DNA of 64,000 nt from Terebella lapidaria (Eukaryota; Annelida; Polychaeta; Terebellida; Terebellidae): assembly GCA_949152475.1 (NCBI GenBank), contig OX424564.1, forward strand, positions 10,168,001 through 10,232,000, written 5' to 3'. Shown piece by piece: positions 1-64,000 of the stretch. Each line of letters starts with the position of its first letter. The first letter of the stretch is position 1. The notes beneath the pieces are model-generated. The model saw nothing but the letters and a program-made list of their open reading frames with translations. It did no database searches and was not told where the DNA came from. The position numbers and the translations under genes were made by a program.

Positions 1-882
1 AAACCATTTTATATTAATGCCAACTAGCTTGATGATCAACAGGCCATAAGAAAACTACGGACATCAGAGAAAGGACATCAGAGAAAGGACAAAAGGTTGT
101 CAGCATGTGAGGTAAAGTTTGCAAATCATCAAATGGAATAATTGAATATAGGGTTTCATTTCTTTCAATGACTTTTTAAATATTTGTCCGATAGTTTTTT
201 ATCCTTGTATCTGAGATGGAAAGCTGGATGGAATTTGGCAGACATTCCTGGATCATTCTGCGCATTATGTCTTTGAAGTTCTCCTTCGATAGAATTACAT
301 TCTTTTATACTTGGAAACTGTGTTTTCATGGTCAACCGGGGATTTTCGTCATTAATAGAAATGACGTTGCTGTTCCCCTGCTGCAATTTCATGAAACTAT
401 CACAACATGATTCAAATGTACACGGAATCGCAATAGAACACGAACTTCAATAGAAAGTCATCAAAATGGATCTAAGGCTTCTTCGCGTAACCAACCCAAT
501 TACTTCTCTGATGTTACTGACCATGTTGATAAATCTGTGACGAGTACCGTTTGTTACAGACAACTTGATCCCGACCGCTGACAGACTCGGTGTTCTGGGT
601 ATGAGGTATTATTCAAGCGTATGCAAAAAATCTGAACCGTTGGTCATGGGTTCAAACGTCTGATGCAAAATAAAATATCCGATATCTGTGTTGTAGTTGC
701 TCTCTGGAAAGTAAATCGTAGATGGAAAATACATAACGACTGGGCTGGAAAATATTACGGATGTTTATGATGAGTCCAAACATTCTCATATGTTCTAGCA
801 TATATTTTCCAAAATACCATCCTTAACTAAATCTAATTTGTATTATTATTGTATAATCAATTGTCTATAATGTTCTTGTTGT
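1..882. repeat. Diverged copy of the local repeat segment
   Basis: Bases about 200-650 align without large gaps to the segment near 15,410-15,790 in array unit 1 and to its other copies. Shared landmarks are the run ending in CCCAATTACTTCTCTGATGT and the one containing TTTGTTACAGACAACTTGAT. It is clearly older than the array copies. On the minus strand about 480-600 keeps the short reading frame with IKLSVTN described under 51,579-51,797. No intact gene is seen. Confidence 0.75.
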
Positions 883-1556
883 GAATTAAACTTAAACTGT
901 GAACACCACTGGTGGTATATGCACTTCAAGTTTTTCCACCAATCCACATATCATGGTTGTATATGAACAGATGGCAGAAACGCGCAACTCTGATGAGTGT
1001 CAGACAACGTGAGCATTGCATTTGGCACTGCAAGAAATTAAAGCCGATGTATAGGAAATGACATACAACGTGGCGTGCAAGACATGACACCACACTTCCT
1101 GTGCTGCCTGCGCAGAATTAAACTTAAACTGTGAACACCACTGGTGGTATATGCACTTCAAGTTTTTCCACCAATCCACATATCATGGTTGTATATGAAC
1201 AGATGGCAGAAACGCGCAACTCTGATGAGTGTCAGACAACGTGAGCATTGCATTTGGCACTGCAAGAAATTAAAGCCGATGTATAGGAAATGACATACAA
1301 CGTGGCGTGCAAGACATGACACCACACTTCCTGTGCTGCCTGCGCTATACTGGTGGTATATGCACTTCAAGTTTTTCCACCAATCCACATATCATGGTTG
1401 TATATGAACAGATGGCAGAAACGCGCAACTCTGATGAGTGTCAGACAACGTGAGCATTGCATTTGGCACTGCAAGAAATTAAAGCCGATGTATAGGAAAT
1501 GACATACAACGTGGCGTGCAAGACATGACACCACACTTCCTGTGCTGCCTGCGCAG
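883..1556. repeat. Three-copy tandem repeat (about 232, 232 and 209 bp)
   Basis: Two nearly identical copies start at 883 and 1,115 with GAATTAAACTTAAACTGTG. A third, lacking the first ~20 bp, continues from about 1,347 to 1,556. Each copy ends in a stretch (ACGTGGCGTG...GACATGAC...GTGCTGCCTGCG) that is a diverged relative of the segment at 16,125-16,175 in array unit 1, so part of the local repeat has been locally triplicated. The 76- and 100-codon minus-strand frames here exist only because of the repeat. Confidence 0.9.
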
Positions 1557-1760
1557 CAACTATTAATGTGTGTTTTGTCTGATATACATTTCACAACGTT
1601 TTCTGCCATAACATGTGTCCCGTGACGTGATGAAAATAGTGGAAGAAGAGTAGAAGGGTATTTGGTCATTTTATCGAAGGCTCAGAAGGAAAATACCCAC
1701 CTGATATATGCACATTCAAATTATAATAATAACTTTCAGGGTGCGGTTCACTAAAAAAAA

Positions 1761-1765
1761 ACAAG
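1761..1765. repeat. Target site duplication, left (ACAAG)
   Basis: ACAAG directly abuts the first base of the left LTR and recurs directly after the right LTR at 6,487-6,491. Five bases is the usual length for Ty1/copia integration. Confidence 0.85.
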
Positions 1766-1917
1766 TGATAAAATGAAGAAATTTCTCATGCATCAAACAT
1801 GTGCTTCATACATCTTTATTAGTGATAACAACTAAAGAATAGTCTCTCCTTTATCAACATCCATAGCATGAGTAGAAATGAAAGGTAGTCTACATTGAAT
1901 GCACAAATATGGTAACA
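1766..1917 (-). repeat. Copia 3' LTR (left copy on the plus strand)
   Basis: It is 152 bp, beginning TGATAAAATG and ending GGTAACA on the plus strand, giving the TG...CA ends expected of an LTR. It aligns along its whole length with 6,332-6,486, with about 10% differences and one small gap region. Confidence 0.9.
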
Positions 1918-1920
1918 AAC

Positions 1921-1929
1921 TCTTTTTTT
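1921..1929 (-). other. Polypurine tract of the copia element
   Basis: Read on the minus strand this is an A-run followed by GA, three bases before the 3' LTR start. That is the position and composition of a plus-strand primer tract. Confidence 0.6.
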
Positions 1930-1939
1930 ATGTACCAGG

Positions 1940-2780
1940 TGAGCAATGTTCTGTGGGATAACAAGTTCACTGATGAACTTGGCCATCTTCCAGTCGTCAT
2001 GAGGATGTATGGTGCTGAGCCTTTCTTTGTGAGACAGTCTGCCACCTGCTCATCTGTACTACACCATCTTAAGTCCTTAACAAGATGGCTTCCGATCGTT
2101 TCCTTCAGAGCACTGATTTCAAGTCGAAGGCGTTTTTCCGTGACAGACTTTGTGCTGTGAATGGCTTCAAACAGCGATTTACAGTCTGAGACACACGTTA
2201 TTGGAAGCAGCTTGGGACGTGGTGTGCCTGTCAATAGTTCCGTGAACAGTAACGAAACAAATATTCCCTCGTCAATTGCATCAGCACATGCCAAAGTTTC
2301 TCCAGCGAGTGTGCTTCTGACCACCCACCTACTTTTTCTCAAGTTCCATGTGATCGGAGAAAATACTCCACATTCACCGACAAGCAGAATAATGTATCCA
2401 CTTTATTTGTGTTCCTCCGTCATGGAGATTTCCAAATGATGCATCACTGTACACTAACAGTGACAAAGATGATTCACCCAAGAAACGAAAACGAAGTGTC
2501 ACTTCATCACCTTTGACCCTTTTGATGAGTTTGTTGATGTTCGAGATATCTTGTACTTTGACTTGGTTTATCCTCGATGCCAGTGCAGAGACATCAAACA
2601 TGACATCTGGTCGACTATGTTTCGCAATCCAGAAGAGTTGCCCAGTTTTGATCCGTACTTGGTGTTTTTCTGCTTCACTGACCGGAAGGTCCTTTTGCTT
2701 CCAGGCTCGAGTTTTGTCAATCTGAATTGGCTGCAGGTTTTGGATGTAACTTGTCTGCTTCAAGAATTTCACCGTCACTC
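1940..2780 (-). mobile_element. Copia element: RNase H part
   Basis: The minus-strand translation shows the copia RNase H region, with a conserved YSDASFGN stretch near 2,430 and ADCLTKKGS near 2,030. It is the C-terminal part of the Pol polyprotein and lies next to the 3' LTR, as expected. Fossil; broken. Confidence 0.85.
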
Positions 2781-3460
2781 TTGTTCACAAGTTCCATCCC
2801 GACATACTTGAAAGCACCTGTTTCTTCCTTTCCTACTTTGAGCGAGGACCTGATTTCAGTGATGACTGAACGCTCGAAGTGCTGATTTCCGCCCCACAAG
2901 AAATCGTCCACATGACAAGCCAGAAGGCTGATCAACTTGTCTTCTTTGAACCAGTTTGAACACGGATGGATCTACTTTGGACACCTGGGCACCAGTTTTC
3001 GACATTACATCTTTCACTTTCCTGTACCAGTGTAGAGATGCATCACTCAGGCCATACACACACTTCTTCAGTCTCCACAATTGTCCAAAAGCATTGGCTT
3101 CTGTCGGTGGACGTATGAAGATGTCTCTGTCCATTGTTCCTCCTTGCAAGGAAGCCGTCTTGATATCCATTGACCTGGCATCCCACTTTTTCTGAGCACA
3201 TATTGCTAACACAACTCTCAGAGATTCGCTGGAGCATGTAGGTGAGTCTTTCTGAACTTGATCTTTGTCCAGATCCCCAAAACTACGTGCCACCAGCCTA
3301 GCTTTATGGACAACACCATCTGAGGTTTCCTTAAGTGTTCAAATCCATTGGGTTGACACATAGTGCTGTCCTAATTCTGAAACTCCCTCAAAGACTCCAT
3401 TATGGGTCCAGTTGTCAAGTTCTGCTGATTTTGCATCATGCCATGAGACATTATCCAAAA
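2781..3460 (-). mobile_element. Copia element: reverse transcriptase part
   Basis: The translation contains DIKTASLQGG, IRPPTEA, LWRLKKCVYGLSDASLHWY and the active-site region HVDDFLWGG, all diagnostic of Ty1/copia reverse transcriptase. The enzyme copies element RNA into DNA. Fossil; broken. Confidence 0.92.
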
Positions 3461-4049
3461 TCATGACGTTTTCTCCCTCACTTTCGTCATCACTGCATGT
3501 TCAGTACAGCATGTTCAGTACGAGGATCTTTTACACAAATTTTCAAATTCCGTTCTTTGCTCAGATCCACTGACTGTTTTGTGCCGTCTATGTCGTTAGG
3601 CTTTAGGTACTCCAAGTTGTACCAATACTTGTGTTTCCCTGTGGATTTTCCAGCTCTTCCAAGAATTTTAGCTGTAATTTCTGTCCCATCATCCTCTTCA
3701 CACGTCACGAATTTTTCAGGGACAAGACCTTTCAGTTTGTATCTAGTTTCATCGGATTCCCTCTGTTCTGAATCCACTCTGTCATTTCCATTAGCCTGAT
3801 TTTCATTGTTTTGTGTGTTTGTGTTGTAATTTTCCGGTACTGCGGAGTCTGATTGTGCACCTCTGTCATCCTCTGCCTGTGTTGTGTCGCTTTCATCCAT
3901 TTCATGCATGAAACCTACTTCAGTCTCTGTGGTCACTTGTTTTCTGTTCTCATTGTCCAGTGATTTTTCTTCGTCCTGTTGGGTTTCGTGAACTTTCTTC
4001 AGCCGAGTTTGATGCACACGGACCACGATCCCACCATGTCGTACGAACA

Positions 4050-5236
4050 CTACAACACCGTCTTGGCCAATGACAGTTCCAGGGCCTTTCCATTCATCTC
4101 CATCGGGGCTCTTATAATAAACCTTTTCACCATGTAAACATTGTAGATTGTATGTGTTTGTTTTCTCAGAGCTCTTCTGATACGCTCAGTGCTCTCAGTC
4201 TCCGCGAATGCTCTGCGTGCTGCATACGACGCATTGATGTTTCTGTGTACAACATCACTCATGGTTGTTCCCTCCAATGCAGGCAACTTATCTGTCAGCA
4301 CCGATGGCAAGTTTGGGTCCACCCCCAAAGACTAGTGGTGAGCACTATACCCATGTACTGCAGACAGACAGTTTGTGCTGCAGACAGACCCATCAGTGCC
4401 CAGTTCAGTGCAGTTTCCCAGTCACAGTTCTGGTCTGCTTTCACTTTCTGAAGGATCATTGTCAGTGTCTGGTTATGTCTCTCCAACAGACCATTACTCC
4501 AAGGAGAATACGCTGGTGTGGTTTTCACAAATATGTTGGAGTTTTCACACATGTCTCGTACTTCAGTGTTGTTGAACTCCCCTCCGTTGTCATGAAACAG
4601 AGAAGCTGGAGGTCCGAATATGTTTATCCAGTGCAGTATGAAGTTTCTCACAAAAACATCAGGTCTCTCGCTTCGTACAATGGCATCTGAGCTGAATCTG
4701 GTGAACTGATCAATCACGTGAAGGTACCACACGTTCTTGTCCAACTTTCGTAAGTCGACGACTACTGTTTGGTTGAACTCTGTTGCAAGAGGCATGCCCA
4801 CTGCTGGTTTCGGTGCTTCCTTCTTGAATCGCTGATAGACATCACACTGATTCACTACTTTGTCCAGTATGTCAAAGATGATTCTGTCATGTTGTCCATC
4901 GTTGCTTAGTAGTTGAGTAAGCCTATTCTTCGACGCATGTCCAAACTTTTGATGGAATTTCATGATTTGCTTCTGCAGTTCTACTTCTCTTGAGTTCACG
5001 TCTAGCATCAGCACATCTCCGGCACAGTGCTTGCTCTCATTGTTGGGCACCTTGTACGTGTCACCGGGACTGTGTTGTGTTTGACCGTGTTTGACACAGT
5101 AATGACCACTAGAAGTGTACTCCAGCTCTACTGGTTTGTGAAACATCAGAGCCTTGTCGCTGGACAAATCCAACACTGTGTCCGCTCTCTTTAGTGATGT
5201 TTTGCTGAGCAACAAAGGCAAATTCACAGGAACCAC
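4050..5236 (-). mobile_element. Copia element: integrase part
   Basis: The minus-strand translation shows the core with HQKFGHAS, VVDLRKLD, YLHVIDQFTRFSSD, FHDNGGEFNN and SPWSNGLLERHN. These carry the three acidic residues of the DDE integrase fold in the expected order. It lies before the reverse transcriptase, as in Ty1/copia. Between this part and the RT part (about 3,460-4,050) is an acidic, low-complexity linker. Confidence 0.92.
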
Positions 5237-5260
5237 TTCTGCGTCAATTTTACAGCGAGT

Positions 5261-6303
5261 TTACCCTATCTTAGCTGGGAACATGACATTCTCGATTGAT
5301 TCCACTTTGTTGCCGTCTCCAAATTTGACTGTTTTGTTGCTCGGACCAGTAGATACTGTTTTTCTGTCCTCATCTGTCAATGTGTCCGTGTAGTCCAGAA
5401 GCCACTGCTTGCCACAAACAGTTCTTGTACACGCAGTATCAATAACTGCACATCCAGAGGCTTCTGCGACAAAAACTTCATGAGTCGACAAACTTTCTTT
5501 TGTGAAAAGTGTAATGTTGCAGTCTTCATCTGCATCACCTTTTGGCTCACACTCTTCTGCCACTTTCACCGAGATGTCACGCTGTGGGCAGTCTTTTTGC
5601 CAGTTGAAAACTGATCCACACAAAGCACACCTTGATCGACGACCATACCGGTTCATAGGGTTTGTCCCTGGTTGCGGTTTGTCAGGTCGAGGAGCGGACG
5701 ACCAGTTTTGTTTCCTCCTATTGTCAGCTCTTTGAGTCAAGCATACATTCTGCGCCTTGATAGCTATGTCCTTCTGACTATTATTGTCTGGATCTGCAAA
5801 TATCCTCTTCAAAGAGGACTTCATTGCATTGAAAGTTAGTTCTAATGTTGCAGTCAAGGCCAATTGTCTCTTTTTGGCATCTAAATTTGCACTGTCCATC
5901 AGTTTGAAGGCGAGCACTGCATCGGGAAATGCCATGTCATACTTTTACACTGTACATACCGTTGCTCAAATTCCATTATAAACTCTGACATCAGCTGTCC
6001 TGGTAATTTCCTGTACCTGTCAAAGTTTGAGTAAGCCTAATATGCACAGTCCTTCTCATCCTCCTTGTACACTGCATCAATGGCTTTTTTATTCTTTGTC
6101 ATGCCATCATCCTTGTTTAGATCCTCCACTTTTACCTGTGCAGCTGTTTGTCGAGCTGTACCAGTCAAAGAAAGTGATACTGCCAGGGCTTGTTTTTCCT
6201 TGGGCAGATCTGTCACCACCTGCCACATGGCAAGTTCGTTTTTCCATGCCTCATAGGCATTCTCATCGAAAGTTGGGGGCAACTTGTAGTTGGCAGCCAT
6301 CAC
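5261..6303 (-). mobile_element. Copia element: Gag and protease parts
   Basis: Gag begins at 6,303 with MMAANYKLPPTFDENAYEAW, a typical copia Gag N-terminus. A Cys-rich knuckle-like stretch (CALCGSVFNWQKDC) lies near 5,600, and an aspartic-protease-like site (AVIDTACTRTV) near 5,440. Fossil; broken. Confidence 0.85.
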
Positions 6304-6320
6304 AATTTTTTAGAACCACG

Positions 6321-6331
6321 CTCTGCTACCA
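6321..6331 (-). other. Copia primer binding site (initiator tRNA-Met type)
   Basis: On the minus strand this reads TGGTAGCAGAG, directly abutting the 5' LTR. It is complementary to the 3' end of eukaryotic initiator tRNA-Met (CUCUGCUACCA), and the match weakens after these 11 bases. Confidence 0.8.
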
Positions 6332-6486
6332 CGATAAAATGAACGAATTTCTCATGTGTTGTCAAACATGTGCTTCAGACATTTTCATTAGTGATAACAA
6401 CTAAAGGATAGTCTTTCCTTTGTCAACATCCATAGCATGGGTAAAATCAAAAGGTAGTCTACATTGAATGCACAAATATGGTAACA
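6332..6486 (-). repeat. Copia 5' LTR (right copy on the plus strand)
   Basis: It is 155 bp and the partner of 1,766-1,917. On the minus strand it starts TGTTACCATATTTG. The 5 bp duplication ACAAG follows at 6,487-6,491. Confidence 0.9.
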
Positions 6487-6491
6487 ACAAG
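6487..6491. repeat. Target site duplication, right (ACAAG)
   Basis: Partner of 1,761-1,765; it marks the outer edge of the copia insertion. Confidence 0.85.
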
Positions 6492-8814
6492 TACCAATGA
6501 CATCGCTTGTTCGCTACAATCAGCAACAAGTTACTTTGAACCTACAACAAACATTATTATAAGAGTTATCAGATGCTATGTTTAGCCTCCTTGATAAGCA
6601 GTACTGTGCAGGTTTATTCCATTATTGTGTAATGAATATTGCAACATTACCACCGTATCCAGTTACCGCTGGACTTCATGGAAGACGAGTGGTACGTGGT
6701 ATGATGGGTGTTACTGCGAATGAGAAAATGCATGTCACATAATTTAATGCGCTAAAATGTCTATCTTGGCAGTTTGATTTGACAGATTTCTAGGGTGAAC
6801 ACAAATTAGATGATTCACATCACTGCCAGTCTAGATTAACGAGCAATTAAAAATAATGTCACCTCAATATTTGAATATGTGGGTGTAAATTTACTAACTC
6901 ATTTAGTACATTACACCCCAACACATTAAGTGATTAAAATGAGATTGATGATGACGAAAATACGAAAACACTGGGCGAAACAATTGATAACTCCTCAAAT
7001 CCAATCTCGATGGCTTTTGTCATTAAATATGACTGTGTCGGGGCATTAGTAAGCCTAAATACTGGGAACACGCATTACTACCCTATAATACCAAACAAAA
7101 CACGTCTCAAATCACTGATGCGTTAATGACACATTACGTCAGGGTGTGACCACAATGACCCGACGATCTCTGTTCTGTATACCGATCGATCTACGATTTC
7201 CTCTACCCATCCATTTCAACTGTCATCAGTTATGACTATGGTTGCATACTTGAATGATCGCTGTTTACTACTGTTTTTGAAGTCATGTAAAATCATATGG
7301 TAGTGATCAATGTGTTGGCAAATATGGATTATGAACATGTGCGCGTTTTATTTGATATTTCACAATTTACACTGATAGTGCCTGTTTTTTATCAGATGTT
7401 TGTTGCATCAGATAAACCTCCCACTGTCCAGAGGGAAACCGAGTGTCCTCCCAAACTTACTGACTCAATCCAGTTATCACATGTTAGTGTACATGTCAGT
7501 TTGAGAATGTCACTGAAATAATTTTTTGATGCCTGCTACTAATTATCAACATTTTGATTGCACTATTTTCTATTGAATCAGATTTTGTATAAGATTGAGA
7601 GTTTCCACATTGCTAAATGTACAGTTTGCTTCATGATGGGCATGCTATATCATTTTCCCTGATGCTTTTTCCAACAAAACATGATTTTTACTTTGCTGGC
7701 TTCAATCGATGTATATCGTGACGCCACAATGCTATAATCATGTGTATCCAAACAGTATAAGAACAAGTAAATACCAAAACAAAACCCATTCAACTACAAA
7801 TTCCAAAATCGTGTCCAAAAAATGAAGTTCACAAAATCAATGTAAGTGGTCAAACCCGAGCCATAATTTTGGCGTCAAAGTCAAAGCCATGTCAATATCT
7901 TAGACATCCAGCCAGTTGAATGTGAAATTAGGTACCCAAGAAGAGTGAGTTTGTGTGTGTTGCTGTTATAAAGTAACTAACCGACTGGGATTTGACCTTT
8001 GTTCATTTCAAAATATAATTATTTTAATTATAATATACGAAACATAATGCAGTTGAGGTAGGTACATTAAAATTAGTTACAATGAGAGACGAGACATATA
8101 TTGGAAATACGTTATGACTAAACAGTTACCATGACATGTGGGTAAATAACACAAATATGATCCACACAAATCAGAACCTAAGCCAGATACGCGTCACAAA
8201 GCATACACAAGAAATGGGAAAGCAAACTTCGAGGAGCTTCTAGTCGAAAAGATAGATTGCTATTGGTTGAATAATCACGTAGCGTTGCCAAGGGATTCCA
8301 ATTCAACATCAAATGCGGACTAGAAATTAGAAGGACGGATAAAAATGCGGGAAGGATACACCTGGGGGATAGACTACGCTAACACACACAAGCCCATTTG
8401 TAGCCTGCGCCCAGAAACTGATTAATCTTTTGCCTGAATGCGGCTCGCTGTGATATCCACATGTTGCGAATCGAGTTGCAAATATATAGACATAATTACG
8501 AGTATTTAATGATTTCTTCCATCCTCGAATTGTTTAAAAAATCATGTGTAATTTCTGATGTGTGAGGAGATCGTCGGTGCTGTTGATTTATATATGGTGA
8601 AATGAGAAATCAATTTTGCAACCTTCCAACTACTAGTATATAACATATTATTTAATGAAATGCACCGTAAACAATGCAAATAATCACGTAATATATGTCA
8701 TTTAGAAGTAAAGCTATATTACTCCATCATTTTTTTCTAAAATGCGAAGAAGATGAAATAGTTTTTAACAACGTTTGAAGTCTGCAAGCTCACTCACCTC
8801 ACGTATACGTAGTT
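6492..8814. other. Unassigned A+T-rich DNA
   Basis: No reading frame longer than about 75 codons and no recognisable protein, RNA gene or repeat boundary. By position it should match the part of the segment between the reverse-transcriptase tail and the A+T-rich block of the units, but I could not align it. A slightly more G+C-rich patch at about 8,150-8,450 contains an ATTGG box near 8,264 and could be regulatory; that is speculation. Confidence 0.5.
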
Positions 8815-9165
8815 AACCAGGGAATTGGGTACATTTTGACGTCTGCAAACCTTGCCTATGTGTACGATCGCAGTTCTATAAGGTCCAAATACGTTTTTCT
8901 TCAGCAATAAAACACAAGAGGGGAACAGTCATTATCGGAGAGAAAATTCTTCCAGCACGAGCAATTTATCCAATGTCAGGAAATTAGTACAAGAGTAACC
9001 TCCTCAGTTCGCCCAAGAAAAGCTAGCTCGTATGAAATGTCAAAAGGAAACTGCAGTAATTTCAGGCTTCATGGTCAGAACAACAAATAATGCATTTTTT
9101 CTATCTTCGTCTTGAAAGTGTGTCATTACAGATAATGAACTGGGTTAATGATCGTACCAGGGCTT
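8815..9165. repeat. Diverged repeat copy containing the empty paralogue of the Polinton-like insertion site
   Basis: About 8,815-9,100 aligns with 20,500-20,750 in unit 2 and with 39,800-40,060 (AGGAGCAATTTATACAC-like and AAACCTAAGCTCGTATG-like landmarks). Bases 9,121-9,165 align with both flanks of the Polinton-like element: GATAATGAACTGGGTTAATG here against GATAATAAACGGG before the element and AACGGGGTCAAT after it. AACTGG (9,138-9,143) occurs once where the element is flanked by two AACGGG copies, so this is the unoccupied state. Confidence 0.85.
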
Positions 9166-9184
9166 TGCTAATGTCAGTTCTTTG

Positions 9185-9725
9185 GTACATTTCATATACA
9201 TTAATTATCATACTCCATTTTTTGACACTGAGCTGAAAGTGAGGTTGAACGATATTATTCGACGATCATTTTTGCACCAAAAGTTGCTATAAAAATCGAA
9301 ATTCAGTGTATTTTGTAAATACCTACAATGCTATCAAATGTTATGAACACGATAATGTTAGCGGACTGGTATTTCTCATTGACAACATAATATTGTTTGG
9401 TGGTGTTATTTTCCAACAAATAGTTAGCATCCCTATGGGTATTAATTTTGCACCACTATTAGCTGATACTATTAGGCCGCGCGTTCGTTTAATTTACATA
9501 CTACAGGTATACTGATGGTGTCACATCACTGAATAATCGTAAATTCAGTGCATACCCACATGAACTGGAAATCAAAGAAACACCTGATCCTCTAGTGTCG
9601 GATTCTCATCTTGACATTTTACCTTGAACTTTACCATGGAAGCAAATTGTGTATAAAATTTTATGACAAACTTGATTACCGAATGTGTTTCAAATACCAT
9701 AATACTATTTTCAGTCATATACATG
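9185..9725 (+). pseudogene. Relic of a Penelope-like-type reverse transcriptase
   Basis: Plus-strand frames contain TELKVRLNDIIRRSF, then VYFVNTYN, FLIDNI, FGGVIFQQ and IPMGINFAPLLAD, then SLNNRKFSAYPHELEIKETPD and GSKLCIKFYDKLD. This series matches, in order, the reverse transcriptase of an invertebrate retroelement I remember with FQQTVGIPMGTNCAPLLADL, probably Penelope-like. Reverse transcriptases of this type copy element RNA at the target site. The usual palm aspartates are degraded and there are several stops and frame changes. Only the palm and the start of the thumb remain. The tail of what looks like the same protein occurs separately at 16,826, 23,369, 29,854, 37,975 and 53,850. Confidence 0.75.
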
Positions 9726-10430
9726 CTCCGAAAGGGATATCAATATTTGCATGACATAAAGCAACCAAACTAATATTTTTATATAATTCTATATGTTTGC
9801 ACTTCGCCAGAACTTACATGACAATACAAGGTATTGTTTATATTACAAAATGTCATGAAGATTAAGGCCAGTAGAGTTTACTGTTGTTTCCAGTGTGAAT
9901 GCTAGTAATCAGTTTCTTTGATTTTTTAGGGTCTCCCTATCTGGTTTCACTTTCTTCTTCCGGTCAGGAAACTCTTTGATCACGCTGGTCAATCATGACG
10001 CATCCGAACATGATTAACCATGTTCATGAGATAACCCCCCTCATCTTTTAAACTACTCTTGTTCTGGTTGTTGTCAAGATGAACAATGGCATGCTATGGT
10101 GCTTGACTATATGTCATTCAAGTACCGTAGTCAATTTCCCGAGGTACATAAGTGGAATTATCAAGTATTCAATCGAGAAATACACCAAACATTTATTTGG
10201 TTTGCTTTAGTCTTCTGCCGTAGATATAGTAGCCACATGTCAACAATTTATGATCAAAAATATTGGAACAATGTCTCGGTACTGGCTATCCTTTGAATCA
10301 ACTGGTGTTGAAAAGTTTCAACCGACATTTATATCTCTGAAGAGATTCCAAACTTGTTAAATCTCGTGATATGGCTGTTATAATATGTTTGAATTCAATG
10401 TTGATTCGTAAGTATCTGGCAATAAAAGTT
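9726..10430. other. Unassigned DNA
   Basis: A+T-rich with only short frames and no recognised motif. It separates the reverse-transcriptase relic from the next diverged repeat copy. Confidence 0.5.
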
Positions 10431-11644
10431 ACAAATCCAGTATACGTTCGTGTCTGGTGTACCAGTTTTTCTTTCAATTTACAGTAGATGACCTGTCAGA
10501 CACAGGAGTAGTAGATGTCACAGATGATCATCATTGTGGATCAAGATGGAATTCTGGTCCATGCAGACCAGGTCTTGTTAGTCCATTCCAATTTACAAGA
10601 TAATAGAGCAAATGACAAATTGCAAACAATCCCAAGGCCGGGAGGAATGGGAAAAATAACTGAATAACATGAATGACTTTCCCTAGACCAGCATTGAACA
10701 GTCGAACACTGCATGATTGATAACATTAGTGGTAATTTGTGATAAACAGTCGATGTGTGCAGTATGCATTGTCATTATGTTAACGATATCATCCAATGTC
10801 ATGAAAGGGTTATATACATGTATTCATGAAGTATTGAATATGATGGTGATATTAACCCTATCATGTGAAGGTATCACGAGAAATGTAGAATAAATCACAC
10901 GACATAGAACTATATTCTGCCTGGCCAGTCGAGTCCTTCTATTGGTTGACATACTGATACCATGCCAAATCAGTGCAATTTGACATGATCATCATCCTGA
11001 GGCTGATGGAGTGAAAGGAATGCCCCAACCTCCAGTCCATTAAAGTAGAGCCTTAAGCATTATGGGTAATTTCATAGGATCAGATGACGGGAAGACGTAT
11101 TGGACAACTAGAAACGGACATACGATGTCAACTTGTCGGGAACAGTTTTTACTTTGTAGGTTGCCAAATTTTTAATTTTCGATGAGAAATATAGGTTTTT
11201 ATTTAATAATCAGACCACGATATCTGTTGTTACACTTCAAAGACAGCATGCTCATAGGAATTGACAACAGGTTCACCTTTCTGGATGCTATATATTCATA
11301 TAACTGAGCCATATGTGTTCATGATTACACTGAGATTATTTGCGTTTGATAGCAAATTACTTTGTTGTTCCCCTGCTGCGATTTTATGAAACTACCGCAA
11401 CATGATTCCAATATACAGGGAACCAAGAATTTCTGGAAAGTAATCAAAACGGATCTGAGGCTCCACGCCTAACCATCCCTATTACATCTCTGATGTTACT
11501 GGAATTGTCAATAAATCCGCGATGGGCTTCGTTTGTTACAGACAACTTGATCCTGACTGCCAACACACCCTGGTCTCCGGGGCGTCAGGTATTATTCAAA
11601 TGTATGCAAAAAGTAATCCTTTGCTCACAGGGTCCATTGAGCCA
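10431..11644. repeat. Diverged partial copy of the repeat segment
   Basis: It aligns with 14,590-15,790 in unit 1. Landmarks are the CCAAGGCCGGGAGGAATGGG stretch near 10,630, ATTATGGGTAATTT near 11,060 followed by GGATCAGATGACGGGAAGA, and TTACAGACAACTTGATCCTG near 11,535. It is more diverged than units 1-4 are from one another. The minus strand near 11,470-11,600 keeps the IKLSVTN reading frame. Confidence 0.8.
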
Positions 11645-12149
11645 GTACCCATTCAGCCATCTCTTAAATCTTGCACAAAATGCCACAAAGGTAAAAAAAA
11701 AACAGCAAATTTGGGATTTAGCGGAAATTTTCTCAAAATTTGTTCAGACAATTTTCTTAAATCATGCATGCAATTCGCCTTATGTACTTTTGTAACGTGC
11801 ATCAATTTCATTGCCCTTAAATCGCCGGTCTGTAGTGATTTTGATTTTTCAGGTCGGCACAATTTGTTTTTGGCTGAAATCATGTCCCTATCTGTTTTGA
11901 GCTATTTGCAGCCGAAAGAGTGCGTTTTGCCACAGGAGAATTGTTTGGAGTTCCATCCACTTTTTCTTTCATACAGGGAGCTGTATGGAGTAAACTCATG
12001 GAAGATTTCCCTTAAATATTGGCATATTCAACTAGGAAATCATATATTGTGGTTTCAATGGTGACCTTGAATTTGACATTCAATGACACTGAATGGTCAA
12101 ATCGGCAGTTTTCCTCGAAAAACTAAATTTTTGAGATTTTGGCAGCCAT

Positions 12150-12620
12150 GTTTAGTCACTTTTCCTCTAATTGATGAACAAGACCTATTTGTACCACGCG
12201 ATGTGTGTATGTTTCGCTGTTCTCGAACCGCTTGTCTGCATGTGGCGCCATTTTGATTTTCCGACAGTTCATAAAAATGTTTGGTCTGAAATTATGTCCT
12301 TATCTGTTTTGAGTCATTTCCAGTCCAAAAAATTATTTTCCAAATCTGTCGGCGAAAGCGACGGACATTTTGAAAAAATTTTTTTTAAAAAATAATAGCC
12401 CCTCTAATGAACAAGACTTCCTATCTGTACTACGAGATGTGTGTATGTTTCGCTGTTCTCGAACCGACAGTTCACAAAACAGTTTGGGCTGAAATTATGT
12501 CCTTATCTGTTTTGAGTCATTTCCAGCCCAAAAAACATTTTTTAATAATGTTAAAAAATAATTATAGCCCCTTTTCTTTTGAAAATTTTTCTGCACAACT
12601 TCAGAAAGATTCACCTGTAA
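12150..12620. repeat. Internal sub-repeats of about 240 bp
   Basis: A block starting CCTCTAATTGATGAACAAGA near 12,165 and running to GTCATTTCCAGTCCAAAAAA recurs in shorter form from about 12,403. A weaker relative (GGCTGAAATCATGTCCCTATC) lies at 11,870. Each sub-repeat carries the phrase TCTGAAATTATGTCCTTATC, which is also where the 860 bp insertion sits in units 2 and 3. Confidence 0.75.
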
Positions 12621-13346
12621 ACTGACAATACATGTACAAAATCATGGACGGACGACGACGGACGATGGATGACAGGCAACAACGGAAGATGAATGCAACA
12701 CGAGCCAATACTCGATCAGAGTGAATACTTCAAAATATCCATTACCAGAGTGAACAGTTTGGGTAAAAAACCACAGCAACTTAATATGTGGACCATATGT
12801 TTCTTGCAATTGAACAAAACAATGAATGGAATGAGGTGACAGCAAACACACCGCTCTGTTTATAATTTATATTCGTGAACACATCAATCAATACCAGGTG
12901 ATATTACATGAGGTCAGCCACATAATTCTCGAGAGATGAATAGATATAATTGAAAGCTACAAATGTCATTATGACTCATGACATGAAATTGTACATAGAT
13001 CCGCAGACATAGAAGGCAGCAAAGAGGCGTCATGGTCGATCTCTGGCCATGTTGTCCTGTCAAATGGATGGACAGATAATGTGATGAACTCGCACAGTAC
13101 TGCTAGCCAAAGGGCAAAACATGGCATATGATTCATTCTGTTAGTTGCAACTTTGAAGTTGCCTAATGTAATGAACAAATGATGTGAATGATAATCCTCA
13201 TGCTTTTTAATGGAGCGCACGTTGGCGAGAGTGCGGTACAATACAAGGTGTTGAGTACAGACAAAATCCGAGGAACGAACAGAATGGGTACCATATGATC
13301 ATCACCGTGGGGTAGCACATTTCAGGATATTACCTTAGCATTCGTT

Positions 13347-13490
13347 ATACCTGTTCCATACAATAAGTGAAACATTGTCGATCATTTCCATAGAGTGGCG
13401 ACATTTAATGCGATTCGATACCTGTTCCATACAATAAGTGAAACATTGTCGATCATTTCCATAGAGTGGCGACATTTAATTACTTGCAGT
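13347..13490. repeat. 71 bp tandem duplication, unit 1 only
   Basis: ATACCTGTTCCATACAATAA starts at 13,347 and again at 13,418, each followed by the same ~55 bases through GAGTGGCGACATTTAAT. Units 2-4 have a single copy (19,749; 26,236; 31,789), so the duplication is private to unit 1. Confidence 0.9.
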
Positions 13491-13520
13491 GCGACTTGAA
13501 TAGCTTAGATGGTCTGAACT
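13445..13520 (+). repeat. Left arm of a ~2.7 kb inverted-repeat pair (unit 1)
   Basis: The stretch from TTGTCGATCATTTCC through GAGTGGCGACATTTAATTAC to AGCTTAGATGGTCTGAA is the reverse complement, with about 15% mismatch, of 16,052-16,125. Equivalent arms lie at about 19,785, 26,268 and 31,805 in units 2-4. It may be the terminal repeat of an old foldback or DNA element. Confidence 0.8.
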
Positions 13521-15462
13521 TTCTTGCAGCGGTACCTCCATACAACATGTTCATAAAAACCGTGATCTTTAAAAGTTATTGAGACTGATTACATCTGCCG
13601 TGCAATCAGACATGCACTTGCAGCGGAACTTAGTCTTAGTTTTAAGGTTTACCCGATTTTTTGTCTGATAACTTTTTGGGATAATATTGCGTGAGTCGTC
13701 CGATCCGTCTGTCAACATTTTTATGTTTAGAGTTTATTTGCGATCAAGATGGATACTGTATGTTTCATAATTATAATAATAAAACTAACTTTTGAAATGG
13801 CAGATTGAATCGACGGGTGTTATGTCAAGATATTATACTTGTATTCAAACATTAGCAGTTTGAGACTTCAGGATGTATAGAATTTAGTGCGGCATTGCCG
13901 CTAATCTCAATGTATGTCATGAAAAATAGATTATAGCATTCGTCCGTAGTGGAACGCAACCACCCAAAAACACTTTTTCTTCCATTGTAAAGAAAACAAA
14001 ATTGTATTCAACATCATTTAGGAGTGTTGTTATCCATCAAGATAAAAGGTCAAAATTGTGACTATAGCTAACATTGACTTGTGGGTTTGTTAAAATCATT
14101 TTTTTCGCAATCTAAATCGTCTTAGCTATACAAACGGCTATAGCTATGCAAACGGTTTTCGCGGAAATAGGGACATTTGGACATAGATCTGCAAACGTTG
14201 GTACATATTACGTGTACGAGTCCAGGTTTGTACTGCCTAAGTGCATTACAAGTGTGTCTTTAGCAGGTAAACGAGTGAGAATAAAGTTGTGTCCATAGAA
14301 ACATTCTTTGGGCAGGAGCAATTTATACACAAAACAGGAAATTAATGCATGAGTAATACACTCAGCTTGACCCAGAAACCTAAGCTCGTATGCAATGTCA
14401 CATGGGAACTACTCTCTGAATTAACAGACACTCATATCTTGAAAGAGATTTTAATCTTTTCGATTCTGATGAAATGGGTATATGTTCAAAGTAAATTCGA
14501 ATGAACACACCCCAAGGCAAACTAATTTGACCAAACATCAGGCGTATTTGGTTTCGTTTCTGTGCGTATTCAATTACAATTGTTTGTGTCTCATTCTCTC
14601 ATATCACGGTGGATTTCTAGTCCATACTTATCAGGTTTTTATAATCATTTCCAATTTACAAGATAACAGAACAAGTGACATTCTGCAAACAATCCAAGGC
14701 CGGAGAAATGAGAAACAACTGAATAATATAAATGACTTTCTCTTGTCTGGCATTAAATATTCAAACACTGTAATTGCATGATTGATAACATCAGTGGCAA
14801 TTCGGGATGAACAGTCGAAGTCTGCAGTGTGCATGAGCATTATGTTAGTGATAATATTCGATGTCATGTAGAGGTTTGACATTGATGAAGTAATGATCAA
14901 TCTGGTGCTATTAACTTGCATTATCCATGTGCCCCCAGTTATTGTGAGGAGTGTAGCACACGTCACAGAACTATATTCTGCTTGTCGACTTGAGTCTTAT
15001 ACTAGATATGCCCATACCATGTCATATCAGTGCAAATTAGCTTATCATCATCATTGCCCTTATGCAACAAGAGGAATACCTAGCCACTGGTCCATTAAAG
15101 TAGAGCCGCCGAGGATTATGGGTAATTTGCTCGGATCAGATGACGGGAAGAGATGTTGGACGCCACTGAATAGACAAAGGATGTAAGCCTTTCAGCCGAA
15201 GTTTGCGAGTTCTCAAATGTAAAATGCTTATAAAGAACTACAGTTTAGTTCTTAATTTTCGTTACTGTATACAAGATACATGCAGACTTTTCGTAGCTGC
15301 AGTTCTCAGATAAAAGCTAGGTAAGATTCGACAGTATGACCTCTCTGGATTCTCTCCATTCAAAACGTATTTGTAGTACTCTGTCAAAAACTGCAACTAC
15401 ATTATTACATTCTTTTATGACTATGTGTCTTGTTGCTTACACGCAGGTGAGCCCCTTTTAAG

Positions 15463-15732
15463 TTAAAAGTTATTTTGTTGCTCCCCTGCTGTGCGATATA
15501 ATGAAACTACCGTGACATGATTCCAATGTGGATGGAACGAAAACTTCAATGGGAAGTAATCAAAAACAGATATAAGGCTTCTTGGCATAACCAACCCAAT
15601 TACTTCTCTGATGTTATTGAAAATGTCAATAAATCTTTGATGAGCATCATTTGTTACAGACAACTTGATCCCAACCACTGACACACCCTGGTGTTTGTAG
15701 CATTCGGTATTATTGACATGTATTCAAAAGCG
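15463..15732 (-). pseudogene. Coding-like remnant with conserved minus frame (unit 1)
   Basis: The minus-strand frame contains SVVGIKLSVTNDAHQRFI then NNIREVIGLV, and stays open for 73 codons from its first methionine. The same frame occurs in unit 2 (21,835-22,155) and other copies. Family not recognised; see 51,579-51,797 for the comparison. Confidence 0.45.
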
Positions 15733-16051
15733 ATACCGACGGTCACGTGGTCCACTAAGCCTGTCTCCAGCCATCCAGCCACAAATTGAAATATATGCAT
15801 CGTAAGCTCTCTCCAAAGGAGAACTCTCAGACTGGAGTAACAACTAATAACGGAAACATTATGTATTGTTTTGAAATATCTATTATGGATCCAGAAATTG
15901 TGACGTGTACTTGTAAATACTTGGGAAAATGACTAAGAATTTAGTGAAGGCAAGCAACGAAGGCAAGCAACCAACGTTGGTATGTCAAATTTAACCAGGT
16001 CTAATATAACGTTTACAGTTCACCACTGCACGACAGTGTCACTCCGAAGAG

Positions 16052-16125
16052 TTTCAGACCATCTAAGCTGTTCATGTCACGCTACAAGTAATTAAATGTC
16101 GCCACTCCATGGGGAATGATCGACA
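16052..16125 (-). repeat. Right arm of the inverted-repeat pair (unit 1)
   Basis: Partner of 13,445-13,520. Further right arms occur near 22,442, 28,926, 34,468, 35,066, 37,032 and 52,081. Similarity stops on both sides of the ~75 bp arm. Confidence 0.8.
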
Positions 16126-16825
16126 ACGTGGCATGTGAGACATGACGCCAAACCTCCGGTGCTGCCTCCGTGAAAATAATTAATGTGCCTTATTTGTCTG
16201 ATACCCATTTCACAGCGTTTACCACACAGAAAATTTTCCGTGAGACGTGGTGAAACAGTAGGGGAAAACGGTATTCTTTTCATTTTAGTAGAGCTTTGGT
16301 AGATCAATGCTTGCCTAATATATTTATATGAAATGAATAATGAATAACAGAAAATCAACAAAACTTATGCCAATATATATGGAACACACAATATTCAAGA
16401 TTTCCGGATCACGAATAGGTATGTCTGAAACTCATTTTGCATGTATATTAGAAAAAGGGCTTTATTGTTTGAGCAAACATGTTTTTAGAATGCTCGATTA
16501 TTCATCCGCCGTATTTCGTAGCACGACAGTAAGACATTTTATTGTTTATGGTTAAATTTATCTGAACACAACAACGAGATTTTATGGCATCATAAATATA
16601 GGTAATGAATGTACAAATACATGCTGATTGACGATTCGAATAAATTCAAATTATTCCAACTCAAATACACTCAAACTGATCGATTCAAACATAACATATT
16701 ACTACAAAGTGTTGTATGTAAAAGGATTATTAGGATTCAAATTATTTTCCGACTGTCACCTAACAAATGGTGAATTCGGCAATGAACTAGATATCTTTTT
16801 TTTTTACTAGATTTTATCGGCATTT

Positions 16826-17112
16826 AGATTATATGACAAGCATGATGATTTCAATTTTCCCATAGTCAATTTCCTCATACGCTATTTAAGAGCCAGCTGT
16901 AGATATAAGGCCTTTGTTCACTGAAGTTCCCAGCTAATCTGCGACAGAGTAATGTTCTAATAAGATTAGTAGCTGTTTTCTAGAAACTATATTAAGGTCA
17001 TCACAATCTGGCTGATAAATACACACAATCTGTCACCATTATGCAGCATGGCCTGTTTGCATGAAAATGTTTTGGAATTCATGACGGGTGCCACATCAGG
17101 GCAGAAAATGCT
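16826..17112 (+). pseudogene. Tail of reverse-transcriptase relic (unit 1)
   Basis: It starts RLYDKHDDFNFPIVNF and continues to LIRYLRASCRY. Compared with the copy at 53,850 it has an internal loss of ~20 codons that keeps frame, shared by units 1-4, so the loss predates the array. Confidence 0.65.
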
Positions 17113-17794
17113 CACTCTTTCCCGAACACCTGCCAGTGCCCATTGAGCCAACTCTTAAATATTGCACAATCTGCCACAAATGTAAAAGAAAACAGCCAAT
17201 TTGGGATTTGATGGAAATTTTCTCAAAATTTGTTTAAACAATTTTCTTAAATCATGCATGCAATTCGTCTCATGTACCTTTGTAACGTGCTTCAATTTCA
17301 TTGCCCTTAAATAGTCGGTCTGTTGCGATTTTGATTTTTTCAGGTCAGCACAATTTCTTTTTGGATGAGTCAAGTCACTATCTATTTTGAGCTATTTTCA
17401 GCCAAAAAAGGTGCGTTTTGCCACAGGAGAATTGTTTGGAGTTCCATCCACTTTTTCTTTCATACTGGGAGCTGTATGGAGTAAATTCATAGAAGATTTC
17501 CCTTAAATATTGGCACATTCAACTAAGAAATCATATCTTTTGATTTCAATGGTGACCTTGAATTAGACATTCAATGACACTGAATGATCAAAACGGCAGT
17601 TCTCCTCGAAAAACTAAATTGATGGGGATTTTGACAGCGATGTTCAGTCACTTTTCCTCTAATTGATGAACAAGACCTATCTGTACCACGCGATGTGTGT
17701 ATGTTTCGCTGTTCTCGAACCGCTTGTCTGCATGGGGCGCCATTTTGATTTTCCGACGGTTCATAAAAATGTTTGGTCTGAAATTATGTCCTTA

Positions 17795-18655
17795 GGCTAT
17801 CATATTAAAATTAGTTAATTGTTTTACAAAAATTTTTTTTCTAAAACTTCACAATCGGTCGGGAGGGGCGACTAAAAAAATTTGTTGCTGCAATTATGTG
17901 GTCGGTCGGGTAAAAAAAAATACATACCAATTTGAGAAGATTCTATACTATACATGCTCAAGTGCTTGTACTTCCGCCCTGCTATACATGCTCAAGTGCT
18001 TGTACTTCCGCCCTGGTGACTTCCTTGTACAATATTACTGAACGTTCTTGTCATTTTAGTGGTGGGATACCACCATGATGTGTTATTATACATATTAGGA
18101 AAAACATGAAATGGTGACAATGATTTCATTTTGCTTCAAATATATCACTCAGCATTAATTTTGATATACGTGACTTCTGGAAATAAAAATGACATGAAAT
18201 GAACATGTCATGATATTCTAAGCAAAACACATAAGAGTGCTGAAAACCAATTCAGAAAATCAAAAAACAAAAGTATAACAGAAAGCCTGACCAGAAATAA
18301 CGAATCACACGAAAAATGTATATATAGACAAAACGGAAGAATTACTGTGCTTGTTTTGTTAATAACTGCATAAGATTTGTGACAAAGTTCGACAGTGTGA
18401 TTAGAGAGCTATGCTGTGGCATACTCGCATCTGTTACATGCTTCGACAACATACGATTGCTGATGACATGAATTGCGACTCCATATAACAGTTCTCAGCC
18501 ACAGCCAATCTTGATGTTGCACATTTTTTTCGGCGCATTTTGTTCCAATTCGTCGGGATGATAAAAATAAAGACATGAACTGCTAAATGTATTTCTTCGC
18601 GGCCATTTTCGACTAGAGTCGGCGGGTTTGTAAAACAAGTGAATAAATATAATGC
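17795..18655. mobile_element. Non-autonomous DNA transposon (MITE-like), unit 2
   Basis: This 861 bp insertion is absent from the same site in unit 1 (12,290) and unit 4 (30,962). It is flanked by CCTTA at 17,790-17,794 and 18,656-18,660, a 5 bp target duplication. The ends are imperfect inverted repeats: GGCTATCATATT... inward to TTGTTTTACAAA on the left and, reverse-complemented, GGCATTATATTT... to TTGTTTTACAAA on the right. Inside is a doubled ~35 bp motif around CATGCTCAAGTGCTTGTACT (17,950 and 17,986). No transposase frame is present. Superfamily not assigned. Confidence 0.8.
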
Positions 18656-19779
18656 CCTTATCTGTTTTGAGTCATTTCCAGCCCAAAAAATTATTTGTTC
18701 CAAATCTGTCGGCAAAATCGACGGATATTTTGAAAATTTTTTTTTTCAAAAAAAGCCCCTCTAACTGATGAACAAGACTTCCTATCTGTACTACGTGATG
18801 TGTGTATTTTCGCTGTTCTCGAACCGACGGTTCACCAAAACAGTTTGGGCTGAAATTATGTCCTTATCTGTTTTGAGTCATTTCCAGCACAAAAAAAATA
18901 TTTGTTTCAAATCTGTCGGAGAAAGCGACGGACATTTTGAAAAAAATAATGCTAAAAAATGATAATAGCCCCTTTTCTTTTGACAATTTTTCTGCACATC
19001 TTCAGAAAGATTCACCTGTAAACTGACAATACATGTACAAAATCATGGACGGACGACGACGGACGACGGGTGACAGGCAACAACGGATGATGAACGCAAC
19101 ACGATGCCAATATTCGATCAGAGTGAATACTTTAAAATATCCAATAACAGAGTGAACGGTGTGGGTAAAAAAACACATCAACTTAATATGTGGACATATG
19201 TTTCTTGCAATTGAACAAAACAATGAATAGAATGAGGTGATAGCAAACACACCGCTCTGTTTATAATCTATATTCGTGAACACATCAATCAATACCAGGT
19301 GATATTACATGAGGTCAGCCACATAATTTTCGAGAGGTGAATAGATATCATTGAAAGCTACAAATGTCATTATGACTCATGACACGAAATTGTACATAGA
19401 TCCGCAGACATAGAAGGCAGCAAAGAGGCGTCATGGTCGATCTCTGGCCATGTTGTCCTGTAAAATGGATGGACAGATAATGTGATGAACTCGCACAGTA
19501 CTGCTAGCCAAAGGGCAAAACATGGCATATGATCATTCTGTTCGTTGCAAATTTGAAGTTGCTTAATGTAATGAACAAATGATGTGAATGATAATCCTCA
19601 TGCTGTTTAATGGAGCGCACGTTGTCGAGAGTACGGTACAATACATGGTGTTGAGTACAGACAAAATCCGAGGAACGAACAGAATGGGTACCATGTGATC
19701 ATCACCGTGGGGGTAGCACATTTCAGGATATTACCTTAGCATTCGTTATACCTGTTCCATACAATAAGTGAAACATTGT

Positions 19780-19860
19780 GGATCATTTCCATAGAGTGGC
19801 GACATTTAATTACTTGCAGTGCGACTTGAACAGCTTAGATGGTCTGAACTTTCTAGCAGC
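19780..19860 (+). repeat. Left inverted-repeat arm (unit 2)
   Basis: Same arm as 13,445-13,520, in single copy; its partner is at about 22,442-22,515. Confidence 0.75.
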
Positions 19861-22414
19861 GGTACCTCCATACAACATGTTCATAAAAACCGTGATCTTT
19901 AAAAGTTATTATTACTGATTACATTTGACGTGCAATCAGACATGCACTAGCAGTGGAACTTAGTTTTAGTTTTTAGGTTTACCCGATTTTTGGTCCGATA
20001 ACTTATTGGAATAATATTGTGTGCGTCGTCCGATCCGTCTGTCAACAATTTTATGTTCAGATTTTTTTCGCGATCAGGATGGACATGTTTCATTATTATA
20101 CTAATAAAACTAACTTTTGAAATGGCAGATTGAATCGACGGGTGTTTTGTCAACATAATATACTTATGTGCATCCAAACATTAGCAATTTGAGACTTCAG
20201 GATGTATAGAATCTAGCGCGGCATTGCCGGTATTCTCATTGTATGTCAAGAAATATAGATTATAGCATTCGTCCGTAGTGAAACCCAACCACCAAAAACA
20301 TTATTTATTTCCAATGTAAAGAAAACAAAATTGTATTCAACATCATTTAGGAGTGTTGTTATCCATCAAGATAAAGGTCAAGATTGTGACTATAGCTAAC
20401 ATTGACTTGTGGGTTTGTTAAAATCATTTCTTTCGCAATCTAAATCGCCTTAGCTATACAAACGGCTATAGCTATGCAAACGGTTTTCGCGGAAATAGGG
20501 ACATTTTGACATCTGCAAACGTTGGTACATATTACGTGTACGAGTCCAGGTTTGTACTGCCTAAGTGCATTACAAGTGTGTCTTTAGCAGTAAAACGAGT
20601 GAGAATAAAGTTGTGCCCATAGAAACATTCTTTGGGCAGGAGCAATTTATACACAATTACAGGAAATTAATGCATGAGTAATCCACTCAGCTTGACCCAG
20701 AAACCTAAGCTCGCATGCAATGTCACATGGGAACTACTCTCTGAATGTGCAGACACTCATATCTTGAAAGAGATTTTATTCTTTTTGATTCTGATGAAAT
20801 GGGTATATGTTCAAACTAAATTCGAATGAACACATCCCAAGGCAAACTAATTTGACCAAACATCAGGCGTATTTGGTTTCGTTTCTGTGCGTATTCAATT
20901 ACAATTGTTTGTGTCTCCACCAGTATATTGGGTACATTCTCCGACACAACTGGAATGGTAGATGTCACAGGTGATCATTCTCTCATATCACGGTGGATTT
21001 CTAGTCCATACTTATCAGGTTTGTATAATCAATTCCAATTTACAAGATAATATTCTGCAAACAATCCAAGGCCGGAGAAATGGGAAACAACTGAATAATA
21101 TAAATGACTTTCTCTTGTCTGGCATTGAATATTCAAACACTGTAATTGCATGATTGATAACATCAGTGGCAATTCGGGATGAACAGTCGAATTCTGCAGT
21201 GTGCATGAGCATTATGTTAGTGATAATATTCGATGTCATGTAGAGGTTTGACATTGATGAAGTAATGATCAATCTTGTGCTATTAACTTGCATTATCCAT
21301 GTGCCCCCAGTTATTGTGAGGAGTGTAGCACACGTCACAGAACTATATTCTGCTTGTCGACTTGAGTCTTATACTCGATATGCCCATACCATGTCATATC
21401 AGTGCAAATTAGCTTATCATCATCATTGCCCTTATGCAACAAGAGGAATACCTAGCCACTGGTCCATCAAAGTAGAGCCGCCGAGGATTATGGGTAATTT
21501 GCTCGGATCAGATGACGGGAAGAGATGTTGGACGCCACGGAATAGACAAAGGATGTAAGCCTTTCAGCCGAAGTTTGCGAGTTCTCAAATGTAAAATGCT
21601 TATAAAGAACTACAGTTTAGTTCTTAATTTTCGTTACTGTATACAAGATACATGCAGACTTTTCGTAGCTGCAGTTCTCAGATAAAAGCTAGGTAAGATT
21701 CGACAGTATGACCTCTCTGGATTCTCTCCATTCAAAACGTATTTGTAGTACTCTGTCAAAAACTGCATCAACATTATTACATTCTTTTATGACTATGTGT
21801 CTTGTTGCTTACACACAGGTGAGCCCCTTTTAAGTTAAAAGTTATTTTGTTGCTCCCCTGCTGTGCGATATAATGAAACTACCGTGACATGATTCCAATG
21901 TGGATGGAACGAAAACTTCAATGGGAAGTAATCAAAAACAGATATAAGGCTTCTTGGCATAACCAACCCAATTACTTCTCTGATGTTATTGAAAATGTCA
22001 ATAAATCTTTGATGAGCATCATTTGTTACAGACAACTTAATCCCAACCACTGACACACCCTGGTGTTTGTAGCATTCGGTATTATTGACATGTATGCAAA
22101 AGCGATACCGACGGTCACGTGGTCCACTAAGCCTGTCTCCAGCCATCTGACACAAATTGAAATATATGCATCGTAAGCTCTCTCCAAAGGAGAACTCTCA
22201 GACTGGAGTAACAACTAATAACGGAAACATTATGTATTGTTCTGAAATATCTATTATGGATCCAGAAATTGTGACGTGTACTTGTAAATACTTGGGAAAA
22301 TGACCAAGAATTTAGTGAAGGCAAGCAACGAAGGCAAGCAACCAACGTTGGTATAGGCATGTCAAATTTAACCAGGTCTAATAACGTTTACAGTTCACGA
22401 CTGCACATGTACAC

Positions 22415-22615
22415 TTAATAAGACAGTGTCACTCCGAAGAGTTTCAGACCATCTAAGCTGTTCATGTCACGAGACAAGTAATTAAATGTCGCCACTCTAT
22501 GGGGAATGATCGACAACGTGGCGTGTGAGACATGACGCCAAACCTCCGGTGCTGCCTCCGTGAAAATAATTAATGTGCCTTTTTTGTCTGATACCCGTTT
22601 CACAGCGTTTACCAC
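22415..22615 (-). pseudogene. Second coding-like remnant (unit 2)
   Basis: The minus-strand frame carries NAVKRVSDKKGTLIIFTEAA, then WRHVSHATLSIIP, then RVATFNYL, and runs on into the inverted-repeat arm. The same frame is seen at 28,956-29,183 and, more diverged, at 52,110-52,262. Not recognised as a family. It lies ~330 bp upstream, on the minus strand, of the IKLSVTN frame, so the two could be pieces of one former gene. Confidence 0.4.
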
Positions 22616-23368
22616 ACAGAAAATTTTCCGTGAGACGTGGTGAAACAGTAGGGGAAAACGGTATTCTTTTCATTTTAGTAGAGCTTTGGCAGATCAATGC
22701 TTGCTTAGTATATTTATATGAAATGAATAATGAATAACAGAAAATCAATAAACTTATGCCAATATATATGGGACACACAATATTCAAGATTTCCGGATCA
22801 CGAATGGGTATGTCTGGAACTCATTTTGCATGTATATTGGAAAAAGGGCTTTATTGTTTGAGTAAACATGTTTTTAGAATGCTCGATTATTCATCCGCAG
22901 TATTTCATAGCCCGACATTAAGACATTTTATTGTTTATGGTTAAATTTATCTGAACACAACAACGAGATTTTATGGCATCATAAATATAGGTAAGCGATA
23001 ATTTGGCACATCTACCAGAGGAATATTCAACCGGGTACAAGCTTGTGTTCTAACCGTCAATACGTGATTTTTTGGAGTCATTCACGAGGCTGGGTCACAT
23101 CTGTAGACATTCAATGTCAGATTCGAGGAGGTTTAGATTCACGGAAATGAATGTACAAATACATGCTGATTGACAATTCGAATAAATTCAAATTATTTCA
23201 ACTCAAATACGCTCAAACTGATCGATTCAAACATAACATATTACTACAAAGTGTTGTATGTAAAAGGATTATGAGGATTCAAATTAATTTCCGACTGTCA
23301 CCTAACAAATGGTGAATTCGGCAATGAACTAGATATCTATTTTTTTTTACTAGATTATATCGGCAACT

Positions 23369-23660
23369 AGATTATATGACAAGCATGATGATTTCAATTT
23401 TCCCATAGTCAATTTCCTCATACGCTATTTAAGAGCCAGCTGTAGATATAAGGCCTTTGTTCACTGAAGTTCCCAGCTAATCTGCGACAAGGGTAATGTT
23501 CTAATAAGAGTAGTCACTGTTTTCTAGAAATTATATTAAGGTCATCACAATCTGGCTGATAAATACACACAATCTGTCACCATTATGCAGCATGGCCTGT
23601 TTGCATGTAAATGTTTTGGAATTCATGACGGGTGCCACATCAGGGCAGAAAATGCTCACT
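23369..23660 (+). pseudogene. Tail of reverse-transcriptase relic (unit 2)
   Basis: Near-identical to 16,826-17,112, including the shared internal loss; the segment ends in the ATGACGGGTGCCACATCAGG landmark just before the unit junction. Confidence 0.65.
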
Positions 23661-24334
23661 CTTTCCCGAACACCTGCCAGTGCCCATTGAACCAACTCTT
23701 AAATATTGCACAATCTGCCACAAATGTAAAAGAAAACAGCCAATTTGGGATTTGATGGAAATTTTCTCAAAATTAGTTCAAACAATTTTCTTAAATCATG
23801 CATGCAATTCGTCTCATGTACCTTTGTAACGTGCTTCAATTTCATTGCCCTTAAATCGTCGGTCTGTTGCGATTTTGATTTTTCAGGTCGGCACAATTTG
23901 TTTTTGGCTGAGTCAAGTCACTATCTATTTTGAGCTATTTTCAGCCAAAAAAAGTGCGTTTTGCCACAGGAGAATTGTTTGGAGTTCCATCCACTTTTTC
24001 TTCTATACTCGGAGCTGTATGGAGTAAACTCATAGAAGATTTCCCTTAAATATTGGCACATTCAACTAAGAAATCATATCTTTTGATTTCAATGGTGACC
24101 TTGAATTAGACATTCAATGACACTGAATGATCAAAACGGCAGTTCTCGAAAAACTAAATTTATGGGGATTTTGGCAGCCATGTTCAGTCACTTTTCCTCT
24201 AATTGATGAACAAGACCTATCTGTACCACGCGATGTGTGTATGTTTCGCTGTTCTCGAACTGCTTGCCTGCATGTGGCGCCCTTTTGAGTTTCCAACGGT
24301 TCATAAAAATGTTTGGTCTGAAATTATGTACTTC

Positions 24335-25192
24335 GGCCATCATATTTTAGTTAATTGTTTTACAAAAAAAAAATTTCTAAAACTTCACAATCGGTCGGGA
24401 GGGGCGACTAAAAAAAATTGTTGCTGCAATTATGTGGTCGGTCGGGTCAAAAAAATACATACCAATTTGGGAAGATTCTATACTATACATGCTCAAGTGC
24501 TTGTACTTCCGCCCTGCTATACATGCTCAAGTGTTTGTACTTCCGCCCTGGTGACTTCCTTGTACAATATTACTAAACCTTCCTGTCATTTTAGTGGTGG
24601 GATACCACCATGATGTGTTATTATACATTTTAGGAAAAACATGAAATGGTGGCAATGATTTCATTTTGCTTCAAATATATCACTCAACATTAATTTTGAT
24701 ATACGTGACTTCTGGAAATAAAAATGACACGAAATGAACATGTCATGATATTCTGAGCAAAACACATAAGAGTGCTGAAAACTAATTCAAAAAATCAAAA
24801 AACAAAAGTATAACAGAAAGCCTGACCAGAAATAACGAATCACACGAAAAATGTATATATAGACAAAACGGAAGAATTACTGTGCTTGGTTTGTTAATAA
24901 CTGCATAAGATTTGTGACAAAGTTCGACAGTGTGATTAGAGAGCTATGCTGTGGCATACTCGCATCTGTTACATGCTTCGACAACATACGATTGCTGATG
25001 ACATGAATTGCGACTCCATATAACAGTTCTCAGCCACAGCCTATCTTGATGTTGCACATTTTTTTCGGCGCATTTTGTTCCAAGTCGTCGGGATAATAAA
25101 AATAGAGACATGAACTGATAAATGTATTTCTTCGCAGCCACTTTCGACTAGAGTCGGCGGGTTTGTAAAACAAGTGAATAAAATATAATGGC
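24335..25192. mobile_element. Non-autonomous DNA transposon (MITE-like), unit 3
   Basis: Copy of 17,795-18,655 at the homologous site and inherited with the unit, not an independent insertion: the left junction, internal doubled ~35 bp motif and right end all coincide. The flanking target duplication has decayed. Confidence 0.8.
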
Positions 25193-28100
25193 TTTATCTG
25201 TTTCGAGTCATTTCCAGCCCAAAAAATTATTTGTTCCAAATCTGTCGGCAAAAGCGACGGATATTTTGAAAAAAAAATGTTAAAAATAGCCCCTCTAACT
25301 GATGAACAAGACTTCCTATCTGTACTACGTGATGTGTGTATTTTCGCTGTTCTCGAACCGACGGTTCACCAAAACAGTTTGGGCTGAAATTATGTCCTTA
25401 TCTGTTTTGAGTCATTTCCAGCCCAAAAAATTATTTGTTTCAAATCTGTCGGCGAAAGTGGCGGACATTTTGAAAACAATAATGTTAAAAAATGATAAAA
25501 TCCCATTTTCTTTTGAAAATTTTTCTGCACATCTTCAGAAAGATTCACCTGTAAACTGACAGGCAGCAACAGATGATGAATGCAACACGATGCCAATACT
25601 CGATCAGAGTGAATACTTTAAAATATACATTAACAGAGTGAACGGTGTGGGTAAAAAAACACACCAACTTGATATGTGGACCATATGTTTCTTGCAATTG
25701 AACAAAACAATGAATGGAATGAGGTGACAGCAAACACACCGCTCTGTTTATAATCTATATTCGTGAACACATCAATCAATACCAGGTGATATTACATGAG
25801 GTCAGCCACATAATTCTCGAGAGATGAATAGATATCATTGAAAGCTACAAATGTCATTATGACTCATGACACGAAATTGTACATAGATCCGCAGACATAG
25901 AAGGCAGCAAAAAGGCGTCATGGTCGATCTCTGGCCATGTTGTCCTGTCAAATGGATGGACAGATAATGTGATGAACTCGCACAGTATTGCTAGCCAAAG
26001 GGCAAAATATGGCATATGATTATTCTGTTCGTTGCAACTTTGAAGTTGCCTAATGTAATGAACAAATGATGTGAATGATAATCCTCATGCTGTTTAATGG
26101 AGCGCACGTTGGCGAGGGTACGGTACAATACATGGTGTTGAGTACAGACAAAATCCCAGGAACGAACAGAATGGGTACCATGTGATCATCACCGTGGGGG
26201 TAGCACATTTCAGGATATTACCTTAGCATTCGTAATACCTGTTCCAGACAATAAGTGAAACATTGTCGATCATTTCCATAGAGTGGCGACATTTAATTAC
26301 TTGCAGTGCGACTTGAACAGCTTAGATGGTCTGAACTTTCTAGTAGCGGTACCTCCATACAACATGTTCATAAAACCATGATCTTTAAAAGTTATTAGTA
26401 CTGATTACATTTGACGTGCAATCAGACATGCACTAGCAGTGGAACTTAGTTTTAGTTTTTAGGTTTACCCGATTTTTGGTCCGATAACTTATTGGAATAA
26501 TATTGTGTGCGTCGTCCGATCCGTCTGTCAACAATTTTATGTTCAGATTTTTTTCGCGATCAGGATGGATATGTTCCATTATCATAATAATAAAACTAAC
26601 TTTTGAAATGGCAGATTGAATCGACGGGTGTTATGTGAACATAATATACTTATGTGCATCCAAACATTAGCAGTTTGAGACTTCAGGATGTATAGAATCT
26701 AGCGCGGCATTGCCGGTATTCTCATTGTATGTCATGAAATATAGATTATAGCATTCGTCCGTAGTGAAACCCAACCACCAAAAACATTATTTATTTCCAA
26801 TGTAAAGAAAACAATGTAAAGAAAAAAAAATTGTATTCAACATCATTTAGGAGTGTTGTTATCCATCAAGATAAAGGTCAAAATTGTAACTATAGCTAAC
26901 ATTGACTTTGGGTTTGTTAAAATCATTTCTTTTGCAATCTAAATCGTCTTAACTATACAAACGGCTATAGCTATGCAAACGGTTTTCGCGGAAATAGGGA
27001 CATGTTGACATCTGCAAACGTTGGTACATATTACGTGTATGAGTCCAGGTTTGTACTGCCTAAGTGCATTACAAGTGTGTCTTTAGCAGTAAAACGAGTG
27101 AGAATAAAGTTGTGCCCATAGAAACATTCTTTGGGCAGGAGCAATTTATACACAATTACAGGAAATTAATGCATGAGTAATCCACTCAGCTTGACCCAGA
27201 AACCTAAGCTCGTATGCAATGTCACATGGGAACTACTCTCTGAATGTGCAGACACTCATATCTTGAAAGAGATTTTATTCTTTTTGATTCTGATGAAATG
27301 GGTATATGTTCAAACTAAATTCGAATGAACACATCCCAAGGCAAACTAATTTGATCAAACATCAGGCGTATTTGGTTTCGTTTCTGTGCGTATTCAATTA
27401 CAATTGTTTGTGTTTCCACCAGTATATTGGGTACATACTCCGACACAACTGGAATGGTAGATGTCACAGGTGATCATTCTCTCATATCACGGTGGATTTC
27501 TAGTCCATACTTATCAGGTTTTTATAATCAATTCCAATTTACAGGATAATATTCTGCAAACAATCCAAGGCCGGAGAAATGGGAAACAACTGAATAATAT
27601 AAATGACTTTCTCTTGTCTGGCATTAAATATTCAAACACTGTAATTGCATGATTGATAACATCAGTGGCAATTCTGGATGAACAGTCGAAGTGTGCAGTG
27701 TGCATGAGCATTATGTTAGTGATAATATTCGATGTCATGTAGAGGTTTGACATTGATGAAGTAATGACCAATCTTGTGCTATTAACTTACATTATCCATG
27801 TGCCCCCAGTTATTGTGGGAGTGTAGCACACGACACAGAACTATATTCTGCTTGTCAACTTGAGTCTTACACTCGATATGTCCATACCATGTCATACCAG
27901 TGCAAATTAGCTTGATCATCGTCGTTGGTGTTATGCAACAAGAAGATACCTAGTCCCTAGTCCATTAGAGTAGAGCCGCCGAGGATTATGGGTAATTTGC
28001 TTGGATCAGATGATGGGAAGAGATGTTGGACGCCAGTGAATAGACAAAGGATGTCGGCCTTTCAGCCGACGTTTGCGAGTCCAGAATGTAGAATGCTTAT

Positions 28101-29853
28101 AAAGAACTACAGTTTAGTCCTTAATTTTCATTGCTAGATACATGCAGACTTCTCGTAGCTGCAGTTCTCAGATAAAAGCTAGGTAAGATTCGACAGTATG
28201 ACCTCTCTGGATGCTCTCCATTCAAAACGTCTTTGTAGTTCTCTGTCAAAAACTGCAACTACAAGCTTAGATTCTTTTAGGACTATGTGTCTTGTTGATT
28301 ACACCCAGGTGAGCCCCTTTTAAGTTAAAGCTATTTTGTTGCTTCCCTGCTCTGCAATATGATGAACCTGCCGTGACATGACTCCAATGTGGATGGAACG
28401 AAGACTTCAATGGGAAGTAATCAAAAACGGATATAAGGCTTCATTGCATAACCAACCCAATTACTTCTCTGATGTTACTGAAAATGTCAATAAATCTTTG
28501 ATGAGCATCATTTGTTACAGACAACTTGATCCCAACCACTGACACACCCTGGTGTTTGCAGCATTAGCTATAGGTATTATTGACATGTATGCGAAAGCGA
28601 TACCGACGGTCACGTGGTCCACTGAGCCTGTATCCAGCCATCTGACGCAAATTGAAATATATGTATCATAAGCGCTTTCCAAAGGAGAACTATCAGGCTT
28701 GAAATACATAACAACTAGTAAAGGAAACATTATGTATAGTCTTGAAATAACTATTATGGATCCAGAAATTGTGACGTGTACTTGTAAAAACTTGTAATGA
28801 CTAAGAATTTAGTGAAGGTAAGCAACCAACGTTGGTATAGGCATGTCAAATTTAACCAGAACTAATAACTTTTGCAGTTCACGACTGTACACGTACACTT
28901 AATAAGACAGTGTCACTCCAAAGAGTTTCAGACCATCTAAGCTGTTCATGTCACGCTACAAGTAATTAAATGTCGCCACTCTATAAGGAATGATCGACAA
29001 CGTGGCGTGTGATACATGACGCCAAACTTCTGGTGCTGCCTCCGTGAAAATAATTAATGTGCCTTCTTTGTCTGATACGCATTTCACAGCGTTTACCACA
29101 CAGAGAATTTTCCGTGAGACGTGGTGAAACAGTACGACAAAAACGGACATTGGTTTCATCTTAGTAGGGCTTTTGAAGAACAATGCTTATCTAATATATT
29201 TATATGAAATGCCCTCAAATGCACAAATCTAAATATTTCTAATGAATAACAAAAAAAAAAATCAATAAAATTATGCCAATATATATGGGATACACAATAT
29301 TCAAGATTTCCGGACCACGAATGACTATGTCAGAAACTCATTGTGCATGTATATTGGAGAAGGGCTTTATTGTGTGAGTAGACATGCTTTTAGAATGCTC
29401 GATTTTTCATCCGACAGCATTTCGTAGCTCGACATAAACACATTTTTTGTTTATTGTTAAATTTATCTGAACACACTGAGATGTTATGGCATTATAAATA
29501 TGGGGAAATAATACTTTTTCACATCCACCAGAGGAATGTTCAACTGGGTACAAGCTTGTGTTCTAACCGTCAATATGTGATTTTGTGGAGCCATTCACGA
29601 GGCTGGGTCACATCTGTAGACATTCAAAGTCAGATCCGAGAAGGAAGTTTAGATTTCTGATATACTGATTGACAATTCGAATAAATTCAAATTATTTCAA
29701 CTCAGATACACTCAAACTGTTCGATTTAAACATAACATGATATTACAACGCCCAAAGTGTTGTATGTAAAAGGATTATTAGGATTCAAATTAATTTCCGA
29801 CTGTCACCTAACAAATGGTGAATTTGGCAATGAACTAGATTATATCGGCAACT

Positions 29854-30150
29854 AGATTATATGACAAGCATGATGATTTCAATTTTCCCATAGTCAATTT
29901 CCTCATACGCTATTTAAGAGCCAGCTGTAGATATAAGGTCTTTGTTCACTGAAGTTCCCAGCTAATCTGCGACAAGGGTAATGTTCTAATAAGATTAGTA
30001 GCTGCTTTCTAGAAATTATATTAAGGTCATCACAATCTGGCTGATAAATACACAAAATCTGTCACCAGTATGCAGTATGGCCTGTTTGCATGTAAATGTT
30101 TTGGAATTCATGACGGGTGCCACATCAGGGCAGGAAATGCTCACTCTTTC
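29854..30150 (+). pseudogene. Tail of reverse-transcriptase relic (unit 3)
   Basis: Same segment as 16,826-17,112. Just downstream it keeps ~90 bp (CACCTGATTTCACCTCC...) that the unit 1/2 and 2/3 junctions cut away. Confidence 0.6.
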
Positions 30151-33100
30151 CGGAACACCTGATTTCACCTCCATATGGCCTCATTAACGTAGGTTCTTCC
30201 AGTTCCAAACAACTTTATTGTTATTGATCCTTGACAACTTGATCCTGACTGCCAACACACCCTGGTGTCCGCGGCGTTAGGTATTATTCAAATGTATGCA
30301 AAAAGTGATCCTTTGCTCACAGGGTCCATTGAGCCAACTCTTAAATATTGCACAATCTGCCACAAATGTAAAATAAGACAGCCAATTTGGGATTTGGTGG
30401 AAATTTTCTCAAAATTTGTTCAGACAATTTTCTTAAATCATGCATGCAATTCGTCTCATGTACCTTTGTAACGTGCATCAATTTCATTGCCCTTAAATCG
30501 TCGGTCTGTTGTGATTCTAATTTTTCAGGTCGACACAATTTGTTTTTGGCTGAAATGAAGTGACTATTTTGAGCTATTTTCAGCCAAAAAAAGTGCGTTT
30601 TGCCAGAGGAGAATTGTTTGGAGTTCCATCCACTTTTTCTTTCATACTGGGAGCTGTATGGAGTAAACCCATAGAAGATTTCCCTTAAATATTGGCACAT
30701 TCAACTAAGAAATCACATCTTTTGGTTTCAATGGTGACCTTGAATTAGACAATGACATCGAATGGTCAAAACGGCCCTTTCCGTAAAAAAACTAAATTTT
30801 GGGGATTTTGGCAGCCATGTTCAGTCACTTTTCCTCTAATTGATGAACAAGATCTATCTGTACCACGCGATGTGTGTATTTTTCGCTGTTCTCGAACTGC
30901 TTGTCTGCATGTGGTGCCATTTTGATTTTCCGAAGGTTTACAAAAATGTTTGGTCTGAAATTATGTCCATATCTGTTTTGAGTCATTTCCAGCCCAAAAA
31001 ATTATATCTTTCAAATCCGTCAGCGAAAGTGGCGAACATTTTGAGAAAAATAATGTTAAAAAATAATAATAGCCCCTTTTCTTTTGAAAATCTTTTTGCA
31101 CATATTCAGAAAGATTCACCTGTAAATTGACAATACATGTGACAATAAATTGACAATACTTTAAAATACCCATTAACAGAGTGAACGGTGTGGGTAAACA
31201 AACCACAGCAACTTAATATGTGGACCATATGTTTCTTGCAATTTAACAAAACAATGAATGGAATTAGGTGACAGCAAACACACCGCTCTGTTTATAATCT
31301 ATATTCGTGAACACATCAATCAATACCAGGTGATATTACATGAAATCAGCCACATAATTCTCGAGAGATGAATAGATATCATTGAAAGCTACAAATGTCA
31401 TTATGACTCATGACATGAAATTGTACATAGATCCGCAGACATAGAAGGCAGCAAAGAGGCGTCATGGTCGATTTCTGGCCATGTTGTCCTGTCAAATGGA
31501 TGGACAGATAATATGATGAACTCGCACAGTATTGCTAGCCAAAGGGCAAAATATGACATATGATTATTCTGTTCGTTGCAACTTTGAAGTTGCCTAATGT
31601 AATGAACAAATGATGTGAATGATAATCCTCATGCTGTTTAATGGAGCACACGTTGGCGGGAGTACGGTACAATACATGATGTTGAGTACAGACAAAATCC
31701 CAGGAATGAACCGAATGTGTACCATGTGATCATCACCGTGGGGGTAGCACATTTCAGGATATTACCTTAGCATTCGTTATACCTGTTCCATACAATAAGT
31801 GAACATTTCCATATGTGGCGACATTTAATTACTTGCAGTGCGATTTGAACAGCTTAGATGGTCTGAACTTTCTAGCAGCGGTACCTCCATACAACATGTT
31901 CATAGAAACCGTGATCTTATTAGTACTGATTACATTTGACGTGCAATCAGACATGCACTAGCAGTGGAACTTAGTTTTAGTTTTGAGGTTTACCCGATTT
32001 TTGGTCCGATAACTTATTGGGATGATATTGTGTGCGTCGTCCGATCCGTCTGTCAACAATTTTATCTTTGGATTTTTTTTGCAATCAGGATGGATATGTT
32101 TCATTATCATAATAATAAAACTAACTTTTGAAATGGCAGATTGAATCGACGGATGTTATGTCAACATAATATACTTATGTGCATCCAAACATTAGCAGTT
32201 TGAGACTTCAGGATGTATAGAATCTAGCGCGGCATTGCCGGTATTCTCATTGTATGTCATGAAATATAGATTATAGGATTCGTCCGTAGTGGAACCCAAC
32301 CACCAAAAACATTATTTATTTCCAATGTAAAGAAAACAATGTAAAGAAAACAAAATTGTATTCAACATCATTTAGGAGTGTTGTTATCTATCAAGATAAA
32401 GGTCAAAATTGTAACTATAACTAACATTGACTTGTGGGTTTGTTAAAATCATTTCTTTCCCAATCTAAGTCGTCTTAACTATACAAACGGCTATAGCTAT
32501 GCAAACGGTTTTTGCGGAAATAGGGACATTTTGACATCTGCAAAGTTTGGTACATATTACGTGTACCAGTACAGGTTTGTACTGCCTAAGTGCATTACAA
32601 GTGTGTCTTTAGCAGTAAAACGAGTGAGAATAAAGTTGTGCCCATAGAAACATTCTTTGGGCAGGAGCAATTTATACACAATTACAGGAAATTAATGCAT
32701 GAGTAATCCACTCAGCTTGACCCAGAAACCTAAGCTCGTATGCAATGTCACATGGGAACTACTCTCTGAATGTGCAGACACTCATATCTTGAAAGAGATT
32801 TTATTCTTTTTGATTCTGATGAAATGGGTATATGTTCAAACTAAATTCGAATGAACACACCCCAAGGCAAACTAATTTGACCAAATATCAGGCGTATTTG
32901 GTTTCGTTTCTGTGCATATTCAATTACAATTGTTTGTGTTTCCACCAGTATATTGGGTACATACTCCGACACAACTGGAATGGTAGATGTCACAGGTGAT
33001 CATTCTCTCATATCACGGTGGATTTCTAGTCCATACTTATCAGGTTTTTATAATCAATTCCAATTTACAAGATAACAGAACAAATGACATTCTGCAAACA

Positions 33101-34942
33101 ATCCAAGGCCGGAGAAATGGGAAACAACTGAATATTATAAACGACTTTCTCTTGTCGGGCATTGAATATTCAAACACTGTAATTGCATGATTGATAACAT
33201 CAGTCGCAATTCGGGATGAACAGTCGAAGTGTGCAGTGTGCATGAGCATTATGTTAGTGATAATATTCGATGTCATGTAGAGGTTTGACATTGATGAAGT
33301 AATGACCAATCTTGTGCTATTAACTTGCATTATCCATGTGCCCCCAGTTATTGTGAGGAGTGTAGCACACGACACAGAACTATATTCTGCTTGTCGACTT
33401 GAGTCTTACACTCGATATGTCCATACCATGTCATATCAGTGCAAATTAGCTTGATCATCATCGTTGGTGTTATGCAACAAGAAGATACCTAGTTCCTAGT
33501 CCATTAGAGTAGAGCCGCCGAGGATTATGGGTAATTTGCTTGGATCAGATGATGGGAAGAGATGTTGGACGCCAGTGAATAGACAAAGGATGTCGGCCTT
33601 TCAGCCAAAGTTTGCGAGTCCTCAAATGTAGAATGCTTATAAAGAACTACAGTTTAGTCCCTAATTTACATTGCTAGATACATGCAGACGTTTCGTAGCT
33701 GCAGTTCTCAGATAAAAGCTAGGTAAGATTCGACAGTATGACCTCTCTGGATTCTCTCCATTCAAAACGTCTTTGTAGTACTCTGTCAAAAACTGCAACT
33801 ATAAAATTACATTCTTTTAGGACTATGTGTCTTGTTGATTACACGCAGATAAGTTAAAGTTATTTTGTTGCTTCCCTGCTCTGCAATACGATGAAACTGC
33901 CTTGACATGACTCCAATGTGGATGGAACGAAGACTTCAATGGGAAGTAATCAAAAACGGATATAAGGCTTCATTGCATAACCAACCCAATTACTTCTCTG
34001 ATGTTACTGAAAATGTTAATAAATCTTTGATGAACATCATTTGTTACAGACAACTTGATCCCAACCACTGACACACCCTGGTGTTTGCAGCATTAGGTAT
34101 TATCGACATGTATGCGAAAGGGATACCGACGGTCACGTGGTCCGCTAAGCCTGTATCCAGCCATCTGACACAAATTGAAATATATGCATCGTAAGCACTC
34201 TCCAAAGGAGAACTCTCAGGCTTGAAATACATAACAACTAGTAAAGGAAACATTATGTATAGTTTTGAAATAACTATAATGGATCCAGAAATTGTGACGG
34301 GTACTTGTAAAAACTTGTAATGACTAAGAATTTAGTAAAGGCAAGCAACGAAGGCAAGCAACCAACGTTGGTGTAGGCATGTCAAATTAAACCAGGACTA
34401 ATAACGTTTGCAGTTCACGACTGTACACGTACACGCTAATCATATGTACAGACAGTGTCACTCCAAAGAGTTTCAGACCATCTAAGCTGTTCATGTCACG
34501 CTATAAGTAATTAAATGTCGCCACTCTATAGGGAATGATCGACAACTTGGCGTGTGAGACATGACGCCATACTTCCGGTGCTGTCTCCGTGAAAATAATC
34601 AATGTGCCTTCTTTGTCTGATACGCATTTTACAGCGTTTACAAACACACAAAAATTTCCGTGAGACGTGTTGAAACAGTAGGATTAAACGGGTATTGTTT
34701 TCATCTTAGTAGAGCTTTGGTAGAACATTGCTTATCTGAGATATTTATATGAAATGCCTTAAAATGCATAAATCTAAATATTTCTAATGAATAACAGAAA
34801 ATCAATAGAATTATGCCAATATATATGGGACACACAATATTCAAGATTTCCTGACCAGGAATGAGTATGTCTGAAACTCATTTGCATGTATGTTGGAAAG
34901 AGCTTTATTGTTTGAGTAGACATGTTTTTAGAATGCTCGATT

Positions 34943-35538
34943 AAGAATTTAGTGAAGGCAAGCAACCAACGTTGGTATAGGCATGCCAAATTTAACCAGG
35001 CCTAATGATGTTTGCAGTTCACGACTGTACATGTACACTCAATAAGACAGTGTCACTCCGAGGAGTTTCAGACCATCTAAGCTGTTCATGTCATGCTACA
35101 AGTAATTAACTGTCGCCACTCTATAGGGAATGATCGACAACGTGGCGTGTGAGACATGACGCTAAACTTCCGGTGCTGCCTCCGTGAAAATAATTAATGT
35201 GCCTTCTTTGTCTGATACGCATTTCATAGCGTTTACCGCACAGAAAAATGTTCCATGAGACGTGGTGAAACAGTAGGATAAAACGGGTATTGTTTTCATT
35301 TTAGTGGAGCTTTGGTAGAACATTGCTTATCTAATATATTTATATGAAATGCTTTAAAAAGCAGAAATCTAAATATTTATAATGAGCAACAGAAAGTCAA
35401 TAAAATTTTGCCAATATATATCGGACACACAATATTCAAGATTTCGGGACCACGAATGAGTATGTCTGAAACTCATTTTGCATGTATATTGGAAAAGGGC
35501 TTTATTGTTTGAGTGGACATGTTTCTAGAAGGCTCGAA
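34943..35538. repeat. Extra ~600 bp block inside unit 4
   Basis: It repeats 34,325-34,942. It begins at the join GAATGCTCGATT/AAGAATTTAG and ends at the join AGAAGGCTCGA/ACTGGAATGG, where the second 2.56 kb copy starts. It holds another right inverted-repeat arm (35,066). Confidence 0.8.
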
Positions 35539-37974
35539 CTGGAATGGTAGATGTCACAGGTGATCATTCTCTCATATCACGGTGGATTTCTAGTCCATAC
35601 TTATCAGGTTTTTATAATCAATTCCAATTTACAAGATAACAGAACAAGTGACATTCTGCAAACAATCCAAGGCCGGAGAAATGGGAAACAACTGAATATT
35701 ATAAACGACTTTCTCTTGTCGGGCATTGAATATTCAAACACTGTAATTGCATGATTGATAACATCAGTCGCAATTCGGGATGAACAGTCGAAGTGTGCAG
35801 TGTGCATGAGCATTATGTTAGTGATAATATTCGATGTCATGTAGAGGTTTGACATTGATGAAGTAATGACCAATCTTGTGCTATTAACTTGCATTATCCA
35901 TGTGCCCCCAGTTATTGTGAGGAGTGTAGCACACGACACAGAACTATATTCTGCTTGTCGACTTGAGTCTTACACTCGATATGTCCATACCATGTCATAT
36001 CAGTGCAAATTAGTTTGATCATCGTCGTTGGTGTTATGCAACAAGAAGATACCTAGTTCCTAGTCCATTAGAGTAGAGCCGCCGAGGATTATGGGTAATT
36101 TGCTTGGATCAGATGATGGGAAGAGATGTTGGACGCCAGTGAATAGACAAAGGATGTCGGCCTTTCAGCCAAAGTTTGCGAGTCCTCAAATGTAGAATGC
36201 TTATAAAGAACTACAGTTTAGTCCCTAATTTACATTGCTAGATACATGCAGACTTTTCGTAGCTGCAGTTCTCAGATAAAAGCTAGGTAAGATTCGACAG
36301 TATGACCTCTCTGGATTCTCTCCATTCAAAACGTCTTTGTAGTACTCTGTCAAAAACTGCAACTATAAAATTACATTCTTTTAGGACTATGTGTCTTGTT
36401 GATTACACGCAGATAAGTTAAAGTTATTTTGTTGCTTCCCTGCTCTGCAATACGATGAAACTGCCTTGACATGACTCCAATGTGGATGGAACGAAGACTT
36501 CAATGGGAAGTAATCAAAAACGGATATAAGGCTTCATTGCATAACCAACCCAATTACTTCTCTGATGTTACTGAAAATGTCAATAAATCTTTGATGAACA
36601 TCATTTGTTACAGACAACTTGATCCCAACCACTGACACACCCTGGTGTTTGCAGCATTAGGTATTATCGACATGTATGCGAAAGGGATACCGACGGTCAC
36701 GTGGTCCGCTAAGCCTGTATCCAGCCATCTGACACAAATTGAAATATATGCATCGTAAGCACTCTCCAAAGGAGAACTCTCAGGCTTGAAATACATAACA
36801 ACTAGTAAAGGAAACATTATGTATAGTTTTGAAATAACTATAATGGATCCAGAAATTGGGACGGGTACTTGTAAAAACTTGTAATGACTAAGAATTTAGT
36901 AAAGGCAAGCAACGAAGGCAAGCAACCAACGTTGGTGTAGGCATGTCAAATTAAACCAGGACTAATAACGTTTGCAGTTCACGACTGTACACGTACACGC
37001 TAATCATATGTACAGACAGTGTCACTCCAAAGAGTTTCAGACCATCTAAGCTGTTCATGTCACGCTACAAGTAATTAACTGTCGCCACTCTATAGGGAAT
37101 GACCGACAACATGGCGTGTGAGACATGACGCCAAACTTCCGGTGCTGCCTCCGTGAAAATAATTAATGTGCCTTCTCTGTCTGATACGCATTTCACAGCA
37201 TTTACCACAAAGAAAACTTTCCGTGAGACGTGGTGAAACAGTAGGATAAAACGGGTATTGTTTTCATCTTAGTAGGGCTTTGGTAGAACAATGCTTATCT
37301 AATATATTTATATGAAATGCCATAAAATGCACAAATCTTAATATTTCTAATGAATAACAGAAAATCAATAAAATTATGCCAATATATATGGGACACACAA
37401 TATTCAAGATTTCCGGACCACGAATGTGTATGTCTGAAATTCATTTTGCATGTATATTGGAAAAGGGCTTTATTGTTTGAGTACACATGTTCTTAGAAGG
37501 CTCTATTTTTCATCCGACAGTATTTCGTAGCTCGACATTAACACATTTTTTTGTTTATTGTTAGATTTATCTGAGCACAACAACGAGATTTTATGGCATC
37601 ATAAATTTGGGGAAAGGATAATTTGGCACATCTACCAGAGGAATACTCAACTGGGTACAAGCTTGTGTTCTAACCGTCAATACGTGATTTTGTGGAGGCA
37701 TTCACGAGGCTGGGTCACATCTGTAGATATTCAAAGTTACATTCGAGGAGGTTTAGATTCACGGAAATGAATGTACAAATACATCCTGATTGAAAATTCG
37801 AATAAATTCAAATTACTTCAACTCAGATACACTCAAACTGTTCGATTTAAACATAACATAATACTACAACGCCCAAAGTGTTGTATGTAAAAAGAATATT
37901 AGGATTCAAATTGATTTCCGACTGTCACCTAACAAATGGTGAAATCGGCAATGAACTTGATTCTATCGGCAACT

Positions 37975-38230
37975 AGATTATATGACAAGCACGGTGATTT
38001 CATTTTTCCCATATTCAGTTTCCTCATACGCTATTCAAGAGCCAGCTGTAGATATGACTACCCCAGCTAATCTGCGACAAGGGTAATGTAGCTGCTTTCA
38101 AAAAAATATATTAATGTCATCACAATCTGGTTGATAAATACACAAAATCTGTCACCAGTATGCAGCATGGCCTGTTTGCATGTGAATGTTTTGGAATTCA
38201 TGACGGGTGCCATATCAGGGGAGGAAATGG
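37975..38230 (+). pseudogene. Tail of reverse-transcriptase relic (unit 4)
   Basis: Same segment as 16,826-17,112 but more diverged (RLYDKHGDFIFPIFSFLIRYS); it also lacks ~25 bp around the GTTCACTGAAG stretch of the other units. Confidence 0.6.
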
Positions 38231-38340
38231 TCACTCTTTCCGGAACACCTGATTTCATCTCCGTATGGCAATATTAACGTAGGTTCTTCCAGTTCCATAC
38301 AACTTTATCGATCTTGCCTGACAATGGATAATAACGGATT

Positions 38341-40116
38341 CGGTATTGTTCGCTCGGAATACCTCGTGCTTGGGTAGTGGTTCCATGTTTATTTGACATG
38401 ACTACAATGAAGAGCATGATATCTCTATCTCATAAATCGGCTATTGTATACGCAAGATAAAAGCTGGAAACAATTTCAGAATAAATTTGATTTTTGCACC
38501 CTTCTGTACGGGTACAGAATGACATTTCACACAGAAATTATTTTGAAACTATGTGTTATGTGCCTAAAATAAGATACCACAGTCAAGGTTAAAAATCGGG
38601 CTAATCAGAAATTCATCCATTTTCCCTCAAAATGTCCCGCGCTGGTGGCGAGTTCCACACATAATCCAGACAAATACCAATGACGAGTCTATCAGTCTTC
38701 TTACCAGTGTCTCCATGGACGACGAACCCCGATTTTTTTGTATTAATTTTCATTAAACTGTCAAGTTTCATGAGATAAATTTTCGTGAGAGACAAGAGTG
38801 TTGAATTTTAGACTGATTTTACAATGGGTTCCAATTCAGCAGGAAAACATGCAAACACCTGCTAATTTAACTTCACACTCAAATCTAACCAAGAGCAAGG
38901 TACAAAACCTGGTCCAGTTCTCGCCAAAAATTAGAATATCATCGTAAATGGCATGTTTTTACAAACATCTTGCAACATTTTCAATTGTACACGTATACAG
39001 CTACCATACTGTGGAGTATCTTGACAAGGCAAAATACACGATGACGGCAAATTACTCAGTGACAGTGTTATTGAACAATACCATTTTATTCATGGCACAG
39101 ATGACATACGAGATCAACTGGTATCAGAATGAACTGAGGCATTTCATCTCTCACATCTTCCATATGTCGTTAATGCATGGGTATACTCTTGTTATAAACA
39201 TACAGTTTTGAACCAGTCTTTTGTGAACAATAGAAGCATAATATATTCAGATTTTTTCCATCTATTCTCATATTATTTTGCCCGTTTTTCGATGACTTCA
39301 AAATGCATACATATTTAATTGTGCAGTCATTTTAGATCGCCATGTTCCGCTTTCCGTCTTCCAACATTTTTTTTTTCTTTAGATTTTATTCGCTGTTATG
39401 ATGGATATGTACTACTTGTGTTAGTCATGATGCTTTCTAATTAAACATAAATTTTACCACTAGTTACCATTTTGTATTTGAAACGGCAGCCTGAATCGAT
39501 GGGTGGTGTGACGTCAACATATTATACTTATGTGCATCTCGATATTAGTAGAATCGTTTGAGATTTCTGGATGTATAGTGCGACATTGCCAGTAAATCAA
39601 TGTATACATGTATTATGAATTCAGATTATAGTATTAGTTTGAAGTGGAACCCAACCACTAAAAACACTCTATTTCAAATTAAAGGAACAAAATTTATTCA
39701 GCATCGTTTAGGGGTATTATCCATGATGTGTAAAGGTCCAAATTGTGACTAGAGCTGACACGAATTTTGGTTTTGTTAAAATTACTGATGCCACCTTTGT
39801 AAACTACGTTGGTACAGATTACGTGTACAAGTCCAGGTCTATACCGTCTAAGTACATTACTGGTGCATCTCTAGCAGTAAGACGGTGGGAATAAAGCCGT
39901 GCCCATAGGAACATTCCTCTAGCAGGAAACATTTATACACAAAACAGCAGATTATTGCACGAGTAATCGGCTAAGTATGTCCGAGAAACCTGAGCTCGTA
40001 TGAAATGTCACAAGGAAACTACTCTCATTTTAGGCTTCTTGCCCACAATTTCCAAACTACAAATTAATAGCCTGCATTCTCAGTTACATGTTGAGAGTGT
40101 GTTATTGTAGATAATA
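38341..40116. repeat. Outer repeat copy, left part
   Basis: About 38,341-39,360 aligns with 54,250-55,020 and is not present in units 1-4. About 39,420-40,116 aligns with 13,740-14,430 of unit 1 and with 8,815-9,137. The copy is then interrupted by the Polinton-like element and appears to resume after the receptor exon. An 87-codon plus frame at 38,948-39,211 has no recognised similarity. Confidence 0.75.
38613..38795 (-). pseudogene. Coding-like remnant shared with 54.7 kb
   Basis: The minus frame includes KKSGFVVHGDTGKKTDRLV. The diverged copy at 54,645-54,720 reads RKSGFIVDENTGKETG in the same frame before a stop. Most differences between the copies still allow similar residues, hinting at former coding sequence. 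Protein not recognised. Confidence 0.35.
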
Positions 40117-40122
40117 AACGGG
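40117..40122. repeat. Target site duplication of the Polinton-like element, left (AACGGG)
   Basis: AACGGG directly precedes the first terminal base and recurs at 47,233-47,238. Six bases is the target-duplication length characteristic of Polintons/Mavericks. Confidence 0.9.
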
Positions 40123-41187
40123 AGTAGTTAGGACCGCACTTTAGGTCGGTTTTTCCAGGTTTCGGTTTCGGGGGTTTTCCCATGGTTATATGACGTCACT
40201 TCCGGTTTCGGTTTCGGTGGTTATATGACGTACTTCCGGTTTCGATGGTTATATGACGTAATAGGTGGTTATATGACGTAATAGATAGTAATAGGACGTA
40301 ATAGATGACGTGATAGGTGGTAATATGACGTAATAAATGATGTAATAGGTGATTATATGATGTAATAGGTAGTTATATGGCATCACTTTTGGTTTTGGTG
40401 GTGAAATGACGTAATAGGTGGTTACAAGACGTAATAGATAGTAATAGGACGTATTAGATGACGTAATAGGTGGTTATAGGTGGTTATATGACGTAATAGA
40501 TGACGTAATAGGTGGTTATATGACGTAATAGGTTTTTATAGGATGTGATAGGTGGTTATATGATGTAATAGGTGACGTAATAGGTGGTTATGTGACATAA
40601 TGTGTTCATATATGGCGTAATAGGTGGTAATATTGTGGTTATATGACATAATATGTGGTTATATGATGTCACTTTCGGTTTCAGTGGTTATACCTCACAT
40701 GATAAAGTTGGTTAGGTTAGGTGATTATATAATAAGTGCTCAATAGGTGATGTAATAAGTGCCCTTAATAGGTAGTTATACAACATAAAAGGTGGTTATA
40801 CAGTACCTATATGACATAATAGGTGGTAATATGACGTCACTTTCGGTTTCAGTGGTTATACGTCATGTGGTTTCGATGGTTATATGTCACATGGTTTTGG
40901 TGGTTATGCGTCATGTGGTTTCATAATAGGTGATTAAGTAATAGGCGGTTGCAAAATAGGCTAGGTAAATTATGACGTCACCGGCGTCCCCCATTCGAAA
41001 GGACCAATCAGAGCCCCCGAATTCGTACAGATTCAGACAAGTCCCCCACGCTCGTTAAATAACGTCACCAGCGTCCCTTATTTGAACGGACCAATAGGAG
41101 CCCCGGAATTCGTAAATGTTCAGACAAGCCCCCCACGCTCGTTATATGACGTCACTAGCGTCACCCCATTCAAACGGACCAATCAAG
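40123..41187 (+). repeat. Left terminal inverted repeat with CRE-like minisatellite
   Basis: It is about 1,065 bp. The outer ~850 bp is a minisatellite built on ATGACGTAATAGGTGGTTAT with about ten TGACGTAA motifs. The inner ~215 bp (40,972-41,187) is three copies of an ~85 bp unit holding a GACGTCAC-like site, a CCAAT box (GGACCAATCA) and CAGACAAGYCCCCCACGCTC. It is longer than the right arm because of copy-number differences. Confidence 0.9.
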
Positions 41188-43920
41188 CTTATTGTATAGG
41201 CCATATTGTATAGGTCATACTTAAGTTTTAACTTTGTATCAGTATGCACACTAGGAAATGCATATTCACAAATGACTGTATATTGCAAAATAAATCTTTT
41301 ACACACTATTATACACTTTATTTCAACTTTTAAAACTGAACCATCGAATCATTCAAATTATCGTGCAAATATGTTCGTTACCCCTATAACATTTAAAAAT
41401 AAACCAGTCAAATCGAGCTTATCCTCAGCCATTATGTATAATACATGTCCTGAGTAGATTGTGGGCGAATAATGACGTACAAGTAATATTATTGATATTG
41501 TAATGAACCTCCCCATGTATAAATTTATCTTGCTACTCTGAGAGGACGGGTAAACAGGGGGTAGGTGACGCAAATGAAATTCCATATAAATATCCTATTT
41601 AAAACAAATCTTGTTTCTGTCCCCGTTACTCTTGTATGTATTCAAGATAAAGAATTAAGTTTGTTTTATATCATATCTCCTTTTTTCGTGGGAAGTTTTT
41701 TTTTTGTACTTTTGGGCGCGCGGTTAAAGTCGGCAGTTAAATCACAGCCTAATCGGTATGCCTTGGCGACTTGGAACCTACGGTCGAATGGTCCCGAACC
41801 TGAATGGCACCTTGGCCCAGTGCTCGAGAATTATCGGGGTACGGGATATATAATTCCCTTTCACCAGACACTTAGCGTGTTATCGTAGCCTTGTACCCTC
41901 ACGACTCAAACACACGTCATGGCTATCTGGCTACTGATATCCGTTTACCATCCGCGTTTAGTCCCTTGTCTGCAGGTACCGACGGCTCAATGTAAAAATA
42001 CTCAGAACATTGAAGGATTTAATTCGCCATTGCACAGCGCAATCTTTCAGACGAACCAACGCTCATATTACGGAAATTTATGTTGAACGAGTGAATCTCT
42101 GTATTAGTGCATGTCGTGTTGGAACCAGTCATATATTCACACGGTTAAGAAGAAATGTATATGCTTAATTCCTTTATCATGCCGTGGCAGCAGTCATTAC
42201 CCCAAGTACATACCATTGTATGAGTACACGTCTTTATACCGGCCTCCTCGCGGGCCACTGGCCATGTAAATGTCAGGGAAAGTTGTAGTGTGAGCGTTAT
42301 ATCAGCCGCTCACGGAATATCCCGTTAATTTCACATCCTAAATCTCCCGAATATTATCAGATTTACCCCCGTTCAAACGAATGTAATGCGTGGTTTAATC
42401 CCGTATAATGTTCTCTCATTGGTCATAATATATTGTTCATTTCAATGCGAGTGTTCAGCGTTGACGTCCCTGTAAACTTTTGATGCCCAGCGCGGTAGAG
42501 TTATTTTAGCAGTCTGGAACCGCTGTAGGCGTACCAGCCCTGTACTGAAGTGTGTGGGGTGTAACCTCCAGACAGGCGTGGGCCGGATCCTCTGGCTGGC
42601 TGGTAGAACGTGTGCGCTGTGAATATCGATTTTTCTTTGTTAGGGTTGGAAACTCTCGAGGCCTACAGGTAGATCCGTATGCGTTATAAATCTATATCCC
42701 CGTGTTCTTCGTATTCTCGGCGAGACCGAGTCAAACTCTCTCGGCACATTAACTCTCCAAACGGTACATTATATTTTTTAAATATATCCTCATTTTGTCG
42801 CGTTCTCGTAGACTTTGGAATGAATTTATCCAGCTTCTCACTACTCTATATACCCACGCTCAAAGCCGTGACGTAGAGTTTCGCGTCGCGTGGGGTGGGG
42901 GAGAATGCCTCTATCCTGGCGTAAAATATCGCGTCGCGTGGGGTGGGGGGACGCGGGTAACAGTTGCATACACTCCCGGGGTTCATAGACTATAGCACGC
43001 AAAAGCGTCGGGTGGGGGAGTGAAATGGAAGTAACGTGGACAAATACGGTAGGCGTACTTCCGACCATTAGTAACATTTTACGAGTGTAATCCAGTTTTC
43101 TGGATCCAGCATGCTCTAAAAATAGAAATCCTTCCATATTGCTTATTCATATAACTCGAACCGAATTCGAGTGAAGTTCCCCCCGCTACCGGACTGTATA
43201 TAGTTGCACCCAGCCGGGGTAAAATAGTAATTCTACAATAAATATATGTATCGTATCAACCCGGAATGTCCACAGAGTTACACAATTTCATTACCACTTC
43301 AATTTGGGACAACGCAGTTAATGGCTTGTTCTCCTTCTGTGCTATCTCGTTATTAATAATTGGTAATAATAACGCAGGTTGCGCATTTATTTGTTCGAGG
43401 TTTGAAATATTGATCGAAAATAGCATATAAGGATTTTGACTGATAATTTGAACCAGTTATATATTATGGTCTGAAATTAGTTTGCGAGCATGTATGTTCC
43501 TCGGAGAGAAGCGTGCGGGGGGAGGGGCGGACTTTTTTCCCTGAAACTTGTGTCAGCACGAATGCACGCGGCATTAAAATGCACCGGGTGTGGGCAGATT
43601 AATGCTTCGATACCTGATAGTAAAGGTGGTGGGGGAATACATGAGGCGATTCTACGCCTCGGGAAAGTTTTATAACTGATACATGTTGTGCTATCGCGCA
43701 TGACATTACTTTGTATGCGTTGTCCCATAATTCAGAGACGGTCTTCATTTTTGTATTTATAGTTAGTGATTTTGGCGTCTTTATTGTAAGTTATTTTACA
43801 GTTTATATCACATTGAGCGTGCATTATTATCCAACGTGCTTCATTTATATATGCTTTATCTAACGCGAAGAAAACATGTAAAACATATCATACATGAAGA
43901 AAACGAGTAATTTTTCCAGT
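41188..43920. other. Interior of the Polinton-like element without recognised gene
   Basis: No frame longer than ~107 codons and no recognised protein. G+C content rises at about 42,470-43,060 and 43,490-43,670, with repeated TCGCGTCGCGTGGGGTGGGG at about 42,881 and 42,930 and a related GCGTCGGGTGGGGGAG at 43,004. These could be promoter or replication-related elements; nothing proves it. Confidence 0.55.
42878..43020. repeat. G-rich direct repeats in the element interior
   Basis: GCGTCGCGTGGGGTGGGGG occurs twice ~50 bp apart, with a shorter third copy further on. The G-runs could fold into a quadruplex on the plus strand. Confidence 0.6.
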
Positions 43921-43921
43921 T

Positions 43922-43927
43922 TTTATT
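43922..43927 (-). terminator. Polyadenylation signal for the ATPase-like gene
   Basis: AATAAA on the minus strand, about 130 bases past the stop of the 520-codon frame. A T-run on the plus strand (43,961-43,972) lies between stop and signal. Confidence 0.55.
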
Positions 43928-44056
43928 TCACACCACACAATATTTACAATTTCTACACACTTTTTTTTTTTTAGTTTTTCGCAATTTTGTATTCTTGTTC
44001 GCTAAACTACGCATGCACAATATACAGTTATCATGGCAGATATGGGGTAGGGTTTC

Positions 44057-45619
44057 TTAATATTCAATGTCCTCATCCATGGAGTCCTCTTCTTCCGGCT
44101 GAACGATATCGTCGAAGAGATGATTGAGTTTCTCCATGGACAAATTAAGGGCTTCCTCGAAGTTGGCTCCCCGTCCCATATATTTTTCCACAACTTTCAT
44201 GATTTCCGTGTGGATCATGCTTCTTTGCAACAAATGGTTCATCTTTACCATGGTTTTGTACATTTCCATCAACCCCGTCTTCATTTCCAGTTTCACCTCA
44301 TCTTCGGGCAACTCGGGTGTATATTCCATGACGCGATGCAGCAGGTACTCGAAGGCCGTTTCGCATATGTCATGGTCCTGGACTCCCTTGCATCCATTTT
44401 GGAACCAGCTTACGACTTGATCGAACCAGTCATGTTTCATCATGATAGCCATGTTGAGCGCATCTTTGAATGTAGCACCTCGCGCTCTGTATTCTTCAAC
44501 TGCCTTTTCAATTTCAGCATGAATCCGACTTCTCTGGAGCAGATGGATGCAATTCGCCACTCTCTGGTAGGCATTAATCAATTCTTCTTTCGTTTTTTGC
44601 GCGACCTCCTCCTCCGGCACTTCTTTTTCCTCAATTTCGCCCTGAACAGACTTCAGCATGCGTTTGAAGGCGCTTTCGTCCATTTTTCTGGGGAACTCGT
44701 CTTCCGACGACTCGTCATCGTGTGCGGGACATCTCGGCAAATGCATTTGTAGCTCATAGTTACTCGAAAACAGGGCTCCGCAGCTGAAACATTTCGCTGT
44801 CTTGTCCGACTGCCATCCCACGTATTTTGTGATACTTTGAGATGATGCGGGCTGGTCCGGGACTGGACTCTCATTAGACTGACTCGAAAGGGGGTTCGGT
44901 CTCAGGCGTTTATCTTCCTGCGTTGTCGGCTTCAGGTCCACGACGAGATGTCCGTAGGGCTTGACGGTTGCTCTGTTGAACTCTTGAAGAAACTTTTGGG
45001 GGCAGGCGGGATACATTTGCCTGGCCAGGGTCATGATTTGCTGCTGATCGATAGGGTTTCTGAACAGAGTCAGATAATGACAGTTTCTCCTCTGAGTCGG
45101 GTCCTTGCTGTAGTAGAGGTTCTGGTTCAAGCAAATGACGCTCAGGTTCCGGTGGTGGCTCCCTTCCGTGAACAAGTCCGTAATTCTCGGATCCTTGGCG
45201 GAAATAGACATGAGGTCGTCCAGGACAATGACGTTATTTTCCATAGGTGAGACGAAGTCATCAGAATCCAGATTGATAGGTATCCCCTGTATGAACTGCA
45301 CGGGAGGCTGCACACTAGACCTTATGATGTCATAGAGCGGTTGCCATCTTTTGTACAGCCATATGATCCTGGTAGGGGCGGGGAATATTTGACCGAACTC
45401 CAAGAGGGATTTTACCCAAGCCGTCTTCCCACACCCAGTAGGTCCTGACACGTTCAGGGTGAAGGGGTGTTGAAATACCAGGGGATCCATATAATTGACT
45501 GACCAGTGCTTTTGCTGCTGTGGCTGAGGCTGAGGCTGTGGCTGTGACTGATGAACCATGTTAAAAAACACTATATCAACAAATATTAGCCATATATCTA
45601 GCACATTATAATTATGCAC
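44057..45619 (-). CDS. Packaging-ATPase-like protein of the Polinton-like element
   Basis: It has 520 codons, or 500 if translation starts at the second methionine (MVHQSQPQ). After a Q/P-rich N-terminus a P-loop ATPase domain spans residues ~45-235: Walker A GPTGCGKT (59-66), Walker B VIVLDD (130-135), then FTEGSHHRNLSVICLNQNLYY and PYGHLVVDLKPTT. Such wording is typical of FtsK/HerA-type genome-packaging ATPases of Polintons and adintoviruses, which pump DNA into capsids; the family call is from memory. A C2H2/C2HC-like finger follows (C277, C280, H293, C297). An acidic C-terminus then carries a duplicated helical module (about 344-400 and 447-503, both with HLLQRS and RGA.F..ALN). Poly(A) signal at 43,922. 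The frame is uninterrupted. Confidence 0.8.
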   Translation of the reverse strand: MHNYNVLDIWLIFVDIVFFNMVHQSQPQPQPQPQQQKHWSVNYMDPLVFQHPFTLNVSGPTGCGKTAWVKSLLEFGQIFPAPTRIIWLYKRWQPLYDIIRSSVQPPVQFIQGIPINLDSDDFVSPMENNVIVLDDLMSISAKDPRITDLFTEGSHHRNLSVICLNQNLYYSKDPTQRRNCHYLTLFRNPIDQQQIMTLARQMYPACPQKFLQEFNRATVKPYGHLVVDLKPTTQEDKRLRPNPLSSQSNESPVPDQPASSQSITKYVGWQSDKTAKCFSCGALFSSNYELQMHLPRCPAHDDESSEDEFPRKMDESAFKRMLKSVQGEIEEKEVPEEEVAQKTKEELINAYQRVANCIHLLQRSRIHAEIEKAVEEYRARGATFKDALNMAIMMKHDWFDQVVSWFQNGCKGVQDHDICETAFEYLLHRVMEYTPELPEDEVKLEMKTGLMEMYKTMVKMNHLLQRSMIHTEIMKVVEKYMGRGANFEEALNLSMEKLNHLFDDIVQPEEEDSMDEDIEY

Positions 45620-45938
45620 CCCTCCTCATCGTCACACTATCACTCAATTGTTTTTACAATCATTATCATAATTGTGCAATATTGTCGCCAATCACTGTTT
45701 ATATGTCCTTGTATTATATATGTATATATGTCATCTAGTTTAAAAAAAAAAAATTATATGTATTTATGTGGACGTCTATGTGTTCTTGAACTTACGTTGT
45801 AATTTATGTCACGGGGTTACCCGTTGTACAGACTTGAAGTCTTGGGTAACCCTCAAGCTGATAGGAATCGCCTCTTTTATTTACATGATTATGTTTGTAA
45901 ATTTTACTTATCAGTTTGGAATAAATGTTCAATTCAAT
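45620..45938. mobile_element. A+T-rich insert with LINE/SINE-like 3' tail
   Basis: This A+T-rich stretch lies between the two Q/P-coding repeats. It ends in AATAAATGTTCAATTCAATTCAAT (split as AATAAATG then TTCAAT repeats), a simple-repeat tail common at 3' ends of LINE/SINE copies. It contains a hairpin-like pair GGGTTACCC / GGGTAACCC (45,815 and 45,845). It may be a small retroelement inserted into the Polinton-like element. Its left boundary is unclear. Confidence 0.4.
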
Positions 45939-46307
45939 TCAATGAGGCTGAGGCTGTGGCTGAGGCTGAGGCTTAGGCTGAGGCTGTGGCTGTGGCTGAG
46001 GCTGAGGCTGTGGCTGAGGCTGAGGCTGAGGCTGAGGCTGTGGCTGAGGCTGCCAAGCCTGAGGCTGAGGCTGAGGCTGCCAAGCCTGAGGCTGAGGCTG
46101 TGGCTGAGGCTCAGGCTGCCAAGGCTGAGGCTGAGGCTCAGGCTGCCAAGGCTGAGGCTGTGGCTGGGGCTGAGGCTGAGGCTGTGGCTGAGGCTGCCAA
46201 GCCTGAGGCTGAGGCTGCGATGGATAATCCATATGGTGCAATTTTTTATGTCTTTTCAGGTCTTGCTTCCAATTATATGTCTTGTGGCAGAGAGCACAAG
46301 AATTCAT
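45939..46307 (-). CDS. Small C2H2 zinc-finger protein with Q/P repeat tail
   Basis: A 122-codon frame in the same orientation as the ATPase-like gene. One classical finger sits at the N-terminus (C4, C7, H20, H24; CALCHKTY...LKRHKKLHH). The rest is almost pure QP with occasional WQPE. ATPase-like proteins of this kind often carry an N-terminal finger, so it may be functionally tied to the neighbouring frame; here the two are separate. The mirror frame on the plus strand (AEAEAV repeats) is an artefact of the repeat. Confidence 0.55.
   Translation of the reverse strand: MNSCALCHKTYNWKQDLKRHKKLHHMDYPSQPQPQAWQPQPQPQPQPQPQPQPWQPEPQPQPWQPEPQPQPQPQAWQPQPQPQAWQPQPQPQPQPQPQPQPQPQPQPQPQPKPQPQPQPQPH
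45941..46218. repeat. GAGGCT/GTGGCT hexanucleotide microsatellite
   Basis: About 45 imperfect hexamers (GAGGCT, GTGGCT, with CAAGCCT and CAAGGCT variants) encode the QP repeats on the minus strand. A shorter relative at 45,521-45,548 encodes the Q/P stretch of the ATPase-like frame. Confidence 0.95.
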
Positions 46308-46400
46308 GTTGCCTCTTCAACGTCTCTTCTTCGAATGACAGTCTCTAGCTGATATCGCCACTTTTATACTCTTCAGGAACGGGAACAGCAGTTGTGTACT

Positions 46401-46595
46401 TCAAAATGATGTCTTCCCTTGCTTGATCAGCAACTTGGCCCGTTCCACAGTCTGTTGTGTTGGTGTGACTAACTTTACCACTACTTTTTCTGTCTTGTCC
46501 GCCTTTTCATTGACAGTGTGAATCTTTTTTTCTTTCTTTTCCTGTTGATATTTCTTCCAGGCATCCACTGCGGGAAGGTACGGCTTGAGGGGCAT
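46401..46595 (-). CDS. Small lysine-rich protein of unknown function
   Basis: A 64-codon frame beginning MPLKPYLPAVDAWKKYQ, followed by a Lys/Glu-rich middle and ending LLIKQGKTSF. It lies just inside the right terminal repeat with the same orientation as the other frames of the element, so it would be the first gene read from that end. It is mostly hydrophilic with no recognised domain. Context is the main reason for listing it. Confidence 0.4.
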   Translation of the reverse strand: MPLKPYLPAVDAWKKYQQEKKEKKIHTVNEKADKTEKVVVKLVTPTQQTVERAKLLIKQGKTSF

Positions 46596-46680
46596 GTTGA
46601 TCCTTCAGCGTCCGAAATGCGAATGAGGAAAGAGCTCAGTACAAAGACTTACATAGTTTTCTCCTTCGAAATGCTCGATT

Positions 46681-47232
46681 CTGATTGGTCCTTTCGAATG
46701 GGGTGACGGTAGTGACGTCATTTAATGAGCGTGGGGGACTTGTCTGAACATGCACACATGCATTCCGGGGCTCTGATTGGTCCATTCAAAAGGGGGATGC
46801 TGGTGACGTCATAATTACCTGGCCTATTGTGCAAGCCCCTATTACTTAACCACCTATTACGTCATCTATTACGTCATGTAACCACCTATCACATCCTATA
46901 AAAACCTATTACGTCATATAACCACCTATTACGTCATCTATTACATCATATAACCACCTATAACCACCTATTACGTCATCTAATACGTCATATTACTATC
47001 TATTACGTCATGTAACCACCTATTACGTCATTTCACCACCAAAACCAAAAGTGATGCCATATAACTACCTATTACATCATATAATCACCTATTACATCAT
47101 TTATTACGTCATATTACCACCTATCACGTCATCTATTACGTCCTATTACTATCTATTACGTCATATAACCACCTATTACGTCATCTATTACGTCATATAA
47201 CCATCGAAACCGGAAGTGCGGTCCTAACTACT
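46681..47232 (-). repeat. Right terminal inverted repeat
   Basis: It is about 552 bp. Reverse-complemented, it matches the left arm from base 1 with local copy-number differences. TTACGTCA occurs about ten times; GATTGGTCC (inverted CCAAT) at ~46,683 and ~46,775 belongs to the inner ~85 bp unit, present in fewer copies than on the left. Confidence 0.9.
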
Positions 47233-47238
47233 AACGGG
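47233..47238. repeat. Target site duplication of the Polinton-like element, right (AACGGG)
   Basis: Partner of 40,117-40,122. The following GTCAATAATTGTACCTGG continues the paralogous sequence at 9,144-9,161. Confidence 0.9.
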
Positions 47239-48971
47239 GTCAATAATTGTACCTGGTCTTCTTTGATATGAAATCCTCTGTACAATTGAAGTCCTATTTA
47301 GCATATGAATAATCAAACTGAATAATATTGAAAATGATAGAGCAGTTATTGTGGATTCGTACATATGATTAGCATGCCTGTTATCAATCATAATTAGTAT
47401 CCATGACTTGATATAAAGCAGTCCGTTTTTTAGTATACACTTTTTTCTATGCGTAGCAAGAGATAGAAATATTTTCAGAGTCACGCAGTGCACTAAACAC
47501 TAAACAAGGTTAGTATATGATTTTATAATATGTGCGATAGGGGAGTAGGACCAGCCAAATAAAATTTTTCAGTTAAAAACAAAAATCTTCTAATTACTGA
47601 TTTGGTATCTGGACTCCAGATAAATCTGGTTCTATTATTCGATGAATCCAATCAGTATTTTTCTACCATATAATCAATATGCATACCAACGAAAAAGCTT
47701 GCATATCTCGCATATCACGAGTGTCTCAATAGATTTAAGGTTTAATATGTGATTACCAATAAGACCTGTTACCCTGAAGCAATACAGATCAACTGCTCAA
47801 TTGAAAAGTTTGACGTAAACATGAAGCATCGACTATCTCTGCCTCAATTGCATCTTAATTAGCTGAGTGTTTTTTTTTCTTCATTTTATTATTATTAATA
47901 TTTTAATTTTATTCAGATGTGTATTTTTTTTAAAATACTAAGTTGAAAAATACAACAGAAACATCTAATTGGTGGGCATCTATGATATATACAGTGTCGT
48001 TAGGTACATTATTCGCAAATCCAAAATTCTTAATCGAGTGTTGGACCCATGTCTAGGTTACCCATGTCGGATGTATTCCTCAAAGAAAGAGGACATTTCA
48101 CTTACATCAGTACGTATTTTGTCTTTTGTCATCATGATGCTAGTTATTGTAAATCATGAGAGATACTTGATTGTGTATTAGCATATTGTTACTTATGGTC
48201 AAGTGAGTAGAATGTAAAAACACAAATATGCAAGAAAATATATATTTCAGAGTAGCCTACTCATGTACAATAGAAACTTACTTCAAGTTCAATATATCCA
48301 GTATAACACATATCAATCTACGAAGAGAGAAAAAGTTGCACAACCATAGGGTGATATTTACATCTCTTACATACAAATTACTAGAATACTACCACGAAAA
48401 ACTTGATTAAAACAATAAACAAAGAGATCCATCAATCATATTATCAATATATATGAGTGTCAGTTTACAGAATTCATGATCATTCTGGATGTACCATTTG
48501 TGTCGTCAATTCCCAACAACAATTCTTTGATTTATAAGCCAATATCTTCCCTCCTCAATGTCTTGTTTCTGGATTCAATCATATGCACACCAGAGCACCT
48601 GTTGTGTCCGACAACTGTATAATAATAGTATTTTATGAACGGGGAATTAATACCAGAACAGCTGACGATTGTAGAGAAAGTACTGGCACTACATCCACTT
48701 CTCAAATTGTCAACATCTTTCCAACACTGCATGATCCAGACAGATTTTGGATTTAGAACACACATCCTTAATACACAATATTATCCAATAAATAGCAGCC
48801 AAGCTTGAGAGCCACATCCTTCGATACAACACGCGTATCATATATAGAACATTACACAATGCCATGACGAAGATGTGGAAACACAAGATCATAAGTGGCG
48901 ATCTGTGAAATTCCTGCGTGACACACCAGAACACTACAAACGACTACACACTGAATGCACCAAACAGCAGT
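47239..48971. other. Flank between the Polinton-like element and the receptor stop codon
   Basis: The first ~25 bases align with the paralogue at 9,144; beyond that I find no clear match. It is A+T-rich with short frames only. The part nearest the receptor is presumably its 3' untranslated region. No canonical AATAAA on the minus strand was identified close to the stop. Confidence 0.5.
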
Positions 48972-50292
48972 CTATCCGACAGACTCAACTGGTGAACCGG
49001 CCTTGACACTATGACGATTGTGTGGGTCACTATTCATCACCGACATGTACATGTCATTGTCTGACTGACGAAATACACAGTTCTTGCCATTTCGGATACT
49101 ATCCAGGCGTGTGGGTTGTGTTGTGGGCTCCGAGAGTGTCATGTTCATGTTGTTCATGTGTCTCTTCGAGTAGCAAATCATCCAGACGAGCTGGTGCCTG
49201 AACTTCTGTCCCGTGGCGCAGTAGAGGAAGAAGTTCATGGCGTGGTTTATGTACATCAGAAGTTCCGTGATTGTCCTCGCCAGCTGAAACTTCGAAACCA
49301 GGGCCAGGTCTTGTTTGTACTCGTCCAAGAAGAACGCTATGCTGTTCGTGATTGTCATCGGCAAAGTGGTAAGCAAGAAGGCAAACGTAATGGTCAGCAA
49401 CATGATGGTCAAGCGGGTGTTGCCTTCATGTGACGGTCTTCGCTGGGCATGCTCGTGCATGCTGCCGCTCCGCAGCTCCATCCGGTGTCTCCTCGCCAGG
49501 ACCACTTGGTGGATGATCATCGCATTCAGGACGATGATAATGAGGAAAGGCAGGAGCGAGTAGATAACAGTATCCATCCATGGCCAGATTTGCTCCATCA
49601 CTTCTGAGTGATCAGTTAGACCAGCACACTGCATAATGGTTTCGCCCTTGTGAGTGAACTTGCGTAGTCCCACCGTCCAAAAACAGTGACTGTTGATGCC
49701 AAATAAAACCACCAGGATTGACAGAATCACCACTCTGGCCTTGCGTGTGTTACACCAAGAATTGGCCTGTAGTGGATGACATACCACTATGTATCGTTCC
49801 ACGGTAACTGCAATGATCAGCCACACACTGAAATCACTCACCGTATACCCGAGAACGTTGATCAACTTACAGAGCCAGGCTGCCTGGTCCCTAACATCGT
49901 AACCAGTCAATTCGCCCACCCACAGCCTTAACAGCCCAATGTAGAGGACCAGGGTATCCGCGATAGCCAGAACCATCAGGTAGTAGTAAGTTGAGAACTT
50001 CAGCATCGCCTTCCTCTTCAAGATGATGAAGGAGAAGATATTACCGAAAGTACCGAGGATGATGAGGATCGGCGGCACGTAGAGCAAGATGAACTTGTGT
50101 GCGCGGTACTCATCATACTGCATGAGCTGCTCCTCGTACGAGTGGACATGCATCTCGAGTGTCTTGAAGACGTCAGCAAGCTCCGGGTACTTCTCCTTGA
50201 GCTGCTGCGAGATCACCTCAACTTCGGCCGGTGAGAGCTGCTCCAGAAACATCCGCACCATCGTCAGGTTTGCTCGGTCGCTCCCCGGCACA
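48972..50292 (-). CDS. Rhodopsin-like (class A) G-protein-coupled receptor, main coding exon
   Basis: The open frame encodes a seven-helix plasma-membrane receptor, probably for a neuropeptide. Numbering from the exon's first full codon (GTG at 50,291): N-glycosylation site NLT at 8, TM1 ~68-91 (GN 83-84), TM2 ~102-124 (LAIAD), TM3 ~142-167 with C141 and ERY 165-167, TM4 ~186-207, C222 as disulfide partner, TM5 ~239-264, TM6 ~293-317 (ending LLTTLP where many receptors have CWLP), TM7 ~335-358 with NFFLY (353-357) for NPxxY, then helix 8 and C373. The frame opens directly at a strong 3' splice site (50,293), so an upstream exon is likely. The first in-frame ATG is at 50,261. It resembles molluscan receptors annotated as FMRFamide- or TRH-receptor-like; ligand unknown. 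Confidence 0.92.
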
Positions 50293-50320
50293 CTGCAAGA
50301 TTAGAAAAAAGAAAAAGTTA
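50293..50320 (-). other. 3' splice acceptor upstream of the receptor exon
   Basis: On the minus strand: a pyrimidine-rich tract (CTTTTTCTTTTTTCTAATC), then TTGCAG directly before the exon. CTAAT or TTAACT could serve as the branch point. It explains why the open frame has no ATG at its start and implies an intron running into the repeat DNA beyond 50.3 kb. Confidence 0.8.
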
Positions 50321-51578
50321 AGGACCAATATTTGAAGATATATTTCGACAACTTTGATATTCATACATAAAATACATCAGGAGATCATCTGCCGACATCC
50401 ATAATTTGAAAGAGATTTCAATCTTGTTATTTTGATTAACTGGCTATATGTTCAAACTAAATTCGAATGAATACATTCCAAAGCGAATTAATTTGACCAA
50501 ACGAATTTGATCAAACATCTGGCGTGTCTGTTTTTGTTTCTGTGTGTATTCAATTGTGCTTGTATTTCAACAAGTATATAGGCTACATTGTCCAACACAA
50601 CTGGAATGATAGATTCACAGGTGATTATCCTCTCAGATCATGATGGAATTCCGGTCCATGCATATCAAATTTTCATAATCAAATTCAATTTACAAGAAAA
50701 CGGAACAAATGACATTCTGCAAACAATCCAAGGCCATGAGGAATGGGAATGTAACTGAATAATATGAATGACTTTCTCTTGTCCGGCATTAAATATTCAA
50801 GCACTGTAATTGCATGATTGATAACACCAGTGGAAATTCGTTTTATACAGTCGAAATGTGCAGTATGCAATATCATGCAAAGACATAGAAGAATGACCAA
50901 TCTTGTGCTATTAACTTGTATTATCCATATGCCCTCACTTGCTGCGAGGAATGTAGCACACGATGAAGAACTATATTATGTTTGTCGACTCCTACATGTA
51001 CTATTACTTGATATGCCCATACCATGTCATATTAGTGCAAATTAGCTTGATAATCATCACTGGCCTTATGCAACGAGAGGAATACCTAGCCACTAGTCCA
51101 TTAGAGCAGAGCCGCCCAGGATTATGGGTAATTTGCTTGGAAATGATGACGGGAAGAGATGTCGGACACCACTGAATAGACAAAGGATGTCGGTGTTTCA
51201 GCCGAAGTTTGCGAGTCGTCGAATGTAGATTGGTCAAGAAGAACTACAGTGTCGTCCTTAATTTTCGTTGCTAAACACATGCAGGTTTCTAGTAGGTGTA
51301 GTTCTCAGATAAAAGCTACATAGGATTTGACAGTATGATCACCTTTCTTGATTATCTCTATTCAAAATGTCTTTGAAGTAGTATGTCAAAAACTTCAACG
51401 ACAGATTTACATTCTTTTATATTTGGACCATGTGTGATAATAGTTACACACAGGTGAGCCCCTTCCAAGTTCAAGTTACTTTGTTACTTCCCTGCTGCAA
51501 TTTAATGAAACTACCGCGACATGGCTCCAATGTAGATGGAACCAAGTTTCCAATGGGAAGTAATAAAAAATTGAGTTT

Positions 51579-51797
51579 TCATCGCGTAACAAACCCAATT
51601 ACTTCTCTGATGTTACTGAAACTGTCAATAAATCTGCGATGAGCATCATTTGTTACAGACAACTTGATCTCGACGACCGACACACCCTGATGTTTGCAGC
51701 AGTAGGTATTATTCACATGTATGCGGAAAATGATACCGGTGGTCACAGGGTCCACTAAGCCTGTACCCAGCCATCTAACGCAAATTAAAATATCCAA
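51579..51797 (-). pseudogene. Coding-like remnant with IKLSVTN frame
   Basis: A 72-codon minus frame containing TGLVDPVTTGI, KHQGVSVVEIKLSVTNDAHR and DSFSNIREVIGFVTR. The core of ~35 codons aligns without gaps to copies near 480-600, 11,470-11,600, 15,590-15,720, 21,955-22,090, 28,450-28,560, 33,985-34,095 and 36,550-36,660, and it remains readable in old as well as young copies. The GVSVVGI pattern followed by a helix is loosely like the last strand and helix of a von Willebrand factor A domain, but this is a guess. Each copy is broken nearby, so it is a relic or a fragment. Confidence 0.4.
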
Positions 51798-51816
51798 TGT
51801 CTACAGCGTAAGAGCT

Positions 51817-51833
51817 CCCCCCCCCCCCCCCCC
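51817..51833. repeat. Homopolymer run of 17 C
   Basis: An uninterrupted C-tract absent from the aligned repeat copies, probably replication slippage or an assembly-sensitive spot. Confidence 0.95.
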
Positions 51834-52109
51834 AGTGAACAACTTCCAGAAATATACAAGAAGACAAGGCATATAGGTTTTGTGATGAGTTCAGAAATGT
51901 TGACATGTAGTCGTAAATACTTACAGAAAGTAATGATAAGTAATGAAAGTAATGATAAAACCAAAAAATCCTGGATAAAGCAACTGGCGTAGGTATATGT
52001 ACATCAAATTTAATCAGGTCTAATACCGTCTACAGTTCACGACTGCACATGTACGTGTAGCAGGAAGGGGTCACTCCGAGGAGTTTCAGACCATCTAAGC
52101 TGTTCATGT

Positions 52110-52262
52110 CACGCTACAAGTAATTAAATGTCGCCACTCTATAGGGAATGATCGACAACGTAGCGTGTGAGACATGACGCCACATTTCCTGTGCTGCCTC
52201 CGTGAAAATAATTAACGTGCCTGCTTCGTCTGATACGCATTTCACAGCGTTTTCCACACATA
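52110..52262 (-). pseudogene. Second coding-like remnant (right outer copy)
   Basis: The minus frame reads VENAVKCVSDEAGTLIIF, TEAAQEMWRHVSHATL, SIIPYRVATFNYL and then a stop. Among the copies it has the longest unbroken match to the unit 2 and unit 3 frames (22,415 and 28,956). Function unknown. Confidence 0.4.
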
Positions 52263-53849
52263 AAATGTTCCCTGATACGTAGTAAAATTGTTGGAAAAAC
52301 GGGTATTCTTCATCTTAGTACAGCTCATTAGAACTATATATTTATATTTTTGATGAAAAGCATAAAAACACTAAACTTTATGCCAATACACATGGGGGAC
52401 ACATTATCCATGATTTCTGGGCCACGAAAAAGTCCAACTAAAGGATACTTATTTTCGGCAGGTGATCGAGTGATTCTCATGGATTATTAAAGTTTAGACA
52501 GCATGTCAATATCTCGATTATTTATGAAGATATGACAGTTTTAATTGAAATTTTGTGCTAAACTTTTTGTACTTAATTACCTATTATGAGTGTTCATGAC
52601 GTCACAAGGGTAAAACAAGTTAATTAGGGTAATAAAACGTCTATTTTCAAACTTATAGGATGATATGCTGCATTTGGCATGCACATTGTTTGGCATGATA
52701 CATAAGCAGTGTTCAATTACCAGAATCGGTTGCCAAGGTAACTATTCTGGAGATATGTCCCATAGCAACCGTGGTTGCTAGAGGCCAAATGTCATGAATA
52801 TTGGATTAGGTATCACAAAACTTAGAATTTTTTTTCTGATATCCATTCAATAATTTTAAACCACATTTTGTATACCAGTCTGGAGTTAAACCTCTAGTAA
52901 CCACGTTGCTATGGGCCGTATGTTAAGTATGGCTGGCATGGTGATCAAACACCTTTTATTGGTGTGGTAATTTTTCTATTATCATGTTTATATTGGTATT
53001 ATTCAGCGATACTATGCACGGGTCATTCAGAAAAAGGCTCTAAAAATAGCTAACTAAAGCAACTTACTCGTGTGACGTCACCATTACTCATTATAATAGC
53101 TGATGAGCTTCATAATTCTAGTGAAAATATTTTAAAAACTTAACACAAAATATATTATATGATATTATCATGTGAATGGTTACAGATATTAAGGTTTTGT
53201 TAAAGCCAACACATTACCTTCTCTACTTTTTCTATCGCACAAAACATGATAACTTGAAGTTCATTTTCACTTGAGTTAGACTTTAACCAGATGAGTGGGT
53301 ATATCTGAAATTATTTTTGCATGCACATGGGATACCTAATGTGTTTGAGTGAACATGTTTTTAGAATGTTCGATTTTTCCATCCAACAGTGTTTCGTAGT
53401 TTGACATTAACACATTTATTGTTAACTTTACCTGAACACACCGACGAGATTTTATGGCATCATAAATATGGGGAAAGGATACTTTGGCACATCTGACGGA
53501 AAAAATTTAATGGGTATCAGCTTGTGTTCTAATCGTCAATATATGATTGTGTGGAGACATTCACTAGACTGAGTCACATCTGTAGACATTCAAAGTCAGA
53601 TTCGAGACGCAGGTTTAGATTCACGGAAATGGATGTACAAATACATGCTGATTGACGTGGTGCAATTCGAATGAATTCCATTTATTTCACCTTGGACACA
53701 CTCAAATGGTTCGAATTATACATAACATAGTACTACAACGCCCAAATTGTTGTATGTAAAGGCTTAATAATCTTCAAATTAATTTCAGACTGGCGCCTAA
53801 CAAATGGTGAAATCGGCAATGATTTTGGCAACTAGATTATATCAGTAAC

Positions 53850-54240
53850 AAGATTATATTACAAGCGTGATGATTTCAATTCTCCCACAGTCAATTTCCC
53901 TTTTCTAAGCAGAAACATACCTGTGTCGCCAGCATATGGCGTGTTTGTCTCACAGCTCATACGCTATTCCAGAGCTAGCTGCATATATGAGGACTAAACT
54001 GCTGCGACAAGGATATGATTTACGAAGACTAATGGCTGCTTTCAAGAAATGTTATGGACGTCACCAAAATATGGTTGATAAGTGCACATAATTTGTCACC
54101 AGTATGCTGCATGACATGTTTGCATGTCAATGTTTTGGAATTCATGACGGGTGCCACATATGGGGCAGGAAATGCTCACTTTTTTCTGGAACACCTGATT
54201 TCACCTCCTTATGGCCGTATCAATGGAGGTTCATGACGTT
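53850..54240 (+). pseudogene. Best-preserved tail of the reverse-transcriptase relic
   Basis: The plus frame reads KRDDFNSPTVNFPF, then RNIPVSPAYGVFVSQLIRYS and RASCIYED before the first stop, matching the thumb/C-terminal region of the retroelement type described at 9,185. It retains the ~20 codons lost from units 1-4. A further open stretch (54,054-54,236) may continue it, but I cannot align that part to the family. Confidence 0.7.
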
Positions 54241-55020
54241 CCATACAATTTTATCGATATTACCTGACACTCGACTTTGAGATTTAACGAACTCCTTGAG
54301 TATTTGCTACGTGTTTATTTGACATCACTACAATGAAAAGCAAGATAACTCTACCTCATACAATGGACTATTCTATGCACATGATTAAAGAAATAATATC
54401 AGAAATAATTGCATTTTGCATTCTTTTGTAAGTGTACAGAATGACATTTCGCTCAGAAATTGTTGAAAAGATGTATTATGTGCCTGAAACAAGTTACCAC
54501 AAGTCAACCAAGATTCAAATTCGTCCGTGCAATCAGACTCTAATCAATTCCTCAAAACAACCCGCGTTGGTGGGAGCTCCAACCACAATCTCGTGACGTC
54601 ATCGGTATGTATCTGTCAGTGGATATAGTAGCAACCGGCAATGTCGACGAGTCATCCAGTCTCCTTCCCAGTGTTTTCGTCGACGATGAATCCTGATTTT
54701 CTTAGAAACTCTAATCGGACTGTGCATATTTCCTATGTATAATCAGCTTACTTGAGATCTACTTGCAAGTTTTCCTGACAGACAAGAGTGATGAACTTTA
54801 GACTGATTTTAAAATGTGTTCCAATTCAGTGGGAATCCCACTTGTTCACATATATATATATTTTTTCCGTATCTTGATGACTTCAAAATATATAAACAAG
54901 GTGCTTATATAATCCAACGGCACCTATATCGCGAAAAGTCGAATATTCTCAACATAGGGTTGGCCGAACACGATTTCGTGCAGTCGTTTCAGGTCAACAT
55001 GTTCCGCTGGAAAACAGTGT

Positions 55021-55437
55021 GTGTACTCTGATTTTGGATTTCAAATGTATTTCGATGTTGAATTGCAAAGGTACTTTAACTTCTCGAGGATATAAAATGA
55101 CCGCTTTCGTTCAGAGCCAGGACATCCCGTTTAGTCTGAATTTCATCATTGGGGGTAGATTTCTGTTTCAGTTTTTGAGCGGCGAGTTTCACCATTCTTG
55201 AACCACGGGCAATGTGTATGTTAGCTAGTGACGGAAACCAGAGTCTCTCTTCTATAAGGGCTTTCATATATAGCGAACATAATATTATGTCGGTTTGAAA
55301 TAAATGATTCACTATCAGATTTGTTCATTAGTACACTTACCATAATAGATGAAAATATATCCATTTTATCCAGTATCTTCGCTGAATAGGTAGCACTTAT
55401 AACTGATATACCTATATAATATATCCAATGCTTCAAT
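55021..55437. other. Unassigned DNA
   Basis: First sequence to the right that no longer matches the repeat segment. Short overlapping frames on both strands, none recognised. Confidence 0.5.
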
Positions 55438-55790
55438 TTAACCTAAATAGGTTATGAGACCAGACTTTGGCTTCAATTTTCTAATACTCCAAATGAATTG
55501 TTTCCTACTTTTTCCAACGACAGGAGGTGAATCTAGATACTCCTGAGCCTTGAAAGTAAGCAGGAGTTCCGGTTTCCAGTCCCCGAGTTCTCTCCCGTTG
55601 CTTGTGGAAGTTTTCAATCTCCCCGTCACAAGTCCAATGCCTGTCGCCTCGACTACAAAATCCCCGCCACTCACGCCCCTCCACCCCGTCCTCGTCGCGT
55701 GCCACACTCGGACACAAGCGGCACCGCCCCCGCCTGCCAAGTCTGCTCTCCCTCGCCAGGCGCCTACGTTCTAGGTCGTCGATATTTGAC
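55438..55790 (-). other. G+C-rich island with a 100-codon open frame
   Basis: A sharp rise in G+C inside A+T-rich DNA, with many CpG. The minus frame (MAGGGGAACVRVWHATRTGW...) is open for 100 codons, and two other frames are also open, as G+C-rich DNA tends to be. No domain recognised. It may be a promoter-type CpG island or first exon of an unknown gene. Confidence 0.3.
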
Positions 55791-56584
55791 CGGGGAATAT
55801 CGGCAAATATTGGAAATCATCGGATGCTGTCCATGATCAGCACGGACAGAATTATAACCTTACAAAGCGCAGACCATTTAGGGGACAACCCTCATAGGTG
55901 ATGGTTGTATAGTGCGAAACGAATTCACCGTAAATTGCGCAGACCAAATCAATTGCCCGCTGTGCTGGTATGTTACATTTACAATCTATAAAGCTTGTCA
56001 ATGCAACCAAATCTAATGCTACTCTTTATTCCATAGTTCACGGGTGATCGATGGAAATTCATGAGCAAACTCCCATACGTTCAAATATACATTAGCACAC
56101 AATTTACCAAACTTCCTACGTAAATCGTTCAACACGTACATCTAGTAGGAAAACATGTATAAATTGAAAATGTGTACAACTCGTAAATTGATGTCTTGAG
56201 CTTGGTTCGACATTGGCAATAATTTTCAACAATTTTTTTTATTGGGGTTTTGTAAATGATATCCAAATAGTCAATTTTTCACTTCACGTCATTGTGAGGT
56301 CTTCCTCGAGCACGCAGTCTCCGACCTTCCCATGTACGCCATATGTGTGTGAACTGCTCAGCAATTGCTGACGACATGTATGTTCGTGTTAATGTATTTT
56401 TAATGATGGGAGTTTGGATTATAAATCATTCGAGGTCGTGATGATAGAAAATGATTCTATCTCCCTTCACTTTATATAGTATAACATTATACGAAAAATT
56501 GAACATTCTCAACACAATATTAAACAAAATAAATACTTAGAAATAAATTCATATTCATGTTGCTATCAGAACATTCACACTTCA
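55791..56584. other. Unassigned A+T-rich DNA
   Basis: No frame, RNA gene or repeat recognised. Confidence 0.5.
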
Positions 56585-56925
56585 ATGAATGAATAACTTG
56601 CTTCATGTAGGAAACGTTTGCTTTGCGAAGGAAACATTGCTCCACATATGAAACTATTTGCTTCGTGTACAAAATGTTTGCTTCCTGAAGGAAACATTTG
56701 CTATGCTATCTGCTTCGTGTAGCAAGCGAAGGAAATATTTGCTCCCCATATAAAACTATTTGCTTCGTGTACAAAATATTTGCTTACTGAAGGAAACATT
56801 AGTTATGCGTAGGAGACTATTTGTTCGTGTAGGAAACGTTTGCTCTACGAAGGAAAGTATTTGCTTCGAAAAGAAAACGTTTCGTTCGTGGAGCAAACTA
56901 TTTGCTTCGTGTATAATTACAATAT
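56585..56925. repeat. Degenerate ~20 bp minisatellite
   Basis: About 17 imperfect units built on GGAAACATTTGCTTCGTGTA, with variants such as AAAACTATTTGCTTCGTGTA. Units alternate GAAG and GTGT halves, giving a partly 40 bp higher-order pattern. Old, judging by the divergence. Confidence 0.85.
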
Positions 56926-57420
56926 TTAAGTTTTAAAATTTTTGGAAAGAAAAAGAGTATAATTGTTGCAGAAATAAGCTACCGTAGAGATCACATCAAC
57001 TTCTCTTTAACCCCGGGCGGCAATCATTACGCATCCAAAGATTGAATAACCGTCATCACGCTGAACGTTATGCACTCAGTGTATATTACGTCTATAAGTC
57101 AATACAAAAGCGCATAATGCATGTGCGTATTCGGATAAACTCGACATAAACGGGTTAATTAAAAGGAATTGTCCTATGGCAGAATTACTCTTGTGTTTTT
57201 TTACGATGCCAGACCTATATTTTCACAAAGTAGCATTACTAACAATGATTTTTCATACAAGTAGAAGGACGCCATGCATCAGGACACTCGTGCCTCCGAC
57301 CACTATCATGAAGCCACATCGTTGTTGACTCAATGATAATATTTTGAGATGTTAATGGTCAGCTTTTGTACACGTCGGATGACTCTCGAGAGCAAAGAAA
57401 CCTCCAATACCAATCAGGAA
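56926..57420. other. Unassigned DNA
   Basis: No gene or repeat recognised. Confidence 0.5.
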
Positions 57421-57422
57421 AT

Positions 57423-57900
57423 CTAGGTCCAAACATGCCAAGCTACTTCGCGTATATTGTGGGTTAATCGCATTTCGAAACATTGGTAAAGAATGACACC
57501 ATTAGCTGGTGGCCTACTGGTGATACTATCGCATATGTCAATGTCTACATCGAACGGAGCAGCCGAACAAATATAACGCAGACGGTAACGACCCAATGTC
57601 TCTCGCGGGGCATATAACTTGTCAGGAAGAAACAACTAGAAACAGTGGCTGCCCTCTCGTGGTGTCAAAAGCCTAATCCTGTCCGATTTGCTGGGTACAA
57701 GCAGTAGTGAATGCTCTGGGGTGCAATCATTGTCTGCAGCAGTCAAACTGCGGTCACTTTATGGACATCTGCGCATAAGTGAACCTCAAGCAAAGAATCA
57801 GTCGTTGCTTAAAAAACTTGCCAGACTGATACAAATATTGATTACAAATATCAGGCTATATATTCTTTGGAATGAATCTACAGCTGAATTTCACGCTCCC
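57423..57900 (-). repeat. Diverged copy of a dispersed repeat (also at 61.5 and 62.9 kb)
   Basis: 57,570-57,870 aligns with 61,580-61,830. The shared minus frame reads RIRLLTPR, LFLPDKLYAP here and KIRLLTPR, LFLPDKLCAP there, suggesting a once-coding mobile element. The frame continues only in this copy (70 codons from 57,635). Family not recognised. Confidence 0.55.
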
Positions 57901-60780
57901 TCGTATTAGGCTACTAACTAAATACGAACACTTCAAATATTACATGCTTTGGAAAGTAAACTCTAAACACATACACACAGGGATCCGACCTGATATCATA
58001 CTATTTTGTGCTGACTGAGTGGAGCTTTATGTTTAGAAGTTGTGTAGGACGTTGACGTATGGTATTTGTGGCTGCGGCCATTATGCTTCAGCGACCTTCG
58101 TGGTAATGTCTGGTGTGGCTTTGCACATTCCTCAACCTTTATCACATTACGCGATTGTGTAAGCTATACGATCCACGCCATTATAGCGTTGTGGTCCGAG
58201 AGTATGGCTCGATATAGTGTCCACTACAGCTACAATGGAGGACGTATCAGTGTCTCAATCAACGACATACTGCTTATTTTTTTCGTTTATTCAAAAACCA
58301 ATAAAGTGTGTTTGATTATATTATATATCATTTGATATATCAAATCCTTAGGGCAATATATGGGGACTCATGAAGTTCCATAATTTTTGACAATGTCTGA
58401 CACTGGACTTTGAGATAGGACAACAGACCTTGTTTTATCCACTCCGAATACTTTACGTTCGAGTGCTGGTTCAATAGACGTGGAATCAATACCCAGTATC
58501 AAGTATTCCGAGCAAACAAAACAGGGTCCGTTATCCAATCTCATAGTCCGGGGACAGAAAGTCATATCATACAAGTAGAAGTTGATGTTCATATTTTATG
58601 TAGAATAAAAATGACACTGATACTCATTCACAATGAAGAAGTTATTCGATTTCTATACTCTCTTATATGTCATATTTGTTACACTTGATTCTGTCGTTTT
58701 CTTGATACGCATGCATATACATGCTTACACAGATACCTTTCAACAACAACAACAACAGCGGCAACAACAACAAACCTTTTCCTTCTTGAAACTGAGCAGC
58801 ACCTCAGAAACTGCATTATTATTGAATGGTTCTAGTTTCAGCTGGTCTGTAAGTAGTACACGTGATGTGCAGAAGAATCCCGAGTGAAGAAAAAACATGT
58901 TCTCATCCAATAAGCTTGCTTGTTTGTCACTGTATTCCCTGAATGCAGTCGCATCAAAGCCCATCATTAGATTAGAGTAACAGCTCTTTTCTTTTTGCAA
59001 ACCCACCGCTAATACTATCGAATGCCATCATTTTATAGTTGTGCAAGAGGGGAACGTGAAATATTTGTTATCACTGTCATTCAATCTCAGTTTTCTGAAT
59101 ACTGTTCATAGCGACTTACTCGAACTATCCTTAGGGTAAATGGCTTCCAAACGTCAGAAATGTATTACAGCTATAAAGGCGTAAATATATACATGTGTAT
59201 CAAGAAAGGGTCAATCAAAATCATTTCTGTCATTTCTATCAATCTGTTATGATTGATATCAAGGTAGTATGAATTTCATGTAGATGGTAATTAGCTAGGT
59301 TTTCGTTATGACCATCATATAACAGAGTTACAGTTTCTAAGAACTCGTTAGATGGAGGTGTAAGTCTATGCTATCGAGTTCCGAACTTCATTTTCTATTG
59401 TCAACATGTAGTTGTTATCGATACTGTTTCGTGTTAAGAAATTCAGACAGATCTCTAAAATAATTCAGATGAACGGATGGGTATTGAGACTTTGTGGCAG
59501 TTATTCAATATCTATACCAGGACTGGGAGAAAAGCCATCCGATCAGAGACCTTGGGTTCTAAAATTGGCAAAATTATGTAAAATCGTAAATCAATTTCCA
59601 TAATTGATGCCATGGAATAATAAGTATTGATTCACACCGATCAAAAAGGAAGTTGTATACATTATTTCTGCTGCCTGCGATCTGAAACATTTCAGTAACT
59701 CACATCGATGGAAATTTGCTTTGAGGTTTCTATTCCTGAGCAAATTATCTTGTGAAATGAAAATCAGATTCAAACCCTGGATTTGATTCTGGCGAATAGC
59801 TTGCGACGACAACGAGGTCTTCTTCGTGATTATTGTTATTTAAATGTTCCTTTAAAGGTGTACACTGTGTATGGTGCTAAGCGTTGATCATCACCTGATG
59901 TGTTCGCTAATAGGTCAGTCCTACAGCGACGCAGGATGAACTGGCCATAGTAAGCTTTTCACGTTTTTCACTGAGTAAACAATCTAATGCATGGGTACAA
60001 ATCAGTACATGTGAATAACCTCACCCGAGTAGATATGATGCGAAGGGAGATAGAAATTAGATTAAGAAATGATACACATATCAGCTAATAATAGTTAAAC
60101 TGTATACGTCGCACACAACCGAAATTTTACATTGGTAACCCAAAATTGTATTGTGTTGTGTATAGATCTGATACGCTCGGCTCTAGCAAAAATTCGATTG
60201 GGCTAATAGACATGGATTGTCAGTCTGAATTTCGTCAATTGATGTTCTTGAGAAATATACTCTCTTCCGGTCCACCCCGCTCCACATACAATGGAATCCC
60301 TAATGCCCTCTTGGATCGAGAGACCATCTCAAGTGTCTCATTAATTTCAACATGATACAGGTTGAATCGCATTGTTGGAAAGAAACCGGTGAATCATCAT
60401 GCTAGGTAAGGATGTATAGATTGAAAACCATCTGTATAAGAAATCATACCTGATATTTTACTCTCCATCCCAATAAAAATAGCGACAACTAACGTCCAAA
60501 CACAGGGTTGTCATACCTACACACTCCCAGGAATATGACAAGAATACTAACAAATGCTGTAAACACTGATCGAGAGGATTAAGAATGAAATCATGTGTAC
60601 ACCTCTATCCATTTTCTTCGTGGACGAAGCGATGTGTGTTTTGGACGAAAATCGGAGGTAACTGTGAAATACACAAACACAGAACTGTTTACAGCGAGTA
60701 AACTTTGCCGCAATATAGACAGTCGTAATAGTTGCTAGACGACGTCTTTTATCGGTTTTAGGGACCAATAACGCTGTTTT
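57901..60780. other. No gene recognised; CAA microsatellite
   Basis: Frames here are at most ~110 codons and none resembles a known protein. A CAA/CAG simple repeat sits at 58,741-58,776 and creates the poly-Gln and poly-Cys shadow frames. A frame at 60,146-60,355 is unremarkable. Confidence 0.5.
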
Positions 60781-62167
60781 TCCCATTGGGGACTCTCGGA
60801 ACGGATCCTCTAAAACTGAGGACGTAACAGGCTCATGACACACATACAGTCCATGTAGATGACTTGCACACATCATGGGAAAACAAAGTTTATTTAGTTT
60901 TACTCATGTAAAAGTCCACCTGAATATTTAACCTGCATCACACCACGATCCTGATTTTCCCCACTATTTAAACTATGGAATGACTGCTGTGCAACCGGGA
61001 TGTCGCAAAACTTTGTCTGGCAGCCAATGTGGAACAAACAACTCATAATAACTGTATATGCCATAACAATAGCACGTTCTTCCCCAATAATGTAACCCCA
61101 TCATCCACCCGAAATGAATGCAGACATGTGCGTCTTGAAAGAAACTCGATATAGAATGGTTCATTAAATGAATTAAAGGTTTGGCAGATACTGTTTTGCA
61201 TGTCTTTCTCGTATCAGATATTCTTGTCTTTCATCTGCCACGCCTGGCATGAGGTTGTGAGGAATGGTGCATTACTGGCAGTGATTATTTTCACAAGAAG
61301 TTTTTTGCACTTATTTGGGAATCCACCGATAGTGCTCCTCTGGTGACCCAGATCGCCAGTGACCCAGAAATAACTTTGCGAGATGATATTGGCCAGCTTT
61401 TATAAATATTGGATTACATAAAACATCTCCACTGAATAAAATTTCAGAAACTGAAACTTTTCATGAATTTGTGGAGGGTTATTTTGCCGATTGATCATAG
61501 GTAGATGGTAGCGACACCACTTTTCTTCCAAAAATTCCTACAAGAAATGGAACAGCAAAACAAATAGCCGGTCAAGACCGAATGTTACTCCTGGGGCACA
61601 TAACTTGTCAGGAAGAAATAACTGGAAACTTTGGTGGTTGCCCACTCTTGGCGTCAAAAGCCTAATCTTGTCGGATGTGCTAGGTTCAATCATTGTCCAC
61701 AGTGTTGCTTGTCGAACTGTGGTTGATATGTGGCCGTTTACACAGAAGTGGCACTGAAGCAAAGAAACAGTCGGTGTTGCCAAACAATCCCGGGATGGGG
61801 ATGAATATCGATTGCCTATATCAGATTATTTGTAGGTTGTATATTAATCTAGAACATAGTACAAGCACACCTTCATTATAACTGCTGCATGTTCATTTTT
61901 TTCGTATTTCACTACATATTTTACCCGCCAAGGTGTGCATTTGCGTGTACATGTACACCTCTCACATCAATTTAACAAGGTCGGTAGTAGTTATATTTTG
62001 TCTGAATCTCTTAGTTAGTAATGTATGCTGGTACATGATTGCAACTCCTGACACAACTTTGAATATCTATGTAAGCAGCTGGGAGTTATATATTGGTAGT
62101 TGTACTAGATGTTGTAGACAATTTCAAGAATGAAATTCATGGGAATGTCACACCCGAAGAAACAGAG
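60781..62167. repeat. Tandem duplication, copy 1 (1,387 bp)
   Basis: It begins TCCCATTGGGGACTCTCGG and ends AACAGAG. I see only three differences from copy 2 (at about 60,823, 61,282 and 61,405), so the event is very recent. It includes the dispersed repeat of 57.4 kb. No gene recognised. Confidence 0.95.
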
Positions 62168-63553
62168 TCCCATTGGGGACTCTCGGAACGGATCCTCTAA
62201 AACTGATGACGTAACAGGCTCATGACACACATACAGTCCATGTAGATGACTTGCACACATCATGGGAAAACAAAGTTTATTTAGTTTTACTCATGTAAAA
62301 GTCCACCTGAATATTTAACCTGCATCACACCACGATCCTGATTTTCCCCACTATTTAAACTATGGAATGACTGCTGTGCAACCGGGATGTCGCAAAACTT
62401 TGTCTGGCAGCCAATGTGGAACAAACAACTCATAATAACTGTATATGCCATAACAATAGCACGTTCTTCCCCAATAATGTAACCCCATCATCCACCCGAA
62501 ATGAATGCAGACATGTGCGTCTTGAAAGAAACTCGATATAGAATGGTTCATTAAATGAATTAAAGGTTTGGCAGATACTGTTTTGCATGTCTTTCTCGTA
62601 TCAGATATTCTTGTCTTTCATCTGCCACGCCTGGCATGAGGTTGTGAGGAATGGTGCATTACTGGCAATGATTATTTTCACAAGAAGTTTTTTGCACTTA
62701 TTTGGGAATCCACCGATAGTGCTCCTCTGGTGACCCAGATCGCCAGTGACCCAGAAATAACTTTGCGAGATGATATTGGCCAGCTTTTATACATATTGGA
62801 TTACATAAAACATCTCCACTGAATAAAATTTCAGAAACTGAAACTTTTCATGAATTTGTGGAGGGTTATTTTGCCGATTGATCATAGGTAGATGGTAGCG
62901 ACACCACTTTTCTTCCAAAAATTCCTACAAGAAATGGAACAGCAAAACAAATAGCCGGTCAAGACCGAATGTTACTCCTGGGGCACATAACTTGTCAGGA
63001 AGAAATAACTGGAAACTTTGGTGGTTGCCCACTCTTGGCGTCAAAAGCCTAATCTTGTCGGATGTGCTAGGTTCAATCATTGTCCACAGTGTTGCTTGTC
63101 GAACTGTGGTTGATATGTGGCCGTTTACACAGAAGTGGCACTGAAGCAAAGAAACAGTCGGTGTTGCCAAACAATCCCGGGATGGGGATGAATATCGATT
63201 GCCTATATCAGATTATTTGTAGGTTGTATATTAATCTAGAACATAGTACAAGCACACCTTCATTATAACTGCTGCATGTTCATTTTTTTCGTATTTCACT
63301 ACATATTTTACCCGCCAAGGTGTGCATTTGCGTGTACATGTACACCTCTCACATCAATTTAACAAGGTCGGTAGTAGTTATATTTTGTCTGAATCTCTTA
63401 GTTAGTAATGTATGCTGGTACATGATTGCAACTCCTGACACAACTTTGAATATCTATGTAAGCAGCTGGGAGTTATATATTGGTAGTTGTACTAGATGTT
63501 GTAGACAATTTCAAGAATGAAATTCATGGGAATGTCACACCCGAAGAAACAGA
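62168..63553. repeat. Tandem duplication, copy 2
   Basis: Head-to-tail with copy 1; the original sequence resumes at 63,554 (ACGATATACAC). The junction between the copies shows no inserted bases. Confidence 0.95.
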
Positions 63554-64000
63554 ACGATATACACATGATATACCAGAAATGGTCCTGGAGCATATACAAA
63601 TTCATAGCTGTGCTATCAACAGTAGGTCCCGTTGATCCCGTGGATCAAACGGCGGGGTTTATACTCAAATCTGTATCTGGTAAAACATTCAGCCAGATCC
63701 AGACCCTCATCAGACACCGAGATAAAAATCAGTGCTGCATGACTCGACTTCAGTGTCATGTAGCACGTGTGTCATGTTGGGTAATGATCGATAATTCGGC
63801 GATGTTTGTTGAAAATTCTGGTTTGGCTTTGCAGAATCATCCGATTTCACCAAATTTCACGATTATTGAAGCCATGGGATAAACGATGTTATAGATGAAT
63901 ATAAAGGCTCGATATATCCCGAAATCTATCACATTTGTTATGGACTTGATAATGATTTGAGGTTTCGGCCGTTATCGGCTTCGGATGTGTCTTTCCAAAG
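63554..64000. other. Unassigned DNA to the window end
   Basis: A 121-codon plus frame (63,517-63,882) starts in the duplicated part and runs into this stretch. It has no recognised domain and its first ~12 codons would be duplicate-derived, so I do not call it a gene. Confidence 0.4.

Follow-up and report, generated by a model that had tools for sequence, protein, structure and literature searches.

A candidate family of helper-dependent Polinton satellites carrying a divergent packaging-type ATPase in the annelid Terebella lapidaria

Introduction

The window analysed here is a stretch of 64,000 nucleotides of the Terebella lapidaria genome, in which an initial annotation had described a small Polinton-like element (40123-47232). 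The (AGT)2...(ACT)2 end motif and a 6-bp target-site duplication (TSD) are given as typical of Polintons/Mavericks in PMC8097293. The question raised by this locus is how an element with such ends is propagated at so small a size, and which function its packaging-ATPase-like gene may serve. DNA transposons commonly give rise to non-autonomous derivatives, and Repbase holds entries for non-autonomous Polintons. Among the papers listed by literature searches on non-autonomous Polintons, satellites and palindromes, no title or opening of an abstract describes elements of the kind reported below.

Results

The element is bounded by exact 18-nt inverted ends, AGTAGTTAGGACCGCACT, identical at 18 of 18 positions, and is flanked on both sides by the six-base duplication AACGGG (Table 1), as initially annotated. 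Searching the window for this end with up to three mismatches returned two matches, both of them ends of the element, for a chance expectation of 0.03. The arms, described as near-identical, show 98% complementarity across 344 nt (40250-40593 and 46844-47187) and continue inwards at 91% (41116-41185 and 46682-46751), with indels separating them near the right tip. Stretches of the interior are shared at about 83-95% with other long copies; the short subfamilies L026-L033 do not align to the window interior upstream of element position 3798, and two ORFs tested within the interior had no protein-family match.

Table 1. Features of the element in the window and the evidence for each.
Feature	Position	Strand	Evidence
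Left TSD copy, AACGGG	40117-40122		Sequence read by eye
Terminal end, 18 nt, (AGT)2 motif	40123-40140	+	End search; at least 13 exact genomic places
Left terminal inverted repeat and subterminal repeat array, TGACGTMA-rich	40123-41185	+	Sequence comparison
Interior without convincing genes	41186-44056		ORF list, profile search, alignment to other copies
ATPase domain, second zinc-finger-like motif and helical tail, 500 aa from ATG	44057-45559	-	Pox_A32 profile, genomic matches, dN/dS
Dispersed repeat within the linker, probable core 45565-45940	45560-45943		Gap in alignments to other loci
Separated 5' portion of the ATPase gene, encoding the C2H2-like finger MNSCALCHKTYNWKQDLKRH and the Pro/Gln linker	45944-46307	-	Frame in other loci
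Conserved ORF, 64 aa	46401-46595	-	Matches in other loci, pN/pS
Right terminal inverted repeat and repeat array	46682-47232	-	Sequence comparison
Inverted terminal end, 18 nt	47215-47232	-	End search
Right TSD copy, AACGGG	47233-47238		Sequence read by eye

The whole genome (761.6 Mb) was then searched, and it is from this one genome that the family is known here. The ATPase is matched at 92 places or more. A genome-wide end search allowing three mismatches was unspecific, control matches outnumbering real ones. At 19 of the 23 ATPase loci that were read, window included, both ends and a perfect, distinct 6-bp TSD were found. Eighteen of these 19 delimited copies measure 3.0-7.9 kb, and one measures 22.5 kb. 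The small family that had been supposed is real and multi-copy: other copies are numerous, most of them 3-8 kb long. A lone internal collapse in the assembly is ruled out, since independent insertions carry different duplications. Among the end-paired elements listed (n = 35), this ATPase is present in 28, PolB in three and neither in four. Retention extends to the short, 3.0-kb form L028; L053 was read as an end-paired element without the ATPase. A search of IMG/VR with a few short patterns returned no relative by single protein, exact end or alignment.

Full Polintons with shared ends, which the initial annotation had proposed to look for, are present in the same genome. They span 15-20 kb, compared with 7,110 bp in the window, in line with the annotated estimate of half the usual size or less. 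The first 109 nt of the window element differ at two positions from the end of one of them (C8, 19.3 kb, TSD CGTGTC), and the C8 end is 71-89% identical to small elements of type I over about 380-750 nt. Near the end of another (C1, 20.2 kb, TSD ATTGAC), 1,138 nt are 99.2% identical to L029, a small element of one subfamily. Such close matches between small elements and Polintons lie at the ends or, in one subfamily, at the end and in the flanking gene; the ends of the elements are chimeric. C8 and C1 each encode an ATPase of their own in an open frame, and 11 C8-type ATPase copies are 100% identical in protein. The C8 PolB reads in pieces, through introns or damage; PolB frames of 1,049-1,428 aa are found elsewhere in the genome.

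Twelve Polinton proteins were used as queries against 17 small elements. The ATPase was matched in all 17, one 324-aa protein in three and the others in none, including the four PolB pieces, the integrase and the putative capsid protein of C8. The latter, which had no Pfam match, is presumed to be the capsid protein from its position. The same C8 polymerase pieces, integrase and putative capsid protein found no match in the window element, where no polymerase, integrase or capsid gene had been recognised at the outset. A second gene is carried by the small elements: 19 of 21 other loci contain a match to the 64-aa ORF, whose pN/pS is 0.25 (19 copies, 13 distinct). This ORF resembles a 68-aa ORF that immediately precedes the putative capsid gene in a full Polinton, and matches L035:4262-4465 at 6e-14.

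The ATPase-like frame of the window is listed from a GTG (44057-45619, minus strand), with its first ATG at 45559. It matches the Pox_A32 profile just at the Pfam cut-off (7.2e-5, 22.8 bits). We take GPTGCGKT to be its Walker A motif and VIVLDDL its Walker B motif; both motifs are retained in all 19 family rows aligned. An internal repeat is visible by eye in the helical tail. The full gene consists of an N-terminal zinc finger, a Pro/Gln linker, the ATPase domain and the helical tail. In 16 of 21 other loci, the ATPase frame runs continuously into the finger and linker (617-691 aa), with a finger of the window type in 13 and of another type in three; in five of the 21 loci, no ATG is present upstream of the linker. 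Both finger motifs score under the Pfam cut-offs.

The ATPase of the window copy is separated from its N-terminal part by a dispersed repeat. The repeat has no counterpart at that point in the other copies aligned, and its core of about 376 nt has at least 40 genomic matches including itself, the best others at 99%. The frame announced as uninterrupted is indeed open, but the gene is longer and its N-terminal part has been cut off. Likewise, the ends and arms fit the recent movement that had been suggested, although this copy already bears the repeat insertion.

Among the ATPase matches listed in the genome, 71 of 87 are free of stops and 16 contain them. The median dN/dS is 0.25 over 23 copies whose pairs are not independent; it is 0.57 for the most recent pairs and 0.23 for the deepest, a pattern expected when individual copies degrade once inserted but the lineage remains under constraint. 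The protein is 36-39% identical to the Polinton ATPase, which bears out the annotation of a packaging-ATPase-like gene and, being so low, argues against a deletion remnant of the helper gene. No listed PolB or canonical ATPase lies closer than 30 kb to any of the 92 places; for comparison, 49 of 73 canonical ATPases lie within 20 kb of a PolB, among the matches listed. Divergent, fused, constrained and located away from listed PolB genes, the ATPase does not appear to be a deletion leftover.

The fold assignment rests on sequence similarity, because AlphaFold yielded a poor model, whose pLDDT of 46.8 is too low to support an argument from structure, and a Foldseek search of viral models with it gave nothing at E ≤ 0.001. 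A PDB sequence search with the ATPase gave four matches, all at E ≥ 0.18, and PHROGs a single one (0.0013), without function and spanning 33 residues of the tail. An origin of the helical tail from the 324-aa Polinton protein was discarded, as BLASTP gave no match.

Some elements are palindromic, as marked by 14 divergent gene pairs, and at least two fold-back joints are present in palindromic elements. A finger of a different type is carried by L020, L022 and L024, whose right arms are also shared, with 97-98.5% identity across 400 nt. This arm aligns over no more than 105-112 nt with seven of the eight others compared, and at 79-80% with the eighth, L025, although the ATPase core of L020 is closest to that of L019. 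The finger and the adjoining right arm have been exchanged as a block. A finger that reads the arm would be expected to move with it; the exchange can also reflect plain recombination of neighbouring sequence.

Discussion

The window element is probably a member of a family of Polinton satellites that depend on a helper and carry their own packaging motor, packaging being proposed from the kinship of the genes. The ends and the duplication uphold the initial Polinton reading, but the element is not simply a short Polinton: the family has a distinct, constrained ATPase, a second small gene and recurring palindromic forms. The gene content also agrees with the dependence on proteins supplied in trans that had been presumed.

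We infer mobilisation in trans, a packaging preference, a role of the finger and a fold-back origin of the palindromes, according to the following scheme. The satellite would keep cis-acting ends recognised by Polinton proteins, so that full Polintons could copy, integrate and encapsidate it. The helper would supply the protein-primed polymerase for copying, the DDE integrase that creates the 6-bp duplication, and the capsid. Two genes of morphogenesis type are retained under selection, the fused ATPase and the small protein resembling a capsid neighbour. When a helper is active, the satellite ATPase would use its finger or tail to bind the DNA of the satellite; it would dock on helper capsids and pump this DNA in, in competition with the helper motor. 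Palindromes may originate from a displaced strand that, by folding back at a short inverted repeat, primes its own synthesis, such forms then spreading. More tentatively, and as a possibility rather than a favoured conclusion, several lineages of animal Polinton satellites may have acquired ends from different types of Polinton and may carry a DNA-targeted motor, the finger being swapped with the arm that it would read; they would be animal counterparts of the phage satellites that redirect packaging. Some of them would propagate as inherited fold-back genomes, a record of Polinton replication by way of single-stranded intermediates that prime themselves.

Maverick particles have not been observed, according to the abstract of PMC8097293. 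A parasite that retains packaging-type genes would, if confirmed, be independent evolutionary evidence that Polinton particles exist that can be filled, and satellite biology of the phage kind would extend to animal genomes. A single genome that contains several types of end, full Polintons to match them and one motor in common offers a testable system.

The ATPase could act elsewhere than in packaging. It may serve integration or replication as an adaptor of the MuB or TnsC kind, bringing DNA to the helper integrase. We regard this as unlikely, although a zinc finger with a linker would suit DNA tethering, the finger has been exchanged along with the right arm, and the ATPase makes up most of what is encoded by elements that require hardly more than integration and copying. 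The relatives of the protein are the packaging-type ATPases of Polintons (as presented in PMC4028283), and the companion small ORF resembles one adjoining a putative capsid gene, both of which speak for packaging instead.

It is distinctly improbable that the ATPase acts as a poison of helper packaging and so protects both the host and the satellite. Satellites often reduce their helpers, as phage satellites do, and a high copy number would provide a dose effect. A poison sits poorly, however, with Walker motifs kept in every aligned row, and spreading as elements with their own duplications requires a benefit to the element itself.

That the elements are ordinary deletion derivatives of Polintons, with a leftover ATPase piece of no function to them, is very unlikely. 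The 16 matches with stops, the cut gene of the window and the four end-paired elements without a listed ATPase, L053 among them, are what such decay would leave. Remnants would nevertheless be expected to evolve free of constraint, contrary to the low dN/dS, and the divergence from the helper ATPase and the retention of the gene in 28 of 35 end-paired elements, down to 3.0 kb, also oppose this origin. A segment of a divided (bipartite) virus, whose helper Polintons would need this ATPase, would account for the shared ends and for the absence of overlap between the 92 places and listed PolB genes, but can practically be dismissed given the open-frame ATPases of C8 and C1 and the 11 identical C8-type copies.

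Among known systems, the proposed satellites are closest to Polintons/Mavericks (adintovirus-like) in end motif, long inverted repeats, 6-bp TSD and packaging-type ATPase. They are smaller (18 of 19 delimited copies measure 3-8 kb, against 15-20 kb), the 17 elements searched gave no match to PolB, integrase or the putative capsid protein, and their ATPase forms a separate, fused lineage. With MITE-like or deletion-derivative transposons they share a high copy number and, presumably, the use of the ends and enzymes of others; unlike these, they carry genes under purifying selection, the main one not being a deleted helper copy. The PICI/SaPI and P4 satellites of phages redirect packaging. By analogy, the elements would resemble them in lacking a full set of virion genes, in having a packaging-related gene of their own and in using helper particles; the genes are unrelated, and here the genome is that of an animal and the helper would be of the double-jelly-roll type. 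Virophages and polinton-like viruses are likewise small companions of a larger virus with a packaging ATPase, but virophages are described as carrying their own capsid module (PMC11071308), and the satellites searched gave no match to the putative capsid protein. The palindromes recall the snap-back genomes of AAV, in which one end of the genome is reported in palindromic form, either symmetric or looped (PMC8235507); those of the satellites differ in belonging to integrated, multi-copy, inherited lineages of elements.

The window element

The exact 18-nt inverted ends reported in the initial annotation are present at 40123 and 47232 and nowhere else in the window (0.03 expected by chance), and the claimed AACGGG six-base target duplication was found on either flank of the element. 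The arms, described as near-identical, are 98% complementary over 344 nt, but indels occur nearer the right tip. The ATPase-like frame is likewise present but is not the whole gene, a repeat of about 376 nt separating the finger and linker from the ATPase. This dispersed repeat (45565-45940) has an ATTCA-rich tail and 40 genomic matches including itself, the best others being 97-99% identical, and is probably a recently active short element. Against Pfam, the window ATPase reached the cut-off exactly with Pox_A32 (7.2e-5) and matched adenovirus IVa2 more weakly (0.048). The 7-transmembrane receptor gene adjoining the element suggests that the surrounding DNA is of animal origin. The arms contain arrays of TGACGTMA: 32 of the 43 matching rows in the window are inside the element, with 4.3 expected in the whole window. 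These arrays are candidate sites for binding or for transcription.

Features of the window element and of related elements in the same genome. Bare coordinates are window positions; TSD, 6-bp target site duplication; PolB, protein-primed family B polymerase.
Feature	Position	Strand	Size	Remarks
ATPase ORF, window element	44057-45559 from first ATG; listed to 45619 from GTG	-		only gene-like long ORF
64-aa ORF	46401-46595	-		matched in 19 of 21 fetched loci
7-transmembrane receptor gene adjoining window element	48972-50291			
C8 Polinton	C8:33903582-33922884		19.3 kb	TSD CGTGTC
C1 Polinton	C1:76507652-76527844		20.2 kb	TSD ATTGAC; second end type; PolB and canonical ATPase inside
Third PolB-bearing element	C12:21491320-21506668		15.3 kb	ends differ from the window element's by 2 mismatches
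L036 palindrome			5,680 bp	TSD TGTTGG; arms of 2,311 nt at 100%

A family of independent insertions

In the genome (761.6 Mb in 438 contigs), 13 places carry the exact 18-nt end and none carries the reversed control pattern. With three mismatches, 318 matches were obtained versus 367 for the control; as this pattern is no longer specific, only end places with at most two mismatches were used. For the ATPase, at least 87 rows matched, with identities of 88-100%; of these 87, 71 are stop-free. The count is a lower bound, because scoring covered the best 86 of 601 first-look candidates. Subtracting two second parts and adding seven places with family-like scores yields at least 92 ATPase places. 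One more copy, previously missed (locus L054), has a frame break in the ATPase.

Twenty-three ATPase loci were closely read (window, L014-L033, L036 and L054). In 19 of them the element could be delimited at both ends and is flanked by a perfect 6-bp duplication, all 19 duplications being different; L018, L026, L030 and L032 could not be delimited at both ends. The comparison of lengths proposed in the initial annotation gave 2,994 to 7,903 bp for 18 of the 19 delimited copies and 22.5 kb for one on contig C9. The delimited copies are independent insertions with different duplications, and a lone assembly artefact is therefore ruled out. The C9 element (G000:C9:37465475-37487962; loci L052 and L023), with a perfect CTCTAT duplication, a satellite ATPase and no PolB among the matches listed, is possibly a satellite swollen by nested insertions.

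Ends shared with full Polintons

Full Polintons sharing ends with the family were sought and found on contigs C8 and C1 (Table). The C8 Polinton, used as reference and read in two pieces, contains PolB matches in several frames, a 204-aa ATPase and an integrase with a chromodomain (rve 1.5e-12). It also encodes a 427-aa protein without Pfam match, which we take, from its position, to be the capsid protein. The first 109 nt of this Polinton and of the window element differ at 2 positions. The inverted repeats of satellites with window-like ends align with it at 71-89% over about 380-750 nt (73% over 617 nt for the window element).

A second end type, AGTAGTATGGGGGGGG, was found at 50 genomic places (control, 6) and is common to the C1 Polinton and to satellites of mostly 5-6 kb. 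Near the C1 Polinton end, 1,138 nt are 99.2% identical to satellite L029. At C6:15601836 (L005), an exact window-type end has a canonical ATPase, that of Polintons themselves, at a distance of about 20 kb and PolB at 15 kb. The first 1.5 kb inward from it aligns with the C8 Polinton end at 83%, and L005 is taken as one end of another full Polinton. Ends have been exchanged between the satellite family and full Polintons. The C8-type ATPase itself has eleven matches, query included, that are 100% identical in protein (C1, C4, C8, C9, C12, C13 and C15), pointing to a burst of full Polintons in the very recent past.

Gene content

Ends facing each other within 25 kb with at most two mismatches, three-mismatch places being dropped, delimit at least 35 elements, of which 14 belong to the first end type and 21 to the second. 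Among the matches listed, the ATPase is found in 28 of these 35, PolB in three and neither in four; the latter measure 0.8-3.3 kb, with no listed PolB within 10 kb. No satellite ATPase (0 of 92) lies within 30 kb of the 123 PolB or 73 canonical ATPase matches listed. Of the canonical ATPases, 49 are within 20 kb of a listed PolB and 24 are farther or without one.

The initial annotation had recognized no polymerase, integrase or capsid gene, which holds for the 17 small elements searched with 12 C8 Polinton proteins (E ≤ 0.001): PolB, integrase and putative capsid had no match, and only the ATPase (17/17) and a 324-aa protein (L027, L029 and L033; 61% identity) were detected. This protein of 324-367 aa (L029 7741-8844, minus strand; L035, from the C8 Polinton, 7610-8584, minus strand) has no Pfam match above cut-off and is carried near a full Polinton end and in one satellite subfamily. 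Three ATPase matches of equal score (G000:C2:32919831, C11:34642087 and C13:19088327) possibly form a second satellite-like lineage. Their identity with the Polinton ATPase is 38%, no PolB is listed within 20 kb of any of them, and for two the open frame measures 516 aa.

The ATPase gene

The satellite ATPase frame is 617-691 aa long in 16 of the 21 fetched loci. It consists of an N-terminal C2H2-like finger, a long linker of mostly Pro and Gln, and the ATPase, followed by another finger-like motif and by an acidic helical tail, in which an internal repeat was seen by eye. In five loci (L017, L023, L025, L028 and L031), the first methionine comes only after the linker. Four motifs, Walker A, Walker B, GSHH and NQN, are conserved across 19 aligned family rows and the C8 Polinton ATPase. 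Identity with the C8 Polinton ATPase is otherwise only 36-39%.

The median pairwise dN/dS is 0.25 (23 copies), with 0.57 for the youngest pairs (dS <0.02; seven pairs, 31 versus 14 changes) and 0.23 for the deepest. This is the pattern of constrained lineages whose copies decay after insertion. In the ATPase tree, the three copies with the second end type group together (support 0.985), and a group holding L028, L031 and L036, with AGTAGTAAGGAC ends, has a support of 1.000.

Small second gene, finger and right arm

The 64-aa ORF carries a stop in L015, is split in L023, lacks an ATG in L022, and is absent from L028 and L031 among the 21 fetched loci. Its pN/pS is 0.25 (19 copies, 13 distinct; L015 and L023 left out). 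Its relative in the C8 Polinton, a 68-aa ORF (46-49% identity, E 6e-14), lies directly upstream of the putative capsid gene.

A first finger type, MNSCALCHKTYNW, starts 13 of the 16 full-length loci and a second, MDTCSICLKKFSR, the other three (L020, L022 and L024). In these three, the 400 nt adjoining the 64-aa ORF on its right are mutually 97-98.5% identical; their right arm is 79-80% identical to that of L025, and with the remaining seven loci in the comparison it aligns over only 105-112 nt. By its ATPase core, L020 is closest to L019 (dN 0.0035, dS 0.028), which has the first finger type; therefore the finger has moved together with the small ORF and the right arm, as a single block, relative to the ATPase. 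This exchange fits a finger reading its own arm, and also neighbouring sequence exchanged together without any finger-arm recognition. The finger itself suggests possible targeting of satellite DNA.

Palindromic elements

Among the matches listed, 28 ATPase places are arranged as 14 divergent pairs, the two starts of a pair being separated by about 2-3 kb. L036 was read whole, and the centres of the other 13 pairs were read. A first joint, with finger starts 410 nt apart, is common to six of the 14 palindromes and a second to four (L041, L042, L043 and L049); the centres of L045 and L046/L047 seem to be of other kinds, and in L044 a single arm was mapped. Base-by-base reading of the first joint in L036, L039 and L032 shows a 13-nt overlap of the arms around the self-complementary CATTCGAATG; the second joint has a 6-nt overlap. 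L032, with two copies of the first joint, is a palindrome made of palindromes. Another palindrome, L053, measures 3.3 kb (duplication GATGGC) and has no ATPase.

Short inverted matches at the joints are the trace expected from fold-back self-priming, and the palindromes would arise by fold-back on such matches followed by self-priming. Since the same joint is found at different sites, the palindromic elements themselves spread. Snap-back forms are known for adenovirus. The palindromic elements have the layout of AAV snap-back genomes, as presented in PMC8235507. At G000:C17:27767420-27773136, two canonical Polinton ATPases lie divergently about 5 kb from each other, with no listed PolB within 20 kb, which may indicate palindromic forms among full Polintons too.

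Nature of the family

The family is not a simple deletion derivative of Polintons, because the satellite ATPase is a separate constrained lineage. The family is also not a Polinton by gene content, polymerase, integrase and putative capsid having been searched in the small elements and none found. It is a mobile multi-copy family on Polinton ends, with two constrained genes of Polinton-morphogenesis type and palindromic lineages, and it probably works like a satellite. We infer that Polinton proteins would mobilize it in trans and that its ATPase would serve the packaging of satellite DNA. A packaging role is preferred because the main gene has its closest relatives among packaging-type ATPases, according to PMC4028283, and because the companion gene adjoins the putative capsid gene in the helper. 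No description of Polinton satellites of this kind was found in the part of the literature surveyed, Repbase and most subscription papers being outside the survey, and novelty is a matter of judgement.

Other features of the window

About 3 kb of sequence at 16.5-19.5 kb has a direct repeat at 22.9-26.0 kb, some 6.5 kb downstream, with an identity of mostly 89-99%, and both copies contain a 34-nt tandem pair (within 16500-26000). On the minus strand of 1890-5935, broken reading frames with gag zinc knuckle, protease and integrase stretches were seen by eye, presumably those of a Copia-type retrotransposon.
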